Of a stretch of 64,000 nucleotides of DNA, positions 1-64,000 are shown one piece after another. Position 1 is the first letter of the stretch; each line of letters begins with the position of its first letter. The position numbers were made by a program, and so were the translations under genes. This DNA comes from Devosia sp. 1566. GTDB lineage: Bacteria; Pseudomonadota; Alphaproteobacteria; Rhizobiales; Devosiaceae. The notes under the pieces were generated by a model. That model saw nothing but the letters and a program-made list of their open reading frames with translations. It was not told the DNA's origin and made no database searches. The stretch spans positions 558,001 through 622,000 of the forward strand of contig NZ_CP034767.1 of NCBI RefSeq assembly GCF_004005995.1, written 5' to 3'.

Positions 1-1187
1 TCACGGCCTACTCGAAAACGGCGTTCACCAAGGAAAGCCTGGCCAACTTTGTTGCCGAAATGGTGTCTCTGGCACCCCAGCTGACCCATGGCTTCAAGGG
101 TGCCTTGCCCGGACAGCCTTTTCCCCAGCACCTGTTGGACGCCATTACTTCGGTGATCGAGGTCGACAGCTTCGAGGGTTATCCCGATAAATGGCTGGGC
201 AAGGGGCTCGATATTTTCGAGCGGCAGGACCTGCCGCTGTTTCGCGTTTATGCTGCCACGTTGCGCGGGGGCCCTGATGGGCAGGGCCATGCTTCCATGG
301 TCCTGGTGCGATCGAGCCATGCGCTGCTGGAAGGACATGATTCGTCCCTGTTGACGCGTTCCCAATCCATTGCCCGTACCCCCGAAGCGGCCAAGCCCAA
401 GCAGAAGCTGCCCTTCAAGCGCCGGATGGGTCTGGCCGTGGGTTCGGTGATGGGTGCCACGCTGCAGCTTTATTACGCCAACAAGAGCGATGTGCCGGTC
501 AAGAACATCCAGTTCCGCTCATTGGCTATCACCCGTAGCCGCATCCGCGCCCTTGCCAACCGCATCGGCGTGCGCCAGCGCGCGTTGATGTTCGGGCTGA
601 TCACCCAGGCCCTCAATGTCGCCGAAAAGGGTCCCGAGGCCAAGGTCATCACCGCCGCCTATACCATGCTGGACAACTCCGAACGCAGCGAGGTCGATGA
701 CGACCAGTTCCGCGTCCGCGCCCTCATGGCCGGCTTTGCCGTAAAACCTGATTTCATCGACTATGTCCGTGGGATCGATGCGACCCTGAGTGAAATCGAA
801 GCGCGCGATACAACGACCTACCAATTCATCCTGATGGGCATGTTCGCGCTGCATCGGCGCATTTCTCGCCTGCTGCCCTTTCTTTATGGCGACAAGTTCT
901 TTCGCTTCAGCCGCACCACCGACGTGGTGCTGACCTTGGTGCCGCCGCACCGCATGTATGGCAACATGACTCGTGATCTGGTGGAGCCCGTTTATGTCGG
1001 CTCGTTCCACCCGAGCGCCAATCTCTGCACCTTTGTGCCCAATCGCCAATATATCACGCTGAACTTCGCCATGGAGCAGCGCTATATCGACCGGGTTGAT
1101 GATATCGTGACGCTTCTCGAGACCACCGAGGTCCGCTCAATTCACCCGGCCCCAATTCCTGCAGAAAGCCATACCAGCCTTGACTGA
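1..1187 (+). CDS. WS/DGAT-like acyltransferase (5' partial)
   Basis: The reading frame is open to the first base of the window, so the gene starts upstream and the visible ATG at 60 is internal. The product looks like an O-acyltransferase of the wax ester synthase / diacylglycerol acyltransferase (condensation-like) superfamily. The segment SSHALLEGHDSS about 65 residues after that ATG sits where the HHxxxDG catalytic motif would be, but it is degenerate, with a single His. The C-terminal part (VEPVYVGSFHPSANLCTF, then hydrophobic strands) resembles the C-terminal half of the family. The stop overlaps the next gene by 8 bases, suggesting translational coupling. The family call rests on pattern only; another CoA-dependent acyltransferase is possible. 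Confidence 0.5.
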   Translation, partial: TAYSKTAFTKESLANFVAEMVSLAPQLTHGFKGALPGQPFPQHLLDAITSVIEVDSFEGYPDKWLGKGLDIFERQDLPLFRVYAATLRGGPDGQGHASMVLVRSSHALLEGHDSSLLTRSQSIARTPEAAKPKQKLPFKRRMGLAVGSVMGATLQLYYANKSDVPVKNIQFRSLAITRSRIRALANRIGVRQRALMFGLITQALNVAEKGPEAKVITAAYTMLDNSERSEVDDDQFRVRALMAGFAVKPDFIDYVRGIDATLSEIEARDTTTYQFILMGMFALHRRISRLLPFLYGDKFFRFSRTTDVVLTLVPPHRMYGNMTRDLVEPVYVGSFHPSANLCTFVPNRQYITLNFAMEQRYIDRVDDIVTLLETTEVRSIHPAPIPAESHTSLD

Positions 1188-1950
1188 ATATAGCCGTTAT
1201 CCAAGCCTAGCCGGCACTCCCGTCGTGATCTCTGGCGGTGCCTCGGGCATCGGCGAATGCCTCGTGCGCAGTTTTGCCGCCCAAGGCGCCAAAGTCGGCT
1301 TTGTCGATATTGCACAAACCGTCGGCGACAGCCTTGCTGCCGAACTCGTGGCCGCCGGCCATCAGGTGCGCTTCACCCCTTGCGATGTCACCGATACCGC
1401 CGCCTACCAGGCCGCCATTGCGGGCTTTGCCGAAGCCCATGGGGATGCCCTGGTGCTGGTCAACAATGCCGCCCACGATCAGCGTCACAACTGGAGCGAA
1501 GTGACCCCGCAATACTGGGACGATCGCATGGGGGTCAATCTCAAGCACAGCTTCTTTGCCATCCAGGCCGTCGCCCCCGGCATGCAGGCGGCCGGTCGCG
1601 GCTCGATCATCAACACCGGCTCGATCAGCTGGATGATCATGTCACCCAGCATCCCTGTTTATGAAACCGCCAAGGCCGCCACCCATGGCCTTACCCGCGC
1701 CATGGCGCGCGAACTGGGCAAGTCCGGCATTCGCGTCAACACCGTTGTGCCCGGCTGGGTGATGACCGAGCGCCAGCTCACCCACTGGATCGACCCAGCG
1801 GCTGAACAACTGATCGATGCCAGCCAGGCCCTTGCCGGCCGGGTGTATCCCGAAGACATCGCTCGCATGGTTTTGTTTCTCGCCAGCGAGGACAGCGCCA
1901 TGATCTCGGCGCAACAATTCCTCGTCGATGGCGGCTGGGCCAACACCTGA
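1180..1950 (+). CDS. SDR oxidoreductase, aldose 1-dehydrogenase-like
   Basis: A 256-residue classical short-chain dehydrogenase. The NAD(P) motif GGASGIG is near residue 19, NNAA follows in the middle, and the catalytic Ser and YxxxK appear in GSISW and YETAK. The N-terminal YPSL, the segment VNLKHSFFAIQAVAPGM and the SISW...YETAKA stretch closely recall Caulobacter XylB-type D-xylose / L-arabinose / D-galactose 1-dehydrogenases, so oxidation of a free aldose to its lactone is the likely reaction. The start is TTG at 1180, inside the end of the upstream acyltransferase gene, so the two are probably cotranscribed although no common pathway is obvious. The substrate is not deducible from sequence. 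Confidence 0.75.
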   Translation: MTEYSRYPSLAGTPVVISGGASGIGECLVRSFAAQGAKVGFVDIAQTVGDSLAAELVAAGHQVRFTPCDVTDTAAYQAAIAGFAEAHGDALVLVNNAAHDQRHNWSEVTPQYWDDRMGVNLKHSFFAIQAVAPGMQAAGRGSIINTGSISWMIMSPSIPVYETAKAATHGLTRAMARELGKSGIRVNTVVPGWVMTERQLTHWIDPAAEQLIDASQALAGRVYPEDIARMVLFLASEDSAMISAQQFLVDGGWANT

Positions 1951-2028
1951 CAGCTTTCGTTCATTACCCGTTCACCATGATGACATAATCAGGGCGCACC
2001 GACGGCCAAATCCATCAGGGGTGACTCG

Positions 2029-2694
2029 ATGAAGTCCAAGCTACTCGTTGCCGGCCTTGCCGCCCTGGCGCTCAGCGCCTGCTCCAGCATCAATCCATAT
2101 ACTGGCGAATCCCAGCTCTCCAACACCGCCGGCGGCGCCCTTCTGGGCACGGGCGGTGGCGCCATCACCGGCGCTCTTGTCGGCGCTGCCGTGGGCGGGG
2201 ACCCACGCGTGGGCGCCCTGATCGGCGCCGGCGTGGGCGGTCTCGCCGGCGCTGCCATTGGCGATTACATGGACGACCAGGAAGCCGAACTGCGCGCCCA
2301 ATTGCAGGGCACTGGCGTGTCGGTGACCCGCGTTGGCCAGCAGATCATCCTCAACATGCCTTCCAACATCACCTTCGCCACCGACCAGGCGAGCGTGCAG
2401 CCCCAGTTCAACCAGACCCTGGTTTCTGTCGCGCTGGTGCTCAAGAAGTTCGACCAGACCATCGTCGACGTCTATGGCCACACGGACTCGCAGGGTGACG
2501 ACAACTACAATCTAAGCCTGTCGCAGCGCCGTGCCGTAGCGGTTGCTACCATCCTGGCCAATCAGGGCATCGACCAGCGGCGCTTCTTCATTGAAGGCAA
2601 GGGAGAAACCAGCCCGATCGCCTCCAACGCCGCCGAATCCGGCCGCGCCCAGAACCGTCGCGTAGAGATCCAGATTTCGCCGATAAATCGCTGA
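2029..2694 (+). CDS. OmpA-family outer membrane lipoprotein (YiaD-like)
   Basis: A 221-residue lipoprotein. A signal peptide ends in the lipobox LSAC (Cys about residue 18). A glycine-zipper region rich in GxxxG repeats (about 35-85) follows, then an OmpA C-terminal peptidoglycan-binding domain (about 115-220) with the hallmark DVYGHTDSQG and the LSQRRA...RRVEI segments. It should tether the outer membrane to peptidoglycan, as YiaD-like proteins do. The ATG at 2029 follows a 78-base intergenic region and gives a perfect signal peptide. Confidence 0.88.
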   Translation: MKSKLLVAGLAALALSACSSINPYTGESQLSNTAGGALLGTGGGAITGALVGAAVGGDPRVGALIGAGVGGLAGAAIGDYMDDQEAELRAQLQGTGVSVTRVGQQIILNMPSNITFATDQASVQPQFNQTLVSVALVLKKFDQTIVDVYGHTDSQGDDNYNLSLSQRRAVAVATILANQGIDQRRFFIEGKGETSPIASNAAESGRAQNRRVEIQISPINR

Positions 2695-2706
2695 TCTGAT
2701 CGGGCG

Positions 2707-2730
2707 GCGAGCGCGGCCAGCCGCGCTTGC
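2707..2730. terminator. Hairpin between convergent genes
   Basis: A 10-bp stem (one G-T wobble) closes on the loop CCAG, with core GCGCGG/CCGCGC. It lies in the 42-base gap between two convergent genes, so it could terminate both. There is no strong T tract, which lowers confidence. Confidence 0.5.
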
Positions 2731-2736
2731 CCCATT

Positions 2737-3036
2737 CTATGGCGTTGGCGCCACTGGTTCCACCACCGGTTCGGACACTGGCGAGCCCGGCTGCACGTCG
2801 GTCCCAGGCGCCCCATTAAACAACTGCATCAGCAGCAGCATCGCAATCACCACTGCAAGCCCGATCAGCCCATAAAGCCACCAATTGGTGGGCCCAGTAG
2901 CGCCGACGCTCGCTTCGTCCCCCGCCGCGACTTTCAGCGCCGAGTCCTCGGGCACCACGATGGGCGAGCCATTTTCATCAATCAGCGTGTCTACTTCGGC
3001 CACGGTGCGCGTCGGCTTGTTGGGAACAGTCGCCAT
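2737..3036 (-). CDS. Small single-span membrane protein
   Basis: A 99-residue protein of unknown function. The start at 3036 is chosen because GGGAGA lies just upstream and the hydrophilic N-terminus begins there; an open frame upstream to 3234 has no such signal. The N-terminal half is polar. One membrane helix (about residues 53-72, WWLYGLIGLAVVIAMLLL) precedes a Pro/Val-rich tail. It may be an envelope protein. It is transcribed towards the OmpA-like lipoprotein gene. Confidence 0.65.
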   Translation of the reverse strand: MATVPNKPTRTVAEVDTLIDENGSPIVVPEDSALKVAAGDEASVGATGPTNWWLYGLIGLAVVIAMLLLMQLFNGAPGTDVQPGSPVSEPVVEPVAPTP

Positions 3037-3183
3037 AGCTTTTCTCCCTTGATCCCGGGCGAGTGCGCCCTCGTCTGCAAGAAGCAATGCGGGGAAGCGG
3101 CACCGGTTCCTCCATCCTTGCCCCTCGGAACGGGGCAATGCAGGAGACGTTGTACCTGCCAGCGGCAACAAGGGAGCAGGGTA

Positions 3184-3573
3184 ATGGCTTATGAACAAGC
3201 TTCCGGGCAGGACGTCTATGTCAAGGAAACGCACGACCTGATCGGTTCAGACAAGGTCGAGGGCACCAAGGTGTTCGACCGATCCGGCGAGCATATTGGC
3301 TCGATCGAGCGGCTCATGCTGGAAAAGCGCAGCGGCAAGGTCAGCTATGCCGTACTAAAGTTCGGCGGCTTCCTCGGGATCGGCGACGAGCATTACCCGC
3401 TGCCTTGGTCCAAGCTCGAGTATGATGAAGCCCTAGGCGGCTACCGGGTGGATATCACGCGCGAGCAACTGGAAGGGGCGCCCCGCTACGACCGCGACGA
3501 TGACGCTTATTGGAGCGCCGACAACGGCTTGCGGCTCTACGAGTATTACGGGGTGCCGCCCTACCGGAGTTAG
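3184..3573 (+). CDS. PRC-barrel domain protein
   Basis: A 129-residue protein whose residues 20-95 match the PRC-barrel pattern: DLIGSDKVEGTKVFD, then GEHIGSIERLMLEKRSGKVSYAVL, then a glycine-rich turn and HYPLPWSKLEYD. Small PRC-barrel proteins of this type are common in Hyphomicrobiales and are often stress-induced; the molecular role is unclear. The ATG at 3184 is preceded by AGGGAG. The C-terminus is rich in Tyr and Asp. Confidence 0.8.
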   Translation: MAYEQASGQDVYVKETHDLIGSDKVEGTKVFDRSGEHIGSIERLMLEKRSGKVSYAVLKFGGFLGIGDEHYPLPWSKLEYDEALGGYRVDITREQLEGAPRYDRDDDAYWSADNGLRLYEYYGVPPYRS

Positions 3574-3609
3574 AAACGGCGGCCGGCATTCAATCGCCGG
3601 CCTCAAGCC

Positions 3610-3801
3610 TCAAGCCGCCTTTTTCGCCCGCGGCTTGGCCGTGCCCGTCTTTTTTACCGCTGGTGACTTGGCTTTCGGTGCCGACATGGCTGCTCCCGCC
3701 AATTCCTCGGCTGCGGCAAACCAGAACCGCTGGTCCTGACCCTCTGGGCGGCCGGCCGCTTCCCAAAGTGCGTAAGCGCGGTCCTTGATCTGAGTGTGCA
3801 T
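3610..3801 (-). CDS. DUF2934 domain protein
   Basis: A 63-residue protein. Its first 30 residues (IKDRAYALWEAAGRPEGQD, then FW) match the DUF2934 signature of an RAY.LWE.xGxPxG segment. The tail is Lys/Ala-rich and could bind nucleic acid. The start at 3801 has AGGAGC at a good distance. Function unknown; such proteins are frequent in rhizobia. Confidence 0.7.
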   Translation of the reverse strand: MHTQIKDRAYALWEAAGRPEGQDQRFWFAAAEELAGAAMSAPKAKSPAVKKTGTAKPRAKKAA

Positions 3802-4011
3802 AGTTTGCTCCTTGCAAGATGCTGTCCGGGCAGACTGGCTAAGCAGGGTTAAAGCAAGGTGAACGCCACGCTCGTGCTTGAGGCGCGCTCCGTCTCCAGC
3901 AGGCAGTAGTTGCCCCGGCTTGACCCTCTCCCACGCCGCGCATCTCAATGCGCCAGGCCGTCCCGTGGCTCAGCAAGAGATCGGCTCGGATCCATGTTTA
4001 AAAGCTGGTGG

Positions 4012-4032
4012 GTGCAAGGTGCAAGGTGCAAG
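4012..4032 (+). repeat. Three tandem copies of GGTGCAA
   Basis: Three perfect 7-base units stand directly before the GGAGGAGG ribosome-binding region of the ABC transporter gene. The unit length is not a multiple of three. Confidence 0.85.
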
Positions 4033-4054
4033 GGGAGGAGGCGGCAAGGCGGCC

Positions 4055-5803
4055 GTGGCACGGCTAGAGCCACTGCGTCACCTGTTGCCATATCTTCTGC
4101 GCTACCCGGTTCGGCTTTGCTTGACCCTCACCTTCTTGGTGTTGTCGACGTCGGCGTCCTTGTTCATCCCCCTGTTTTTCGGGCGTATGATCGACACCGG
4201 CTTTGTGGCAAGGGACCTGGGTACGGTGGGCCATCATGCCTGGATCATCGGACTATTCGGGGCCGCCGCCGCCCTTGCCAATGGCATTCGCTTTTATCAC
4301 ATAGCCTATATCGGCGAGCGCATCGTCGCCGATATCCGTTTGTCCGTGTTCACCCATCTCCTGAGCCTCGATCCCGCCTTCTTCGATCGCCACCGCGTGG
4401 GTGATCTCGCATCTCGCCTTAATGGCGATGTGTCGACCATCAAAGCCGCAATCACCGCCACAGCGTCAACCGCGCTGCGGGCTCTGGTCACCATGGCCGG
4501 GGCGTTCCTGTTCATGCTGACTACGAATGTGTTCCTCACAGTCGCCGTGGTCATGGCGGCGCCGTTCATCATGCTGCCGCTGCTGCTCATGGCGCGCCGC
4601 TTGCGCAGCATGTCTCGGCGCAGCCAGGACGCGCTAGCTGATCTTGCGGCCCGCTCCACCGAAGTGCTGAGTGCCATGCGCACGGTGAAATCCTTTACCC
4701 GCGAGCGTGAGGAGGTTGGCCGTTATCAGGCAATCGGGGAGGGCAGTTTTCGCTCCGAAATCGGACGGCTCAAGTCGCGCGCGGTAATGATGTCGCTGCT
4801 GATGCTGCTGTCGAGTACCGCGATGATCTTCGTGATCTGGTGGGGCGCCCAGGCGGTCTTCCATGGGCTGGCCAGCACAGGAGAACTGACTCAATTTCTG
4901 CTTTATGCCTGGATGGGGGCAGGGGCGCTCGCCACCCTATCGGAGGTGGCCGGGTCGCTCCATGTGGTCGCCGGTTCAACCGAGCGCGTGGTGGAAATCC
5001 TGAGCACCCCCGCAACAATCGCCACCCCCGCTGCGCCCGAGGCCTTGCCCGCAGACGGCACGGGAGTCATCGCGTTCCGCAACGTCACTTTTCGCTACCA
5101 GCCAGACGATCCGGAACCTGTGCTTGACCGCCTGAGCTTTGAGGCCAAGAGCGGCCAGACCATCGCCCTGGTGGGATCCTCCGGCGCGGGCAAGTCCACC
5201 ATCTTTTCGCTTCTGCAGCGATTTTATGACGTCGAGAGCGGCGCGATTCTCGTCGACGGCGTGGATGTGCGGCGGGCGGATCTGCATCAGTTGCGCCGCC
5301 GAATTGCGGTGGTGGAGCAAGAGCCCACCATCTTCTCCGGCACCGTCGAGGACAATGTCCGCTTCGGCGACACGCAGGCCAGCCGGGATGCGGTGGTTGC
5401 TGCTTGCGAGATGGCGCTGGCGCACGAATTCATCACCGCGATGCCGCTGGGCTATGACACGCCAGTTGGCGAGCGTGGCGTGACCTTATCAGGCGGGCAG
5501 CGCCAGCGCCTGGCCATTGCCCGCGCCGTGCTGAAAAACGCGCCGATCCTGCTGCTCGACGAAGCCACCAGCGCCCTCGACTCCAACAGTGAGCGGCTGG
5601 TGCAGACGGCCATTTCCCGGCTGCGCAGTGGGCGCACGACCCTCGTGATCGCTCACCGCCTTGCCACTATCCGCACAGCCGATACCATCCTGGTGATCAG
5701 CCGTGGCCGGATCGTCGACCAGGGCTCGCATGACGAACTGATGGGCCGCGATGGGCCATACGCCGACCTCGCCCGCCTGCAGTTCAGTTTGGCAGTTGCC
5801 TGA
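4055..5803 (+). CDS. ABC exporter half-transporter (MsbA/LapB type)
   Basis: A half-size exporter of about 582 residues: an N-terminal six-helix ABC transmembrane domain (about 10-300), then a nucleotide-binding domain with Walker A GSSGAGKST, signature LSGGQ, Walker B ILLLDEATSALD and H-loop IAHR. The GTG at 4055, downstream of GGAGGAGG, is preferred because the frame upstream encodes low-complexity sequence and the conserved domain starts at ARLEPLRHLLPY; a start as far upstream as 3878 is open. Exporters of this class move lipids, polysaccharide parts or peptides. Its place beside polysaccharide and lasso-peptide genes makes it a candidate exporter for either, but it is separated from both by the Wzc-like gene and is not clearly in an operon with them. 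Confidence 0.85.
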   Translation: MARLEPLRHLLPYLLRYPVRLCLTLTFLVLSTSASLFIPLFFGRMIDTGFVARDLGTVGHHAWIIGLFGAAAALANGIRFYHIAYIGERIVADIRLSVFTHLLSLDPAFFDRHRVGDLASRLNGDVSTIKAAITATASTALRALVTMAGAFLFMLTTNVFLTVAVVMAAPFIMLPLLLMARRLRSMSRRSQDALADLAARSTEVLSAMRTVKSFTREREEVGRYQAIGEGSFRSEIGRLKSRAVMMSLLMLLSSTAMIFVIWWGAQAVFHGLASTGELTQFLLYAWMGAGALATLSEVAGSLHVVAGSTERVVEILSTPATIATPAAPEALPADGTGVIAFRNVTFRYQPDDPEPVLDRLSFEAKSGQTIALVGSSGAGKSTIFSLLQRFYDVESGAILVDGVDVRRADLHQLRRRIAVVEQEPTIFSGTVEDNVRFGDTQASRDAVVAACEMALAHEFITAMPLGYDTPVGERGVTLSGGQRQRLAIARAVLKNAPILLLDEATSALDSNSERLVQTAISRLRSGRTTLVIAHRLATIRTADTILVISRGRIVDQGSHDELMGRDGPYADLARLQFSLAVA

Positions 5804-5907
5804 ACCGCAGGCCTTCGGCGTGAGCCTCGCCTAAGTAGTCTTCACAACTCTGCCGTCAAAGACCGCGTTCATCATTGGCGTTACAACAGTCCTGCTGAAG
5901 GTTGCAG

Positions 5908-8298
5908 ATGCAGGAGCCGGCCATATTGAAGGACACCCAATCCAGCAGCCATTGGTCTGCCGGCTCCGCCCGCCACCGCAATCTCGAACTGGTCAATACC
6001 GTGCGGCGCCCTGAGCTCGACGATGAGCTCTCATCCGATATTCGCTTCATCGATATTGGCAAGATCCTGATGGCGCTCCGCCGCCAAATGCCAGTTGTGC
6101 TCGCCGCAGCACTGCTTGGCGCCTGCTTTGGCGTTGGTTACCTCATGCTCGCGCCGCGCAGCTATGTTTCGGTCAGCCAGATCATGATCGACCCCCGGGT
6201 AGGCGCCGTGATCAATGACGAAGAGAGCACATCCTCGCTGGCGGGTGGCGAGACTGACATCCTCAATCAACTTGAGGTCCTGCGATCCACCAGGCTTGCG
6301 GGCGAAGTCGCGCGTGGCGAAAACTTCGGTTCGGACCAGACCTTCCTCAACCCGCCGCCTTCATTTACCGGCCGCGTGCGCGGCATGATCGGCGATCTCG
6401 TCGGAATGCTGCTGAACCGGCCGCCAGTGGAGCCGGAGCGCCTGACCGAACTCCCCGACGACATGGTCGCCGGCCTGCTGCGCCGAAACGTTCTCGTAGA
6501 GCGGGTCGGCCGCAGCTATGTGATCAGCCTGGGCTATCGTTCGCCAGACCCGGAGCTTGCCCATCGGATTGCCTCTGCTTACGCCGACGCTTTCGTGCAG
6601 GACCAGCTCAACACCAATCTCGATGCATCACGGACCGCGGCGGACTGGCTGCAGCAACGCTTGACCGAGCTGAGCGTCAGCCAGCAAGAAGCCAGCCGTG
6701 CCGTCGAGGAGTTTCGTCGGAGCGCCGACCTTTCTCTTGCCGATAGCGACAATCTCGTCACCCAGCGCTCCGAAACGCTAACCCAGCAACTGGTCTTGGC
6801 CCAAGCCAATACGGCGCAAATGCGGGCACAGGCAGAGCAACTGCAAGTAACTCTGGCGGGTGGTCCTGAAGGGCTGGCCGGGCAGTCGCGAGTGCTATCC
6901 GACGGCAGCCTTGATGCTGGCAATGTCGCAGAGCTGCTCAGCCGCCAGAACACTATCACGGCCCGGATCGCCGAGATCACCAGCAATTTCGGACTCGATC
7001 ATCCCCAGATCGCTGCCCTCGAGACTGAGCTCCGTTCCGTGAGGAATGAGATTTTCAATCGGCTGCGTGACAGGCTCGACTATTATCGTGACCAGGTCGC
7101 GGTTGCCGAACGACGCGAGGCGGAACTGCGTAACAATCTGGCGGCGGAAAGCGCGCTGGCTTCGCAGTCCAACCAGGACCGCGTGCAACTCAACGAATTG
7201 CAGCAACGCGCCGAAGCCCTCAATCTCTTGTATAATTCTTTCCTGTCCCGCTACGAAGAACTTCTGCAGCGCCAGTCATTTCCGATTCCGACGGCCCGCA
7301 TCATCAGCCCTGCCGAAATGCCACTGGCTGCCTCCAGTCCTAACTTGCTGTTCTCGCTGATCGGCGCGACCATGGGGGGCCTGTTCATCGGCGCGCTGCT
7401 CGCCTTTCTGCGCGAAATCCGAGACCGCTCCTTCCGCATCGGCGAACAAATCACCAGCGAACTTGGGCTACGGTTTGTTGGCTATCTGCCCTGTCTACGT
7501 GGGCGGCGCAGCAAGGCAGGTGAGGGCCAGACGGGCACGATTTTCAAGGAGGCCTCTGTTTACCGCGCCGCTCACCAATTGATCCTCCGCCAGAAGCCGT
7601 CCGCACCCACTTCCGCCTTTGCCGAAACTCTGCGTTCGGGCAAGCTGGCGCTGGATGCGGCAGCCCCGAACAACAATCAGGTCGTCGGCATCGTTTCGGC
7701 GCTCCCGGGCGAAGGCAAGACCACTGTCGCGATAGCCTTTGCCGAAATGCTCTCTGCCGGAGGCTCGCGGGTCGTGCTGCTGGATGCCGATCTTCGGCAT
7801 CAGGGCGCAAGTAGGCTCCTCGCGCCCGGGGTACGTCCAGGCTTGCTCCAGATCGCTGAAGGCGCGGACTGGCGCAGCCTGATTTGCATTGAGGACGCAA
7901 CCGGTCTCTCAGTGCTTCCGGCAGGGGGCGCCGGTGCCAACGCGAAGAACCGGGAGTTCCTGGGCTCACCATCCATGCTGCAGTTGATTGGTGAGCTCCG
8001 CAAGGAGTTTGATTATGTAGTCATCGACCTGCCGCCCTTGGCGCCGGTGGTTGACGCCAACGTCGTCCTGCCCTGGACCGATGCCTTCCTGCTGGTGGTG
8101 CAGTGGGGTAAGACCCCGCGCCGACTGGTGCGTTCGTTGCTCGAGAAGGACTCGGTGCTGGCCGCCCATATTCAGGGCGCGCTGCTCAACAAGGTCAACT
8201 TTGCAGATCTACCCAGCTTCAGTGCGCCAGATGGGTCGGAACGGTATCTCAGCACCTTCAAGAACTATTACCGTGAGCCAGCGCGGGGTAAAGCGTAG
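5908..8298 (+). CDS. Polysaccharide co-polymerase / tyrosine autokinase (ExoP/Wzc-like)
   Basis: An inner-membrane protein of about 796 residues controlling polymerisation and export of exopolysaccharide. The Wzz-like chain-length domain is bounded by helices at about residues 60-85 and 480-500, with a long coiled-coil periplasmic region between (repeated Gln/Glu/Leu heptads). The cytoplasmic BY-kinase domain has Walker A ALPGEGKTT near residue 600, Walker A' VVLLDADLRHQG near 620 and Walker B YVVIDLPPL near 702. A short tail with YLSTFKNYY offers Tyr residues but no long Tyr cluster. The ATG at 5908 is chosen over the TTG at 5902 because GAAGG lies six bases before it. Confidence 0.88.
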   Translation: MQEPAILKDTQSSSHWSAGSARHRNLELVNTVRRPELDDELSSDIRFIDIGKILMALRRQMPVVLAAALLGACFGVGYLMLAPRSYVSVSQIMIDPRVGAVINDEESTSSLAGGETDILNQLEVLRSTRLAGEVARGENFGSDQTFLNPPPSFTGRVRGMIGDLVGMLLNRPPVEPERLTELPDDMVAGLLRRNVLVERVGRSYVISLGYRSPDPELAHRIASAYADAFVQDQLNTNLDASRTAADWLQQRLTELSVSQQEASRAVEEFRRSADLSLADSDNLVTQRSETLTQQLVLAQANTAQMRAQAEQLQVTLAGGPEGLAGQSRVLSDGSLDAGNVAELLSRQNTITARIAEITSNFGLDHPQIAALETELRSVRNEIFNRLRDRLDYYRDQVAVAERREAELRNNLAAESALASQSNQDRVQLNELQQRAEALNLLYNSFLSRYEELLQRQSFPIPTARIISPAEMPLAASSPNLLFSLIGATMGGLFIGALLAFLREIRDRSFRIGEQITSELGLRFVGYLPCLRGRRSKAGEGQTGTIFKEASVYRAAHQLILRQKPSAPTSAFAETLRSGKLALDAAAPNNNQVVGIVSALPGEGKTTVAIAFAEMLSAGGSRVVLLDADLRHQGASRLLAPGVRPGLLQIAEGADWRSLICIEDATGLSVLPAGGAGANAKNREFLGSPSMLQLIGELRKEFDYVVIDLPPLAPVVDANVVLPWTDAFLLVVQWGKTPRRLVRSLLEKDSVLAAHIQGALLNKVNFADLPSFSAPDGSERYLSTFKNYYREPARGKA

Positions 8299-8325
8299 GC
8301 CGCTTTGGCCAATGCTGCCAAAGCG

Positions 8326-9420
8326 TTAGTTCTGCTCCGGCAGACGCCGACCTTCAAACAGGCGCAATGCCGCTTCCGATGCGAGGGCCCGGGCCACCTC
8401 CTTGGCGTATTGCGTCCGCTGACCGAGGCACAGCTCCCACAGCACGTCCCGTCGCATGGGCCAGACCAGCTCAGGGTCATCCGGGGTAAGGATCATGCGG
8501 GTCAGCGTTTCGTCGGAGATGTTCGCCAGGACGGGTGGTCCTCGGTCAAGTGGTTGATTATCCTTGGCAAAAAGCGCCGTTACGGCGCGTAGCGCTAGGA
8601 GCGCCGTGCCGCCCAGACCCTGGTCGGCGGCCGTGGCGAGGAACCGGGCAGGGGCCGCTAGATCGCCCTGCAACAGCACGAAAAGATCGCATACATGAGC
8701 GGCGGTGGCTTCGCGGTTGTAAAGCCCCTTGGCGATGCTGATGGCTGAGATCAGAGGAATGTTGTGCCGGGAAAGGCAGGGGAGCTGCGTTCCTGAGAAC
8801 TCGATTTCATCAATCATTTCAAGATATTGACTGGCGCGTCGAGGGGCGGGGGAGCCGGGTTGTTGGAGGCGGTAGTGCAGGTCGATGGTAGTGGGAAAGG
8901 CTCCGGTCTTGACCAGATGCTCTTCGCCAAGGAACAGGCGCCACCAGAGCGAGGTGGAAGCTGATCTATAGTTTAATGCTTCCAATGACTTGGCTGCGGC
9001 GCGATGATGGCGGCGGGGGAGCAGCACGTCGATATCCGCAACCGGGCGGGTGAAAAAATCACCGTGAACCAGGCGCTGCTGCAGCGGCCCCTTCATGTAG
9101 ATGAACGGAGTCTGAACGGCTTCGAGCGTGGCAAAAACCGCTAGGCTTTCGCGTAGCAGCGTCGAGTTGATCTGGAAGGTCCTGAACTTGTAGGCGGCAA
9201 CGGCGGCCCGCTCGCTCGGGCTCAATCGGTGGCGCAGCGGCTCGCTGATGTAAAGCAGGATCTTGTTGGCGATGGCGATGCGCAAGACTCCGCTGCAATC
9301 GCCGGCATAACCGGGCGCGGGACCATCTGGTGCGCCAGGGGCAAAGTGCTGGCGCAGCGCGTGGACCACGGTTTGTAGCTCGGCGCGAATTGGCGGGCCC
9401 CGCTGGATAGCTGACAGCAA
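8326..9420 (-). CDS. Lasso-cluster nucleotidyltransferase family protein
   Basis: A 364-residue protein of the NTP_transf_5 family. The core is FIYMKGPLQQRLVHGD followed by RPVADIDVLL, where the DxD acidic pair should bind metal and nucleotide. Relatives sit in lasso-peptide clusters (paeninodin and pseudomycoidin types) next to an HPr-kinase-like kinase and are implicated in tailoring the phosphorylated C-terminus; others sit in polysaccharide loci. Here it is transcribed divergently from the precursor gene 169 bases away, with the kinase at the far end of the facing operon. Both contexts fit, so the acceptor is uncertain. Confidence 0.75.
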   Translation of the reverse strand: MLSAIQRGPPIRAELQTVVHALRQHFAPGAPDGPAPGYAGDCSGVLRIAIANKILLYISEPLRHRLSPSERAAVAAYKFRTFQINSTLLRESLAVFATLEAVQTPFIYMKGPLQQRLVHGDFFTRPVADIDVLLPRRHHRAAAKSLEALNYRSASTSLWWRLFLGEEHLVKTGAFPTTIDLHYRLQQPGSPAPRRASQYLEMIDEIEFSGTQLPCLSRHNIPLISAISIAKGLYNREATAAHVCDLFVLLQGDLAAPARFLATAADQGLGGTALLALRAVTALFAKDNQPLDRGPPVLANISDETLTRMILTPDDPELVWPMRRDVLWELCLGQRTQYAKEVARALASEAALRLFEGRRLPEQN

Positions 9421-9506
9421 GTAGATAGCTGTTGTTTGCCCGCGAGAGAACTCGAATCAGCGCCAATCTTCCGTATACGTGTCTCTACCTAGTAGTTAAT
9501 GACGCG

Positions 9507-9536
9507 TTGACTTGTTGTGACCCAAATGAGCAGGAT
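9507..9536 (+). promoter_or_regulatory. Candidate promoter of the lasso operon
   Basis: TTGACT at 9507-9512 and CAGGAT at 9531-9536 are separated by 18 bases and lie 54 bases before the precursor ATG. The -10 match is weak. Confidence 0.25.
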
Positions 9537-9589
9537 CAGTTGTGTTGCAGCAAGCGCACAAGGTTCAACTGTTCTGGCTGGAGATTGAC

Positions 9590-9730
9590 ATGACGAAACT
9601 CACTTATACTGCGCCGCGGCTGGTCCGCCACGGTTCTATTGAAGCCGTAACCAAGGGTGCATCTACGGGTAGCGCACTGGACGCGACTTTTCCCACAGGC
9701 ACCCCCTTTGGCGACCTTACCTTCTCGTAA
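9590..9730 (+). CDS. Lasso peptide precursor (A)
   Basis: A 46-residue precursor. The ATG at 9590 is chosen because GGAG lies six bases upstream; an in-frame GTG at 9542 lacks support. Residues 6-23 match the lasso leader pattern YxxPxLxxxGxxxxxTxG: Tyr6, Pro9, Leu11, Gly15, Thr21, Gly23. Tyr, Pro and Leu are what the B1 recognition domain grips, and Thr21 is the conserved -2 residue before the cleavage site. Cleavage after Lys22 gives a 24-residue core beginning GASTGSALD, so Gly1 can condense with the side chain of Asp9 (nine-residue ring), leaving a 15-residue tail ending GDLTFS. The C-terminal Ser is a likely phosphorylation site given the kinase gene downstream. A hairpin separates it from B1. 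Confidence 0.9.
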   Translation: MTKLTYTAPRLVRHGSIEAVTKGASTGSALDATFPTGTPFGDLTFS

Positions 9731-9737
9731 ACGCGTA

Positions 9738-9769
9738 TTCGCTGCTGGGTCGTCGCATTCGGCAGCGAA
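9738..9769 (+). promoter_or_regulatory. RNA hairpin between precursor and B1
   Basis: A perfect 8-bp inverted repeat TTCGCTGC / GCAGCGAA with a 16-base loop fills the 63-base gap after the precursor gene. It has no T tract, so it is more likely an attenuating or mRNA-stabilising element that raises precursor over enzymes than a full terminator. Confidence 0.55.
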
Positions 9770-9793
9770 CATTGCCCTTGGCAGGAGCGGGGT

Positions 9794-10096
9794 TTGACCC
9801 AAGAGCTGAACCAGGCCCCCAGCGGCACCCTGACCTTCCGTGCCGTTAACGGCGATGCTGTGCTGACCACGGCACTGGGCGACGGCCTTGCGCTGCTGGA
9901 TCTGAGAGCCAACGAATATTTCACGCTCAACGGCGTGGGAGCGCTGCTGTGGCGCCGGTTGCAGGCGCCGCAAAGCAAGGCTGAACTGATCCAGGCGGTG
10001 CAGGCCGAATACGACGTCGATGCGGCGAGCTGTGCCGGGGATGTCGATCTGATGTTGGATGACCTGATTGCAGCCAAGCTTGTGGATGTTCGCTAG
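9794..10096 (+). CDS. Lasso peptide B1, PqqD-like leader-recognition protein
   Basis: A 100-residue protein with the PqqD / RiPP recognition element fold: AVLTTALGDGLALLDLRANEYFTLNGVGALLWRRL (written in parts in the gene), then two predicted helices. It should bind the Tyr-Pro-Leu leader motif and deliver the precursor to the B2 peptidase. The start is TTG at 9794, six bases after AGGAG. Its end overlaps the start of B2 by 11 bases, as expected of two halves of a split B protein. Confidence 0.88.
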   Translation: MTQELNQAPSGTLTFRAVNGDAVLTTALGDGLALLDLRANEYFTLNGVGALLWRRLQAPQSKAELIQAVQAEYDVDAASCAGDVDLMLDDLIAAKLVDVR

Positions 10097-10529
10097 ATCA
10101 CTGCTGTTCCGATTGAGACGGTTGCGCGCCGCGGACTACCGTCTGCTGGCGGAGGCCATCATCCTGTTGCTCCAGGTTCGCCTTGGTCTCAGCTTTTCCT
10201 CGTTGCAACAGCTGCAGCACAAGTTTCTCGGCCCTGATCGGCAAGAGTCGGCGGCGAGGGCGGATGTGCCACGCATCGCCCGGGTCGTTCGCAACGCGGC
10301 GCGACTTGTTCCCGGAGCCAGTTGCCTGACCCAGGGGCTGGCCTACCAGATCCTGCTGCACCGGCGCGGCGTTCCTTCCGAACTCAAGATCGGCGTCCGG
10401 CACAACGAGCGGGGCGAATTTGCCGCCCATGCCTGGGTAAGCGTCGCCGGGCAGGTGCAGCTCGGGGGTTCGCGGCAACAAGTCGCCGCTTTCGCTCCAA
10501 TCGCACAATTCGGCGCTGGCAGAAAATGA
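10086..10529 (+). CDS. Lasso peptide B2, leader peptidase
   Basis: A transglutaminase-like cysteine protease of 147 residues that removes the leader. Cys80 in GASCLTQGLA and His115 in AAHAWV are the catalytic pair; no clear third acidic residue is visible where McjB has Asp. The N-terminal half (residues 15-48) is hydrophobic and helical, as usual for B2. The ATG at 10086 is preferred to a TTG at 10068. The stop overlaps the next ATG by four bases (ATGA), so translation with the cyclase is coupled. Confidence 0.87.
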   Translation: MFARSLLFRLRRLRAADYRLLAEAIILLLQVRLGLSFSSLQQLQHKFLGPDRQESAARADVPRIARVVRNAARLVPGASCLTQGLAYQILLHRRGVPSELKIGVRHNERGEFAAHAWVSVAGQVQLGGSRQQVAAFAPIAQFGAGRK

Positions 10530-12394
10530 GCGGCATTGCGGGCCTCCTGCTGGCCAAGCATAGCCGGGTGGCACGTCCCGAGTGGCTGGATCGCCAAAGC
10601 CGAGCCTTGCATATGCGCGGGCCCGACGGGCAGGGGAGTTGGAGCGGGGGCCGGGTTTATCTCAGGCACGCACATCGCCACAGCACGGGCTTTGTTGAAA
10701 GCAACTTGGCGGCGCCCGAGGCGGGGATCGTCGGGCTTGCCGATATCCGGCTCGACAACCGGGCGGAACTTGCCGACCTGCTCGGTGCCGATGAGCGCGG
10801 CGCCAGCGATCTTGCGCTGGTGATCCTGGCTTATCGCCACTGGGGGCCCGATTGCTGCAGCCGCTTGCTCGGGGATTTCGCCTTCGCCCTTTGGGACAAG
10901 GGGTCACAGACCCTGTTCTGTGCGCGAGACCAATGGGGTGTGAAGCCGCTGTTTTACGCGCAAAGTGGCGCCGGGTTTTCCTTCGGTTCCGATCCTGGAG
11001 CCCTGATCTGCGACGACGACGGGGTCAACGAGCATCGCGTCGCCAGCTTCATTGCCGGTTTTGTGGATGATCCCGCCGCCACCGCCTTGAGCCAGGTCCG
11101 GCGCCTGCTGCCCGGCCATTGGCTGCAGCTCAAGGACGGCGAACTGGTGACGCGGCGCTATTGGAGAGCGCAGGCAGCTCCCGACGCAGGTCTTTCACCT
11201 CCTGAAGCCGTCCGCGACCTGTTGCAGCAAGCCGTCCGGGCTCGGCTGCGCGGCGCGCCGGCGATGGGGGCCATGTTGAGCGGCGGCCTCGATTCATCTT
11301 CGGTCGTGGCGACTGCGGCACGCCTGCGCCCGGGCGTGAGCCTGCGCACCCTGTCGTTCGACTATCCCGCCACGCCCGAGCTCAGCGAGCGCCGCTACGT
11401 CGATGCCGTGCTCGCCGCTTATCCGCTCCAGCCGAGTTTTGTTCCCTTCGACGATCTGGCACCCTTGCAGGGGGTTTCCCGACTGGCGCTTCGTGATGCG
11501 GATCTGCTGTTTGCCCCAGGCACGGGCAAGATGCTGCGCTTGTTCAAAACCGCAAAGGAACTGGGCGCCACCGTGCTGCTGGACGGCCATGGTGGCGACG
11601 AGGTGATCTCCCATGGTTATGGCCGGCTGGCGGAACTGGCGCAGGCGGGTCGGTGGGGTGCACTCTATGGTGAGTTGCGTGGCGTTGCGGCGACGTTCAA
11701 CGATAGTCCCAGTCGCGTGTTCCTGCGCTATTTTGCGGCTTATGGGCCGGGGCGCCGGCTGGCGGGGAGGGCGCAGAGGCTTTGGTCGGCATTGCGGCCG
11801 CCCGAGACCGGTGCCGTGGGGCCCACCGCCTTTGTCGCGGCCGACTTGGCGAAGCGCATCTGCCTTGCCGATCGCTATGCCGAGTGGCGGCAGGCGCTGC
11901 GGACCGCCCATGCGGATGAGGACAGCCTGCACCGCTGGAACGTGTCGTCGCCTGCGGTGGGGCAAAGTTTTGAGGCGCTGGATCGCGCCGCCACGCTTGC
12001 CGGGGTGGAACTGCGCTTTCCCTTCTTTGACCGCCGCCTGGTGTGCTACGCGCTGAGCCTGCCACCGAGCGAAATCCTGCGCGATGGGTGGTCGCGCAGC
12101 GTGCTGCGCCGCGCCATGCAGGACATCCTGCCGCCGCAGGTGCAGTGGCGGCGTGACAAGACCGATTTCAGCTCCGAACTGCGGCTTGGCCTCGTCAAGC
12201 ATCATGGAGGGGAGCTCGACGCGTTGGACGGCGACAGCTTCGGGGTTAGCCTGTTCCTGAACATGGACCAAGTGCGGTCGGCTATTGCGCGGCTCCGTGC
12301 CGACCCGCTCCGGCTCGACGCTGGTGAGCTTTTCGGGCTGTGGCGCGCATTGTTCCTGTCGCTTTGGCTGCAGAACCGGGCGGCTACCTCATGA
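10526..12394 (+). CDS. Lasso peptide macrolactam synthetase C (AsnB-like)
   Basis: A 622-residue asparagine-synthetase homologue that adenylates the ring Asp of the core and closes the isopeptide bond. The N-terminal glutaminase-like domain (1-200) begins MSGIAGL: the nucleophilic Cys2 of AsnB is replaced by Ser, so no ammonia is made, as fits a cyclase using the peptide amine. The synthetase domain has the PP-loop LSGGLDSSS near residue 251 and DGHGGDE further on. ATGA overlaps link it to B2 upstream and the kinase downstream. Confidence 0.9.
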   Translation: MSGIAGLLLAKHSRVARPEWLDRQSRALHMRGPDGQGSWSGGRVYLRHAHRHSTGFVESNLAAPEAGIVGLADIRLDNRAELADLLGADERGASDLALVILAYRHWGPDCCSRLLGDFAFALWDKGSQTLFCARDQWGVKPLFYAQSGAGFSFGSDPGALICDDDGVNEHRVASFIAGFVDDPAATALSQVRRLLPGHWLQLKDGELVTRRYWRAQAAPDAGLSPPEAVRDLLQQAVRARLRGAPAMGAMLSGGLDSSSVVATAARLRPGVSLRTLSFDYPATPELSERRYVDAVLAAYPLQPSFVPFDDLAPLQGVSRLALRDADLLFAPGTGKMLRLFKTAKELGATVLLDGHGGDEVISHGYGRLAELAQAGRWGALYGELRGVAATFNDSPSRVFLRYFAAYGPGRRLAGRAQRLWSALRPPETGAVGPTAFVAADLAKRICLADRYAEWRQALRTAHADEDSLHRWNVSSPAVGQSFEALDRAATLAGVELRFPFFDRRLVCYALSLPPSEILRDGWSRSVLRRAMQDILPPQVQWRRDKTDFSSELRLGLVKHHGGELDALDGDSFGVSLFLNMDQVRSAIARLRADPLRLDAGELFGLWRALFLSLWLQNRAATS

Positions 12395-13347
12395 GCGGAT
12401 CTGCTCTCGAGCCGGGCTTTCGCTATCGCCTGTTTGGACTGACGGTGTTGTCCGAGATCGAGATGCCGCAGCTGCCCGCTGCGCCGGTCGGCAGGGTCGA
12501 CCTCACGATCAGCCGGACCGCGATAGATCATCCGCGGCGTCGCGAGCCGGGTGTGGTGGCCGAGTTCGGGCCGGCAATGCAGTACCTGGCTTGGGAAACG
12601 GTCGGTGCGTTTCGCATCCGCAGGGCCGACCTGATCGAGGTCGATCCCAATGCGGGGGTAAGCGATGCCCTGGTGGCATTGCCGCTTTTGGGTTCGGTGA
12701 TGGCAACGCTGCTGCATCGGCGCGGCCTGCTGGTGCTGCATGCCAGCGCCGCCACGCTCGGTGGGCACGGCATTGCCTTGCTGGGCGACAAGGGCGCCGG
12801 CAAGTCGACCACCGCCGCAGCCCTGGTCGCCGCCGGCTATGCGCTGCTTTCCGATGATGTGGTGGCGCTGGCCTTTACCGGCGGCAACCGGATCGAAATC
12901 CTGCCAGCCTACGGCCAACTCAAGCTTTGGGATAAAGCCGTTGCAGGCCTGGCGCCGCTACCCTTGCGCGAGCAGGGCCAGCTGCACCCGGCGATTGCCA
13001 AGTCGCAATATGGCCTTGCGACAGGATTCTCGGCCGAAGCAGCGCCGCTCAGCCGCCTTTATGTGCTCGGGCGCGGTGACACGGCGGGGGTGACAATGGT
13101 GGAGCCCGGCGAAGGGCTCGCGGCGCTGCTGCGCTACGCTTACATGGCGCGCTTTGGCGAAGCAGGGTTTGGCCCCAGCATGGCGGCCTTTTTCGGGCGC
13201 GCTGCTGCCCTCGCCAGCGCTGGCAAGGTGCGCATACTGCAGGTTCCCGAGGGCGTGCAGCGCATCGGGCAAGCAATTGCGGCACTGGAGCATGATCTGG
13301 ATCTTAGACCTGCGGGTGAGCTGCGCGCTAATATTGGCGCGATGTAA
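12391..13347 (+). CDS. HPr-kinase-like lasso peptide kinase (K)
   Basis: A 318-residue HprK-related protein. Walker A GDKGAGKST is at residues 132-140, preceded by the family's LHASAATLGGHG and followed by LLSDDVVAL (about 152-160). The CBS-type N-terminal domain of true HprK is missing and replaced by a shorter unique region. Homologues in lasso clusters (PadeK, ThcoK, PsmK) phosphorylate the C-terminal residue of the precursor; the precursor here ends in Ser. The ATG overlaps the cyclase stop by four bases, so it belongs to the lasso operon. It has no role in PTS control deducible here. Confidence 0.83.
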   Translation: MSGSALEPGFRYRLFGLTVLSEIEMPQLPAAPVGRVDLTISRTAIDHPRRREPGVVAEFGPAMQYLAWETVGAFRIRRADLIEVDPNAGVSDALVALPLLGSVMATLLHRRGLLVLHASAATLGGHGIALLGDKGAGKSTTAAALVAAGYALLSDDVVALAFTGGNRIEILPAYGQLKLWDKAVAGLAPLPLREQGQLHPAIAKSQYGLATGFSAEAAPLSRLYVLGRGDTAGVTMVEPGEGLAALLRYAYMARFGEAGFGPSMAAFFGRAAALASAGKVRILQVPEGVQRIGQAIAALEHDLDLRPAGELRANIGAM

Positions 13348-13445
13348 GTATAAGTCCGGTGCTGTGCTGGGTCGGTGCTTCTGGTAGGCCAGATTGGTGT
13401 TGCAACAATGAGGCGCGCAGCTGTGGCGACAAGGAAATTATTCCG

Positions 13446-14687
13446 GTGACGACCATGCCGCTGAACAGCCGCAGCTTTGCTCGAACGGCGCTGCTTGCCG
13501 TAATTTTGGCGCTGACGAGTTCGGTGCAGGCCAAGGCCGGCGATTATCGGCTTAGTGTCTCGGATCGCATTGCCATCAAGGTGGTGGAGTGGTTGCCCAG
13601 CGCCGGCGAATTCCGGGAATGGACCGCGCTCGCCGGAGAAGCGTCGATCGGCCCCAACGGCTCGGTGCCGGTGCCGTTTCTGGGCGAGGCTGCGGCGGCG
13701 GGAAAGTCGCCGGCCGAACTGGGCGGGGAGATCAGCAAGGGGCTGCAGCAGGTTTTCGGGCTCAATATCGCGCCCGATGTCACCGTCGGGATCATCGCCT
13801 ATGCCCCGGTTTTTGTGACCGGCGATGTGCAGGCGCCAGGGCAGTTTCCCTTCACGCCGGGGCTCAATGTCATCAAGGCGGTAAGCCTCGCAGGCGGCGA
13901 GCGCATTTCTGCCGATGCCTTGCTGCGCGGTGAGCGGGATCTGATCAGCGCTAGTGGCAGCGCGGAAGTGGCCCGCGGCAAGCTGCACCGCCTGCTGGCG
14001 CGGCGCGCGCGCCTCACCGCCGAACTGGATGGGGAAAGCCAGGTGCCGGTCCCGTCCGAACTGAGCGCGGTGGCGGATGGGGCCGCCGTGGTGGCGGTAG
14101 AGCAGGCGATCCTACGCGCCAATGCCAGCCGGGCGCAGGCGCAGGCGGCATCGCTGCGCGAGCTGATCAACCTGCTCAATCGCGAGCTGACAACGCTGGC
14201 GCAAAAGCAGGCGACGGTGGAGCGGCAACTCGAGATTGCCCGCCGTGAGCTGGGCAATATCAAGTCACTGGCCAGCGATGGCCTTGCCGCCAATACGCGG
14301 GTGTCGGCCATTGAGCAGAATGTGGCGGAACTCGAAACCCGGCTGCTCGATATTGGCACCGCCATTCTGCGCGCCCAGCAAAGCATCAGCGATACCGACC
14401 GAAACCTTGCCGCGCTTGACAATGATCGCACGGCCGAGCTCACGGCTGAGCTGCAGCAGGTGGATGGGCAGATCGACGAGCTCAATGTGCAGCTTAATAC
14501 CCAGCAAGCGCTGATCACGGACGCCATAATTTTGGGCGCCGCGCTGCAGGCCGAAGGGGATGAGCTGGTCGCTTATAGCTATTCCATTGTTCGGGCCGGC
14601 AGCGAAACCGCGGGCACCGAGACCAGTGAACTGCAGCCCGGCGACGTGATCCGGGTCACCCGCTCCATCAGGGTTGCGAGCCCATGA
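13446..14687 (+). CDS. Polysaccharide export protein (ExoF/Wza-like)
   Basis: A periplasmic or outer-membrane export protein of about 413 residues. A signal peptide (SFARTALLAVILAL...VQA) precedes a poly-export domain (DYRLSVSDRIAIKVVEW) and an SLBB segment (VFVTGDVQAPGQFPFTPGLNV). A long coiled coil (about residues 170-350) follows, the arrangement of rhizobial ExoF. The GTG at 13446 has AAGGA ten bases upstream; ATG at 13455 is an alternative. It lies 98 bases after the lasso kinase gene, so cotranscription with it is possible. Confidence 0.8.
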   Translation: MTTMPLNSRSFARTALLAVILALTSSVQAKAGDYRLSVSDRIAIKVVEWLPSAGEFREWTALAGEASIGPNGSVPVPFLGEAAAAGKSPAELGGEISKGLQQVFGLNIAPDVTVGIIAYAPVFVTGDVQAPGQFPFTPGLNVIKAVSLAGGERISADALLRGERDLISASGSAEVARGKLHRLLARRARLTAELDGESQVPVPSELSAVADGAAVVAVEQAILRANASRAQAQAASLRELINLLNRELTTLAQKQATVERQLEIARRELGNIKSLASDGLAANTRVSAIEQNVAELETRLLDIGTAILRAQQSISDTDRNLAALDNDRTAELTAELQQVDGQIDELNVQLNTQQALITDAIILGAALQAEGDELVAYSYSIVRAGSETAGTETSELQPGDVIRVTRSIRVASP

Positions 14688-14710
14688 CGCATCAATTCGG
14701 AGGTGGCACC

Positions 14711-15481
14711 ATGCCTGCCCACACGCTGACGGTGATGTTGCTGGCCTCCTGTTTTGCCCTTGGCGGCGTTCACGCCGAGGAGCGCGAGCTGGGCGGGAGC
14801 TTTTTCGATGATTTCGACAGGCTGGACTCGGAGCGCTGGTTCGCCTCCGATGGCTGGAGCAATGGCAATCACCAAAGCTGCGGCTGGTCCAAGAACGAGA
14901 TCGCGGTAACCGGGGGCGTGCTGCAGGTGGGGTTTTCCCGCAATCCGGCCGCCAACCGGCTCTATCGCTGCGGGGAACTGCAAAGCCATGCCCGGTTCAG
15001 CTATGGCACCTATGAAGCCCGGCTCAAGACCCCGCCGGAGGCGCCGGGGCTGAACGCGGCCTTTTTCACCTATGGCGGCCCGCCCATCGGCGAGGTGCAT
15101 GACGAGATCGACTTCGAGATCCTGCTCAAGGACCCCGCGCGGGTGCAGGCCGGTGGCTATGTCGGTGGCAAGGGCGTGGAACTGGCCACCCCGCTGCTGC
15201 CGCAGCCGGCCGACAAGGCGTTTATCGATTATGCCTTTGTGTGGGAGCCAGGGCGGGTGCGCTATTACGTCAACGGCGCGCCGGTGCATGAATTAGGGGA
15301 GCCGGCACCGACCCCCGAGCATCAGCAAAAGCTTTACTTCAGTCTGTGGTCTACCGAAACGCTGAGCGACTGGATGGGCAAGTTCCAGGACCCCGGCGCT
15401 CCCCTGACCATGGAAGTGGACTGGGTTGGCTATACGGCCCCTGGGGAGCGCTGCTTGTTCCCCCAATCGATCACCTGCTGA
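14711..15481 (+). CDS. Secreted GH16 beta-glucanase (ExoK-like)
   Basis: A 256-residue glycoside hydrolase family 16 enzyme. A signal peptide ends near HAEE. The catalytic motif EIDFE is at residues 132-136 (nucleophile Glu132, acid/base Glu136), a variant of EIDIE. Related ExoK-type enzymes trim nascent succinoglycan. The ATG at 14711 is chosen for the strong GGAGGT seven bases upstream; an upstream ATG at 14684 overlapping the ExoF-like stop has no such site. Its end abuts a glycosyltransferase gene. Confidence 0.83.
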   Translation: MPAHTLTVMLLASCFALGGVHAEERELGGSFFDDFDRLDSERWFASDGWSNGNHQSCGWSKNEIAVTGGVLQVGFSRNPAANRLYRCGELQSHARFSYGTYEARLKTPPEAPGLNAAFFTYGGPPIGEVHDEIDFEILLKDPARVQAGGYVGGKGVELATPLLPQPADKAFIDYAFVWEPGRVRYYVNGAPVHELGEPAPTPEHQQKLYFSLWSTETLSDWMGKFQDPGAPLTMEVDWVGYTAPGERCLFPQSITC

Positions 15482-15492
15482 GGTGCTTGCCC

Positions 15493-16500
15493 GTGAGCGA
15501 CAGCACGCCTGAGGCCAATGCGAGCCAGCGGGGCGGGGGCCTGGCCGGCGGCGTCTGCGTGATCATTGCGGCCAAGGATGCTGCCGCAACCATCGGGCGC
15601 GCGGTGCGCTCGGCACTGGCGGAGCCGGAAGTGCGGCGCGTCGTCGTGGTGGATGATGGCTCACGCGATGCCACTGGTGAACTCGCCCGGCGGGAAGGGG
15701 CGGGGACGGATCGGGTTACGGTATTGCGGCTCGAGCAGAACCGGGGGCCGGCTTATGCCCGCAACCTCGCCATCCAGAGCAGCGACGAACCGTTCATTGC
15801 CATTCTGGATGCCGATGACGCCTTTTTGCCCGGCCGCTTCGAGCGCCTGGCGCAGTTCAAAGGGGCGTGGGATCTGCTGGCCGACGACATCGCCTTTGTG
15901 GCCGATCCTGAGGTCGTCCTCCCCGAACGTTCGATAGGCGAGCCGTTCTATCTAGGTCTGGCGGCGTTCGTGGCCGGCAATCTGGCGCGGGCGGGGGTGA
16001 ACCGGGGTGAGTACGGGTTCCTCAAGCCTGTGCTGCGGCGCGAAACGCTGCTGCGCAGCGGCGGCCTCTACAACCCCGCGCTGCGGCTGGGTGAAGATTA
16101 TGACCTTTATGCTCGTTTGCTGGCCCGCGGCGCCCGCTTTGCGGTGGTGCGTTCTTGCGGGTATCGGGCGCTGGTGCGAGCCGATAGCTTGAGTGGGCGC
16201 CATCGCACCGTTGATCTGCAGCAATTGGTTGAGGTGGACGCGGCGCTGCTGCGCGATCCCAACCTGCCGCAAGCGGCCCGCAGCGCCCTGCTCGTGCATC
16301 TGCGCCAAACGCGGGCCAAGTTCGAGCTCCGCCGCTTTCTCGATACCCGGCGGCAGCAGGGCCTTGCGGCAGCCTGCCGCCAACTGGGGTTGAGCGGGCC
16401 CGCCTGGGCGGCGGTGGCCGGTGGCATTGTTCGCGACAAACTTGCGACCGGGCAACCGCCGCGTGAGCCGGTGAGGCAGGGGGTGCGTTACCTGCTGTAA
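15493..16500 (+). CDS. Family 2 glycosyltransferase (ExoO/ExoU-like)
   Basis: A 335-residue GT-A enzyme: VCVIIAAKDAAATIGRAV, the nucleotide-binding VVVDDGSRDAT, the DxD-type LDADDAFLPGRF, and a C-terminal GEDYDLYARLL acceptor region. It shares the FLKPVLRR block with the product of 17748-18725, so the two are paralogues. The GTG at 15493 follows GAGG overlapping the upstream stop. It should add a sugar to the lipid-linked exopolysaccharide unit on the cytoplasmic side. Its last 13 bases overlap the convergent polymerase gene. Confidence 0.8.
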   Translation: MSDSTPEANASQRGGGLAGGVCVIIAAKDAAATIGRAVRSALAEPEVRRVVVVDDGSRDATGELARREGAGTDRVTVLRLEQNRGPAYARNLAIQSSDEPFIAILDADDAFLPGRFERLAQFKGAWDLLADDIAFVADPEVVLPERSIGEPFYLGLAAFVAGNLARAGVNRGEYGFLKPVLRRETLLRSGGLYNPALRLGEDYDLYARLLARGARFAVVRSCGYRALVRADSLSGRHRTVDLQQLVEVDAALLRDPNLPQAARSALLVHLRQTRAKFELRRFLDTRRQQGLAAACRQLGLSGPAWAAVAGGIVRDKLATGQPPREPVRQGVRYLL

Positions 16501-17738
16501 CGCAGAGGGCTGCGGCGGGGAATTTGAGACGCGGCGCGCATGGCGTAAACCAGGGCCAGCAGCACCACCACGGTTTGGAAGCTGAACTGGTAGAACACCT
16601 GCACCTCAACCATGGAGGTGCAAAGGATCATGGTCAGGTAACCGGCAAAGAACGCATTGGCGGCAGAGGGAGCGCGCAGGCTCCAGCGCAGGGTGAGGAT
16701 GAAGGCCGTTGTCAGCAGCACCACCTGGAGGGCGACGCCGACAATGCCGATCTCGACGGCATTGGACAGATAGGTGTTGTGGAAATTGAAGCCACTGCGG
16801 CTGCCGATGCCGAACTGGGCCCACAAGGCTTCGGCAGGCGCAAAGCCATGCAGCCAGAAGGCCCGAAAACCCATGCCGAACCATGGCCGTTGGCTGATGA
16901 AATCGAGCGCAACCGCCCAAAGCTCGGTGCGGCCGGTCAGGGTAACGTCCTTGCCCGAACTCTCGAGCACGAGCTGCATGATCTCGTTCCAGTATGCGGC
17001 GATCAGCAGGGACATGGCGGCAGCGAGCATGAGGAGGGCGGCGGCAAGCACCACCCGGTGCGTCGGAGCGAACCAGCGCATGAGCTGCACAATCATGATC
17101 AAGGCTGCTCCCGGCAAAACCACGATGATGGCCCCGGCCGATTGGGCCAGCACGATCAGCGGCAAAGCGAGCAGCAGCCCGGCAAGCCCGCTCCAGCGTT
17201 CCAGTGCTGAGCCGGCCCGGTCGCCCAGGGTGGCGAGGGACGCCAGGAGGAAGACGGACACCGCAGCGGCAAAGGCATTCTTGCTGCCAAAAATGCCGAC
17301 CCAGGCGCCGATATCGGCGCGCACGCGGCCAAACAACACGCTGGCGATCATGGTGAGGAACATCACGACAAAGATCGCACGCAGGGCAGAGCGCGGCGGC
17401 ACCCGAACGGCAATGGTGATGGCAATGATGACCGTCAACCAAAGCTGGATGGCACCGCGAAAGGAGTCCGGGGGCGCTTCGGACCACAAGGTCGATGCCA
17501 GGCAATAAAGCGGCAGCAGCAGAATAAGCCAGAAGCGCAGGAGGCCCTGGATGTTGTGCCGCAGATTGCTGAGCACCAACACGGCGCCGCAGCCAAGGAA
17601 CAGGAGGATGGCCCGGCTACCCAGCAGCGGATCGAGTTGCAGGGCGCCGAGGCAGATCGCGCTCAACAGGGCGGCGAGATTGAGGCGCATCTGCCAGCCA
17701 AGGCTGAAAGCGCGAGGGGAATGGACTGCGAGCGTCAT
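16488..17738 (-). CDS. Exopolysaccharide polymerase / O-antigen ligase family (ExoQ-like)
   Basis: A 416-residue polytopic membrane protein with about ten to twelve hydrophobic helices. The conserved Wzy/ligase loop is visible: LTGRTELWAVALDFISQRPWFG, then FNFHNTYLSNAVEIG, with the family's Arg and His residues. ExoQ-like proteins polymerise repeat units in the periplasm. It is the last gene of a leftward group (ExoL, ExoM, ExoY, GT2, ExoQ) and overlaps the convergent GT2 gene by 13 bases. Confidence 0.85.
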   Translation of the reverse strand: MTLAVHSPRAFSLGWQMRLNLAALLSAICLGALQLDPLLGSRAILLFLGCGAVLVLSNLRHNIQGLLRFWLILLLPLYCLASTLWSEAPPDSFRGAIQLWLTVIIAITIAVRVPPRSALRAIFVVMFLTMIASVLFGRVRADIGAWVGIFGSKNAFAAAVSVFLLASLATLGDRAGSALERWSGLAGLLLALPLIVLAQSAGAIIVVLPGAALIMIVQLMRWFAPTHRVVLAAALLMLAAAMSLLIAAYWNEIMQLVLESSGKDVTLTGRTELWAVALDFISQRPWFGMGFRAFWLHGFAPAEALWAQFGIGSRSGFNFHNTYLSNAVEIGIVGVALQVVLLTTAFILTLRWSLRAPSAANAFFAGYLTMILCTSMVEVQVFYQFSFQTVVVLLALVYAMRAASQIPRRSPLRYSR

Positions 17739-17747
17739 GGCGACAAC

Positions 17748-18725
17748 TCAACCGAATAGGACGACCGGGTGTCCCCTTCGGGCGAGCCGTTCGCGCACAG
17801 AAACAGCGAGGCGGCGGATGAGAGCGGGCCGGCGCAGCACCGCATTGGCGGCAGTGCCGAACCGGCGCTGTTTGAGTGCTTCGACCAAGTGTTCATAGGC
17901 CAGTTGCTCGCTCAAGATCTGGCGCCGGTGCTCGAAGGCAGCCCGGATGCCGGGAGATGTTGCAGCGTAAACTCGCGCAAGGTCATCATGGCTCTGCAGC
18001 ATGGCGCGCGCAGTATTGGTCGACAGCCGATGCGAGAGCGACGCGCTATGCCGCCGGTAATGATAAAAGCTCTGCGGCGTGACGCAAAGCCTTGCACCCT
18101 CCAGCACCAGGCGCAGCAGCAGTTCGTAGTCCTCCCCAATGCGCAGCTGTTCGTTGTAGCGCGCGGTTTTGGCGAACTGGCGCCGTATCATCGGCTTGAG
18201 ATAGCCGAACTGGACGCTGGCTCCGCGCGCCGCCGCGCGTTCCGTGATCAGCATTTCGGGCGTGATGGTGGTTGGTTCCGACAGTTCCAGGCCGCCGAGC
18301 AAGCGGTGATGCGGCGCCGCTCCCTCCATAAAGAAAGCCAGGTCGTCGGCGACAATGTCGGCCTGAAAGGCACGGGCCAGGTGCAGCAATTGCGCCAGTC
18401 GGTCGGGCTCGATCAGGTCATCGGCATCCACAACGGCAACCCATTCGCCCCGTGCTGCGTCGAGACCCGCATTGCGTGCGGCTGCCGGCCCGCAATTCTG
18501 TGGTAGGGCAAGCAGCCTGAGGCGAGCATCGCTCGCGGCAAGGGAGCGGATGATCTCGACGCTGTTGTCACGCGAGGCATCATCCACCACGATTAGTTCC
18601 AGCTTGGCATGACTCTGGCCGAGCACCGATTGGATCGCGGCGGCCAGAAAGGGTGCGCCGCAGTGATTGGCCATGACGACGCTGACCAGCGGCTCACACC
18701 CCGATTGCACAAGGTGCCCGGTCAC
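17748..18725 (-). CDS. Family 2 glycosyltransferase (ExoO-like)
   Basis: A GT2 enzyme of about 325 residues: LVSVVMANHCGAPFLAAAI, LIVVDDASRDNS, VVDADDLIEPDRLAQL, then YLKPMIRR and IGEDYELLLRL. The GTG at 18725 is preferred; the open frame continues to 19004 but there it only shadows the sugar transferase gene. It lies 37 bases after that gene and 9 bases before ExoQ, so the three form an operon. The likely role is one sugar-addition step for the exopolysaccharide. Confidence 0.8.
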   Translation of the reverse strand: MTGHLVQSGCEPLVSVVMANHCGAPFLAAAIQSVLGQSHAKLELIVVDDASRDNSVEIIRSLAASDARLRLLALPQNCGPAAARNAGLDAARGEWVAVVDADDLIEPDRLAQLLHLARAFQADIVADDLAFFMEGAAPHHRLLGGLELSEPTTITPEMLITERAAARGASVQFGYLKPMIRRQFAKTARYNEQLRIGEDYELLLRLVLEGARLCVTPQSFYHYRRHSASLSHRLSTNTARAMLQSHDDLARVYAATSPGIRAAFEHRRQILSEQLAYEHLVEALKQRRFGTAANAVLRRPALIRRLAVSVRERLARRGHPVVLFG

Positions 18726-18762
18726 CGGAGGTCCCGCCCCATGGGCCGGAGACCACCGAAAC

Positions 18763-19428
18763 TCACCGGCTGCCCTTGCGCACGAGCACGACGACGAGCG
18801 TGCGCAGCAAAATGCTGAGATCGTTGGGCATCGACCAGGTGTGGACATAGTGCTCGTCGAGCGCCACGCGGCTGTTATAGTCCAGATCGCTGCGGCCGCT
18901 GACCTGCCAAAGCCCGGTGATCCCCGGCCTGGCGCTCCAATAGGCCGAGATCGCGTCGGCATAACGGGGCACTTCGGCCTGAACGATCGGCCGCGGGCCG
19001 ACAAGGCTCATCTCGCCCTTGAGCACATTGATCAGTTGCGGCAGCTCATCGAGGCTGGTGATCCGCAGGAATTGACCGAGGGGCGTGATGCGGGGGTCAG
19101 CGCAAAGCTTTTGGCTGGCGTTCCATTCGGCTCGGGCCCCCGGCGAGGCCTCCAGATGGCGGGCAAGCACCTCGGAGGAGTTGACCACCATGGAGCGGAA
19201 TTTGAGACAGCGGAAGCGCCGCCCCTTATAGCCGATCCGCTCATGGGCGAACAACACGGGACCAGGATCCCAGGTGGCGATCATCATTGCAATGATGAGC
19301 ATGGCCGGCAGCGCCAGGAACAGCAGGATGGCGGCCGCGCCTATATCGAAACTGCGCTTCAGCTTGCCCCCGCGCGGCAGTTCCGAGAACGACGAAATTC
19401 GGGAAACATCAGAATTGACCAGCGACAT
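18763..19428 (-). CDS. Undecaprenyl-phosphate sugar transferase (ExoY-like)
   Basis: A 221-residue bacterial sugar transferase that starts the repeat unit by loading hexose-1-phosphate onto undecaprenyl phosphate. One N-terminal helix (about 28-50) is followed by the conserved [30 protein letters not shown] and [14 protein letters not shown] blocks. It lacks the extra helices of WbaP-type enzymes, as ExoY does. The gene leads the exoY / GT2 / exoQ group and has a 354-base upstream region. Confidence 0.9.
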
Positions 19429-19782
19429 TCGTGCCTTGCCTCAACCATACCGACGCGACCCCAGTCCGGATTGCTTCCGTGGCGTGCTCCACCGGCGGCC
19501 CATCTCGCCCAAGGCGGAATGAACGCGCTGTTGGCACCAGGCAGAAAGTAATCCTCGAAGACAGGGTGATATGCGTCCCAAGCCGCGAGTTAACAAAACA
19601 TGAATGAGGAAGATAAACAATGCCCAGAACGCATACGGTCTATGCGTAATTCTGGTCAACCAAGTTCATTACGTTGTTTTCTGAGCATGAATAGTACAAC
19701 TACTTACAGTATTGGTGGAGTTGCGGATACTTTAACTGAGTAAAGGCGAGCGGGTGAGAAGAGGGTCTCGCATTGGCCTTCT
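19429..19782. promoter_or_regulatory. AT-rich intergenic region upstream of the ExoY-like gene
   Basis: 354 bases without a supported gene. About 19590-19745 is much richer in A and T than its surroundings and is a plausible regulatory region for the leftward exopolysaccharide genes. No clear operator palindrome was found. Confidence 0.4.
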
Positions 19783-20721
19783 TCAGGCGCCGTAGTGACG
19801 GGCCTGCCTGGTGCCGAAAAGGCCTCCCACGACGCCGAGATGCAGCACGCCCCGAAGCAGGTTCTTGCGCCAAGCTATGGGCGACCACGCTGTTGCGAGG
19901 GTCAGTCCCAAGCACAACGCCGCCTTGGCGCTGGCGAGCGCTACCGCTCGCGGCCGGTTCTCGCCGGTTGCGAGCAGCCGCGCTCCATAGGTCTGCCCGG
20001 AGCGAAAGCGGCGCCGGACGAGCCAGCCGAGGCCGGTGCGGCTTGCCGGAACAGGCTCATAAACCCAGGCCTCGGGCGCAAAGGCAATGTGGCCGCCCGC
20101 GTCGGTGAGGCGGTAAAAGAACTCGGTATCTTCGCCACCCGTTTGCCCCAAGCCCAGGTCAAAGCGCATCGGTTTGACGGCAGCGGTGCAGCGCAGCAGG
20201 ACATTGCAAGTGTAGCCGGTGCGGATCCCGCCCCCGGTTTGAACCGGCAGGGTGGAATGAAAATCACCCACGCGCTGCCAGGCGGGCACCGAAGGCTCGT
20301 AAAGCGCTCGCACCGGGCCTAGCACCGCATCGGCCTGGCTCTGCCGGGCAGTGTCCAGAAGCGCTTTCAACCAGCCCGGCGAGACCAGTTCATCATCATC
20401 CACAAAGGCCACGAAATCGGCATCGGCATGCTCGAGGCAGGAATTGCGCGCTAGCGAGATATTGGCCGAGGGGACATGAAGGTAGAGCAGGGAAAAGGGA
20501 AAACCTGCGCGCTGCGCCTCCACCAGGGACGCTGCCGATGCGACCGCATCATTGTCGGCGACCAGCACGCGGATCTGGGCGCCGGTAGCATCGATCGCGG
20601 CGATCGAACCCAGTGTTAGGGCCAGGTGCGGCCGCCGGAAGGTGCAAACACAAATATCGACACTTGTTGAAGCGGCTGGCGGGCTGTCGACAGCGGGGAC
20701 TTGTGCAACAGCCTCGCTCAC
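19783..20721 (-). CDS. Family 2 glycosyltransferase (ExoM-like)
   Basis: A 312-residue GT2 enzyme resembling succinoglycan glucosyltransferase ExoM: DICVCTFRRPHLALTL, VLVADNDA, SLARNSCLEHADADFVAFVDDDEL, and GGEDTEFFYRL. A hydrophobic C-terminal segment (ALASAKAALCLGLTLATAW) suggests membrane association. Its start overlaps the stop of the ExoL-like gene by four bases (ATGA). Confidence 0.82.
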   Translation of the reverse strand: MSEAVAQVPAVDSPPAASTSVDICVCTFRRPHLALTLGSIAAIDATGAQIRVLVADNDAVASAASLVEAQRAGFPFSLLYLHVPSANISLARNSCLEHADADFVAFVDDDELVSPGWLKALLDTARQSQADAVLGPVRALYEPSVPAWQRVGDFHSTLPVQTGGGIRTGYTCNVLLRCTAAVKPMRFDLGLGQTGGEDTEFFYRLTDAGGHIAFAPEAWVYEPVPASRTGLGWLVRRRFRSGQTYGARLLATGENRPRAVALASAKAALCLGLTLATAWSPIAWRKNLLRGVLHLGVVGGLFGTRQARHYGA

Positions 20722-21872
20722 GCCAACGCCCCCGCTGCCTGCGTCTCGGCGCTGCCAAGGCTCGCTAGCCTCGCTACCAGCGCGCGGCAGTCCTCGGCTC
20801 CATGGGCGAACTGGGTTGGCTCCGCCTGCGCAACAGCAGCGGCCAGCCTCTCCATCCGCTCGGGCGTCAGTTGCGCCACCATATTGTCGAGGGTCGCGGC
20901 TGCAATATCGGGCACAACTACGCCGAGGCCGTGACGCTGGAGATAACCGGCCGTTTCCGTGCCGGCCACGGCAATGGGAATGGCGCCAAACCGGCAGCCT
21001 TCATAAAGCCGGTTGGGCAGCAGCCAGGCCGAGTTCTGGCCTTCCTCGAAGAAATCGATCGTCCAGCTTGCATCCACCTCGGCATAAATCTGGGGCAGCT
21101 CGGCAGCACTGTAGGGCCCAAGAAAGCGCAGATGGGGGTGCCCGGCAATCTGCGCGAAGAAATCGCGAAATTCGCTCAGCGCGGGCCGGCCGCGAAGCAC
21201 GACCTCCACCCTGCCGTTGCAGCGATCGCTTAGGGCGGCGAGCGCATCCAGCGAGCGCTGGCAGCGTAGCGCACCGAACCAGCCGATCCTGATCACCCCA
21301 TTCGGGCGCATTGTACGCGGGGCTGGGGGGATGGCGCCCTGGGTCAGCAGCACCTTGTTTTCGAGGAGCAGGGAGGGAAGACTGCTCTGCGCATCGAAAT
21401 AATGGCGCAGAAAGCCGGGAGAACTCGTGATCAGCAGCGCTGCAGTGCTCGACCAGTGCCGCTCCGCCGCGCGCAAGCTGCGCCCGAGCCAGTCCTGGCG
21501 CAGCAGCAAACGATGGATGTCGAGGCATTCATAAACCAGCTGGGGCTGCCGGGCCCATCGGTTTTGCAGCCGCCGCGCCAAGGGCAGCATTTCGAGATTG
21601 CGGGCAATGATCAGGTCCGGCCTGGGCCAGTTCGCCAAGCGGCTGGTGATCCGCAGCAAGCCGCGGAGGACGGCTGCGATGCGTTGCGTAAACCGGGCGT
21701 CAAAAGTGTGCCCGAGGCAAACGCAATGCCGCACATGGAGCTCGGGCACTACCGCGCCGCCGCGCAGAAAGCCGGCAACGGAAACCGTTGCGCCGCCCGC
21801 GCGCAACATGGCAATGCGGCGTGCCACCGCCGGATCGGCCAGGTTGGGAACGAGATAAACGATGCTCGGCAT
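20718..21872 (-). CDS. Glycosyltransferase (ExoL-like, GT-B)
   Basis: A 384-residue GT-B glycosyltransferase. The opening SIVYLVPNLADPAVARRIAML recalls ExoL. RIGWFGALRCQRSLDALAAL begins the C-terminal domain, and NRLYEGCRFGAIPIA is the donor-binding E-containing motif. The ATG at 21872 is chosen because GGGAG lies eight bases upstream, rather than an open start at 21917. It is probably the first gene of a two-gene unit with the ExoM-like gene. Confidence 0.78.
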   Translation of the reverse strand: MPSIVYLVPNLADPAVARRIAMLRAGGATVSVAGFLRGGAVVPELHVRHCVCLGHTFDARFTQRIAAVLRGLLRITSRLANWPRPDLIIARNLEMLPLARRLQNRWARQPQLVYECLDIHRLLLRQDWLGRSLRAAERHWSSTAALLITSSPGFLRHYFDAQSSLPSLLLENKVLLTQGAIPPAPRTMRPNGVIRIGWFGALRCQRSLDALAALSDRCNGRVEVVLRGRPALSEFRDFFAQIAGHPHLRFLGPYSAAELPQIYAEVDASWTIDFFEEGQNSAWLLPNRLYEGCRFGAIPIAVAGTETAGYLQRHGLGVVVPDIAAATLDNMVAQLTPERMERLAAAVAQAEPTQFAHGAEDCRALVARLASLGSAETQAAGALA

Positions 21873-22000
21873 GGCGCGGTCTCCCGCAGCAGCACTATTG
21901 CAGGCAGCGCTCCGCACAAGCGTTCAAACGCTTAGGGAGTGCTCCGAATAGTGGCGCGGGAGGTCGGGTCCTTGCCCTTGGTGCGGCCCTTCTAGCGGGG

Positions 22001-22186
22001 CTAGTTGCCCTTTTCGAGCTTCTGCTCGACCTTTTTGCGGCTATTGCCGACTTCCTGAACGGCTTCCTTCACTTCCTCTTGGGAAACGCCTTCCTTGCGG
22101 GCTTCATAACGAACCTCATGGTCCTGCCCGCCAGCAACGCGTGCCCGGTCCTGGGCGCGCCCACGCGCGGTGTGTTGGTTTGACAT
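22001..22186 (-). CDS. DUF3606 small protein
   Basis: A 61-residue protein whose second half (EVRYEARKEGVSQEEVKEAVQEVG, read in parts, then NSRKKVEQKL) fits DUF3606. A basic N-terminus precedes it. Function unknown; such proteins are common in rhizobia. The start at 22186 has a perfect AGGAGG-like site. Confidence 0.75.
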   Translation of the reverse strand: MSNQHTARGRAQDRARVAGGQDHEVRYEARKEGVSQEEVKEAVQEVGNSRKKVEQKLEKGN

Positions 22187-22348
22187 TGCAGCCTCCTTGC
22201 TCCGTTAACCCTCTTAACGCGAGGGGGGCCCCATGTTTCCACGCCAGCAACGAAGGGCTCCAATCGCCGGCTCACGCGTTGAGTGCAACAACGCCGCCGG
22301 CTGCATCTGGCCGACATTGCGCCACGGGCGAGGCAAGGGAGTGATATT

Positions 22349-23023
22349 GTGGGCCAAACCATTGAACTGACGGCGAGCGACGGCGCGCGCATTGCGGGTT
22401 ACCGGGCTGATCCCGAAGGGCCCGCCAAAGGCGGCGTCGTAGTGATCCAGGAGATCTTTGGCCTCAACCATCATATCCGCGCCGTGTGCGACCGCTTTGC
22501 GGCGCAGGGTTACCTTGCCGTGGCACCGGCCATGCAGGATCGCTGGGCCCCCGGCTTCGAGGTCAACGATTACGGCCCCGAGCAATTCGCCAAGTCGCGG
22601 GCCTTCTTTGGCAACTTCCGCCCGGAGCAGGGTCTTGCCGATGTGGCCGCCGCCGTTGAGGTGGCAAAGGAAGCGGGCAAGGTCGGCATCACCGGCTATT
22701 GCTTTGGCGGCATGGTGACCTGGCGCGCCGCGCATGCGGGGCTCGGGCTTGCCGCGGCCTCCGGTTTTTATGGCGGCGGCATCCCCAATTACATTGATCT
22801 GGCGCCCACCATCCCCATCGAAATGCATTTTGGCGATCGCGACACCGGCATCCCTCTCGAGCAAATCGAGCAGTTGCGCGCCCGCTATCCGCAGGTGCCG
22901 GTATATTTGTATCCAGCGGGGCACGGCTTTTTCAACGATGAGCGGCAGTCCAGCTATGACGCGGCCAGCGCCGCAACGGCGTGGCAGCGAACGCTGGATT
23001 TTTTTGCGCAGCATTTGCAGTGA
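22349..23023 (+). CDS. Dienelactone hydrolase family protein
   Basis: A 224-residue alpha/beta hydrolase of the DLH family. The nucleophile is Cys118 in GYCFGG, the base His192 in GHGFFND, and Asp163 or Asp165 in FGDRD completes the triad; EIFGLN near residue 35 is the conserved Glu motif. It would hydrolyse dienelactone or a related ester. The GTG at 22349 is preferred, with GGGAG upstream. The stop overlaps the next GTG by four bases. Confidence 0.85.
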   Translation: MGQTIELTASDGARIAGYRADPEGPAKGGVVVIQEIFGLNHHIRAVCDRFAAQGYLAVAPAMQDRWAPGFEVNDYGPEQFAKSRAFFGNFRPEQGLADVAAAVEVAKEAGKVGITGYCFGGMVTWRAAHAGLGLAAASGFYGGGIPNYIDLAPTIPIEMHFGDRDTGIPLEQIEQLRARYPQVPVYLYPAGHGFFNDERQSSYDAASAATAWQRTLDFFAQHLQ

Positions 23024-23523
23024 GCAACGGGGGCGCCATACCCGCGCCGAGTGGAGCGCGGGAGCAGCTCGCCGCCCACTGGCACCTGCTGCAGCGCGAC
23101 TTCGCCGCAAGCCAATGCGCACGTCTGTCGCTGCGCAAGGCCTGGCTCGTCGCGGTGCTGCTCGATCATGTGCCCGACCGGATCTGGGACGCCTGCATCG
23201 AGGCGGGCGCGCCATTGCCCCATGGCGCCCCCGATCTTCCCTCTTATCGCGCCTGGCTGCGCTCCAGCGCGCCGGCCTTGGCCGATATTTTCGCCCTGGT
23301 GCCGCTACAGCCGGACGGCCCACGCCTCGAACTGCTCCCGGTCGCCGTGCCGGCCGAAGCGGTCGAGGTGCTCCCGGTCGAGGACTTCATGATCAGCCTC
23401 TACAACAACAATTACATCCAGCAGCTGATGCTCACGACGGCCGCCGGTGCCATCCCGGCCCATGACCGGCTCGCAGCCGCCATGGAAAGCCTCGGCAAGG
23501 AACTGGACTTGGTCCGCCCCTGA
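23020..23523 (+). CDS. Hypothetical protein coupled to the hydrolase
   Basis: A 167-residue protein with no domain I recognise. It is mixed helical, with no signal peptide or membrane span, and has an odd NNNYIQQLMLTT stretch near residue 130. The GTG start overlaps the hydrolase stop (GTGA), so the two are translationally coupled. It is the last chromosomal gene before the left end of the island. Confidence 0.65.
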   Translation: MSNGGAIPAPSGAREQLAAHWHLLQRDFAASQCARLSLRKAWLVAVLLDHVPDRIWDACIEAGAPLPHGAPDLPSYRAWLRSSAPALADIFALVPLQPDGPRLELLPVAVPAEAVEVLPVEDFMISLYNNNYIQQLMLTTAAGAIPAHDRLAAAMESLGKELDLVRP

Positions 23524-23570
23524 TTCGGAAGCGGCACGAGCCAGGGCGAAGATCTGTTATCTAGGGAAGA

Positions 23571-23597
23571 AAACTGGTGCTGCCGGACAGGATTGAA
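23571..23597. repeat. Left attachment repeat (attL)
   Basis: 27 bases identical to 36000-36026, starting AAACTGGTGCTGCC and ending GGATTGAA. They represent the last part of a tRNA-Thr gene, read on the minus strand, duplicated on integration. Confidence 0.92.
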
Positions 23598-23659
23598 TTT
23601 TGTTTCAGGTCCGGACGGTCGCTGATTTCATTGACGAAAATCGGCCGCAGTTGGTCTTG

Positions 23660-23680
23660 TGTGTACCAATTCTGTGTACC
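23660..23680 (+). repeat. Left pair of GTGTACC arm-type motifs
   Basis: TGTGTACC at 23660 and again at 23673, 13 bases apart, about 63 bases inside the left repeat. The same pair with the same spacing lies at the right end. They look like arm-type integrase binding sites. Confidence 0.65.
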
Positions 23681-23749
23681 TGTGGCAAGCCCAGTAAAAC
23701 GGAGCGAGCAAGACCCCCAGCACAATGCTGAGGGCCTTCAATCGCACTT

Positions 23750-24346
23750 CTAGGAATTAGCGAGGGAGGAGGAGTGGGTGCCTCCTAAGCTGGGCCAGTA
23801 CGCAGCGGGCTCATCTCCCCCATAGTTCTCTCCGGTCGGGAGATCGAACCGGGCGGAAGGGCGCTCAGCGGCTTGTCTAGCTAGGGCATCGGCCCGATTG
23901 TTGATTGGGTCCTTGGCGTGCCCCCGCACCCACTCCCAAGTGACCTCCAGGCCGCAACATTCCTGAGCAAGCTGCTGCCAAAGTTCGGCGTTCTCCACAG
24001 GCTTTCCATCAGCCTTACGCCAGCCCCGCCGCTTCCAGCCGGGGAGCCACTCGGTCATCCCCTTGATGAGCAGGTTGCTGTCGCTGCGCAAGGTGATCGG
24101 TGGGAGTGGCCCGTCCATGAGGTACTCGATCTTCATGGCCCGCAGGGTCGAGATCGCAGCCTGCATTTCCATCCGGTTGTTGGTGGTCCTGCCGGGGTCG
24201 CCGCCGCAAAGCTCTCGCTCGTTGACTATGCGGTCGCCTTTGATCCACTGGACGACAGCGCCCCATCCTCCTGGGCCAGGATTTCCGACGCATGATCCAT
24301 CTGTGTAGATCAGCAGGCGTGTGGCGGTACTCATCGTGTTTGTCAT
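23750..24346 (-). CDS. Ribonuclease HI
   Basis: A 198-residue RNase H. Catalytic acids are visible in YTDGSC, NNRMEMQAA, LRSDSN and NNRADALA, the D-E-D-D set of type 1 enzymes. It degrades RNA in RNA-DNA hybrids. A 40-residue C-terminal extension is not part of the fold. As the last gene of a leftward group with a RepA-like ATPase, it probably serves element replication rather than the host. A second ATG at 24334 is possible. Confidence 0.88.
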   Translation of the reverse strand: MTNTMSTATRLLIYTDGSCVGNPGPGGWGAVVQWIKGDRIVNERELCGGDPGRTTNNRMEMQAAISTLRAMKIEYLMDGPLPPITLRSDSNLLIKGMTEWLPGWKRRGWRKADGKPVENAELWQQLAQECCGLEVTWEWVRGHAKDPINNRADALARQAAERPSARFDLPTGENYGGDEPAAYWPSLGGTHSSSLANS

Positions 24347-24487
24347 GTAGTTATGCCCCGGTTTGCTCCAGGGTTCCTCTTGTCGATGTTGATGATGGGT
24401 TTCCAGTTTCTCGCCTATAGAGAGAGGAAACAGGAAACGGCATTGGCGAAGGAGGGCAAAGCCCCCCTCCTGAGTATCGTCGGGGTG

Positions 24488-25552
24488 CTAGAAGTCGCTG
24501 TTGTCTGGGTCTTCAAGGCCACCCTCAAGGTCCACCTCGATGCCCTTAGCGGTGTCTTCCCGGAGCTGCTTCGCCTTAGCAAGGTAGCCCTTCAGTCCAT
24601 CTGCAGTGACATCACCACGAGCCATGAGATGCTGTACCCGTTTGCTGATGGTGCCCTTGGTCACGCCGAGAGCCGTGGCGACCTCCTGCTGCGAGGTGCA
24701 GCGGAGCGACTGGAAAGCGTTGAGTGTCTGAACCAACGTATCCTGCTGGTCATCTTCAACGCTCCAGCCGGTTTCCTCTAAGGTCCACGTCTGGGGCGCA
24801 ATGCTGCTGTCACCCTTAGCCCTATACTTGGAGAAGGTGGCTACAAACGAAGCCTTCCCAGGGGTGGAGACGGAGGGTTTCTTGAGGCCTAGGATCACCT
24901 CGAAGGTGGTGTTCAGGGCTGTGGACCCCCGTGGCTCAGCACCATCTTTCCGGGAATGGTGGACCAGGATAGTGGTGACGCCCGCCTGCTTCATGCGCAA
25001 CAGGAAGGACTGGACCGTCCTGAAGGCCGAGGCATCGTTCTCGTCCTGCAATCCATCAGCGACAGTCGAGAGGTTGTCGATGATCAGGACTTCAAATCCA
25101 CCCTTCTGGCACCGCTCGAGCAAAGCCATTTGGTGGTCCTGCCGTGTGATGTCGTAGAACTCACTATCGGGTGCTTGGGCTTGCCTGGGGATGATCTGCA
25201 GATTGGCCAGGGCCACTTCCCTGTCCACTCGATTCACCGCCCCGCAGCGCAAGAGCATGAGAAAACGCTCCTGTAGATCCATCTGGTTCATCTCGCCGTC
25301 CACCATCAGAACCTTGCGGGGCTGGGGCGCTGACCACTCCCACACCTTACCGCCCCCTGCGATAGCGAGCGCTAGCGACATGGTGAGCATGGTTTTGCCG
25401 ACACCCGAAGCCGCCCAAATGAGACAGCTCTCCCCAGTACGAAACCATGGAGACAGAACTGCCTCCCGTGGTGGGAAGTGAGTGGCGAACAGAGCGCCGA
25501 GGGAAACCGCCTGAAGATCGCCGCAGGCTGGCTGAATGTGCACTATCGCCAT
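24488..25552 (-). CDS. RepA-like RecA-fold ATPase (AAA_25) with C-terminal HTH
   Basis: A 354-residue P-loop ATPase resembling hexameric plasmid helicase RepA. Walker A is ASGVGKTM (about 48-55), Walker B is VLIIDNLS (about 157-164), and ILVHHSRKDGAEPRGS is the conserved HHxxK/RGS region of the family. The C-terminus (about 280-340) carries a helix-turn-helix-like stretch TSQQEVATALGVTKGTISKRV. It lies 2 bases after the zinc-finger gene and 141 bases before RNase HI. The probable role is unwinding at an island origin; a regulatory ATPase is an alternative. Confidence 0.78.
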   Translation of the reverse strand: MAIVHIQPACGDLQAVSLGALFATHFPPREAVLSPWFRTGESCLIWAASGVGKTMLTMSLALAIAGGGKVWEWSAPQPRKVLMVDGEMNQMDLQERFLMLLRCGAVNRVDREVALANLQIIPRQAQAPDSEFYDITRQDHQMALLERCQKGGFEVLIIDNLSTVADGLQDENDASAFRTVQSFLLRMKQAGVTTILVHHSRKDGAEPRGSTALNTTFEVILGLKKPSVSTPGKASFVATFSKYRAKGDSSIAPQTWTLEETGWSVEDDQQDTLVQTLNAFQSLRCTSQQEVATALGVTKGTISKRVQHLMARGDVTADGLKGYLAKAKQLREDTAKGIEVDLEGGLEDPDNSDF

Positions 25553-25554
25553 GG

Positions 25555-26295
25555 TCAGTGCCCCTTCTCACGAAGTGTAGGAGTCCCCAGGAGCAGCGTT
25601 AGCGCTTCCTCATCACGATAGCGGCGGAGTTGCTTGTCCTCCAGCACCTTGGCAGCGATGTGCCCCCCGAAGGCAGGCAGACCGGTCTCCAGCAGGATGG
25701 TCGCTAGAGACCGCATGGTCTTGGCTGAGGTGTCCCGGTAGTAGTTCTTCGGCTTCCCTTTCACATGGTCCCAGCCAATACCGACGCTCAAGGAGGGGGC
25801 ATAGCTGCGGAAGGTTCGAGCAAGTTGAAAGCCGAATGCATCGGCAGTGCCGACAAAGCGGCTGGGCTGTAGGTCATGGAGGTAGCCCACGGCCATCATG
25901 GCGATGATCACCTCACGGCGGTCGTCCCGATAACAGACCTTCTGGACCACCTCATAGGCTTCCCGGAGGTGCTTCTGAGAGGGATGCCCGTTGGCATAAG
26001 CCTGGAGGTAGAGATCGGCATCGCGCACAAGGTTGTCTAGGCGGCTCTCCAGCATGTCCCATACGGCTCGCCTAGAGCGGGTGCTGAGCCAGGCCTGAAT
26101 GGCCTTCGTGCGGATGTTTAGTTCGGTCTTTCGAATGGGCTTCTGGGTGGGGTGCCCGTGGCGGCGCTGGTGCTTCTGGTGAGTGTTGCACAGTGCGGAG
26201 TATTGAGTGCGCGGTCGGCTGCACCCGAGGATTGAACAGATAGTTGTTCCTTTAAGTTGTGTGGAGATCGAAGTGGCACCCCTCCCAGAGGGCAC
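25555..26295 (-). CDS. Hypothetical protein with N-terminal zinc motif
   Basis: A 246-residue protein I cannot assign. The N-terminus has a CSILGC...CNTHQKHQRRHG array (two Cys, a third Cys ten residues on, then several His), a likely zinc-binding element as in HNH or phage replication proteins. The rest is helical and basic. It starts with GTG at 26295 and is followed after 2 bases by the RepA-like gene, so it may be the replication initiator of the island; this is inference from position. Confidence 0.6.
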   Translation of the reverse strand: MPSGRGATSISTQLKGTTICSILGCSRPRTQYSALCNTHQKHQRRHGHPTQKPIRKTELNIRTKAIQAWLSTRSRRAVWDMLESRLDNLVRDADLYLQAYANGHPSQKHLREAYEVVQKVCYRDDRREVIIAMMAVGYLHDLQPSRFVGTADAFGFQLARTFRSYAPSLSVGIGWDHVKGKPKNYYRDTSAKTMRSLATILLETGLPAFGGHIAAKVLEDKQLRRYRDEEALTLLLGTPTLREKGH

Positions 26296-26561
26296 GTATT
26301 CCCGTCGTTTTAATCGATAGGGGGGTCGGAGGTGTGAGCTATCTAGCGTGCACTCGATTTGTCCGCGTGACGGTACGTCGTCGTTAGGTCTGGGAGCGGA
26401 TATCCGTGGGAGGATACAATCAGGGTCGTACTTCGATGTACGGGGCGGCTGGAGCTAGAGCCCTCGGGGGGGGGTAATCGCTGCAATTAGCCATTCGGAG
26501 TGAGGGGTCTTGCCCACCGTAAGCTACCGTTGCACCCTAAAGATGATCTTGGGGCCCGATC
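26296..26561. promoter_or_regulatory. Divergent intergenic region with G9 tract and inverted repeat
   Basis: 266 bases between the leftward replication-like genes and the rightward protease gene. It holds a CGTAC/GTACG inverted repeat with six-base loop at 26427-26442 and a run of nine G at 26466-26474, 88 bases before the protease ATG. It is a candidate promoter or origin region. Confidence 0.45.
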
Positions 26562-27971
26562 ATGAAGCAACATCTCAAGCTGTTCACTGCAGTTGCCGCG
26601 CTGTCCTTTTGCACTTCAACCGTTCGCGCCGATTTGGAGCAAAGCTCAGTCTGGTTCATGGGGTTAAGTGACGACGAGCGGCTGTTGCTTCAATCCCGTC
26701 TGATTCTGACCGGGCACTATTCTGCACTTGCAGACGGCGAGTTTGGGCAGATGACGTATGAGGCGCTTTTGGCCATGCAACGTGAGCTGGGCGAGCGTCA
26801 GACGGGGGTTCTTACCAGGGCAGCCCAAGATGCGCTAACCGAGGCCTCCGCTGCGATCTATCAGGGGCTCGGCATGAACATTGTGTCTGACGAGCGGGGG
26901 CTCATAACCCTGATTGTCCCACAACTGCTGCTCACCGATCAGCGACCAACTAAGAGGGGAACTGCATATGGCAGCCCTGATGGATCGCTTCGCTTAGAGA
27001 CCATACGAAAGCCTCTCAGCGAGCAGAGCTTTGCGGATCTCTACAAGGCGCTTAGCGCAACAAATGCCAGCAGGAGGGTGACCTACAGAGTATTTGATGA
27101 GTCCAGGTTCGTTGTTTCAGGTCGAACCGGCCCACGCTCGTTCTACGTCCATTTCACCCAAACTTCTACCGATAGCGTGGGTTACTCCGTGGAGTGGTCG
27201 GACGAGGAAACAAGACGCGGTACTATGCTCGCCACTTTCCTCGCTTCTTACTCGTATCCAACCGCGCTCTACGAAGAGCTGGACACAGAAAGCTACGAGG
27301 TCACTAAACCGGAATTATCGAACAAGCCTTCCAGCCCTCCTACGGGCAGTCTCTCGGCGGGATCAGGTTTTTTTGTTAATCAAGAGGGGCTGATCGTCAC
27401 CAACAATCATGTAGTTGAGGGTTGTGCTGTGGTGACCGTGCCCGGGTATGGCGCTGCCCGGGTCATCACCGCTGACGCCGAGTTGGATCTGGCTGCCATC
27501 AAAGTTGATGGGGTGCCCGTTAGCTGGGCTGCAATCCGCACTTCGCCGGTGGAGCTTGGCGAAGATGTAGTGCTGCTCGGTTATCCTTTAGCAGACCTGA
27601 TGGGCTCTTCACTTAGCGTCGGGACGGGCATCGTCTCCTCAGAGACAGGCGTGGGCGGCAGTGGTGAGTGGTTCACCAGCAACGTTGGGCTTCAGCCCGG
27701 AAATAGCGGCGGCCCGATCTTGGATGCGTACGGTGCAGTGGTCGGTGTTGCAGTCGCAAAGCTGGACGATGGAATGATGATGGCTGACTCCGGCAATGTT
27801 GCTCCGAATTTCGGCTTTGCCATCAAGAGTTCCGAGGTCCTGAGCTTCCTCAGTATCTTCAGAACAACGACCATTAACGAGGATCAGGATGCCGATGCCG
27901 GCGTCCCGTCTGTGCGAGAGATTGTCCGAGCAGCAAAGGAATATACGGTTCAAGTACTTTGTCGCGGCTAA
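26562..27971 (+). CDS. Secreted trypsin-like serine protease with peptidoglycan-binding-like domain
   Basis: A 469-residue exported protein. A signal peptide ends near residue 23 (VRA). Residues 35-95 resemble a PG_binding_1 domain (GHYSALADGEFGQMTYEALLAMQ in parts). An unassigned beta-rich region (100-255) follows. The S1-type protease domain has His283 (NNHVV), Asp309 (LDLAAI) and Ser382 (GNSGGP). It should act in the periplasm. The ATG at 26562 gives the signal peptide. The nuclease gene starts 61 bases downstream on the same strand, so they are probably cotranscribed. Confidence 0.83.
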   Translation: MKQHLKLFTAVAALSFCTSTVRADLEQSSVWFMGLSDDERLLLQSRLILTGHYSALADGEFGQMTYEALLAMQRELGERQTGVLTRAAQDALTEASAAIYQGLGMNIVSDERGLITLIVPQLLLTDQRPTKRGTAYGSPDGSLRLETIRKPLSEQSFADLYKALSATNASRRVTYRVFDESRFVVSGRTGPRSFYVHFTQTSTDSVGYSVEWSDEETRRGTMLATFLASYSYPTALYEELDTESYEVTKPELSNKPSSPPTGSLSAGSGFFVNQEGLIVTNNHVVEGCAVVTVPGYGAARVITADAELDLAAIKVDGVPVSWAAIRTSPVELGEDVVLLGYPLADLMGSSLSVGTGIVSSETGVGGSGEWFTSNVGLQPGNSGGPILDAYGAVVGVAVAKLDDGMMMADSGNVAPNFGFAIKSSEVLSFLSIFRTTTINEDQDADAGVPSVREIVRAAKEYTVQVLCRG

Positions 27972-28032
27972 CGGCTTGCTCTCCCTAGGCCACTTATGTA
28001 CCAGCCCGGTTAAAGCAAGCCTGGGGGGTTTA

Positions 28033-29298
28033 ATGCCGCTGCTGATGACTTGGAAGCCGGAGGGTTGGCCGCACGACAATGTTCTCCGAATGCTAAAGGA
28101 GCTTGAGGATAAAGACAGTGTGGTCGAACCCTGGAAGGTGGCAGCGTTCAAAAAGGTCTTGAATAGGGATCGTGTCTGGCTCTTGAAACAGGGCAAGGGC
28201 ATGCGAGGTATCTTCGGCGTCGGGGAAATAGCGGGCTCTCCGACGATGAGAACCTTTCAGCCGAACGAACGGGCCATGATGGTGCCTGTAAAGGTTACAA
28301 GGCTTGTCGATCCCTTGAAGGAGGTGTTGATCCCTCTGGAGAGGCTCCAAGAAGTATTGCGTGAGCAGCAAATCAACACGCAATCCAGCGGTATCCTTGT
28401 TGATCCTGATCAATCTGAACGGCTTGAGGAACTACTGCGGGAGCAGGACCAGGCTGTAGGAGGCGACTGGAGTCATTTAGAGGTGGAGGCCGTGGTAGCC
28501 GATTACTTCTCAATGCTGGGTGCTGAATTATCTGGGGTTGCGTACTCAAAGACTGACCACAGGCGGGCCCTCATGCAAACTGTGCGGAGAACCCCGGGAT
28601 CAATTGAGCGCAAGCATCAAAACATAAGCGCCGTTCTGCATAAATTGGGCTTCCCTTGGATCGCTGGGTACAAGCCCCTGGGCAACTTCCAAGCGGCCCT
28701 GGCCGAGCAAGTGATCGCACAAATCCGACCGATTAAGACCCAGTTGGATGCCACAGTAGTGGTGCCCCGGCCGCTGGACAGAAGGTTGAATGAGGTGTTT
28801 GTGGCGCCTCCAGCAGTACCAGCAACCTCGAGAGAGACTGATTTAGATTCGTTGGTTCCCAAGCACTACGATACTGCAAAGAGGGATCAGAGAAATCGAG
28901 AACTGGGCGCCGCGGGAGAGGGGTTTGTGTTTGAGCTGGAAAAGCAACGTCTACTGCAGAAAGGCCGACTAGATCTGGCGGAGCAGGTTCAGTGGATTTC
29001 CCGAGATAAGGGAGACGGCGTAGGGTACGACATCAAGTCATTTGACGACGACGGCGCTCATACGTTCATTGAGGTGAAGACGACCCGGGGGCCGATCACT
29101 GCCGCTTTCTATCTTTCGGAGCGAGAGCGTGCCGTAGCAGCAATGAAGGGTGCTACCTACAGGCTTTACAGGGTATTCAACTGGGGACCTGAACCAAGCA
29201 TCTTTGTTCTGGACGGTCCGCTCGAGAAGACGCTGCGTTTGCGGCCCACTGCTTATAGGGCGACGATTGGTGGCGGCAGCGCGGTAGAAACTGCCTAG
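28033..29298 (+). CDS. EVE-helical-DUF3883 nuclease, probable modification-dependent restriction enzyme
   Basis: A 421-residue three-part protein. Residues 1-115 look like an EVE/PUA-like reader domain: LLMTWKPEGWPHDN, later DRVWLLKQGKGMRGIFGVGEI. Residues 150-245 form the helical block DYFSMLGAELSGVAYSK...RKHQNISAVLHKLGFPWIAGYKP, known from McrA-like and DUF3883 proteins. Residues 295-400 are DUF3883, with the PD-(D/E)xK-like core GYDIKSF and FIEVKTT (Asp and ExK). EVE domains bind modified bases, so cleavage of modified phage DNA is the likely role. The ATG at 28033 is chosen because the EVE domain starts there; the frame is open back to 27889 inside the protease gene. Confidence 0.78.
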   Translation: MPLLMTWKPEGWPHDNVLRMLKELEDKDSVVEPWKVAAFKKVLNRDRVWLLKQGKGMRGIFGVGEIAGSPTMRTFQPNERAMMVPVKVTRLVDPLKEVLIPLERLQEVLREQQINTQSSGILVDPDQSERLEELLREQDQAVGGDWSHLEVEAVVADYFSMLGAELSGVAYSKTDHRRALMQTVRRTPGSIERKHQNISAVLHKLGFPWIAGYKPLGNFQAALAEQVIAQIRPIKTQLDATVVVPRPLDRRLNEVFVAPPAVPATSRETDLDSLVPKHYDTAKRDQRNRELGAAGEGFVFELEKQRLLQKGRLDLAEQVQWISRDKGDGVGYDIKSFDDDGAHTFIEVKTTRGPITAAFYLSERERAVAAMKGATYRLYRVFNWGPEPSIFVLDGPLEKTLRLRPTAYRATIGGGSAVETA

Positions 29299-29939
29299 CT
29301 GCCCTGGGCTTCCCAGCTGGCCAAAGAGCCTAGCGCTTTTGACGGTTCTGCCTTTATCCTCAGGACCGTCTGTCTGCTAAGCCCGGTCGTACGCGCAATC
29401 TCACTGGTTCCGGCAGTGCCTTTGGCCAGCATCTCCATAGCTAACTCAAGGGCTCCACGGTCATAGCTCGGCTTTCGGCCTAGGTACACGTTACCGTCGG
29501 CCTTTGCGGCTTCGATACCGGCCCGCTGACTAGCCTTCGTAGCTTCGTGTTGCGCCTGGGCTGTAGCGGCCATGAAGCCTATCAGGGCGTCCCGCACCGC
29601 CATCTGGATGGGATCCTTTGTGGCACCGTCAAAGGTCATGTTGTTGATCACGGTCCGCACCACCACGCCGCGGCGCATAAACTCCTTGATGGTGTCAGTA
29701 ACGTCCACGTAGTTGCGCCCCAGGCGATCAACCCAACGCACCACCAAGGTGTCCCCCTGCCGTAGCATGTCAAATAGTCTCCGTCCTTCCGGACGTTCAC
29801 GAAGCGTGGTGGTGGCACCAGAGACGCCATGATCAGCGACCACCTCATCTATGCTGAAGCCAGCTTGTTCGGCTTGGGTAAGCTGGTGGGAGAGGGTCTG
29901 ATCTGCGGTGGAGACACGAGCATAAAGGATGGTAGACAC
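29295..29939 (-). CDS. Serine recombinase (resolvase/invertase family)
   Basis: A 214-residue small serine recombinase. The catalytic Ser is in LYARVSTADQ near residue 10. VVRWVDRLGRN and the Arg-rich E-helix follow, and the C-terminal helix-turn-helix includes GTSEIARTTGLSRQTVLRI. The start is GTG at 29939, where the conserved domain begins; the frame is open to 30014. It ends in a 4-base convergent overlap with the nuclease gene. A dense set of GTCCGT motifs lies directly upstream and is its likely binding or recombination site. Confidence 0.87.
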   Translation of the reverse strand: MSTILYARVSTADQTLSHQLTQAEQAGFSIDEVVADHGVSGATTTLRERPEGRRLFDMLRQGDTLVVRWVDRLGRNYVDVTDTIKEFMRRGVVVRTVINNMTFDGATKDPIQMAVRDALIGFMAATAQAQHEATKASQRAGIEAAKADGNVYLGRKPSYDRGALELAMEMLAKGTAGTSEIARTTGLSRQTVLRIKAEPSKALGSLASWEAQGS

Positions 29940-29951
29940 GACATACCTACT

Positions 29952-30083
29952 GTCCGTAAGGATGGAGTCCGTTAGACAGCATGTCCGTAAAGTGGTGTCA
30001 ACCCGTACGGACATAGCTTTCCCCCAATAGAAGCCAGTCCGTTGAGGTATACTTCTACGGACGACGGACGACGGGCGACGGAC
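29952..30083. repeat. Cluster of GTCCGT motifs, putative res/operator site
   Basis: Direct copies at 29952, 29967, 29983 and 30037 and inverted copies (ACGGAC) ending at 30012, 30062, 30069 and 30083 fall within 132 bases upstream of the recombinase gene. The first three are spaced 15 and 16 bases. Confidence 0.75.
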
Positions 30084-30179
30084 AACGGCGAGCGGCCTGT
30101 CCCTAGTACGGGTGCCGCTCGAAGACCGCCGTGGTGCCTTGGAGGGTGGGGACGGGGAGGGGGGCTACAAGCTCTGAGC

Positions 30180-33100
30180 CTACTTAGATACCCGCGCCAA
30201 TTTTTCTTCCAAAACTTCCGGTGACTCCCAGATCTCCGGGTCCGATGCACTGACCGGGGCCCTCTCTATCTCACGCCATCCCGCTACCACATGCGTTAGT
30301 GCTGTCCGAACGTGGAAAAGATTGCGCGAGGCCTCTACAACCCTGTCGAGTATTGCTATTGCCCCCGCCTCCATCGTCTCGAACCCTGGCTCCAAACGCT
30401 CTGCTACCAGCAAGGCAAACGACGCCATTCCGCTGGCCTTAAACAGACGCTCCATGTGCTCAGCTTCCCTCTGCCAGATACTCGAATCATCCATTGCTGC
30501 GAGGTAGAAACCCAAAGCGGCCAAGCGGATGTGATCTGATAAGGCCGCCTCCTGGTAGATTTCGAAGAGCTGTTCTGGACGAGCCTCATAAAGGTTCAGA
30601 ATCGAGGCGATCCGACGTGGCTTCTCGGATTTGCGTTTGAAGGATGGGCTAGCGAGCTCTGATGCGGCCAAGTCTAGCAACAGGGGAAGAAGCGAGGCTT
30701 CTTGAGGTAAATCCAGCTTGAACGGCATCAGTTCGCGGTAATATCTACCTAGACTGGGCCGGTAGTGAGAAAGGTTGACACCGCGGGCTCTAATTTCTGC
30801 AATCACATCAGCAAGCTCCGGCTCTGGTGAACCGAAGAATGGAACGCTCCACGGACCTACGGTCTGTTCTTTCATTCCTTCACGAAACGCCTCGAGTCCT
30901 TCAGGGGTGCCGAGGAACGCTCTTATTTGTCTGCTAGAAGATTGTACATGGGCGCCAGCCGCGAAATTAAACGCAACCAGTGGCATCTGCTTGACGAAAG
31001 ACAGGTAATCAGGGTTCTTCGGATTGTCAGTGGTAAGGTATGAGTGGCTGCCGTCTAAGTTCGGCCTGACGAAATTGCTGACCCCGCAGGAGTCACAATT
31101 TTTCTTCCAACTATTGAGGTCGAAATGGTCAGTAACTACTGGGGGCAGTTCCACGAAATCATCAAAGTGGCCAGCGGTTAAGTCGTTGAGGATCTTATTT
31201 CCTCCCGGACGCTTCAGGATCACAGCAATTGACGCGGCCATCAGAGTGAAGAGGCCGCCTAGGCCGAGGATTTGGGACCAGTCTGCATCGCTTAGAGCCT
31301 CCCAAGTGCCATCGATCCCGCCCTCGCGGGCATAGATCTCAAGTATGCCCCACTTAAGTTTAGACGTTCCTCTTGACCGGCTCGGGGTATCCCGCATGGC
31401 AGATAAGATGGCCTGGCAAGCTAGCTCGGATAGCCCTGTATTACGAAGCGCCGCAGTTGACACATCCGACTTTGCAAACTGATCAAGGATGTCTCGGTCT
31501 CTTAGAAGTATCTCTCGCCAGCTAACGTGGGAGAGACGGTGAACGAACTCCTTCGCGAACCACGCCGGCCATGGCGGCGCCAGGCGGCTCCAGGTAACAT
31601 CTGACGTTTGAGTTAGGAACTGGCAGAAATAGTCTGTTGAGACGCTCTCGAGCCTTTCTCTTACCGCATCAAGATTTGGGTGTGTCTCTTCAACCAATTC
31701 CAGCAACAATTTAGTTGCACCTAGTGCCTCAGCTTCAGCTTGTCCAAGAAATGTCTCTATAACGAAATCAGTCAGCCAACGCCTCGTGTGGGCGGGGGTA
31801 ACGTTGGCGAGGTATCGATCCGCATCGGTGACCGCCAAGAGGGGCGCCAGGCATGTCCTGAATTGCGCTCGAACTTTCCTGTCGTCTTCGAGTACCCCCT
31901 CTTTTGCTAGGCGGGCAGTGATAATTCCACCCATAGCAAGTCTTCGCCTTATCGATCGCCCTGGTGGATCAGCGAATTCATCAATTAGTCTTAGAGATTG
32001 CACAGCTACGGCAAGCTCACCTTTGCGATCGGTGCTGACTAAAGCGCTGAGCAAGAAATGCGTTACCTCCCGCCAGTGGGAGTCGCCGACAATAATTGAG
32101 AATCGTTCGCTGAGTTGATCAATATCCACTCCCTCATAGATGTACTCTGCGGCAAAGAACTCCTGTAGCGGGCGTATATCAAACCTAACAAATTCGCCGT
32201 TCTCGGGGGTACTAACAAGTACTAGCCGATCGGTCGTCGCCTCCATCAAGACCGCGACCGTTTCCTCGATGTCGTGCTCCTGGATGGAGATCACAGAGCT
32301 CCGAACTACATTCTGGAACTCAGCTCTTGTGAGCGAGGTTTGAGCGCCCTCGCTTGTCTCGGCTCTCTTGTGCAACTCGAAGCCGAGGCGGTTGTGGAGC
32401 ACCTTCAACAGCTTATCGCCTTCACGCAAAACGGCGTTTAGACGACGGTCAGGGAGGTCTCGATTAGCTTCGCGGCGCTTGATTACTCGATAAAAGGTGG
32501 TGAACAACTCCCACCGCTTTTCCGGAGGGCGCCCACCGTCTCGCACTACCACTGCCATAATGTGGGACTGCAATGGGGTAGTCATAATCTCCCGTACCGC
32601 AGGTGATTCCAGCGCCTGGCTCAGGGTGTGGATATATCGGTCCGCTTCTTCCCTCGATCTGTCTACTTCCAGCACGGGAGTGGCACATTGAAGTGCTTCC
32701 TCTGGCAAAAGAGGAGCCAGCTCGGCCACGGTAGCGCCCAGTTGGTTGAACTGGCCTGAATAGCCCTGCGGTCTAGAGGTGCAGACTATGAGGGCGTCGC
32801 AATCGCATTCGACCAGTACATCATTTACGAAGTAGGTTATTGCCTCGGCAACTGCGTCTTTGACATCTCCCGGGACCTCATCGAGCCCGTCAAGTATCAT
32901 AAGCCAGCGCCCGCCCCCGAACGCCTTCTTCAGGGTACCGGCGTGCACCATCTGAGCTAAGCTGGAGCCGATTACTTCTACGAGGTAGGCAAGAATTTCT
33001 GGTGACTGGCCAGGCTGCCGCTGCCCAAACCACTGGGCGAACTGTCTCAGTTCAATGGTGACAGGTATGCGCGGAAGCTCCGGAAACGTCCCGAGCTTGC

Positions 33101-34079
33101 TCGCTGCTTCGCGCACCCTGGTCGCTAAACGCTTGACGGGAGTGGCAACTGATATTTCACGAGAAAGGATGAGAGCCGCGCGGTTAATCTGCGCGAGATA
33201 TTGCGTGACAGTTGATTTTCCCTGGCCCGGTCCGCCTTTGATAAACCAGACTCGACTTCTTTGCGGAGCCTCCATCCATCCGTTTAGATGGTCGCCATAA
33301 TTGTCGACGTCGGAATTTCTGTATGGCCTGGCGGCGGCGAAATTGATACTTGCCGCTATCGGTGTCGTCCTGCGGGCGTCGGCGTGCAACCATGGTAGGT
33401 CAGTGAATAGTTGGTCAATTCCCGGACGTGTGTCCTGCGCGGAGCCTGCCTGTTCAAGCTTTGTATGTTGTTGCGAGACGAACTGCGTTGCAACGAGGTA
33501 TCGAACTATTTCCTTAACTGACGCACGGTCTTCGGAGATGCTGTCATAAAGCCTCGTAAGAACCTGGCCTGGGGTAAGGAACTCTGCGTAGTAAGATGAG
33601 ATCTCCGGCCTGGATGCAAGGTAGGTTAGGATCTTCTGCCCGCCCCATATATCAAACCGCTTAGCTAGTTTTGCGTTAGCCTTCTTGACCAAGGCGCGGG
33701 CCTTGTCGAAGCTACCCGTTTTCGCCACGGCTGTCGGATCTATGTTGGTAGCGATGATCCACACATCTGGCCACTCTCTGTCCGAACCAGCCCTCTCGAA
33801 CTCTTCGAGCTCGGCCTCAATCTGCTGTATCAGCCATTTCTGGGGATCGCCTGCTGACGTCGGAGCTCTGAATTTTGATTGAAGATACCAGGTCCCGGAC
33901 CACCTGTCAGTCTGACTCGGGTACGGTGCCGTCCCCTCAAAAAGTCCATCCCTGCCACCGTCTGGCCCGGGACCAAATCCTGTATGTCCCGCGCCTAGAA
34001 CAGACATGGCAACTGAGTTCACCAGGTGTTCGAAAGTTGTCGGCGACAGCCTTGAGAGTTCAATAGATGGAATCGGCAT
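30180..34079 (-). CDS. REase-NACHT STAND NTPase, probable antiphage effector
   Basis: A 1299-residue protein. The N-terminus (10-115) is a Mrr-like restriction nuclease fold: TTFEHLVNSVAMSVLG, DGGRDG (40-45), LQSK (66-69) and WIIATN (107-112), giving the D...QxK active-site pattern. The NACHT NTPase follows: Walker A GGPGQGKST at 282-290, Walker B LMILDGLDEV at 393-402, CTSRPQGY further on, and a family-typical FDIRPLQEFFAAEYI near the winged helix. The remaining 600 residues are helical, likely the sensor. Bacterial NACHT proteins act as phage-sensing NLR-like defence; activation would release DNA cleavage. The gene stands alone, with lower GC than the flanks. Confidence 0.83.
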   Translation of the reverse strand: MPIPSIELSRLSPTTFEHLVNSVAMSVLGAGHTGFGPGPDGGRDGLFEGTAPYPSQTDRWSGTWYLQSKFRAPTSAGDPQKWLIQQIEAELEEFERAGSDREWPDVWIIATNIDPTAVAKTGSFDKARALVKKANAKLAKRFDIWGGQKILTYLASRPEISSYYAEFLTPGQVLTRLYDSISEDRASVKEIVRYLVATQFVSQQHTKLEQAGSAQDTRPGIDQLFTDLPWLHADARRTTPIAASINFAAARPYRNSDVDNYGDHLNGWMEAPQRSRVWFIKGGPGQGKSTVTQYLAQINRAALILSREISVATPVKRLATRVREAASKLGTFPELPRIPVTIELRQFAQWFGQRQPGQSPEILAYLVEVIGSSLAQMVHAGTLKKAFGGGRWLMILDGLDEVPGDVKDAVAEAITYFVNDVLVECDCDALIVCTSRPQGYSGQFNQLGATVAELAPLLPEEALQCATPVLEVDRSREEADRYIHTLSQALESPAVREIMTTPLQSHIMAVVVRDGGRPPEKRWELFTTFYRVIKRREANRDLPDRRLNAVLREGDKLLKVLHNRLGFELHKRAETSEGAQTSLTRAEFQNVVRSSVISIQEHDIEETVAVLMEATTDRLVLVSTPENGEFVRFDIRPLQEFFAAEYIYEGVDIDQLSERFSIIVGDSHWREVTHFLLSALVSTDRKGELAVAVQSLRLIDEFADPPGRSIRRRLAMGGIITARLAKEGVLEDDRKVRAQFRTCLAPLLAVTDADRYLANVTPAHTRRWLTDFVIETFLGQAEAEALGATKLLLELVEETHPNLDAVRERLESVSTDYFCQFLTQTSDVTWSRLAPPWPAWFAKEFVHRLSHVSWREILLRDRDILDQFAKSDVSTAALRNTGLSELACQAILSAMRDTPSRSRGTSKLKWGILEIYAREGGIDGTWEALSDADWSQILGLGGLFTLMAASIAVILKRPGGNKILNDLTAGHFDDFVELPPVVTDHFDLNSWKKNCDSCGVSNFVRPNLDGSHSYLTTDNPKNPDYLSFVKQMPLVAFNFAAGAHVQSSSRQIRAFLGTPEGLEAFREGMKEQTVGPWSVPFFGSPEPELADVIAEIRARGVNLSHYRPSLGRYYRELMPFKLDLPQEASLLPLLLDLAASELASPSFKRKSEKPRRIASILNLYEARPEQLFEIYQEAALSDHIRLAALGFYLAAMDDSSIWQREAEHMERLFKASGMASFALLVAERLEPGFETMEAGAIAILDRVVEASRNLFHVRTALTHVVAGWREIERAPVSASDPEIWESPEVLEEKLARVSK

Positions 34080-34219
34080 ATGTTTTACCCGTTTTGATTA
34101 AATTGTTCAATTTGCACGGGTTAGGCAACGGGAATTCATAGCAAGGCCGATTGCGCGGCAGTAATCAATCGGCGGGTAAGGAAGCGTAGCCGGTGCCAAG
34201 TGCTTCCATGCTAAACACG

Positions 34220-35911
34220 CTATGTGCGGTTGTGTTTGTGAGAAGCGCTATTAGAGGCTGCTCCGATGGCGAGCGGGCGCACTTTCGTGGTAATGGGTCG
34301 CCAGCCGGTGTCCTCAACTTCAAACCTGGGAAGTTTATTGATTTCGGCATTCAGCACTGAGGGTGGCCAGTCGCCGTAGGTCTCACGGGCGTCTGTCTGG
34401 GATCGGCTGCCCATCATGTAGTCGCGGGCTTCCTTGTCCATCTTGGCGCTCCGGCTGAGGGTAGTGAACGTATGTCGCCAGGCATGGTTTGGCCGGTTCA
34501 GCGGTGCCGCAATTCCAACCTCATTCTTGATCCAGTCCGACACCCGGGCAGCGCTATCCTTTGACCGGTGGTTCTTTGGAGCTCCTAGTTCGGTACCTTC
34601 AGGGTAGGGCGTGTAAAAGGCGGGACCATCGCCGATCTGTTTAAGCATCTCCAACAGTCCCATCTCAAGGAGATGCTCATGGATGCCTACTGCCCAAGCG
34701 TTTTTTCCCTTCGTGCTGCCATCATCAGGGGTGACGAGCAGGTATGGCACCCCATCATCAGCCCTTAAATTCCGCCCCTGAAATTGCGTTACTTCGCTAA
34801 CCCTCATCCCTGTGTAAGCGCAAATCCAAGGCACCCAGAAGATCGCCCGTTGGTAAGGGATAGAAAGATCCTTAGAAGTGCCTCTGAACGTTGCGCGAAG
34901 GATAGTGTGGGCTTCATCGATAGTGTAGCCTTTGGACCTATTGATGACTGGAGGGTCCCGCTCGTCTCGGATACCATCAGCTACGTTGACCAACAGGTCA
35001 AATTCCTTCACGCCGTGGTTCAAAGCTACCTTGAGGCTGGTTAGGTACTGGTCATTGATGGTCTTCTTTGCAAGACCGCGCTCTATCAAGTTGTCACGCC
35101 AGCGCCGCACATCAGTCTTCATGATGCGCTTGGCGTCGTCATGGCCGGTCAACTTCACGAAGTCCCGAAGGCAGCTTCGATATTTTTCGAAGGTGTCGGG
35201 TCGCTTTGATTGCGTCTTTTGCTTGTGGTCGATGAGCGCGAACAGGGACAATGCAGTAGCAGGGCGTGGGCTGTGCTGAGTCGATTCAACGAGGGGGTAC
35301 TTGTCACCCCGAGCGTCCAGTCGAAAGTCACCCCCCGTCCTTTTGGTCAGCAACTCGGCGGCATCCCGCAAGGCACGCTCAAAGTGCTCCAACAACTTGC
35401 GGCGAGTTTTCTCCGTCACCTTGAGCTTTTGACGCCTGAGGGTGGCATCAACAAATCCGCCGAAGCGGCTCTCCATTGCCTTGTAGTACCTTTGTTCCTC
35501 GGTGCCGATGAAGGGATAGGTGGTTTCGCCATTCGCCGCCCTAGAGTTTTCTTCAAGCAATCGGGCCCAGATATCTGGATCACCAGGATCATCTTCCAGC
35601 AATTCAAATGCTCGGAAGGCCTCGCCCGCTAGCGCCACTACTTCTTTAAGTGTCAGATCCTTCGGCGCACTATCGAGCATCGTCCATACGGCTTGAAACT
35701 GCCCAAGCGCCTCTGCCGCCCGGATCTTGGCTTCTGCAGGGCTCTTGGTGCCCAAGGAGACTTTGATGGATTCGCCCAGCTTGAGCCGGGAGCTCACTCC
35801 AGCGATCGTCACCTCAACGATCTCGCCCTTAGCAAGAGGCAGCAGCTTGGCTGGAACTCGTTGACGAAGCCAATAGACGCCGGTGCGGGGATGCTTAGTT
35901 GGACTAGCCAT
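34220..35911 (-). CDS. Tyrosine site-specific integrase
   Basis: A 563-residue integrase of the type with a DUF6538-like N-terminus (TGVYWLRQRVPAKLLPLAKG). A SAM-like core-binding domain (about 225-320) precedes the catalytic domain with Arg370 (TGMRVSEV), the HxxR box HAWRHTF (Arg479) and nucleophile Tyr512 (ARETYGDW). It should integrate and excise the island at tRNA-Thr. The ATG at 35911 is used; GTG codons at 35923 and 35932 are alternatives but overlap the arm-type motifs, which could also repress the gene. Confidence 0.9.
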   Translation of the reverse strand: MASPTKHPRTGVYWLRQRVPAKLLPLAKGEIVEVTIAGVSSRLKLGESIKVSLGTKSPAEAKIRAAEALGQFQAVWTMLDSAPKDLTLKEVVALAGEAFRAFELLEDDPGDPDIWARLLEENSRAANGETTYPFIGTEEQRYYKAMESRFGGFVDATLRRQKLKVTEKTRRKLLEHFERALRDAAELLTKRTGGDFRLDARGDKYPLVESTQHSPRPATALSLFALIDHKQKTQSKRPDTFEKYRSCLRDFVKLTGHDDAKRIMKTDVRRWRDNLIERGLAKKTINDQYLTSLKVALNHGVKEFDLLVNVADGIRDERDPPVINRSKGYTIDEAHTILRATFRGTSKDLSIPYQRAIFWVPWICAYTGMRVSEVTQFQGRNLRADDGVPYLLVTPDDGSTKGKNAWAVGIHEHLLEMGLLEMLKQIGDGPAFYTPYPEGTELGAPKNHRSKDSAARVSDWIKNEVGIAAPLNRPNHAWRHTFTTLSRSAKMDKEARDYMMGSRSQTDARETYGDWPPSVLNAEINKLPRFEVEDTGWRPITTKVRPLAIGAASNSASHKHNRT

Positions 35912-35922
35912 TGAAAGACTCA

Positions 35923-35945
35923 CGTGTACCACCTCTGTGTACCAA
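35923..35945 (+). repeat. Right pair of GTGTACC arm-type motifs
   Basis: CGTGTACC at 35923 and TGTGTACCAA at 35936, 13 bases apart. Over 21 positions this matches the left pair at 18, in the same orientation. It lies at the integrase start, about 55 bases inside the right repeat. Confidence 0.65.
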
Positions 35946-35999
35946 CAGATGCGGCAGAATCATCAATCAAATCAAATAGCTGAACCCGAACAGCGGGTT

Positions 36000-36026
36000 A
36001 AACTGGTGCTGCCGGACAGGATTGAA
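36000..36026. repeat. Right attachment repeat (attR) within tRNA-Thr
   Basis: 27 bases identical to 23571-23597. They include the CCA end, acceptor strand and part of the T arm of the tRNA gene, so the insertion leaves the tRNA intact. Confidence 0.92.
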
Positions 36027-36078
36027 CTGTCGGCCTCCCCCTTACCAAGGGGGTGCTCTACCACTGAGCTACGGCAGC
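36004..36078 (-). tRNA. tRNA-Thr (anticodon GGT)
   Basis: A 75-base gene including encoded CCA. Acceptor GCTGCCG pairs with CGGCAGC, the anticodon arm is CCCCC-TTGGTAA-GGGGG with anticodon GGT, and the T arm contains TTCAATC. Its 3' end is the integration site of the island. Confidence 0.95.
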
Positions 36079-36189
36079 ATTGGGTGGTTGCGGGGCAGTG
36101 CCCGGCGACCGCGGCTCTACTGCCATAGGCCTTGGCTCGACGCAAGGCTAAAAAGCTTTTATAGGCAAGCTTCACTCGTGTTGATCACC

Positions 36190-36348
36190 ATGACCAAATC
36201 CACCCAAGCCCTCCAACGTGAGCAAAGATTGGCCGCAAAGCTGCGTGAGAATCTCAAGCGCCGCAAAGGTCAGGCCAAGGCTCGGGCCGATGCGGACACG
36301 CAGGCGCCCCCTTCTGCGCCGGCAACACCGCCGGTCAAGGATCCGTAA
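36190..36348 (+). CDS. Small conserved protein upstream of murA
   Basis: A 52-residue basic protein ([24 protein letters not shown], then a Pro-rich tail). Short proteins with an [16 protein letters not shown] pattern are common just before murA in Hyphomicrobiales. Function unknown. The ATG at 36190 gives the conserved length; the upstream open frame runs through the tRNA and is not coding. Confidence 0.7.
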
Positions 36349-36475
36349 ACCATTTTCAGGCGAACTATCTTGCCTGTTTCCACCGGTGCCGGCCCACAGG
36401 CTCTCGCTTCGAGGCCCGGGCAGGCACCACGCTCGCTTCCCGGGGTTTGCGCCCCACACCCAGGATTTCTCCCAA

Positions 36476-37768
36476 ATGGATCGCATTCGTCTGGTCGGCG
36501 GCAATGAACTGCGGGGCGAAATCCCCATCTCGGGCGCGAAAAACGCCGCCTTGCCGCTGATGATCGCCTCGCTGCTGACCGATGAGCCGCTGGTGCTGCA
36601 AAATGTGCCGCGCCTGGCCGACGTCAAGCAACTCGAGCGTATTCTCGAGAATCACGGCGTCGATATTGCCGTGCATGGCCGCCGCCGCGGCGAGGAAGAC
36701 GCTGTTGGCCAGCGCATGACGTTCCTCGCGGCAGATATCGTCGACACCACGGCCCCCTACGACCTCGTCAGCAAGATGCGCGCGAGCTTCTGGGTGATCG
36801 GCCCCTTGCTGGCCCGCTGCCACGAAGCGCGGGTTTCACTGCCCGGCGGCTGCGCGATCGGCACGCGCCCCGTGGATTTGTTCCTGTTCGGGCTCAAGCA
36901 GCTTGGCGCCAGCATCGATATCGACGACGGCTATGTGGTCGCCCGCGCCCCCAAGGGTGGCCTACGCGGTGCGCATATCGTTTTTCCCAAGGTTTCGGTT
37001 GGCGCCACCCACACCATCCTGATGGCAGCCACGCTCGCCAAGGGCACGACGGTGATCGAAAATGCCGCCCAGGAACCCGAGATCACCAATGTCGCCGAGT
37101 GCCTCGTCGCCATGGGCGCTGACATCACCGGCATCGGCACCCGCACGCTGACCGTGGTCGGCGTCGACAAACTCCATGGCGCCACCGTGGATGTGATTCC
37201 TGACCGAATCGAAACCGGCACCTTTGCCATGGCCACCGCAATGACGGGCGGCGATGTGCTGCTGCGCGGCGCCCGCGCCGAGCACCTGCAGTCAGCCTTG
37301 GGCATTCTGGGCCAGACCGGCTCGGAGATCATCATCGAGGACAAGGGCATTCGCGTGCGCCGCAACGGCAACGGCATTCAGCCGGTGGATGTGGAAACCG
37401 ATCCTTTCCCGGGTTTTCCGACCGATCTGCAGGCCCAGTTCATGGCGCTGATGACCATGTCCACCGGCGTATCCAAGATCCGCGAAACCATCTTTGAAAA
37501 TCGCTACATGCATGTGGCCGAGCTCGCCCGCTTTGGCGCCGATATCCATGTCGATGGGCAGGTGGCCACCATCACCGGCAAATCCCAGCTCAAGGGTGCC
37601 CAGGTCATGGCGACCGATCTGCGCGCTTCGGTGTCGCTGGTGATCGCCGGGCTCGCCGCGCGCGGCGAAACCGTGGTGAACCGCATTTACCATCTGGACC
37701 GGGGTTTCGAACGCCTCGAAGACAAGCTCAGCCGCTGCGGCGCCGAGATCGAGCGCATCGCGGGCTAA
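36476..37768 (+). CDS. murA: UDP-N-acetylglucosamine 1-carboxyvinyltransferase
   Basis: A 430-residue enzyme of the first committed step of peptidoglycan synthesis: transfer of enolpyruvate from PEP to UDP-GlcNAc. It starts [23 protein letters not shown] (in parts) and has the catalytic Cys126 in [11 protein letters not shown], the residue attacked by fosfomycin. EPSP-synthase-like repeats span the length. The ATG at 36476 matches the family start; the frame open to 36218 is not conserved. A strong terminator follows. Confidence 0.97.
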
Positions 37769-37775
37769 CTGACGA

Positions 37776-37808
37776 GGGCCGGTTCTGTTGTGAACCGGCC
37801 CTATTTCT
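37776..37808 (+). terminator. Rho-independent terminator after murA
   Basis: A 10-bp perfect stem GGGCCGGTTC / GAACCGGCCC with loop TGTTGT at 37776-37801, followed by TATTTCTT. It lies 7 bases after the murA stop and also between convergent genes. Confidence 0.88.
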
Positions 37809-37819
37809 TGGCAAGTGCC

Positions 37820-38323
37820 TCAGCGGCAGGAGGTCACATCCACCAGGGCGTCCCGCTCGCGCGGGCCAACAACGCTCACGAGCTCGATCCGGAATGGCTT
37901 GCCAGATAGGGCAATCGCCGTAGCGCGGTGATTGCCGTCGAGGATGAAGTGCTCGCTTGGCGCGAACCGGTAGGTCGGCAGTTCAAGCTGGAGTGGCCCC
38001 GGGCTGCTTGCCCACTGCGCCACGAAATACTCGACGCTCGCCCGGTGCTCGGCCGGTATGCGGGCGAAGTTCTCCACCACATCGCCCATCCGCATCTGCT
38101 GCGAGGCGAGCCAGTGCAGGAAATGCGGCATGATCCGCCCGAGGCTCTTGCGGAAAAATGTATGAAAGCCGAGCAGTTCCTGGCGATTGGTCAAAATCCG
38201 ACGCTCAATGGGCCAGCGTTCGGCGGCGAATCGCTCCCAGTTCAGCCCAACCGTGATGTCGGGAAACTGCTCCCGGTAATCTGCGGCGGTCAACTCGGGA
38301 GGGGGGAGCAGTGTTTGAGTCAT
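37820..38323 (-). CDS. Hypothetical protein with DGNHRA motif
   Basis: A 167-residue cytoplasmic protein. Near residue 130 FILDGNHRATAIALSGKPF resembles the DGxHR signature of ParB/sulfiredoxin-like folds, which bind or hydrolyse nucleotides, but the rest is not recognisable. The start at 38323 (MTQTLLPPPEL) avoids an unconserved leader. It is convergent with murA and divergent from DUF2948. Confidence 0.6.
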   Translation of the reverse strand: MTQTLLPPPELTAADYREQFPDITVGLNWERFAAERWPIERRILTNRQELLGFHTFFRKSLGRIMPHFLHWLASQQMRMGDVVENFARIPAEHRASVEYFVAQWASSPGPLQLELPTYRFAPSEHFILDGNHRATAIALSGKPFRIELVSVVGPRERDALVDVTSCR

Positions 38324-38498
38324 AGTCGATTTGTATTTGTGACAATAACGTGAAGCAAGAGCTCTGCCGCGCCCAGGCAATGCTCCGGGCCAGCACAGCT
38401 TTTCTGAGGGTGGTGACATTGCCCGCGAGGGGGCAAGCTTGTAGATCAGCTAAAGGGTGCCCAGATAGGCGTATTCCCACCCATACAAGGCTTGCCCC

Positions 38499-38930
38499 AT
38501 GACCGATCTGAAGCTCCTCGCGCTTGATAGCGAAGATCTGGAAGTGATTTCCGCCCATGTGCAGGATGCCGTGGTGCGGGTCGGCGACATGGGCTATGCC
38601 CGCGCCGATCGCCGCTTCGCCCTGCTGATGAACCGCTTCGATTGGGAAAGTGCCGATGCCCGCGGCAAGGGCTTGCGCAAGCGTGCCGGCCTGCACTTCG
38701 ATAGGGTCAGCCATGTGGCAATTGCCGGTTTTGATCCCAATGCGCGCGATGGCGTCCTGGAATTGCTCGCCGTCACCTTTTCGGTTACCGACGATCCCGC
38801 TGGAATTGTCGAACTCAGCTTTGCCGGCGGTGGCACGGTGCGACTGACGGTGGAGTGCCTTGAGGCCCGGCTGGCTGATCTCGGCGCCGCCTGGGCGGCC
38901 GCTGCCAAGCCAGCCCACAGTCTCGAGTAA
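38499..38930 (+). CDS. DUF2948 family protein
   Basis: A 143-residue protein matching DUF2948: LKLLALDSEDLEVISAHVQDAVV, FALLMNRFDWE, and the tail RLTVECLEARLADLGAAW. The family is almost confined to alphaproteobacteria and lies directly before hisD, as here (15-base gap). Function unknown. Confidence 0.85.
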   Translation: MTDLKLLALDSEDLEVISAHVQDAVVRVGDMGYARADRRFALLMNRFDWESADARGKGLRKRAGLHFDRVSHVAIAGFDPNARDGVLELLAVTFSVTDDPAGIVELSFAGGGTVRLTVECLEARLADLGAAWAAAAKPAHSLE

Positions 38931-38945
38931 CCATAAGGCCGCCTG

Positions 38946-40238
38946 ATGCCCCTTCGCCTAAACACTGTCCAATCCGATTTTGAAGCGCAATTTGCCGCCC
39001 TGCTCGGTGGGAAGCGCGAAGCCTCGGTCGAGGTGGGCGATGTTGTTGCCGGCATCATTCGCGATGTGCGCACTTCAGGCGATGCGGCCGTGGTGGAGCT
39101 GACCAATCGCTTCGACAAGGCGGGCGTGACCGCCCAGACCCTGCGCTTCACCCCCGAAGAAATCGACGCTGCCGCGGCCCAGGTGAGCGCCGATGTGGTG
39201 GCGGCGCTGCAAACCGCCCATGACCGAATTCGCTCGCATCACGAAAAGCAGTTGCCGCAGGATCATGTCTATACCGACGCGTTGGGCGTAACGCTCGGCA
39301 GCCGCTGGACCGCCGTGGATGCCGTGGGCATCTATGTGCCGGGTGGCTTGGCCTCCTATCCTTCCTCGGTGCTGATGAACGCCGTACCGGCGCGGGTGGC
39401 GGGCGTCGACCGCATCGCCATGGTAGTGCCCACGCCCAACGGGCAGCTGAGCCCCTCCATTCTGGCGGCAGCGCGCATTGCCGGGGTGTCCGAGATTTAT
39501 CGTGTTGGCGGTGCCCAGGCCGTGGCCGCTTTGGCCTATGGCACGCCAACCATCGCCCGGGTCGACAAGGTCGTGGGTCCCGGCAATGCTTATGTCGCGG
39601 CGGCCAAGCGCCAGGTTTTCGGGCAGGTCGGCATCGACATGATCGCCGGCCCGTCCGAAGTGCTGGTGATCGCCGACGGCTCCGCCAATCCCGCTTGGAT
39701 AGCGGCCGATCTTATTGCCCAGGCCGAGCATGGCGGCGGTGCCCAATCCATTCTCGTCACCACCGAGCCGGCCTTGGCCGACGCGGTTGCGAGCGAAGTG
39801 GATCGCCAGCTTTCCTTGCTGCCCAAAGAGGGCCTGGCGCGTGAAGGCTGGGACGAATTTGGCGCCATCATCGTCGTGCGTTCGCTCGGCGAAGCCGTGG
39901 AACTGGCCAACCGCATCGCTTCCGAGCATGTGGAACTGGCCGTCGACGATCCTCAGGCGCTGGTGCCCCGCATCCGCCATGCCGGCGCGCTGTTCCTGGG
40001 CCATCACACCCCCGAAGCCATTGGCGATTATGTCGGTGGCTCCAACCATGTGCTGCCCACCGCCCGCTCTGCTCGCTTTGCCTCGGGGCTGGGGGTGCTC
40101 GACTTCATGAAGCGCACCTCGATCCTGGGCTGCACGCCGGGTTCGCTCGCGACGCTCGCCGACCCCGCCATCACCATTGCCAATGTGGAAGCACTCGAAG
40201 GACACGGGCGCTCCATCGCTATTCGGCTAAACCGTTGA
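38946..40238 (+). CDS. hisD: Histidinol dehydrogenase
   Basis: A 430-residue enzyme for the last two steps of histidine synthesis, oxidising L-histidinol to histidine with two NAD+ and Zn2+. Recognisable blocks: VDAVGIYVPGGLASYPSSVLMN, GGAQAVAALAYGT, VGPGNAYVAAAKRQVFG, GPSEVLVIAD, and the Glu-His pair in IASEHVELAV. It shares a 4-base overlap with the next gene, so they are coupled. Confidence 0.97.
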   Translation: MPLRLNTVQSDFEAQFAALLGGKREASVEVGDVVAGIIRDVRTSGDAAVVELTNRFDKAGVTAQTLRFTPEEIDAAAAQVSADVVAALQTAHDRIRSHHEKQLPQDHVYTDALGVTLGSRWTAVDAVGIYVPGGLASYPSSVLMNAVPARVAGVDRIAMVVPTPNGQLSPSILAAARIAGVSEIYRVGGAQAVAALAYGTPTIARVDKVVGPGNAYVAAAKRQVFGQVGIDMIAGPSEVLVIADGSANPAWIAADLIAQAEHGGGAQSILVTTEPALADAVASEVDRQLSLLPKEGLAREGWDEFGAIIVVRSLGEAVELANRIASEHVELAVDDPQALVPRIRHAGALFLGHHTPEAIGDYVGGSNHVLPTARSARFASGLGVLDFMKRTSILGCTPGSLATLADPAITIANVEALEGHGRSIAIRLNR

Positions 40239-41206
40239 GCATTTCGATGGAGCTACGATCGGCAAGCGCGGAAACGGACCGCCTCGTGACGGTCACGCTC
40301 GATCCCAACACCATCACCTCGATCAATCCCGACGAGGTGCATGAATGGCGCATTGCCATCTATGACCTCCTCGAAGACAACAGCTTCCGCCCCGCCCGGG
40401 TGGATGCTGTTGGCCCCTTTGCGCTGCATATGTCGATCATCGGCAATTACATTGTGCTCGATGTGCGCCATCCCGAAACCTTCCAGCCCATTGCGGCCCA
40501 TTACCTGTCGCTGACCCCGTTCCGCAGCCTGATTCGCGATTATTTCCGCATTCGCGACAGCTATTACGAGGCGATCCGCTCGGCCCAGCCCTTCCAGATC
40601 GAAACCGTCGACATGGCGCGTCGCGGCATGCATGACGAGGCCGCCGAACTGCTGCGCACCCGGCTGCGCAACAAGCTGATTCTCGATCTGCCCACCGCGC
40701 GGCGCCTTTTTACCCTGGTGTGCGCCGTCCAGCCCTATGCCAGCCGGATCGACCAGCGCAAAAGTGAGCTGCCGAGCGTTTTGTTCGTATGCTCGATGAA
40801 CTCGGTACGCTCACCGATTGCCGCCGCGCTCGCGCGCCAGCTGTTCCCCGGGCGCCTGCTGGCCCGCTCGGTCGGGGTGAATGGCGGGGTGGCCGACCAG
40901 TTCGTCCATGAGGTCATGGCCGAAATCGGCATTGATATGTCGGTGCACACGCCCCATATCCTGGATGAACTCGTCGCCAACCGCTTCGACCTCGTTGTCA
41001 CCCTTTCGGATGACGCCCCCGGGGCCGTGGAGCGCAAGGGCCTTGAGGCCAATGAGGTCCAACATTGGCCCCTGGCTGATCCCTCCAGTGTGGAAGGCAA
41101 TCGCGAGACAGTTCTTGGGGCCTATCGCGAGCTTCGCGACAGCCTGCGCCGGCGCGTGCGCGAGCAATTGGAGCCACTGGTTTCCGGTGGTTCACAAGTC
41201 CCTTGA
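40235..41206 (+). CDS. UPF0262 - low-molecular-weight phosphatase fusion
   Basis: A 323-residue two-domain protein. Residues 15-165 are UPF0262 (VTLDPNTI, HEWRIAIYDLLEDNSF, then DLPTARRLFTLVCAV). Residues 180-320 are a low-molecular-weight phosphotyrosine phosphatase / arsenate-reductase-like domain with the P-loop CSMNSVRS (Cys186, Arg192) and a late LADPSS motif supplying the catalytic Asp. In most relatives these are neighbouring genes; here a ten-residue linker joins them. The TTG at 40235 overlaps hisD; ATG at 40247 is an alternative. Confidence 0.83.
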   Translation: MSISMELRSASAETDRLVTVTLDPNTITSINPDEVHEWRIAIYDLLEDNSFRPARVDAVGPFALHMSIIGNYIVLDVRHPETFQPIAAHYLSLTPFRSLIRDYFRIRDSYYEAIRSAQPFQIETVDMARRGMHDEAAELLRTRLRNKLILDLPTARRLFTLVCAVQPYASRIDQRKSELPSVLFVCSMNSVRSPIAAALARQLFPGRLLARSVGVNGGVADQFVHEVMAEIGIDMSVHTPHILDELVANRFDLVVTLSDDAPGAVERKGLEANEVQHWPLADPSSVEGNRETVLGAYRELRDSLRRRVREQLEPLVSGGSQVP

Positions 41207-41282
41207 ATTCCGTTAGGTTGCGCGCAATTTCAGGACCCCGGCCGGCAGAACCTGCCCGCTGGGTTTCTTTTCAGGAGTTTTC

Positions 41283-41501
41283 ATGGCGAAAGAAGAAGTC
41301 CTTGAGTTTCAAGGCACCGTAGTAGAGCTGCTTCCCAACGCGACCTTCCGGGTCAAGCTGGAAAACGATCACGAGATCATTGCGCACACTTCGGGTCGTA
41401 TGCGCAAGAACCGCATTCGCGTGCTCACCGGGGACAAGGTGTTGTGTGAAATGACCCCTTATGACCTCACCAAAGGCCGCCTGACTTTCCGCTTCCGGTA
41501 A
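41283..41501 (+). CDS. infA: Translation initiation factor IF-1
   Basis: A 72-residue single S1/OB-fold protein. Typical IF-1 blocks are [41 protein letters not shown] and [14 protein letters not shown] [14 protein letters not shown]. It binds the 30S A site during initiation. GGAG lies shortly before the ATG. Confidence 0.97.
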
Positions 41502-41510
41502 GGCCATTTG

Positions 41511-42149
41511 ATGGCCACCCGTCCGGAACTCATTCTGGCATCTGCCTCGCCCCGGCGTTTGGCTCTGCTCAATCAGATCGGCATCGAGCCTGAGCACCTG
41601 GTGCCCACCCATGTCGATGAAACCCCCGAGAAGGCCGAGTTGCCGCGCAAGCTGGCAGCCCGTTTGGCTGATCTCAAGGCACTGACTGCCCAGCACAAGG
41701 CCCGCACGGCCGGCTTTGGCGGCGAAGCCCTGGTGCTGGCCGCCGATACGGTGGTGGCGGTGGGCCGGCGCGTCCTGCCCAAGGCCGAAACCATGGAAGA
41801 GGCTGCCAATTGCCTCAGCCTCTTGTCGGGCCGCTCGCATCGCGTCTTTACCGCGATCACGGTGCTAACCCCCAGCGGGGCCAAGCGGCAGCGTATCGTG
41901 GAAACGCGCCTGCGCTTCAAGCGCCTGTCGGTGCGCGAAATGGAGGCCTATCTCGCCAGTGCCGAATGGCAGGGCAAGGCGGGCGGCTATGCCATCCAAG
42001 GCATTGCCGGGGCCTTCGTGATCAAGCTGTCGGGTTCCTATACCGGCGTCGTCGGCTTGCCCCTGACCGAGACCGCCGCGCTGCTGGCCGGCGAGGGCTA
42101 TCCCGTGCAGTTCAACTGGCTCAACAAATCCAGCCATTCAGGCGTGTGA
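41511..42149 (+). CDS. Maf-family nucleotide pyrophosphatase
   Basis: A 212-residue Maf protein, which hydrolyses noncanonical or pyrimidine NTPs to NMPs. It shows [30 protein letters not shown] and the later [18 protein letters not shown] block. The ATG at 41511 is preferred to TTG at 41508. It follows infA by 9 bases and overlaps yacG by one base, the usual Hyphomicrobiales arrangement. Confidence 0.93.
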
Positions 42150-42355
42150 TGGCCCGGTTACCCACAACCAAGCCCTGTCCCATCTGCGGCAAGCCGCCGG
42201 TGGAAAAATTCCGCCCCTTCTGCTCGGCGCGCTGCGCCGACGTGGATCTCAACCGCTGGTTTACCGGCGCTTACGCCATTCCGGCCGAGCCCATTGGCGA
42301 TGGGGAAGGGGGCGCTGGCGTGCCCGACGGTAGCGAGGAAGACGACGAGTTCTAA
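42149..42355 (+). CDS. yacG: DNA gyrase inhibitor YacG
   Basis: A 68-residue zinc protein. CPICGKP and [13 protein letters not shown] hold the four Cys ligands. YacG binds GyrB and blocks gyrase-DNA contact. The acidic tail (EEDDEF) is normal. It shares one base with the maf stop. Confidence 0.93.
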
Positions 42356-42462
42356 GCCCAAGATACGATTTGGTTTTCCACACGCTGCTTTGGCTCTTGC
42401 ACCGGCAAAACCGATCTCCTATAAGGCCCTCGGCTTCAGCCAAGGCGGTTCACCCCGCCACT

Positions 42463-42538
42463 GCCCGGGTAGCTCAGTTGGTAGAGCAGCGGATTGAAAA
42501 TCCGCGTGTCACTGGTTCGATTCCGGTCCCGGGCACCA
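42463..42538 (+). tRNA. tRNA-Phe (anticodon GAA)
   Basis: A 76-base gene with encoded CCA. Acceptor GCCCGGG/CCCGGGC, anticodon loop TTGAAAA flanked by GCGGA/TCCGC, and T loop TTCGATT are all canonical. Confidence 0.97.
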
Positions 42539-42893
42539 CTATTTCTTGTTCGGTTGCAGCAGTTCAATGAGGGTTTTGCCATGAGGGCAGTACCTTCAGT
42601 GTCCATGCGTGTTGCGCTGCGCTCCCCAGCATTTCCGGGCTTTTCTCGACAGCCTCTGCGAATCCATCCGACATGCAATGCGGCATGGCGCGGACGCACA
42701 AAGCCCTGCAGCACATTCCTAAGTCTGACCTGGCCGCCTGGTGTGATCCGGACACGCCAGCTTGCATCCCCGCTTTGATGACAGCAACAGAACAAAGGCC
42801 AGGCCGGCCAGCGCTGAACCTATCAGCGCCGAGGCTGACACCCCTGCTCATATGCGTTCAAGGGGGCGGCTGATCGCCGCCCCGATGCACGGT
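42539..42893. other. Intergenic stretch without a supported gene
   Basis: 355 bases after tRNA-Phe. Open frames on both strands are short and have neither recognisable domains nor good ribosome sites. Nothing else seen. Confidence 0.5.
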
Positions 42894-43481
42894 TCAGTTG
42901 GGTACTGCTGCGTGCGCACGAGTGCTCTGGATCGTCAGCCATATGGCTGAGAGCAGGAAGTAGAAGGCGCCAAACGCAGCATAGGGAACAATTGCAGTGA
43001 TGTCCGGCGGGGTGTCAGCACCCGCCATGACGACGAAGGCCACGCCTGCCAGTGCAGACTGCGCGCCGCTCAGGATCATCACCCACTGTGCCCCTGCCGT
43101 TCTCCACCGCCGAGCAGCGGTAACGAGTTGGAACAACCCTGAAAGTGCTGCCCAGATTCCGAAGACAACGAGCACAGTGTTCATGCTCATGCCCAAGGCA
43201 AATGCAACAGCCGCCGCCGTAAATCCGCTAACGGCGAGGTTCAGGGTCTGGCTCAGATTGGATCGGAGGCCGCCATTTTTTTGTGCATCGAGATAGTTCG
43301 CTAGGGCATCCCATGCCGGGTAGGCGACAAGCAAAATGGCAGCCACGGCAGCGTTGCTTCGGCCAATGATCAGTGCTGCCGCGATCCAGCCGATCGAAAC
43401 TGCTGCTCGGGTGAAGTAGTAGCTCCGGAGCCAGTCGGTGGGGGAGGGGATTGGGGACTTGGAGGTCGAAAGATCAGTCAT
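42894..43481 (-). CDS. Multi-span membrane protein (DUF308-like)
   Basis: A 195-residue inner-membrane protein with about six hydrophobic segments. The N-terminal DWLRSYYFTRAAVSIGWIA and repeated pairs of helices resemble HdeD/DUF308-type proteins. Role unknown; acid or stress response is a guess from the family. The start at 43481 gives a short polar head; the frame open to 43742 is not conserved-looking. Confidence 0.65.
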   Translation of the reverse strand: MTDLSTSKSPIPSPTDWLRSYYFTRAAVSIGWIAAALIIGRSNAAVAAILLVAYPAWDALANYLDAQKNGGLRSNLSQTLNLAVSGFTAAAVAFALGMSMNTVLVVFGIWAALSGLFQLVTAARRWRTAGAQWVMILSGAQSALAGVAFVVMAGADTPPDITAIVPYAAFGAFYFLLSAIWLTIQSTRAHAAVPN

Positions 43482-44257
43482 GATATGTCTCGATTGTTGT
43501 TTGCTGAAAGGTGGGGCGGAAAGGTGAGTGTTCTCGACCAGGTTTTCGGGTGAACGACCGGCGTTCTTTGCCGAGCCTCGAGGCCGAGCGAGGGCGGCCG
43601 GCGACCTGGATGCAGGCTGACGAACGCAGAACTTATTTGCGCCAGCGACGCAGAAGCTGGTTCCTTCGGGGACCGCCATGCTTGGACGTGAGTAGCGCTG
43701 CCCATACGTCAACTGGCTCAGCTCTGGGCCAATCTGTTCCACAATGGGAGGGAAGGCCTGTCCGGGACAGCCAGCAATGATCAGCTAGTGAACTGATCGT
43801 GGAGCAAGTTTGCTCCGGGTGTCAGGCATTTATAAAGATAGCGGGGAAGAGAATACTTCATCTTGGATGTTCCTTGCTGTTGAACATCATCACCTTACGG
43901 CCCAACGATTGCCCCAACATTGTGGAACCAGATGAGGTAAGGTTTGGCGTCTTGTTTTTCTAACTTTGATTAGCCCTGCGCCAGATGATGATTTCTGACG
44001 TGCAGTGGTGCGGGCCTCTGGCAGCAACAAGGGTGTCCGGGTCGCGGCAGCCCAGGTCAGGCTGGACTGCTTCGGCGACGAGCCTGTATCGTTCAACCAA
44101 GGCTGATCGATAGCCAAACCCCAAGGGGTTCAACCCGGCCTGATGGTGCCCTTCACCTGTGCGTCGCCGTTTAAAGGGGGGCAGAGCCGCTCGACTTCCC
44201 GGGGGTGAACGGATCTTCCGCCTGGAAGCTGTTGCGCCTGCACCAGTTCCGCGTTGA
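43482..44257. other. 776-base region without a supported gene
   Basis: Short open frames exist on both strands but none has a domain, a convincing start or length. The stretch 43800-43960 is AT-richer than its surroundings. It may include promoters for the leftward membrane-protein gene and debris of lost genes. Confidence 0.45.
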
Positions 44258-45622
44258 TCAGGCGCTCTGTGCAACCTGAGTGGGGATCACGGGAAGCGAT
44301 ATTTCGAACAGCGCACCGCCTCCAGGGGCGTCACCTACGGTGATTTTCCCTTTGTGCCTTAGCACGATATCCTTGACGAGGTTCAGGCCAAGTCCCGCAC
44401 CTTGGTCCAGCGGAACGACGCGGCAGAACGGCTCGAAAATTGCCTCCCTGTTTTCAACCGCTATGCCCGGTCCTGTGTCAGCGACCGTCAGCGAACCTTT
44501 GCGGCATACCGCTACCCGGATGTTCGTTTTCCGACCGCCATGGATCACGGCATTCTGGATTAGATTGATCAGGGCCCGCGAGAGCGAGGCCGCGTCCGCG
44601 GCGACAGTGACGCTCTCGACCTCGGTATCAAAGGAGATCTCATCGCCTGCTGCAATGGCGAGAGGGGCCATGTCGGCCGTGACTTGCGCCGCCAGGTCAA
44701 CGAGATCCACCGGCTGCAAGATTGTAAGGTCAGCGTCGAAACGCTCCAGATCAAGCAATTGATTGGCCAGATTGGCCAGGCGCGCCACATCCAGCATCAG
44801 TCTGCTGCGCTGCTCGTCGTGCGGCAGTAATTCGATACGGGTCTGCAAGATCGCCACTGGCGTTCGCAGTTCATGTGCCGCATCGGCCAAAAACCGTTGC
44901 CGGCGCTCAATGCCGTCATCAAGGCGCTGCAAGGCAGCATTCACAGCACGCACCAGCGAATGCAATTCATCGGGCACATGTTGGAAGGAGAGACGCATGC
45001 CGCGCTGGGCAATGTCGATCTGTTCAGCTTCTGCTGCCGCCTTGTTTACACCCCGGAACTGCAGCCTTACGATTAGGGGAATGACCAGAAAGGACACTGC
45101 AGTTAGCAGTGCCAGCAGTTGCAAGTACATCGGGCCGCCGGCGGCTGCAAACACTGCCCGGAGCGGTGTATCCGGTCCCCCCGCGGTTGCCACCCAAAGC
45201 AAACCTGCGGGGCTGTCCTGGCGCCGCACGATCGTGGCGGGCTGCCCTGGAACATCCATGTCGCCGATGTCAGCCGAATGCAACCGGGTGAGACCGGCAA
45301 TCAATGGCGCCATCCATTCAGGGATGTCGCCCATCTGGACCGAGGTGCCGCTTGCATCGGCAGCATAAAACCACATTCCCGGGTGTTCAGCCGTCAATCG
45401 GATAAGATCCTCGCTGGGGACCAAATCCAGTTGACCGGGGCCCCGGCGCTGGACAGACTCAGCAAAGGACTGGATGACACTGTCATCCAGCCCTTGCTCT
45501 GAACTCATCAAGTTCGTCATCGGGATCGATGCAGCAAAGATGAATGCGACCAACGCAATGGCTTGCACCAGGACCAGGTAGATGGTCAGCCTTGCGCGCA
45601 GGGAACCCAGCCGCCAGTTCAT
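44258..45622 (-). CDS. Sensor histidine kinase
   Basis: A 454-residue membrane kinase. Helices at about 12-35 and 165-190 bound a periplasmic sensor domain. A HAMP-like linker leads to the H-box DAAHELRTPVA, the N-box NLIQNAVIHGG, and G-boxes ADTGPGI and GAGLGLNLV. It phosphorylates the OmpR-type regulator encoded just upstream; the ATG overlaps that gene's stop (TGATG). The signal is unknown. Confidence 0.92.
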   Translation of the reverse strand: MNWRLGSLRARLTIYLVLVQAIALVAFIFAASIPMTNLMSSEQGLDDSVIQSFAESVQRRGPGQLDLVPSEDLIRLTAEHPGMWFYAADASGTSVQMGDIPEWMAPLIAGLTRLHSADIGDMDVPGQPATIVRRQDSPAGLLWVATAGGPDTPLRAVFAAAGGPMYLQLLALLTAVSFLVIPLIVRLQFRGVNKAAAEAEQIDIAQRGMRLSFQHVPDELHSLVRAVNAALQRLDDGIERRQRFLADAAHELRTPVAILQTRIELLPHDEQRSRLMLDVARLANLANQLLDLERFDADLTILQPVDLVDLAAQVTADMAPLAIAAGDEISFDTEVESVTVAADAASLSRALINLIQNAVIHGGRKTNIRVAVCRKGSLTVADTGPGIAVENREAIFEPFCRVVPLDQGAGLGLNLVKDIVLRHKGKITVGDAPGGGALFEISLPVIPTQVAQSA

Positions 45623-46290
45623 CAAGATATCACCCTCAAAAGATATCCCAGTCCGCGGATCGCGTGAATCTCAACTCCGGCGCCGCTGATTTTGTTACGC
45701 AAGCGCGAGATGTGGGAGTCGAGGGTATTGGACGAGATCTCGTCATCATAGCCATAGACCGCTTCTTCCAGCGCGCTGCGAGACACGGTTCGTCCCGAGC
45801 GCCGAACAAGGATCTCCAGAGCCAGCAGTTCACGACGGGTAAGGTCAAGTGGCTGCCCCGCGACTTCCGCCTGACGGTCCGTCAAGTTGAATCTGAGCAG
45901 ACCGACATTGATCGCAGTCTCACCGAACTGAGCTGGGCGTCGCATCACCGCACGCAATCTGGCCATCAACTCGTCGATCAAGAACGGCTTGGGTAAATAG
46001 TCATCGGCCCCCGTATCAAGTCCGGCAACCCGTTGCTCTGCCGATCCCATGGCCGACAGGACAATGACCGGCAAGCCCGGGCGCTCGCGCCTGATCAGAG
46101 GGATCAATTTCAATCCCTCCCCATCGGGCAGCTTGCGGTCCAGCAACACGGCGTCATGTACTCCGCTGCGGCATGCTTCCTCTGCAATCTCCAGAGTGGA
46201 GGCGTGATCCACTACAATGTCATGCCGGCTCAGCGCGGCGGACAGTGCTGTGGCCATGTCCAGTTCATCTTCGACCAGCAGGATGCGCAT
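45622..46290 (-). CDS. OmpR-family response regulator
   Basis: A 222-residue regulator. The receiver domain has the acidic pair near the N-terminus (LVEDELD), phospho-acceptor Asp in AVLLDRKLPDG (about residue 51), and Lys in LPKPF. The C-terminal winged helix ends SHISRLRNKI...IRGLGYLL. With the coupled kinase it forms a QseBC/PmrAB-like system. Adjacent target candidates are the secreted protein at 46730 and itself. Confidence 0.93.
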   Translation of the reverse strand: MRILLVEDELDMATALSAALSRHDIVVDHASTLEIAEEACRSGVHDAVLLDRKLPDGEGLKLIPLIRRERPGLPVIVLSAMGSAEQRVAGLDTGADDYLPKPFLIDELMARLRAVMRRPAQFGETAINVGLLRFNLTDRQAEVAGQPLDLTRRELLALEILVRRSGRTVSRSALEEAVYGYDDEISSNTLDSHISRLRNKISGAGVEIHAIRGLGYLLRVIS

Positions 46291-46729
46291 GAATTTACTC
46301 TTTTGTTTGTACGCTCAACTGTCAATCCTGCGGCTGCGTGATCCGGTGCAGGGTGGGCACTGGGCAGGTCAGTGGAGACAGGAACGAAGCAATGGCGCCG
46401 GCACGCGGGATGCCAAGGTTTTCGCTGTCCCCGTCCTTGGACATCCCTATCTGGCGATCCAACCATTGCCCGAACATTGCGGCGCGCACTCTCTTGAACT
46501 GTTCGTGGTGACTTGCTGCATCTGGTGGCGCACCGATTTCGCGCCCTGGCCACCCCATCGGAGATGACCTCCGCTGTGAGTTGAACGGCGAAGTCACGCA
46601 TACGACGCCGTGGGCCTGTCGCAAGCACAGCGACGTGGAAGCGAATAGTTTCGGGAAAGAAATCTCGACAATGTTCGCGCAATGAACAGAGATCAAGTTC
46701 GGGGTGTTCAAAACGAAAGGAACACCGAA
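46291..46729. promoter_or_regulatory. Divergent intergenic region upstream of the two-component system
   Basis: 439 bases between the response-regulator gene and a rightward small secreted protein gene. No supported gene. It must contain both promoters; no clear direct-repeat operator was recognised. Confidence 0.4.
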
Positions 46730-47110
46730 ATGAAATCTCTCTCCTCCGCCGAAGTTATTGCACTTACCCTCGCCTTTCTTGTTGCGTCCCCAACTGCATT
46801 TGCAGCGGAAAGCCTGATCTCGGATCGCGCGCTGGACGGCCGGCCCATCTCCGAGATCACCGCCACACTGGCCTCCCGGGGAATTATTGCCACCGAGATC
46901 GAAAAATGGGGCAGCGACATCCGCGTTTATGCCCACGGGCCTGACGGGTCCGGACGTGTGTTGATCCTCGACAAGGACACGCTCCGCCCGCTCAACGCCC
47001 CCACTGAGGTTGGTACGAACCTGGATGTAGGCCAGACGCGACCCGCTGCCCGACCGGCCAGCAACGCGTATCGTGTGCCACAGTCGCTATCGGAAAATAC
47101 CGAAGAGTGA
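46730..47110 (+). CDS. Small secreted protein, PepSY-like
   Basis: A 126-residue exported protein. The signal peptide ends TAFAAES. The middle (RPISEITATLASRGIIATEIEKWGSDIRVYAHGPDGSGRV, in parts) resembles a PepSY-type domain. Such periplasmic proteins often accompany QseBC-like two-component systems, as this one does. AAGGA precedes the ATG at 46730. Confidence 0.65.
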   Translation: MKSLSSAEVIALTLAFLVASPTAFAAESLISDRALDGRPISEITATLASRGIIATEIEKWGSDIRVYAHGPDGSGRVLILDKDTLRPLNAPTEVGTNLDVGQTRPAARPASNAYRVPQSLSENTEE

Positions 47111-47230
47111 ATACCCATCCGATCCGGGGCGCCACAAGCCCCGGATCCTATGTGCTTTGCACCCGAAAGCGTCCGCCATTCATCCCGGCAACGTCGCCAC
47201 TCCCGCGCGGCGCTCCTAAAGAGAACTATC

Positions 47231-48631
47231 ATGTCAATTGATTACTCAAGGGCCGATGTTGTGCGCCCGTTCGATGCCATCATCATTGGTGCTGGCCAGG
47301 CTGGGCCCTCGCTGGCGTCCCGGCTGGCTGCAGCGGGCATGACCGTTGCGATCATTGAGCGCGACCAAGTGGGTGGAACCTGCGTGAACACCGGTTGCAA
47401 GCCGACCAAGACCCTTGTTGCCAGCGCCTATGCAATCCACATGGCAAGGCGGGGCGCCGACTACGGGTTCTCCCGGTCCGACGTCGTCGTCGACATGGCT
47501 GCCGTGGCGGCACGCGCCCGCAAGGTCATCCTGGACTCGCGGCAAGGAAACGAAGACTGGCTTGCCAGCATGCCCAATGTCGAGTTGATCCGCGGCCACG
47601 CGCGCTTCGAAGCAACCAACATCGTCGTGGTGAACGGAGCCAGGCTCACCGCCCCGCGCATCTTCATCAATGTCGGCGGACGGGCGGTTATTCCAGATTT
47701 GCCCGGGCTCCATGATGTGCCGTTTCTAACCAATAGCGAGATCGTCGCCCTCGAAACCGTTCCTCAGCACCTAATCGTGGTCGGGGGCAGCTATATCGGG
47801 CTGGAGTTCGCGCAGATGTATCGCCGCTTCGGTGCGCAGGTCACGATCATCGAACGATCGGATCGGCTGATACCGCGCGAGGATCGGGACATTTCCCAAG
47901 CTGTCGAGGAGATCCTCCAAGCCGAAGGCATTTCCGTGCGGACCGGTGCCAATTGCATCGGCTTTCAACGGCATGGGGACGGCGTCGCGGTGTCGGTGGA
48001 TTGCGAGGCTGACGCCTCTCCGGTGATTGGCAGTCACGTGCTGATCGCGGCTGGGCGCCGGCCCAATACAGATGACCTCGGGCTCGAGGCAGCGGGCGTG
48101 CTCACCGACGAACGCGGTTACATCACGGTCGACGACCACCTCCAGACCAGTGTGCCCGGAATATGGACGCTGGGGGACTGCAACGGGCGGGGCGCCTTCA
48201 CCCATACCGCCTACAACGACTTCGAGATCGTTGCCGCCAATCTGCTTGACGGAGATGACCGGAGGGTCAGCAGCCGGGTGCCCGGTTATGCCCTCTATAT
48301 AGATCCCCCATTGGCGCGGGTGGGGATGAGTGAGGCTGAGGCGGCCCGGACCGGCAGACGGCTCCTCTTCTCCAAGCGCGCAATGACCCGCGTTGGCCGC
48401 GCCGTGGAAAAAGGGGAAATCCAAGGCTTCATGAAGATCGTCGCCGACGCCGACACACAGCGCATCCTGGGCGCGGCAATCCTGGGCACAGGCGGCGACG
48501 AGGCCATCCATGGCATTCTCGACATGATGAACGCCGACCAGCCTCTCGATAGCTTGCGGTGGGCGGTGCCTATTCATCCCACCGTTTCAGAACTGATCCC
48601 GACTCTGCTGCTCGACCTGGCAGAGCCCTGA
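47231..48631 (+). CDS. FAD-dependent pyridine nucleotide-disulfide reductase (MerA/Lpd-like)
   Basis: A 466-residue flavoprotein. The FAD motif is IIIGAGQAGPSLA, the redox disulfide is GTCVNTGC (Cys51/Cys56), the NAD(P) motif is VVGGSYIGLEFA, and the dimerisation domain ends AVPIHPTVSELIPTLL with the HPT-E motif that completes the active site. It lacks the N-terminal metal domain and C-terminal Cys pair of true MerA. Close relatives are annotated mercuric-reductase-like but the substrate is unknown. Beside ohr, a role in thiol or oxidant stress fits. Confidence 0.87.
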   Translation: MSIDYSRADVVRPFDAIIIGAGQAGPSLASRLAAAGMTVAIIERDQVGGTCVNTGCKPTKTLVASAYAIHMARRGADYGFSRSDVVVDMAAVAARARKVILDSRQGNEDWLASMPNVELIRGHARFEATNIVVVNGARLTAPRIFINVGGRAVIPDLPGLHDVPFLTNSEIVALETVPQHLIVVGGSYIGLEFAQMYRRFGAQVTIIERSDRLIPREDRDISQAVEEILQAEGISVRTGANCIGFQRHGDGVAVSVDCEADASPVIGSHVLIAAGRRPNTDDLGLEAAGVLTDERGYITVDDHLQTSVPGIWTLGDCNGRGAFTHTAYNDFEIVAANLLDGDDRRVSSRVPGYALYIDPPLARVGMSEAEAARTGRRLLFSKRAMTRVGRAVEKGEIQGFMKIVADADTQRILGAAILGTGGDEAIHGILDMMNADQPLDSLRWAVPIHPTVSELIPTLLLDLAEP

Positions 48632-48728
48632 ATTCGTCTCGCCAGCTGCGAAACGATGCCGACACGCACAGTGTCGAAGTGAGCGCCCACGAGATGTGGG
48701 CCACAAACACCCCCAAAAGGAGACTATG

Positions 48729-49154
48729 ATGTCTGTTGATGTAAAGTATAAGACCTCCGCAACTGCGACCGGTGGACGCGATGGCAAGGCCCGCACCGAG
48801 GACGGCCGGGTCGACGTTTTGTTGAGCACACCCAGGGAACTGGGCGGACCGGGCGGTGAAGGCACCAACCCGGAGCAATTATTCGCCACCGGCTATTCGG
48901 CTTGCTTCCTGGGGGCCCTGAAAGTGGCGGCCCAGCAACTCAAGGTAAAAGTGCCGGCCGAGGCCAGCGTAACGGCCACAGTCGGGATCGGTCCCCGCTC
49001 GGAGGGCGGTTTCGGCATCACTGCCGATCTGGTTGTGGCTTTGCCAGGTCTTGATCGTGACGTGGCATCCACGCTCGTGCACACGGCGCACCAGATCTGC
49101 CCCTACTCCAACGCCACCCGCAACAACATCGATGTGGGCCTCTCGGTGGCTTGA
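48729..49154 (+). CDS. Organic hydroperoxide resistance protein Ohr
   Basis: A 141-residue OsmC/Ohr peroxidase reducing organic hydroperoxides with dihydrolipoamide-type thiols. Active-site Cys59 (GYSACFLGAL) and Cys124 (QICPYSNATRNNI) are the conserved pair, and ELGGPGGEGTNPEQLFA carries the assisting Arg/Glu region. AGGAG precedes ATG codons at 48726 and 48729. No OhrR-type MarR gene is adjacent. Confidence 0.92.
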   Translation: MSVDVKYKTSATATGGRDGKARTEDGRVDVLLSTPRELGGPGGEGTNPEQLFATGYSACFLGALKVAAQQLKVKVPAEASVTATVGIGPRSEGGFGITADLVVALPGLDRDVASTLVHTAHQICPYSNATRNNIDVGLSVA

Positions 49155-49220
49155 GCAAGGGCTTAGGAGAGCCTGCTGATCCTTTTGCTTGTCGGCAGTC
49201 CGGTGCAAAGGAAAGTCCTT

Positions 49221-49252
49221 CTTGCCGGTTTCCCAACAGGGAAACGGGCAAG
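49221..49252. terminator. Strong hairpin after ohr
   Basis: A 14-bp stem with one mismatch and loop AACA (arms CTTGCCGGTTTCCC and GGGAAACGGGCAAG). It lies between the convergent ohr and sulfite-exporter-like genes and lacks a long T tract. Confidence 0.55.
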
Positions 49253-49342
49253 TCGGTTTCACTCCATGATGAGGGCAGTTCGGCGATGGTCAAACCAGAA
49301 TCAGGACCTCGGTCTCGAACCTGTACATGGTTGGCCTCCTCT

Positions 49343-50128
49343 TTAGATGAAGGCGGTAACGGTCTGGGCGGCCATGTAAATGGCGACGGCCACGATCAGA
49401 CCGGCGAAAGCGGTGTTCAGCAGCCCCTTCTTGCTGGCCATTAAACCAGCAAGCCGCGCGCCAGCCAGTCCACCGACCACCCCGCCACCGATAAACACGG
49501 CAGCCAGTGGCCAATCGACCAGGCCCGAAAAGGCGTAGCTCAAGGCAGTGGTGAGCCCGAAGGCGGTGACGGCGACGAGCGATGATCCGATGGCATTGAG
49601 GATCGGCATGCCGGTCGAGGCCACAAGACCCGGAACGATCAGGAAGCCGCCGCCGATACCGAAGAAGCCGGAAAAGGCGCCGGTGAGACCGCCATAGCCC
49701 AGCACCTTGGGTGCCTTCTCTCGATTGCAGGTGGCGCCAGGTATCCCGGGATCACCCCGCCCGCGGAACATCAGCACGCCTACCACCAGCATGAGGATGG
49801 CGAACAGGAACAGCAGCTTGTCGCCGTCCATGGCCTTGCCCAGCGTGGAGCCAAGGAAGGCCCCGGCAATGCCAGCGACGGTGTACATGAGGGCGCAGCG
49901 CCAGATCACGTTGCCCTTGCGGGCATGGGTGACAAGGTTGGTGGCAGCGTTGGTGGCGACCGCAAAAGCACTCGTTCCGATGGCCACGTGTGCGACAGGA
50001 ACCCCCACGACATAGACCATGAGCGGCACAGCCAGAATGGAGCCACCGCCGCCGAACAGGCCGAGGGTGAAGCCCACCAGGCTGCCCGATAGGGCACCAA
50101 GCAGGTATTGCAGGGGTTCGAGAAACAT
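49343..50128 (-). CDS. TauE/SafE-family sulfite exporter-like membrane protein
   Basis: A 261-residue transporter with about eight membrane helices and the family's glycine-rich motifs GLFGGGGSILAVPLMVYV and GIGGGFLIVPGLV. It probably exports sulfite or a related sulfur oxyanion produced by persulfide oxidation. It is the last gene of the leftward sulfur operon. Confidence 0.88.
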   Translation of the reverse strand: MFLEPLQYLLGALSGSLVGFTLGLFGGGGSILAVPLMVYVVGVPVAHVAIGTSAFAVATNAATNLVTHARKGNVIWRCALMYTVAGIAGAFLGSTLGKAMDGDKLLFLFAILMLVVGVLMFRGRGDPGIPGATCNREKAPKVLGYGGLTGAFSGFFGIGGGFLIVPGLVASTGMPILNAIGSSLVAVTAFGLTTALSYAFSGLVDWPLAAVFIGGGVVGGLAGARLAGLMASKKGLLNTAFAGLIVAVAIYMAAQTVTAFI

Positions 50129-50141
50129 CGTCGTCTTTCAG

Positions 50142-50465
50142 TTACAAAGTGGCAGCGTAGAGGCTGCCGGCGCGCCCACCGGAGCGGCAGTAGCCCAGGA
50201 TGGGCCCGTCGGTTTCGGCCTTGGCCTGTTCAAAGCGGATGAGCTGACCTTCGGTGAGTTGACCTGACACGGGGATGTGGAATGCCTTGACACCGAACCG
50301 CTCGGCGACCTCAGCGATCTGCGCAAAGGATGGCTGATCAGGGTCTTCGTTATCCGGGCGGGCGCAGACGATGGCTTTGTACCCCGCCTCAGCGATGAGC
50401 CTGACATCATCAGGCTGGATCTGGGGGGACTGGGCGAACTGGTCGTCGATCTTGTTGATTGCCAT
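50142..50465 (-). CDS. TIGR01244-family sulfurtransferase/phosphatase
   Basis: A 107-residue rhodanese-like protein (DUF442). INKIDDQFAQSPQIQPDDVRLIAEAGYKAIVC, in parts, opens the domain; the active-site loop is YCRSGGR, which holds the persulfide-forming Cys. In other species this domain is fused to the persulfide dioxygenase (Blh); here it is a separate gene 4 bases downstream of it. AGGAG precedes the ATG at 50465. Confidence 0.88.
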   Translation of the reverse strand: MAINKIDDQFAQSPQIQPDDVRLIAEAGYKAIVCARPDNEDPDQPSFAQIAEVAERFGVKAFHIPVSGQLTEGQLIRFEQAKAETDGPILGYCRSGGRAGSLYAATL

Positions 50466-50469
50466 GGTG

Positions 50470-51384
50470 TTACTCCTTGGAGGTGGAGAGCCCATTGATG
50501 GGCACTTTGAGGTAAGTCTTGCCGTCATCATCGGCTGGGGGAAGCTGTCCCGCCCGCATGTTGACTTGCAGGGATGGGATGATCAGCTTTGGCATGGAGA
50601 GGGTGCTGTCCCGCTCTTCCCGCATCTTGACGAATTCGTCTTCGGACGTGCCGTGGCCGACATGGATGTTGTGATCACGTTGCTCCGCAATTGTGGTTTC
50701 CCACTGAATGTCGCGACCGTTCGGCCCATAGTCGTGGCACATGAAGAGCCGCATCTCGCCTGGCAAGGTCAGCAGCCGCTGTATTGACTGGTAGAGTGTA
50801 CGAGCGTTACCACCGGGAAAGTCGGCACGGGCCGAGCCGCCATCAGGCATGAACAGGGTGTCGCCAACGAATACGGCGTTGCCGATCACATGCACCATGT
50901 CTGCCGGCGTATGGCCTGGCGTGAACAGCGTATGGGCGGTCATGGTGCCGATCTGATAGCTGTCGCCATCCTTGAACAGGCGGTCGAACTGCGACCCATC
51001 ACGCTGGAACTCTGTTCCTTCGTTGAAGATCTTGCCAAAGGTGTCCTGGACCACGCAGATCTGGTCGCCGATCCCGAGCTTGCCGCCTAGCTTGGCCTGG
51101 ATATAGGGCGCAGCTGATAGGTGATCGGCATGGACGTGGGTTTCGATCAGCCATTCCAGCTTCCAGCCCTTGTCCTGGATGTGCGCGATGATCTTGTCGG
51201 CGCCCTCATAGGCAATGTTGCCAGAGGCGTAGTCGAAGTCCATGACGGAATCGATCACGGCACAGGCGTCGGAATGGGGATCCTTGACGATGTAGCTGAT
51301 GGTGTTGGTCGGCTCGTCGAAGAACGCCACAACTTCCGGTTTCACGCCCAGATCGGGTGCAAATGGAATGGGTTGGGTAGACAT
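50470..51384 (-). CDS. MBL-fold persulfide dioxygenase-like protein (Blh/ETHE1 type)
   Basis: A 304-residue metallo-beta-lactamase-fold enzyme. The metal motif HVHADHLS and later FTPGHTPADMVH and MCHDYGPNG provide His/Asp ligands of one Fe(II) as in ETHE1. It likely oxidises glutathione persulfide to sulfite and glutathione. It is encoded between the YeeE genes and the TIGR01244 gene, the bigR-type operon order. Confidence 0.9.
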   Translation of the reverse strand: MSTQPIPFAPDLGVKPEVVAFFDEPTNTISYIVKDPHSDACAVIDSVMDFDYASGNIAYEGADKIIAHIQDKGWKLEWLIETHVHADHLSAAPYIQAKLGGKLGIGDQICVVQDTFGKIFNEGTEFQRDGSQFDRLFKDGDSYQIGTMTAHTLFTPGHTPADMVHVIGNAVFVGDTLFMPDGGSARADFPGGNARTLYQSIQRLLTLPGEMRLFMCHDYGPNGRDIQWETTIAEQRDHNIHVGHGTSEDEFVKMREERDSTLSMPKLIIPSLQVNMRAGQLPPADDDGKTYLKVPINGLSTSKE

Positions 51385-51408
51385 GGAATCTCCTTACCAG
51401 TTCGAAGG

Positions 51409-51846
51409 TCAGGCCAAGGCTTGACGGCGGGTGAAAGCCGCCTTGAGCGCATTGGCACCGAGGATGCCGCCGATCATTGCGGCCACGAAAATGAACGGTC
51501 TCGGCTCGCCCGTACCTAGTGCAGGGATGGCGCCGCCGGGGCAGAATCCGGCAATGCCCCAGCCGACGCCGAACAGGGCCGAGCCTGCGATAAGCGGCAC
51601 GTCCAGATCTCGTTTGGTTGGCAAATGGAACTTGCGATCGAACGTCGGAGCGGGGCGCTGCAACACGAACCGGTATCCGACGAAGGTAACGACCAGGGCC
51701 GACCCCATGACCAGAAACAGGCTGGGGTCCCAGGTGCCGAACACGTCAAAGAAGTTGAGCACCTTGGCCGGGTTGGCCATCCCGGAGATCGCAATGCCAA
51801 GGCCGAAAACAAGGCCGATCGCCGCTGCAGAAACAACGCGGAGCAT
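51409..51846 (-). CDS. YeeE/YedE half-transporter, second subunit (PmpB-like)
   Basis: A 145-residue membrane protein with about four helices and the Cys-containing loop GIAGFCPGGAIPAL. Together with the upstream half it should form a thiosulfate- or sulfane-type sulfur permease, as the split PmpA/PmpB pair does. Its ATG overlaps the upstream stop by one base (TGATG). Confidence 0.85.
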   Translation of the reverse strand: MLRVVSAAAIGLVFGLGIAISGMANPAKVLNFFDVFGTWDPSLFLVMGSALVVTFVGYRFVLQRPAPTFDRKFHLPTKRDLDVPLIAGSALFGVGWGIAGFCPGGAIPALGTGEPRPFIFVAAMIGGILGANALKAAFTRRQALA

Positions 51847-52274
51847 CAGAAGCCCCCCAGGACATGACGGACGATAAAGACGGTCATGAAGGTCGTCACC
51901 ATAAAGGTCAGGGTGGCGACAACGGAGCGGGTCGAGAGCCGGGCCATGCCACAAACGCCCTGGCCCGACGTGCAGCCGCCTCCGAAGGTCACGCCGACGC
52001 CGACCAGAAGGCCACCAAAAATAATGGCCCAAGCAGGAAGCTCTGCCTGCAGCGGCAAGGACGTGCCCGTGAGCAGTAGGACAAGAAGGGGGGCAGCAAT
52101 GGCACCCAACAGGAAGGCGAGGCGCCAGTCCCAGTCACCTTTTGGCAAGATCACGCCAGTCAGGATCCCGGTCATGCCAGCCACCCTGCCGTGAAAAGCC
52201 ATGAGGGCAACGGCGGCAATTCCAATCAATGAGCCACCGAGAAGTGCTTGGATGGGTGTAAATGATGTTTCCAT
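51846..52274 (-). CDS. YeeE/YedE half-transporter, first subunit (PmpA-like)
   Basis: A 142-residue membrane protein. The signature GGGCTSGQGVCGMARLS contains the two Cys thought to relay sulfur. It is the first gene of the leftward operon, 118 bases from the divergent repressor gene and directly downstream of the palindromic operator candidate. The ATG at 52274 is chosen for the conserved N-terminus. Confidence 0.87.
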   Translation of the reverse strand: METSFTPIQALLGGSLIGIAAVALMAFHGRVAGMTGILTGVILPKGDWDWRLAFLLGAIAAPLLVLLLTGTSLPLQAELPAWAIIFGGLLVGVGVTFGGGCTSGQGVCGMARLSTRSVVATLTFMVTTFMTVFIVRHVLGGF

Positions 52275-52342
52275 ATGCCTATGTGCGGTTCGCTGCGGCG
52301 CGTCAGGAATGAGCACCTGATCGTCGAAATGTATTGCCCGAT

Positions 52343-52362
52343 ATATTCGAATATTCTAATAT
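52343..52362. promoter_or_regulatory. Overlapping palindromes, candidate BigR operator
   Basis: ATATTCGAATAT (52343-52354, perfect palindrome) overlaps ATATTCTAATAT (52351-52362) by four bases. It lies midway between the divergent pmpA-like and arsR-family genes and overlaps probable -10 sequences. Confidence 0.75.
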
Positions 52363-52392
52363 GTCAATCACGCAGCCCGAAGAAGTCCCCTG

Positions 52393-52707
52393 ATGCACAT
52401 AACCGATCTTGAACCCCGTGCCGAAGAAGCGGCCCAATTGCTGACCGCCATGGCCAATCCGAAGCGACTACTGATCCTTTGCAATCTTCTTGAGCAGGAG
52501 CGCAGCGTAGGCGAGCTGATCAAGATTGTAGGGCTGGAGCAGTCGCCGCTGTCCCAGCACCTGTCGAAGTTGCGGGCATTGGGGTTGGTCAAGACGCGTC
52601 GCGATGGTCAGACCATCTTCTACCGTCTTGCTTCAGAGCCAGTCACACGAGTGCTGACGACGCTTTATGAAATTTACTGCCGGTCAAGCGAACCAGCGGG
52701 TGATTGA
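52393..52707 (+). CDS. ArsR-family persulfide-sensing repressor (BigR/SqrR-like)
   Basis: A 104-residue winged-helix repressor. VGELIKIVGLEQSPLSQHLSKLRALGLV is the helix-turn-helix region. Cys30 (LLILCNLL) and Cys96 (EIYCRSS) match the two Cys that form a tetrasulfide on reaction with persulfide in BigR/SqrR, releasing DNA. It should repress the divergent sulfur operon and itself through the palindromes between them. Confidence 0.9.
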   Translation: MHITDLEPRAEEAAQLLTAMANPKRLLILCNLLEQERSVGELIKIVGLEQSPLSQHLSKLRALGLVKTRRDGQTIFYRLASEPVTRVLTTLYEIYCRSSEPAGD

Positions 52708-52960
52708 GCTAGATGCTCTGGGGTTATGTACAGTCAGCTTTGGGGATAGTTATTCGAGAAGCCGCCCGTCCTCTTTCCACCCCAAGGAAGCCGTTCCGGC
52801 GCGCCAGACCAGAACAGCGGCTTTCAGGAGCTTGATTGGACTGGCTGAGCGGTCGAAATGGGGCGCATTACGGATCGACCGCTGCCGGCCGCTAGCGATC
52901 TGCTTCGGTCAGGGCCGCTTCTGCCCATATTCTCCCCTTTGAAGCGGCCGCGGAACTAAC

Positions 52961-53575
52961 CTAGCTCCGTCCTTTGCTCAGTGCGCGCCGTCGCGCACGC
53001 AGCCACGGGGCTGCGGCCGCAGCCACGGTCCCCACAATGGCTAGACCGCAGAGCACGGCCTTCGAGATCGTCTCCATTGTGCCCTCGATCAACATTGCGT
53101 GGATCACGCCGGCAAGCACGACGATGCTGACGAGGCCGGTGTGACTGAGGCGCCAGACGGGCGGCGAAAGGCGGCGCTGGAAGATCGCGAGCAGCGCGGC
53201 TGCGAAAAGCGCCCACATGCCGGCGACCCCCCAGACGGAAAACGGAGTCGGCGAGCGCAAGAACAGCGCGTCTTCTATGTCGGGCGGGCTGGTGATCCAC
53301 AGCCCGGCGACGTGGACGATCACCGCAGCGACCAAGACGATACCCCCTACACGATGTACACGACGACCGCGCAACAGGGGCAGGCCGGGGAGCCAGCCAG
53401 CAGCGAGCAGCGGCTGCACCAGCGCAACGCACAGCGCCACCACGCCTGCCAAGCCGGCGGTGATATAGACCGGGTCGCGCCACGCCAGGTATTCGCTTGT
53501 CGCGGCAAAGGTCAGCGGCACGACGATGGCGAGCGTCAGGCCGGCCCAGATCAGTAGCGCCTGGGCCAGCCGCAT
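52961..53575 (-). CDS. Ferric-reductase-like transmembrane protein
   Basis: A 204-residue six-helix membrane protein. The His residues in HRVGGIVLVAAVIVHVAGLW and LSHTGLVSIVVLAGVIHAML could bind two b haems as in FRD/MsrQ-type proteins. No FAD or NAD domain is attached. It follows the adjacent Tat-like secreted protein gene by 9 bases, suggesting an electron-transfer pair. Confidence 0.8.
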   Translation of the reverse strand: MRLAQALLIWAGLTLAIVVPLTFAATSEYLAWRDPVYITAGLAGVVALCVALVQPLLAAGWLPGLPLLRGRRVHRVGGIVLVAAVIVHVAGLWITSPPDIEDALFLRSPTPFSVWGVAGMWALFAAALLAIFQRRLSPPVWRLSHTGLVSIVVLAGVIHAMLIEGTMETISKAVLCGLAIVGTVAAAAAPWLRARRRALSKGRS

Positions 53576-53584
53576 CGCGTCGGG

Positions 53585-54073
53585 TCAGGCAGACTGCAGG
53601 ACAAAGTGTGCCGTAAGGCTGGTGTCCTTCGCGCTAGACAGCAGGGGGCGCAGGAATACGGTCTCGTACTCGCCGCTGTCATAGGCGAGGTGCGCATGCG
53701 CCTGGCCCAGCGCTGGGACGATCTGCGGCATTTCGAGCCGGAACGCGCCGTTTGCGTCAGACAGCGTGGCGCCGTGGCTGTGCCAGTCACGCTCGCTGCC
53801 TTCCGTGGTATGAGCCCAGATCTGAATGCGCTGGCCCGCGAGTGGGGCGCCGTCGCTGGCGCGGAGCACCGTGCCTGACATCCAGAAGCCGCCGCTGCCG
53901 ATGCGTTCAACTATTGGCGCGCCGGGCATATAGTTGTTGGCGCCGCCACGCATGGAGGGCGTCGCAGGAAGGCCAGCGGCGCGAGCGGGCATTGTGAGGC
54001 CTGCAAGCCCGGCCACCGCAAACGCGGCGCCCGCGCACAGCAAGGTTCGGCGCTGGAAGAGGGTGTCAGACAT
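53585..54073 (-). CDS. Secreted intradiol-dioxygenase-fold protein
   Basis: A 162-residue exported protein. The N-terminus (FQRRTLLCAGAAFAVAGLAGL) looks like a Tat signal with twin Arg. The mature part resembles the intradiol dioxygenase / transthyretin-like beta sandwich (WMSGTVLRASDGAPLAGQRIQIWAHT, GAFRLEMPQIVP) but lacks a clear two-Tyr/two-His iron site. It heads a two-gene unit with the ferric-reductase-like protein. Confidence 0.7.
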   Translation of the reverse strand: MSDTLFQRRTLLCAGAAFAVAGLAGLTMPARAAGLPATPSMRGGANNYMPGAPIVERIGSGGFWMSGTVLRASDGAPLAGQRIQIWAHTTEGSERDWHSHGATLSDANGAFRLEMPQIVPALGQAHAHLAYDSGEYETVFLRPLLSSAKDTSLTAHFVLQSA

Positions 54074-54114
54074 GCCGATCTCCTTCTCGAGTTCAATGAT
54101 GAACCACGTAGAAC

Positions 54115-54515
54115 TTAGCGCCGTTTCAGCCGCCGACCAATCGAGGCGGCAAGCAAGTGCGGGCACGGTTTCGTGATGGAATGCAGCTGAGCAATGGTGC
54201 GACCTTTGGCGAGCGCCCCGACAGCTGTAGTGTCGCAATAGCGATTGATCACGTCCGCATCGTCGAGCAATCCGATCAACGTCCCTTGGTTGGTGAGGTG
54301 CAAATCCTCGATCTGGCGCCGGAGGTTGGCTGCAACGGCGGGGTCGTGGGTTTGCCGACAATCTGTGCCTGCCAGGAAAGGTCGCGGATCTTTGCCAGGG
54401 CGGTGACGAGGATCTCATGGTCCTTGCGCGGCCCGGAGACCGACCGACCCGATGCTATACGCACTGCCGTCTTTCTCGACACTTTGTGCCATTCATGGCA
54501 GATGGGGGCCAGCAA
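54115..54515 (-). pseudogene. Frameshifted glycosyltransferase (GT4) remnant
   Basis: Two minus-strand frames together read as the C-terminal domain of a family 4 glycosyltransferase: GPRKDHEILVTALAKI and WQAQIVGK in one frame (54340-54470), then DPAVAANLRRQIEDLHL and LLDDADVINRYC in another (54200-54345). A frameshift near 54350 and loss of both ends show it is a relic. No intact copy is nearby. Confidence 0.65.
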
Positions 54516-54526
54516 GAGGAGTGGCG

Positions 54527-54799
54527 ATGCACGTCTATGTTTTCAGCGGCCAGGGATCGATCATCGGCTATTCCCCCGATCTGTCCGGGGCCAATCTGCC
54601 TGAACGGTTTGGGCCATGGGCCATGACCCGTGCACTCGACATGGTGGCGGGGGAAACCCAGCGGCCTTCCGTGGATACCGAGGCTTGCCTGAGCGACATC
54701 GAGGCGGTCGGCTATCATCTCACCGAGCGGGGCCAGAGGATCACTGCCGACCAGGATTCGGTCCGCACCACCGCACCCGTGCGCCGCACCTCGGCTTAG
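54527..54799 (+). CDS. Hypothetical small protein
   Basis: A 90-residue protein of unknown function (HVYVFSGQGSIIGYSPDLSGANLP). No signal peptide or membrane span. An AGAGGAG site precedes the ATG at 54527, supporting translation. It overlaps nothing and points away from the pseudogene. Confidence 0.6.
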   Translation: MHVYVFSGQGSIIGYSPDLSGANLPERFGPWAMTRALDMVAGETQRPSVDTEACLSDIEAVGYHLTERGQRITADQDSVRTTAPVRRTSA

Positions 54800-54809
54800 G
54801 CGCAAGTCG

Positions 54810-55346
54810 CTAGGCTTCGAGCTTGCCACCCACCGGTAGATAGGGGCTGCGAAAACCCATGGCCATCCATGCCCCCAACAGCTTCGCAAAGAACGACACG
54901 GACTGATGCTTGCGATTGGGCACGTCGCCGGGAAGCACCGAGGGATCGGGCAGGTCGGAGGTCATGGTGCGCATCTCCACCGGCGGCAGCGCCTCTTGGG
55001 GCCAAAGGCCAGCGTAAAGGCTGAACCAGTGCCCGCCCTTGAAATCAAGAAACACCGGCGTGTTGCAGCATGTTGCCACGACGCGCCGCGTGCCCGCGTC
55101 GGGCGACAGGCGGAATTCGCGTAAACCATCGAGCCCGCCCAGGAACGTGACCCGGTCCTTGCGGTAAAGAACGAACCTGGTGGTGCCGTGTTCGCCCAGG
55201 ATCGGCGCCGCGCCCTCCAGTTGTTCGAGCCGGGCCCCGGCTTGCCGGCAACTGCTGCAGCAGCATTCGGTGCTGATGATGGGTGCGCCGCTCAGCACGA
55301 GGCGCACCTGGCCGCAGCGACACCCGATCTCGTTGATTTCCTTCAT
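54810..55346 (-). CDS. GFA-like zinc protein (DUF6151)
   Basis: A 178-residue protein of the glutathione-dependent formaldehyde-activating (Mss4-like) fold. GCRCGQV and ECCCSSC with a later ATCCNTPV supply zinc-binding Cys. The longer C-terminal half (LPDPSVLPGDVPNRKHQSVSFFAKLL) matches DUF6151-type members. Substrate unknown. The start at 55346 follows a GGAGAA site. Confidence 0.8.
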   Translation of the reverse strand: MKEINEIGCRCGQVRLVLSGAPIISTECCCSSCRQAGARLEQLEGAAPILGEHGTTRFVLYRKDRVTFLGGLDGLREFRLSPDAGTRRVVATCCNTPVFLDFKGGHWFSLYAGLWPQEALPPVEMRTMTSDLPDPSVLPGDVPNRKHQSVSFFAKLLGAWMAMGFRSPYLPVGGKLEA

Positions 55347-55521
55347 TGCCGGCTTCTCCCTTTCTCCTCTGGCCCGCCACGCTATGAAGCACAGGACGTT
55401 ACCGGGGCGGTGATTCCGACACGGCAGCGGCAAGCTTTGCCGGGGCAGGGCCGGGTGACGCCAGCCAAGGCTGACGCCGCCCTTGTTTGCCCCAGCAAAT
55501 GGCTTTTCGAGGGAAAACCAA

Positions 55522-55749
55522 TCAGGCGGTAGGGTGAACCAGGCGATGGGCAATGGCAAAGCCGATGCGGCCGGTGAACAGCGTCAGCACAAAGGCGATG
55601 GGCCAGGCGGTGATGAACTGGCGTGGCCAGGCCTGCAGCCACTCGGCGGTCGGCCCCATCACCAGCAAGCCCATGATGCCGGACATGGAAAGGGCCATCA
55701 TGAAGGTGATGCAGAGCTGGGCTACGAGGAGGGTCTTCTTGTCGGTCAT
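55522..55749 (-). CDS. DUF2798 membrane protein
   Basis: A 75-residue protein with two membrane helices: TLLVAQLCITFMMALSMSGIMGL (in parts) and WLQAWPRQFITAWPIAFVLTLF, the DUF2798 pattern. Function unknown. The start at 55749 is preferred over an open frame to 55890. Confidence 0.82.
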   Translation of the reverse strand: MTDKKTLLVAQLCITFMMALSMSGIMGLLVMGPTAEWLQAWPRQFITAWPIAFVLTLFTGRIGFAIAHRLVHPTA

Positions 55750-56023
55750 TGCGGTTCTCTCAAAGGAGGACGGCACATGACGAAAGCTCGCTTCCGCCAG
55801 GCACCATCCCGATATGGGTTGATGCCGTGGGTTCGCTGGAGCGACTGTATCCCGCTTGCGCAGGGGCCGGAATAACCACACCGGCCTCACAATTTTTTCG
55901 ACTCGAAAAGTTTACCGCAAAACGCGCCTGGCCGCAAACCGCCAGCTCACCGTCTTGTGCGGCTTCTTGACTGAACCAGGGTCGAACGCGGGCGTTAGCT
56001 GGCATTCCATTCAAAGGTGCACA

Positions 56024-57049
56024 ATGCCTGCCAAGCTCAAACCTCTTAGCCAGCAGGTGATTGTGATCACCGGTGCGACCAGCGGCAATGGCCTGGCTAC
56101 GGCCGAGCAGGCGGTGCGCCGCGGCGCCAAAGTCGTGCTCGCTGCCCGCAGTGCCGATGACCTGGAGCGGGTGGCGGTCCGCCTGCGAGCTGGGGGAGGG
56201 GAGGTCGCGATCTGCCCGGCCGATATGGCCGACGATGCTGCGGCCGAGCGCATCGCGCAAGCGGCCATCGACAGCTTCGGTGGCTTTGACACCTGGGTCA
56301 ACAATGCGGCGGCGGCCACTTATGGAACCATGGAACAGGTGACGCTCGCGGATCATCGCCAGGTATTCGAGGTGAACTATTTCGGCGTGCTGATGGGCTC
56401 GCTGGTCGCGGCGCGCCATCTGCGCGCTAAGGGAGGCGCGATCATCAATCTAGGCTCAGTGCTGTCGGACCGCACCATGATCTTGCAGGGTCCGTATTCA
56501 GCCTCCAAACACGCCGTGCAGGCGGCGACGGACGCCCTGCGCATGGAACTGGAGGAGGAGGGGGCGCCCATTTCGGTCACCCTGATCAAGCCCGGCGCCA
56601 TTCATACGCCGTTCCCCGAACATGCCCGCAATTATCTCGATGCGCCCCCGCGCCTGCCGCCGGTGCTTTACGATCCCGAGCTCGTCGCGGACGCGATCCT
56701 GTTTGCCGCCGAGCATCCGCGGCGCCAGTTGTATGTCGGGGGGGCCGGTTTCCTGATTACGCTGGCCGGACGGCTGGCACCGCGTTTGACGGATCGTTTG
56801 CTGGAGGGTGTAGGGCGGCCGCTGCAGATTGCGCCCGGGGAGCCGGGCGACCCAAGCCTGCGCGACAATCTCTATCAGCCTCGTCCGGACGGCAAGCGCG
56901 AGGGCAACCAAAACTTCCATGTGCGCCGCCACAGCACTTTGCTCGCGGCGCAAAAGCATCCCCTGGCTGCCACGCTGATCGCCGGGTTGGTGGGCGCGGT
57001 GGTTCTCAGCGCCCTGCAAGGGAGCGGGGGCAAGTCCCGGCACAGCTAA
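56024..57049 (+). CDS. SDR family oxidoreductase with C-terminal extension
   Basis: A 341-residue short-chain dehydrogenase. ITGATSGNGLATA is the nucleotide motif (Ile-Gly replaced by Asn-Gly), VNNAA follows, and the catalytic Ser-Tyr-Lys lie in LGSVLSDR and YSASKHA. The last 80 residues form a linker and a hydrophobic end (ATLIAGLVGAVVLSAL) that could anchor it in the membrane. AAGG precedes the ATG at 56024. Substrate unknown. Confidence 0.83.
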   Translation: MPAKLKPLSQQVIVITGATSGNGLATAEQAVRRGAKVVLAARSADDLERVAVRLRAGGGEVAICPADMADDAAAERIAQAAIDSFGGFDTWVNNAAAATYGTMEQVTLADHRQVFEVNYFGVLMGSLVAARHLRAKGGAIINLGSVLSDRTMILQGPYSASKHAVQAATDALRMELEEEGAPISVTLIKPGAIHTPFPEHARNYLDAPPRLPPVLYDPELVADAILFAAEHPRRQLYVGGAGFLITLAGRLAPRLTDRLLEGVGRPLQIAPGEPGDPSLRDNLYQPRPDGKREGNQNFHVRRHSTLLAAQKHPLAATLIAGLVGAVVLSALQGSGGKSRHS

Positions 57050-57114
57050 AGCGCTCCCCGCCAGGCAAGGCGGGCAAAAGCTGTCGATGCCGGCAGCTTT
57101 TTGCTTGCTGGCGA

Positions 57115-58413
57115 TTAATCCTTCTTGCCGTTGTTGGCACCGGGCCCGTTGCCGTTGTTGGAGCCAGGGCCGCTTTCGCCTCTGCCAGGCCCCTTGTCGT
57201 CGTGATCGTGGTTGTGCCCAGGCCCCGCCCCGGGCCCGGGCCCCGGCCCCGGGGCACCGCCGGGATTGCCGCCATTACCGTTGCCGTTCCCGTTATTGCC
57301 CTTGCCGTTGCCGTGATCATCCTTGTCAGGCTTGTCGGGGCCATTCCCATGGCCGTTCCCGTTATTGCCTGGTCCGGGACCGCCATTGCCGGGGCCGCCA
57401 TTACCGTTGCCTTGGCCCCCGCCGTTGTTTCCGCCGTTGCCGTTGCCGTAACCCTGGCCATTGCCATTGCCATTGCCATTGCCATTGCCATTGTTGCCGT
57501 TCCCGGCTCCGCCGTTTCCGTTTCCGTTTCCGTTTCCGTTTCCGTTTCCGTTTCCGGTTCCGTTTCCGTTTCCGTTATTGCCACCGTTGCCGCTGTTGCC
57601 AGAACCGTTCCCGCTGTTGCCAGAACCATTGCCGCCGTTGCCGGCACCATTGCCGCCGTTCCCCGCACCGTTGTTCCCGTTGTTCCCGCCACCATTGCCG
57701 GTGCTGCCCCCGTTATTGTCGGATGGCGTCGTGCCGGGCCGTCCTGGATCGGGTTGAGTGCCGCCGTCTGATTGGGGGTTCGACTCGCTCGCTGTTGTGG
57801 AGATGCTGGGCGGCTCTGCGGGAGCGCTGGATGGAGTGGCGGTCGGCTGGGTGACGATCTCGCCGACCTCGGGGCCGACCGAAGCGGACTCGCCGGCTGC
57901 AACGCTGGCAACCTGCCCGCTATCATTGTCGCTGACCGAAACCTCGCCGCGCTCCACATCGACGCGCGATGCGGTGTCGCTGGTTTGCACGGAAAAGCGG
58001 GTGCCCTTGACTACGGCCGCGAGGTAAGGTGTTTCCACCGCGAAGTGCTCGACATTGCGCACTTCGGCTTCCACGCCAACTTCGCCGAAATACTGGCGCA
58101 CAGTAGTATAGGGCAACGCGCCGGCAGCCGCGTCAAAGATCTGAACCTGGGTGCCCGGGCTTAGGTCAAGCCGCTCTTTGCCGCGCGTAAAGGTAACCCG
58201 CCCATCGGTAGCGGTCTGGATGGGTCGGTTGTCGGGCACCACGTCGCCGCGTTGCAACTGCACCCATTGGCCGTTTTCAAGCGCGAACACCCCGCCGCGC
58301 AGCCGCTCGGCGACCCAATCGTCCGCCAAGCTTACACTTGTGGCCAAAGCAAAGGCGGCAACAGTCAGGAGGCCGGTATGCATGAACCGGCGGGATAAAC
58401 TTGGGGAACGCAT
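57115..58413 (-). CDS. FecR-domain protein with Gly-Asn repeat tail
   Basis: A 432-residue secreted protein. A signal peptide ends near residue 30. The FecR domain (about 45-185) includes GVFALENGQWVQLQRGD, VEHFAVETPYLAAVVKGTRFSV and VDVERGEVSVSD. A Ser/Pro linker (190-235) precedes about 190 residues composed almost wholly of Gly and Asn with some Pro and His, encoded by hexameric DNA repeats. FecR-domain proteins without a sigma factor neighbour are thought structural or ligand-binding; the tail may be extracellular and disordered. The length probably varies between strains. Confidence 0.83.
   Translation of the reverse strand: MRSPSLSRRFMHTGLLTVAAFALATSVSLADDWVAERLRGGVFALENGQWVQLQRGDVVPDNRPIQTATDGRVTFTRGKERLDLSPGTQVQIFDAAAGALPYTTVRQYFGEVGVEAEVRNVEHFAVETPYLAAVVKGTRFSVQTSDTASRVDVERGEVSVSDNDSGQVASVAAGESASVGPEVGEIVTQPTATPSSAPAEPPSISTTASESNPQSDGGTQPDPGRPGTTPSDNNGGSTGNGGGNNGNNGAGNGGNGAGNGGNGSGNSGNGSGNSGNGGNNGNGNGTGNGNGNGNGNGNGNGGAGNGNNGNGNGNGNGNGQGYGNGNGGNNGGGQGNGNGGPGNGGPGPGNNGNGHGNGPDKPDKDDHGNGKGNNGNGNGNGGNPGGAPGPGPGPGAGPGHNHDHDDKGPGRGESGPGSNNGNGPGANNGKKD
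57458..57571. repeat. Hexanucleotide tandem repeats in the FecR tail
   Basis: Six perfect CCATTG units at 57458-57493 and ten CCGTTT units (one variant, CCGGTT) at 57512-57571, as read on the plus strand. On the coding strand both encode alternating Gly-Asn. In-frame slippage would change tail length without breaking the gene. Confidence 0.9.
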
Positions 58414-58564
58414 GAAAACACTCCAGAATTCATGGTAATAATGCCAGTGGAGTACCAGTAAACCCTTAAGATGTTCGGCAAAGTGGCGGCCAGCTGCGCG
58501 CGATGTTTTAAGGCGATGTTAACCACGTTTGGTGCCAAGTGCGTCGATCACCGGAGCGCTTCGC

Positions 58565-59083
58565 ATGAATCCCAAGACCCTTGCCCTGCTTGCCTGCATC
58601 TCGCTGGCGGCTGTTCCAACCGTCGCGCAGGGCGCCGAGGCCTTTGCGCAGCTCGATGTGCCGGCGCTGCCGACCGAGTACGAAGTGGCAGTCGACTGGA
58701 GCGGCTTTTACGCCGGTGTTCTGGGTCAGGCCGTGGTCAGCCCAGACTCCACTGGCGGCATCGCCGCCGCTCTCGGCTATAGCTGGGCCGCTGGTGAACT
58801 GATCCTGAGCGGTGAAGCGGGCATAGCCAGGTTTGGCGACGGCAGCGTCGATCTCTTCGCCCTGGCCCGCGCCGGCTTTCTTCCAAGCGAAACCCTGATG
58901 ATCTTTGCCCTTGCTGACCTCGGCACCAACTCGGACACGGATGCCTTTGCCGGCCTCGGCGCCGGCGCCGAACTGGCGCTGTCCGCCAATTTTTCGCTGC
59001 GTGGGCAGTATGAGTACCGCACCGATCTCTCGTCGGACGATGCCAGCCACCTCGCCGCCTTCGGCTTTGCGTATCGGTTCTAG
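58565..59083 (+). CDS. Outer-membrane beta-barrel protein
   Basis: A 172-residue protein. A signal peptide ends VAQGAEA. Alternating strands (WSGFYAGVLGQAVV, AALGYSWAAGELILSGEAGI, ...) finish with FGFAYRF, a C-terminal Phe typical of barrels inserted by BAM. It resembles the small porin-like opacity family of rhizobia. GGAG precedes the ATG. It is divergent from the FecR gene, with a 151-base promoter region between. Confidence 0.8.
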   Translation: MNPKTLALLACISLAAVPTVAQGAEAFAQLDVPALPTEYEVAVDWSGFYAGVLGQAVVSPDSTGGIAAALGYSWAAGELILSGEAGIARFGDGSVDLFALARAGFLPSETLMIFALADLGTNSDTDAFAGLGAGAELALSANFSLRGQYEYRTDLSSDDASHLAAFGFAYRF

Positions 59084-59112
59084 TCCGCGTCCCACACCCA
59101 CGGCCCCGATCG

Positions 59113-59145
59113 AAAAATGCCTCCCTTCCCCGGCGAGCCATTTTT
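59113..59145. terminator. Weak hairpin between convergent genes
   Basis: AAAAATG (59113-59119) and CATTTTT (59139-59145) form a 7-bp A/T-rich stem with a 19-base GC-rich loop in the 85-base convergent gap. Possible bidirectional terminator. Confidence 0.3.
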
Positions 59146-59168
59146 GCATGTAGCTCGTGGGAGCAGCC

Positions 59169-61028
59169 CTATCTGGCCAGCCGCAACTGCGCCAGCTGCG
59201 CGGCGATGCGCCGGAACACGTCCTTGAGCTCGGCCGGGGTCTGGGGAAAATAGGCATATCCCTCCCCAGAGGAGCAATTGGTCAGCACGTTGGTTGCTTG
59301 TGCATTGGGTGAGCTGAGGCCGATCGTAAACACCTTCATGTCGGCCGCCTTGGCCGTTGCACAAGTGGCTAGGGTCTTGGCATCCATCGCACTGATCATC
59401 TTCGCCTCAGTGTTAAAGGCGGCATATTCATTCTCGTTATTGGGGATGCCATCGGTGTCGGCGAGCCGGCCATCCTTGCGAAAGCCCCAGGTAATATAGG
59501 CATTCGTACCGTTGTCGGATCTATCATAGGCGAGCCAATCAGGGTCATTGGAGCCGTCGGTCATGATGATCAGGTTCTTGGAGACCGCGGCATTGGTATT
59601 GAGTAGTCCCTCTGTAAGCGGCTCGCTTGGCGATAGCGCATGCACCCCCCACATTGCACCCTGCTGGATATTGGTGCTGCCATCGGCTCGCATTCCCGCG
59701 ATGCGATTTAGCACCGCTGCAGGGGAGTGACTGAGGGGCAGAACAGCAACTTCCGGGCAGAGGGCGTTCGGCCCGCTGCCGCGAGAGTCTGTCACCGTGG
59801 TACCATTGTACTTGCACAGCCGCTCCTGCAGCTCGCGCCGGCTCAGCGGGCTGAACGTTGAAACGGTCGTCATCACTCCATTGGTAATGGCGCTCTGCGT
59901 TTCCTCCGCTTGGGTCCAGTTGGTGCCGATACAGCTGCTTGAGGGTGCCGTGGTCGTATTGCCTACCTGGCGACTGTAGGTGGTTGTGGTTGTTCCGTTA
60001 CAGTAGGCGTAGCCAAATAGGCTGCGGCAATCGGTCTGTCGGACAGTGCGAATGCATTGGTTGATCTCGCAGCGCCCCGAAGTGATGCTCAAATTGCCAA
60101 GGTCGGATAGATAATCATTGCCGCCAAACCGGTTGGTATCGGGCGAGAACATCGGCAGGAACTTGGTTTGCGCCGAATTGGGTGCCACATCCGTCGTGTC
60201 ATTTGGCGCCTGGCGGGCTTCCACGCAGCCGCGCCACGGCACTTTGGTTTGCTCAAACAGCTTCTTGCGGTCTACCAGCCCGGTAAAAACATTGCTGTCA
60301 TCGTCGTCGCTGTCGAAGTTCAGCTTTGCAAGTGGCGATTGCCCCGACCAATCGAGCCAGGCCGCATTCGAGAACTGCGGGCCCACATTGACCATGATGG
60401 TGAAGGGCACAATGCTGATGGCCACGTTCGGCGCGGGATTGCGGGTGTCGAGGGGCGCGCAGGCGTCGTTTACCTTGTCATAAAACAGGATATTGGTGGC
60501 ACAGGTCGCCGCTTCCTTGAGATATTCCATGCGCCGGCTTTGGCCCATGGAGCCCGAGTTATCCAGCACCATCGCCACTTCCAGCTCAAGCATCTGCCTG
60601 GTGGCTTCAGAAACGATCCGCGCTTCCAGCGAGGGAACCCCCACGAGCTGCACAAAGGCGGTGGGCACTTTGATATGCGCTTGCAAGAACAGGGTGCCGC
60701 TCGCCGGATCAGTCCGAACCGTCTCGATGCTTGCTTCCACCCGGGCATCGCCAATGCGTTCTAGCAGCAGCGCCTCGGCCTTGGTCTCGATATCCGCCCT
60801 GTTGATCGGAACCTTGAAGATCTCGCCCTGCAGCGCGAGTGCCGCCGCATCGAGGGCCAGCTGGCCGCGGTTGCGGGTCTGCTCCAGCGTCACATAATCC
60901 ACCACGGCCCCGCCCATGGCCACCAGCACAATGGCCATCAAGCCAAAGATCACGGCAAAGACCCCGCGCTCGTCGGAGCCGAAATTGCGGAGCAGGCAAA
61001 GCAAGCGAGGCATGGCGGGCGCACCCAT
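59169..61028 (-). CDS. TadG-like pilus-assembly protein with VWA domain
   Basis: A 619-residue membrane-anchored protein. The N-terminus has the TadE/TadG pattern DERGVFAVIFGLMAIVLVAMGGAVVDY (in parts). A von Willebrand A domain from about 150 has the MIDAS DNSGSMG, and LIIMTDGSNDP follows near 510. Several Cys suggest disulfides in the periplasm. No other tad genes are in the window, so it is an orphan. ATG at 61013 is an alternative start. Confidence 0.85.
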   Translation of the reverse strand: MGAPAMPRLLCLLRNFGSDERGVFAVIFGLMAIVLVAMGGAVVDYVTLEQTRNRGQLALDAAALALQGEIFKVPINRADIETKAEALLLERIGDARVEASIETVRTDPASGTLFLQAHIKVPTAFVQLVGVPSLEARIVSEATRQMLELEVAMVLDNSGSMGQSRRMEYLKEAATCATNILFYDKVNDACAPLDTRNPAPNVAISIVPFTIMVNVGPQFSNAAWLDWSGQSPLAKLNFDSDDDDSNVFTGLVDRKKLFEQTKVPWRGCVEARQAPNDTTDVAPNSAQTKFLPMFSPDTNRFGGNDYLSDLGNLSITSGRCEINQCIRTVRQTDCRSLFGYAYCNGTTTTTYSRQVGNTTTAPSSSCIGTNWTQAEETQSAITNGVMTTVSTFSPLSRRELQERLCKYNGTTVTDSRGSGPNALCPEVAVLPLSHSPAAVLNRIAGMRADGSTNIQQGAMWGVHALSPSEPLTEGLLNTNAAVSKNLIIMTDGSNDPDWLAYDRSDNGTNAYITWGFRKDGRLADTDGIPNNENEYAAFNTEAKMISAMDAKTLATCATAKAADMKVFTIGLSSPNAQATNVLTNCSSGEGYAYFPQTPAELKDVFRRIAAQLAQLRLAR

Positions 61029-61079
61029 GGCTAGAGGCCCCGGTGGCGAGGCCCCGCCATTTTGCGTGACAAACCCTTA

Positions 61080-61691
61080 CTAAAGCACAATCACCTTCGT
61101 GCGCAGCTGCACCCGCTCATACAGGTCAACCACATCGTCATTGGTCATGCGGATACAGCCCGAGGACACGTTCTGCCCGATGGTCCAGGGCTCATTGGTG
61201 CCGTGGATGCGATACAGGGTGGAGCCCAGGTAAAGGGCGCGGGCGCCCAGCGGGTTGTTGATGCCCCCTTCCATGTGGCGAGGCAGGTCTGGCCGGCGCT
61301 TGAGCATGGCTGCTGGCGGCGTCCAGCTTGGCCATTCTGCCTTGCGGCTCACCCGGTGCGTGCCGCGCCACTCAAAGCCGCTCTTGGCCACCCCGATGCC
61401 ATAGCGCAGCGCCTGGCCATCGCCGAGGATGTAATACAGGAAGTGCTCGGAGGTATCGATGATGATGGTCCCGGCGCGCTCCTTGGTCGTGACCTGCACC
61501 ACGGTGCGTTGAAACTGCGCGGGAATGCGATTGCTGGATCGCACCATCACGACTTCCGGGGGTGGGCTGTAGCCACCTGTCACGCCCGGAGGGGGCAGGA
61601 ACCGCCAACCCGGAGGCAGGGCCTGCGCCGGCAGCGACACTGAAAGGCAAAGCATCAGCGCCAGGGCGCTTTTGAGGTAAGGTGAACCCAT
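61080..61691 (-). CDS. L,D-transpeptidase (YkuD family)
   Basis: A 203-residue exported enzyme. After the signal peptide, IIIDTSEHFLYYILGDGQALRYGIGV opens the YkuD domain, and HGTNEPWTIGQNVSSGCIRM holds the catalytic His and Cys. It forms 3-3 peptidoglycan cross-links or links proteins to peptidoglycan. The ATG at 61691 gives the signal peptide; the frame is open to 61724. It lies 51 bases before the TadG-like gene on the same strand. Confidence 0.92.
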   Translation of the reverse strand: MGSPYLKSALALMLCLSVSLPAQALPPGWRFLPPPGVTGGYSPPPEVVMVRSSNRIPAQFQRTVVQVTTKERAGTIIIDTSEHFLYYILGDGQALRYGIGVAKSGFEWRGTHRVSRKAEWPSWTPPAAMLKRRPDLPRHMEGGINNPLGARALYLGSTLYRIHGTNEPWTIGQNVSSGCIRMTNDDVVDLYERVQLRTKVIVL

Positions 61692-61831
61692 AGCAACAGC
61701 TCCAATCCGTTTATTGCCGGCCAATATGGCGATAAATACCCAAAGCCTGATAAACCCAGAACGTTAATGGCCACCAAGCTGCCACAATTCGCTTTGGCTA
61801 AAACTGAACCAAGAACCGTGTTGTGACAACC

Positions 61832-62476
61832 ATGCCTGAAGCATTGCCGGAGATTAACCGGTGTCCGTGGGCGGGCGCCGACCCGCTTTATCAGCATTAC
61901 CACGATGCCGAGTGGGGCCGCCCCGTCACCGATGACCGGCGCTTGTTTGAAAAGATCTGCCTGGAGGGCTTCCAATCCGGCCTGTCCTGGATCACCATCC
62001 TGCGCAAACGCGAGCGTTTTCGCGCGGTGTTCCATGATTTCGACATCGCCCGCGTTGCGGCGATGACGCTCGAAGACCTGGAAACCCTGCTGCTTGACCC
62101 CGGCATCATCCGCCACCGTGGCAAGATCAACGCCACGGTTAACAATGCCCGCTGCGCCTTGCAACTGATCGAGGAGTTCGGCTCGCTCGCCGCCTATTTC
62201 TGGCGCTTCGAGCCAGCCCCCGACCAGCGTCCCACCGACCTGAGTTGGGACGCCTTGCGTCTCGTTGCGCAAACCGATGCGTCGCGCGCCTTGTCCAAGG
62301 ACCTCCGCAAGCGCGGCTTCAACTTTGTCGGCCCGACCACCTGCTACGCCTTCATGCAGGCCATGGGCCTCGTTAATGATCACGTCCACACTTGCTTTTG
62401 CCGTGCCGAAGTCGAGGCCGCGCGGGCAAGCCTGGTGCGCCCCAGCCTGCTTGTTGCTCGGGCGCAACAGCCCTGA
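61832..62476 (+). CDS. tag: 3-methyladenine DNA glycosylase I
   Basis: A 214-residue Tag protein that removes 3-methyladenine from DNA. Family features: RCPWAGADPLYQHYHDAEWG near the N-terminus, FEKICLEGFQSGLSWITILRKR, GIIRHRGKI and FVGPTTCYAFMQAMGLVNDH. Zinc ligands are the N-terminal Cys and His with the C-terminal HTCFC region. GTG at 61823 is an alternative start. Confidence 0.94.
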   Translation: MPEALPEINRCPWAGADPLYQHYHDAEWGRPVTDDRRLFEKICLEGFQSGLSWITILRKRERFRAVFHDFDIARVAAMTLEDLETLLLDPGIIRHRGKINATVNNARCALQLIEEFGSLAAYFWRFEPAPDQRPTDLSWDALRLVAQTDASRALSKDLRKRGFNFVGPTTCYAFMQAMGLVNDHVHTCFCRAEVEAARASLVRPSLLVARAQQP

Positions 62477-62787
62477 CCTTCTGCGACAACCTGCCGCATT
62501 CCCGCTTGCTCCTCGCGAGCTCGTGAGCTACACGAGCGGGGTCCAGCAACGCCATTCGGGAGGCACCAGCAATGACAGTTTGCATCCGCCTACGCCGCCG
62601 AATGAATTCCATGCAGCTCCGACACCGAGGCTAAGCCCTCCGTTTCCCCCCTGCCGGCACTCGTGCCACTGGACATCATCCAGCCTCCACATCGGTGATG
62701 CGCGTAAATCGGGTCGTTTGCGGCCAGGATTCCGCTCATCACCACCATCCAACAGAAGGCCGGCGCCTAATCGCGTCCAGAACTGCC
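62477..62787. other. 311-base intergenic region
   Basis: No supported gene. A minus-strand open frame of 88 codons here has no recognisable domain and runs into the start of the next gene. Nothing else seen. Confidence 0.5.
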
Positions 62788-63045
62788 ATGTCACATCAGT
62801 TTGACGGGCGCAGCATTGTGCTGCGCGTTGAATATTCCATCGCCGATGCCGTGCAGCAGCGCGGCCTCGTCCCCGTGCTCATCGCGGCGCTGCGCGCTTA
62901 TTGGAGCCGGCCACGCCTGCCTCCAGACCTGCCCGCTTACCTGCGGGCCGATATCGGGCTAGGGCCCGTGTCGGAGCCCGCGCACTGGCTTGACGTGCCG
63001 ATCAATCCTCATGGTGGCGGTCCCACGCCGCCGCCGCCCTTGTGA
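62788..63045 (+). CDS. DUF1127-like small protein
   Basis: An 85-residue protein. The segment PAYLRADIGLGP resembles the L.RDIGL signature of DUF1127, preceded by an amphipathic helix (VPVLIAALRAYWSR). DUF1127 proteins bind RNA or affect phosphate/carbon metabolism in some alphaproteobacteria; the match is short. It precedes hisS. Confidence 0.55.
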   Translation: MSHQFDGRSIVLRVEYSIADAVQQRGLVPVLIAALRAYWSRPRLPPDLPAYLRADIGLGPVSEPAHWLDVPINPHGGGPTPPPPL

Positions 63046-63117
63046 GGGCAGGGGTGGGCTGGATTGACCCGGCCCACCCCTGTTGTCACCCCTTGGCCGA
63101 TCCGCTAAGGACGACGC

Positions 63118-64000
63118 GTGCCCCAGGACCGCCCAATGACCCAAAAAGCCAAGCTGATCGCTCCGCGCCTGCCGCGCGGCTTTGAAGACCGCACGTCCGG
63201 CGAGATCGCGGCCGTTGATGCCATGGTGCAAACCATCCGCCAGGTCTATGAGCGCTATGGCTTTGATCCGGTGGAAACGCCGCTGCTTGAATACACCGAA
63301 ACCCTCGGCAAATTCCTGCCCGATACCGACCGGCCCAATGCCGGCGTGTTTTCGCTCCAGGACGATGACGAGCAGTGGCTGAGCCTGCGTTATGACCTGA
63401 CTGCGCCGCTCGCCCGCCACTTCGCCGAGAATTTCGAAACCCTGCCCAAGCCCTATCGCTCCTATCGGCAGGGTTATGTGTTCCGCAACGAAAAGCCAGG
63501 CCCCGGCCGCTTCCGCCAGTTCATGCAGTTCGATGCCGATACCGTTGGGGCCGCCGGCCCCGAGGCGGACGCCGAAATGTGCATGATGATGGCCGATGTC
63601 ATGGATGCACTCGGCCTGCAGAACCAGTATGTGGTGCGCGTCAACAACCGCAAGGTGCTCGATGGCGTGCTGGCGACCGCCGGCGTTGCCACCGAAGAGC
63701 AAAAGCTCATCGTGCTGCGCGCCATCGACAAGCTCGACAAATTTGGCACGCAGGGCGTCAAGCTGCTCCTGGGCGCGGGTCGCAAGGATGAAAGCGGCGA
63801 CTTCACCAAGGGCGCTGGCCTGTCGGCCGAACAGATCGAGCCCATCTTGGGCTATCTCGAAAGCGGCACTCCCGCGCCGGGCGTGGAAAAGGGCAGCAAT
63901 GCCCATGTCATCGCCACCATCAACAATCTTGCCGGCCTGATCGGCGGCTCGGCAACCGGGCTTGAGGGCGTGCAGGAATTGGCATCGATCTTTGGCTTGG
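63118..64000 (+). CDS. hisS: Histidine-tRNA ligase (3' partial)
   Basis: The first 294 residues of histidyl-tRNA synthetase, cut by the window end. Class II motifs: motif 2 in [24 protein letters not shown], and [15 protein letters not shown] upstream. The internal insertion ([11 protein letters not shown]...[10 protein letters not shown]) fits the alphaproteobacterial long form. GTG at 63118, with AAGGA eight bases upstream, is preferred to ATG at 63136. Confidence 0.93.

Follow-up and report, generated by a model that had tools for sequence, protein, structure and literature searches.

A lasso-peptide operon with a putative serine kinase within an exopolysaccharide locus of Devosia sp. 1566

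We found a genuine and complete lasso-peptide cluster within an exopolysaccharide locus of Devosia sp. 1566. Our favoured reading, held with moderate confidence, is that its operon makes a 24-residue lasso peptide whose last residue, Ser24, is likely phosphorylated and likely glycosylated, and that this peptide likely works together with the exopolysaccharide. What is new is a core-conserved alphaproteobacterial lasso family tied to exopolysaccharide loci; no report of such a family was found in the open-licence literature on lasso peptides together with polysaccharides, kinases or nucleotidyltransferases, and a text search of open-licence literature with four pieces of the core gave no match. 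A preliminary description of the window, that is, the whole stretch of 64,000 nucleotides analysed, had placed a lasso cluster at 8326..13347. The genes A, B1, B2, C and K and a divergent nucleotidyltransferase (NTase) gene were all found there:

8326..9420, minus strand: NTase with D129, D131 and D180 (PF14907, 77.9 bits, cut-off 31.2)
9590..9730, plus strand: A, lasso precursor of 46 aa, leader residues 1-22, core residues 23-46 (NF033521 over cut-off, 26-precursor alignment)
9656..9682, plus strand: predicted macrolactam ring, core Gly1 to Asp9 (Asp9 in 26/26 precursors)
9725..9727, plus strand: codon of Ser24, the core C-terminus and predicted phosphorylation site (conserved terminal Ser)
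9738..9769, plus strand: predicted RNA hairpin in the A-B1 gap
9794..10096, plus strand: B1, PqqD-like leader-binding protein (PF05402, 64 bits)
10086..10529, plus strand: B2, leader peptidase with Cys80 and His115 present (NF033537)
10526..12394, plus strand: C, macrolactam cyclase with an SGGLDSS loop at residue 252 (profile matches, motif)
12391..13347, plus strand: K, HPr-kinase-like peptide kinase with H117, K138, D155 and D156 (profile match, motif alignment)

The precursor scored 23.9 bits against the NCBIfam lasso leader model NF033521 (cut-off 19) and B2 scored 80.9 bits against NF033537 (cut-off 33), while C is an Asn-synthase-type protein whose top NCBIfam match is the lasso cyclase model NF033535 (484 bits, below the cut-off of 525). 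A, B1, B2, C and K form a single tightly coupled operon; the ATGA couplings described earlier are present at B2/C (10526-10529) and C/K (12391-12394), and the reading frames of B1 and B2 share 11 bases. Taken alone, the predicted A-B1 hairpin is weak (z -1.3; 23 of 200 shuffles equally good); it is stronger in two relatives of the same genus (z -3.0 and -2.3). The features of the lasso class were thus found together (a YxxPxL leader with Thr at -2, Gly1, Asp9 and the B1, B2 and C genes), with the product itself predicted. The class of linear polyphosphorylated peptides (LPPs) was ruled out because the window has the cyclase C and the peptidase B2.

The precursor consists of a YxxPxL-type leader, YTAPRLVRHGSIEAVTK, with Thr at -2, and a core, GASTGSALDATFPTGTPFGDLTFS, that ends in Ser. 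The leader motif and this Thr are as previously proposed, and so is the assignment of Gly23 to core position 1 and of Asp31 to core position 9; the proposed ring depended on an acidic residue at ring position 7-9, and Asp stands at position 9 throughout the alignment. Y6, P9, G15, T21, D31 and F34 are invariant across the 26 precursors, and among the 24 core codons compared with a same-genus relative (G048) there were 12 synonymous and 3 amino-acid changes, so that a chance open reading frame was ruled out for A. Core position 1 is Gly in 19, Ala in six and Gln in one of the aligned precursors. A C-terminal Ser is found in 25/26 of them and in 29/31 alphaproteobacterial precursors (near-relative loci, window included); in the L038 precursor an Asp follows the Ser. 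The conserved core suggests one function common to the genera that carry it, not a toxin arms race.

The His-Lys-Asp-Asp (HKDD) motif of K is intact in 38/38 aligned kinases, and its spacing is that of a characterised lasso kinase. The match of K to the HPr-kinase family PF07475 is weak (29 bits, under the cut-off of 33.3), and K did not exceed the curated NCBIfam cut-offs for HPr(Ser) kinase/phosphatase or HprK-related kinase A (33.3 of 200 bits for TIGR04352 and 29.1 of 240 bits for TIGR00679). Both features of the paeninodin type, an HKDD kinase and a C-terminal Ser in the precursor, occur in the window. At loci with kinases from a broad sample, precursor candidates chosen by eye often end in Ser (L094, L098, L099, L101, L102, L105 and L111), and others have different ends (L096, L109 and L110); these Ser ends fit the kinase reading, not the polysaccharide link.

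An NTase gene occurs within 20 kb of 31/35 kinase places, and D129, D131 and D180 are invariant in 13/13 aligned sequences. A feature of the pseudomycoidin type, an NTP_transf_5-type gene at the cluster with its catalytic carboxylates kept, was therefore found as well; no solved structure was matched by the NTase sequence (E up to 0.1). The preliminary description had suggested a product that is perhaps further modified, which is consistent with pseudomycoidin, whose phosphorylated Ser acquires hexoses through PsmN according to the available part of PMC9266682. Comparative evidence (motif spacing, Ser conservation and the NTase neighbour) likewise supports the earlier assignment of a lasso peptide with a predicted 9-residue ring, a C-terminal Ser, a putative lasso-type kinase and a partner NTase.

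The range first described was too narrow, since exopolysaccharide genes flank the lasso cluster on both sides; this setting, together with the conserved core family, had been overlooked. The cluster has a Wzc-like gene on one side and a polysaccharide-export gene on the other:

3878..5803, plus strand: ABC exporter with membrane and ATPase domains, possibly the peptide exporter (domain matches)
5902..8298, plus strand: Wzc-like polysaccharide co-polymerase (Wzz, GNVR and AAA domain matches)
13359..14687, plus strand: polysaccharide export protein, true start probably downstream of 13359 (PF02563)
14684..15481, plus strand: family 16 glycosyl hydrolase (GH16; domain match)
15346..16500, plus strand: glycosyltransferase family 2, true start probably downstream (domain match)
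16488..17738, minus strand: Wzy/O-antigen ligase-type polymerase (domain match)
17748..19004, minus strand: glycosyltransferase family 2, reading frame overlapping the next gene, true start probably near 18760
18763..19428, minus strand: priming sugar transferase (PF02397, 208 bits)
19783..20721, minus strand: glycosyltransferase family 2 (domain match)

Under the favoured reading, B1 would bind the YxxPxL leader, K would add one or more phosphates to Ser24 of the still-linear precursor, B2 would cleave after Lys22 and C would close the Gly1-Asp9 ring around the tail. As has been proposed for PsmN in pseudomycoidin, the NTase may then use the tail with its phosphate as an acceptor; export of the product would fall to the ABC transporter. 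The predicted masses are 2299.06 for the lasso, 2379.03 with one phosphate and 2541.08 with phosphate and a hexose.

Relatives with a common core tail (consensus DAxFPxGTPFGDLTFS) were found in Mesorhizobium, Brevundimonas, Erythrobacteraceae, roseobacters and on a Paracoccus plasmid, and a plasmid-borne copy also occurs in Sulfitobacter. They adjoin exopolysaccharide genes, and the tabulated loci (23 of the 30 near-relative ones and the Paracoccus plasmid) show at least six gene orders, through which the NTase and the lasso operon stay close to each other and to several of the genes for Wzc, the export protein, GH16, Wzy and the priming transferase. From a first set of 55 loci, 27 whose matches were shorter and lay mostly near the P-loop had been left out; in the marker comparison, 10/30 near-relative loci shorter than 15 kb were dropped, and counts were made both ways. 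The marker proteins came from the window locus and the Paracoccus plasmid and so favour near relatives, a bias from which the PF02563 test is free: export genes lay at most 5 kb from 8/32 kinase places versus 0.26 expected, and PF02563 was absent within 25 kb at 13/32 (some on short contigs). On a kinase tree built by a quick method (31/60 inner branches weak), the polysaccharide labels, assigned by hand, were clustered, not confined to one clade (9 changes versus a shuffled mean of 19). Because similar gene sets in shuffled order adjoin polysaccharide genes across families, the peptide likely works with the slime layer.

We also asked how general this link is. Among 289 genomes sampled from the class, 30 carry B2 and 26 carry K (E up to 1e-12). 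The 17 kinase-plus-B2 loci retrieved, the window aside, differ from it in gene order and precursor. One marker class was present in 2/17 and two in 0/17 of these loci, PF02563 lay within 25 kb in 3/17 (read by eye), and three kinase loci with no B2 close by had no marker class. Most of the other alphaproteobacterial lasso clusters sampled lie away from exopolysaccharide genes; two marker classes occurred in 0/16 and 0/9 of them, where stretches shorter than 15 kb had been dropped before counting (8/17 lasso-without-K regions and 1/17 kinase-plus-B2 loci). At a looser cut, the lasso-without-K regions gave a weak Wzc match in 2/17 and an export-protein match in 1/17; one region so classed, L129, showed a weak kinase match on a later scan. 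A rule that kinase-bearing lasso clusters generally lie in polysaccharide loci was ruled out, since so few class-sample loci are near PF02563, and the link therefore holds for some clusters, not for phosphorylated lasso peptides in general.

Within the genus, the cluster occurs in 3/75 genomes, and a fourth copy is apparently truncated by a contig edge. Wzc relatives were found in 33 and export-protein relatives in 31 of the 75 at the cut-offs used. In 24 lasso-free genomes the two share a contig but stand on opposite strands, the distance being 9 to 11 kb in 22 genomes and ~70 kb in two. By strand arrangement and spacing this is a different kind of locus, of which the lasso-bearing one is not just a version carrying an insert; insertion of the lasso genes into an empty Wzc-export site within the genus is unsupported.

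The strongest competing explanation, which we regard as possible but clearly less probable, is that the phospho-lasso peptide is secreted in free form as an antimicrobial or a signal, is only co-regulated with the matrix or held in it, and has no role in making the polysaccharide. Antimicrobial or inhibitory activity is the rule among characterised lasso peptides, and a relative of the ABC transporter is present in 21/24 related loci, often adjoining the lasso genes, though also in 9/19 random stretches. However, antimicrobial cores usually diverge, yet this one is conserved from order to order, and most of its codon changes within the genus are synonymous; moreover, the glycan genes remain close despite the shuffled order, and no isopeptidase or TonB-receptor family was found among the window proteins scanned.

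Exopolysaccharide loci are also hot spots of exchange, and the lasso cluster might be passing cargo with no functional link. Its rare, patchy occurrence in the genus and its plasmid copies fit such hitch-hiking, which we nevertheless consider unlikely: two marker classes were never found together in the other lasso clusters, the NTase, lasso operon and glycan genes stay together through the rearrangements, and the same habit is independently reported in Bacilli in the available part of PMC13381572.

Somewhat less likely again is a covalent role, in which a phosphate or polyphosphate on the last Ser would mimic the lipid phosphate and replace it as acceptor of the first sugar, the NTase would load that sugar, and the polysaccharide would grow from, or end in, a lasso cap. 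If true, this would be a previously unknown kind of glycopolymer, with a knotted peptide as a covalent part of the slime. However, the usual lipid-linked priming transferase (PF02397) is also encoded, which makes a peptide primer unnecessary, and the match to FKRP is weak and ranks below those to several nucleotidyltransferases. Least probable is phosphorylation of ring residue Ser3, the residue modified by BsfK and LppK (PMC10368454 and PMC13381572, as available in part): the core does carry Ser at this position (GAS), but position 3 varies in the alignment (Ser 14, Thr 3, Gly 6, Ala 3) while the terminal Ser is kept.

The favoured reading, a phosphorylated lasso peptide working with exopolysaccharide, can be set beside known systems, from which phosphorylated and hexosylated lasso tails are already known (paeninodin and pseudomycoidin; PMC9266682, in its available part). 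The window shares with paeninodin (PadeA/PadeK) and SyanK/ThcoK the genes A, B1, B2 and C, an HKDD HPr-kinase-like K and a conserved C-terminal Ser, and SyanK originates from Sphingobium (same part of PMC9266682). Judged by descriptions, it is set apart by its nesting in a Gram-negative Wzc/export-protein locus and its tail consensus TPFGDLTFS. Pseudomycoidin (PsmK, PsmN), also compared by description, likewise combines a kinase and a nucleotidyltransferase in a lasso cluster; it is, however, a Bacillus product, whereas the NTase gene of the window is divergent and lies between Wzc and the lasso genes. BsfA/BsfK of Bradymonas has an HprK-like lasso kinase with identical motif spacing, and B1 aids that kinase, but its phosphate is on Ser3, with Ile at -2 and a C-terminal Asp (available part of PMC10368454). 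The closest parallel in setting is a 2026 report (PMC13381572) that places paeninodin-like and LPP clusters within capsular polysaccharide loci of Bacilli; its available part describes an HprK-like kinase, an NTP transferase, an MsbA-like transporter and a polysaccharide neighbourhood. Those clusters belong to Bacillota, and their LPPs have a SipW-like peptidase and lack a cyclase; the available part of the report describes no conserved core tail like that of the window, and its text contains no word starting with 'proteobacteri'. Its authors state that the role of phosphorylated lasso peptides is unknown and suggest biofilm (same part). That this habit recurs in Alphaproteobacteria with other polysaccharide machinery, a conserved core and several gene orders makes a role alongside exopolysaccharide likely, and Mesorhizobium, Brevundimonas, Paracoccus and the roseobacters are genera in which this role is testable.

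The preliminary description had proposed a lasso-peptide cluster with a precursor (A), B1, B2, C and an HPr-kinase-like kinase (K), plus a divergent nucleotidyltransferase (NTase). Translation and family scans located each of these parts, with an exporter and a Wzc-like protein on the left:

3878-5803, ABC exporter
5902-8298, Wzc-like protein
8326-9420, minus strand, divergent NTase
9590-9730, A, lasso precursor, encoding MTKLTYTAPRLVRHGSIEAVTK / GASTGSALDATFPTGTPFGDLTFS
start 9794, B1, PqqD-like protein, with a TTG start codon
start 10086, B2, leader peptidase
start 10526, C, macrolactam cyclase
start 12391, K

The ATGA couplings described earlier were found at B2/C and C/K, with an 11-base overlap at B1/B2 instead. 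Cys80 and His115 are retained in B2, as is the SGGLDSS loop in C, which scored 484 bits against the lasso cyclase model, below the cut-off of 525; the predicted mass of the lasso product is 2299.06. A predicted hairpin between A and B1 (9738-9769), whose stem resembles one found in two relatives from the same genus, is possibly an attenuator or an mRNA stabiliser.

The match of K to HPr kinases was confined to the stretch from the His through just beyond the Asp pair, at a score below the curated HPr-kinase cut-offs. This stretch contains the residues that lasso kinases require, and H117, K138, D155 and D156 were kept in 38/38 aligned kinases, including that of the window. The motif spacing (21 and 17 residues) is identical to that given for BsfK in PMC10368454, and a review (PMC9266682) describes the His-Lys-Asp-Asp motif as essential in paeninodin work.

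We read 37 precursors beside kinase genes from two plasmids and the near-relative loci. A C-terminal Ser was present in 31 of the 37, and in 29/31 from Alphaproteobacteria, where the exceptions were L038 (ending FSD) and L092 (ending C). Of 26 aligned precursors, 25 retained the terminal Ser. By contrast, core position 3, the described target of BsfK and LppK, was variable (Ser 14, Thr 3, Gly 6 and Ala 3). This difference favours the C-terminal Ser as the probable target of K; together with the conserved kinase residues, it supports, as far as sequence goes, the earlier proposal of a C-terminally phosphorylated lasso peptide.

Lasso families mostly combine a conserved leader with a variable core. 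Here, the mean pairwise identity was 0.52 in the core versus 0.47 in leader residues 6-22, and the tail (32-46) was the most informative part of the alignment. Core codon changes were 12 synonymous and 3 replacement between the window and G048, 14 and 4 between the window and G028, and 7 and 5 between these two same-genus carriers. Such conservation suggests that the core may have a single conserved partner or role. Divergent cores were found among near relatives (L042, L043 and L063) and in precursors from other phyla. Erythrobacteraceae/Sphingomonadales precursors with otherwise similar cores (L041:7166-7321, L045:7140-7286, L049:7207-7365 and L050:1352-1507) carry a Cys at ring position 4 and a tail Cys (LTCG), suggesting a putative ring-to-tail disulfide. 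A Cys pair also occurs in the second precursors of two roseobacter-type loci (L052:6604-7289 and L059:6592-7277), each with three consecutive precursors alongside one kinase; the third is Gly/Lys/His- or Gly/Trp-rich and ends in AFS. A genome from the window's own order (G069), from a lineage rich in kinase-bearing clusters, contained six kinase relatives (L025-L030), with C adjoining five and B1 four; the conserved core was not found at these loci.

To the right of the lasso cluster lie genes for a polysaccharide export protein, a GH16 hydrolase, glycosyltransferases (GT), a Wzy-type polymerase and a priming sugar transferase. Beyond them, 23750-34079 (RNase H, AAA_25 ATPase, trypsin-like, NOV_C-domain, resolvase and a 1299-aa protein) is perhaps a mobile or defence island. 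C was detected (E up to 1e-60) in 3/75 genus genomes, all three sharing one gene order from Wzc to the export gene. In a fourth genome, G041, Wzc (78% identical) and the end of the NTase gene (79% identical over 52 residues) lie at a contig edge. The ABC exporter is the least certain part of this setting because ABC transporters are common everywhere (9/19 random stretches).

Scanning genomes with K yielded 55 loci; 28 of them (L036-L063) were taken further, and the remaining 27 had shorter matches, mostly around the P-loop. The 28 genomes contained 32 K places at E up to 1e-15. Of these, 8 had the export protein family PF02563 within 5 kb, 15 had it within 15 kb and 19 within 25 kb; given its copy number and the genome sizes, 0.26, 0.72 and 1.19 would be expected. 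Tail probabilities overstate the link because related genomes are non-independent. We also searched 15 proteins of seven marker classes, taken from the window locus and a Paracoccus plasmid and therefore biased toward near relatives, with the ABC exporter searched and left unscored. At least two classes occurred in 14/20 near-relative loci of at least 15 kb, compared with 0/16 broad-sample kinase-plus-B2 loci, 0/9 lasso-without-K regions and 0/19 random stretches (Fisher tests, P = 1e-5, 7e-4 and 3e-6, respectively). A looser cut gave a weak Wzc match in 2/17 and an export-protein match in 1/17 lasso-without-K regions. In the broad class sample, PF02563 lay within 25 kb in 3/17 kinase-plus-B2 loci, and none had two marker classes. 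The polysaccharide link is limited to some kinase-bearing lasso clusters, and the linked loci do not form one clade in the kinase tree.

At least six gene arrangements were distinguished among related loci and annotated plasmids:

ABC-Wzc-NTase-lasso-export-GH16: window and two relatives
Wzc-NTase-lasso-export-GH16-GT-Wzy: L038
GH16-GT-NTase-lasso-ABC-priming-export: L036, L037, L040
NTase-lasso-ABC-Wzc: L041, L045, L049, L050
ABC-lasso-export: L052, L059; with Wzc in L048
NTase-GT-GH16-Wzy-priming-lasso-ABC-Wzc: Paracoccus plasmid (41.8 kb; about 26 of its 36 annotated features are named as glycan or lasso genes)

Across 24 compared loci, Wzc occurred in 13, the export protein in 10, the priming transferase in 9, and GH16 and Wzy in 8 each; no polysaccharide gene was common to all 24. 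Neighbours have been kept together despite reordering, as selection for joint function would leave them. On the Sulfitobacter indolifex plasmid pDSM14862_d (L150), lasso genes are accompanied by sulfotransferase, polysaccharide and transposase genes, and an NTase gene about 10 kb away from that of the kinase adjoins the export gene.

The chemistry has precedents, as does the idea of a polysaccharide link: PMC9266682 covers lasso peptides phosphorylated and hexosylated at the C-terminus, and PMC13381572 (2026) describes paeninodin-like clusters inside capsular polysaccharide loci of Bacilli, with roles that its authors call unknown. Searches of open-licence literature showed no report of the alphaproteobacterial conserved-core family, the counted polysaccharide link, the rearranged neighbourhoods or the near-constant kinase-NTase pairing, which, relative to that literature, are the additions made here. 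The predicted lasso product would be worth testing as an exopolysaccharide component or regulator.
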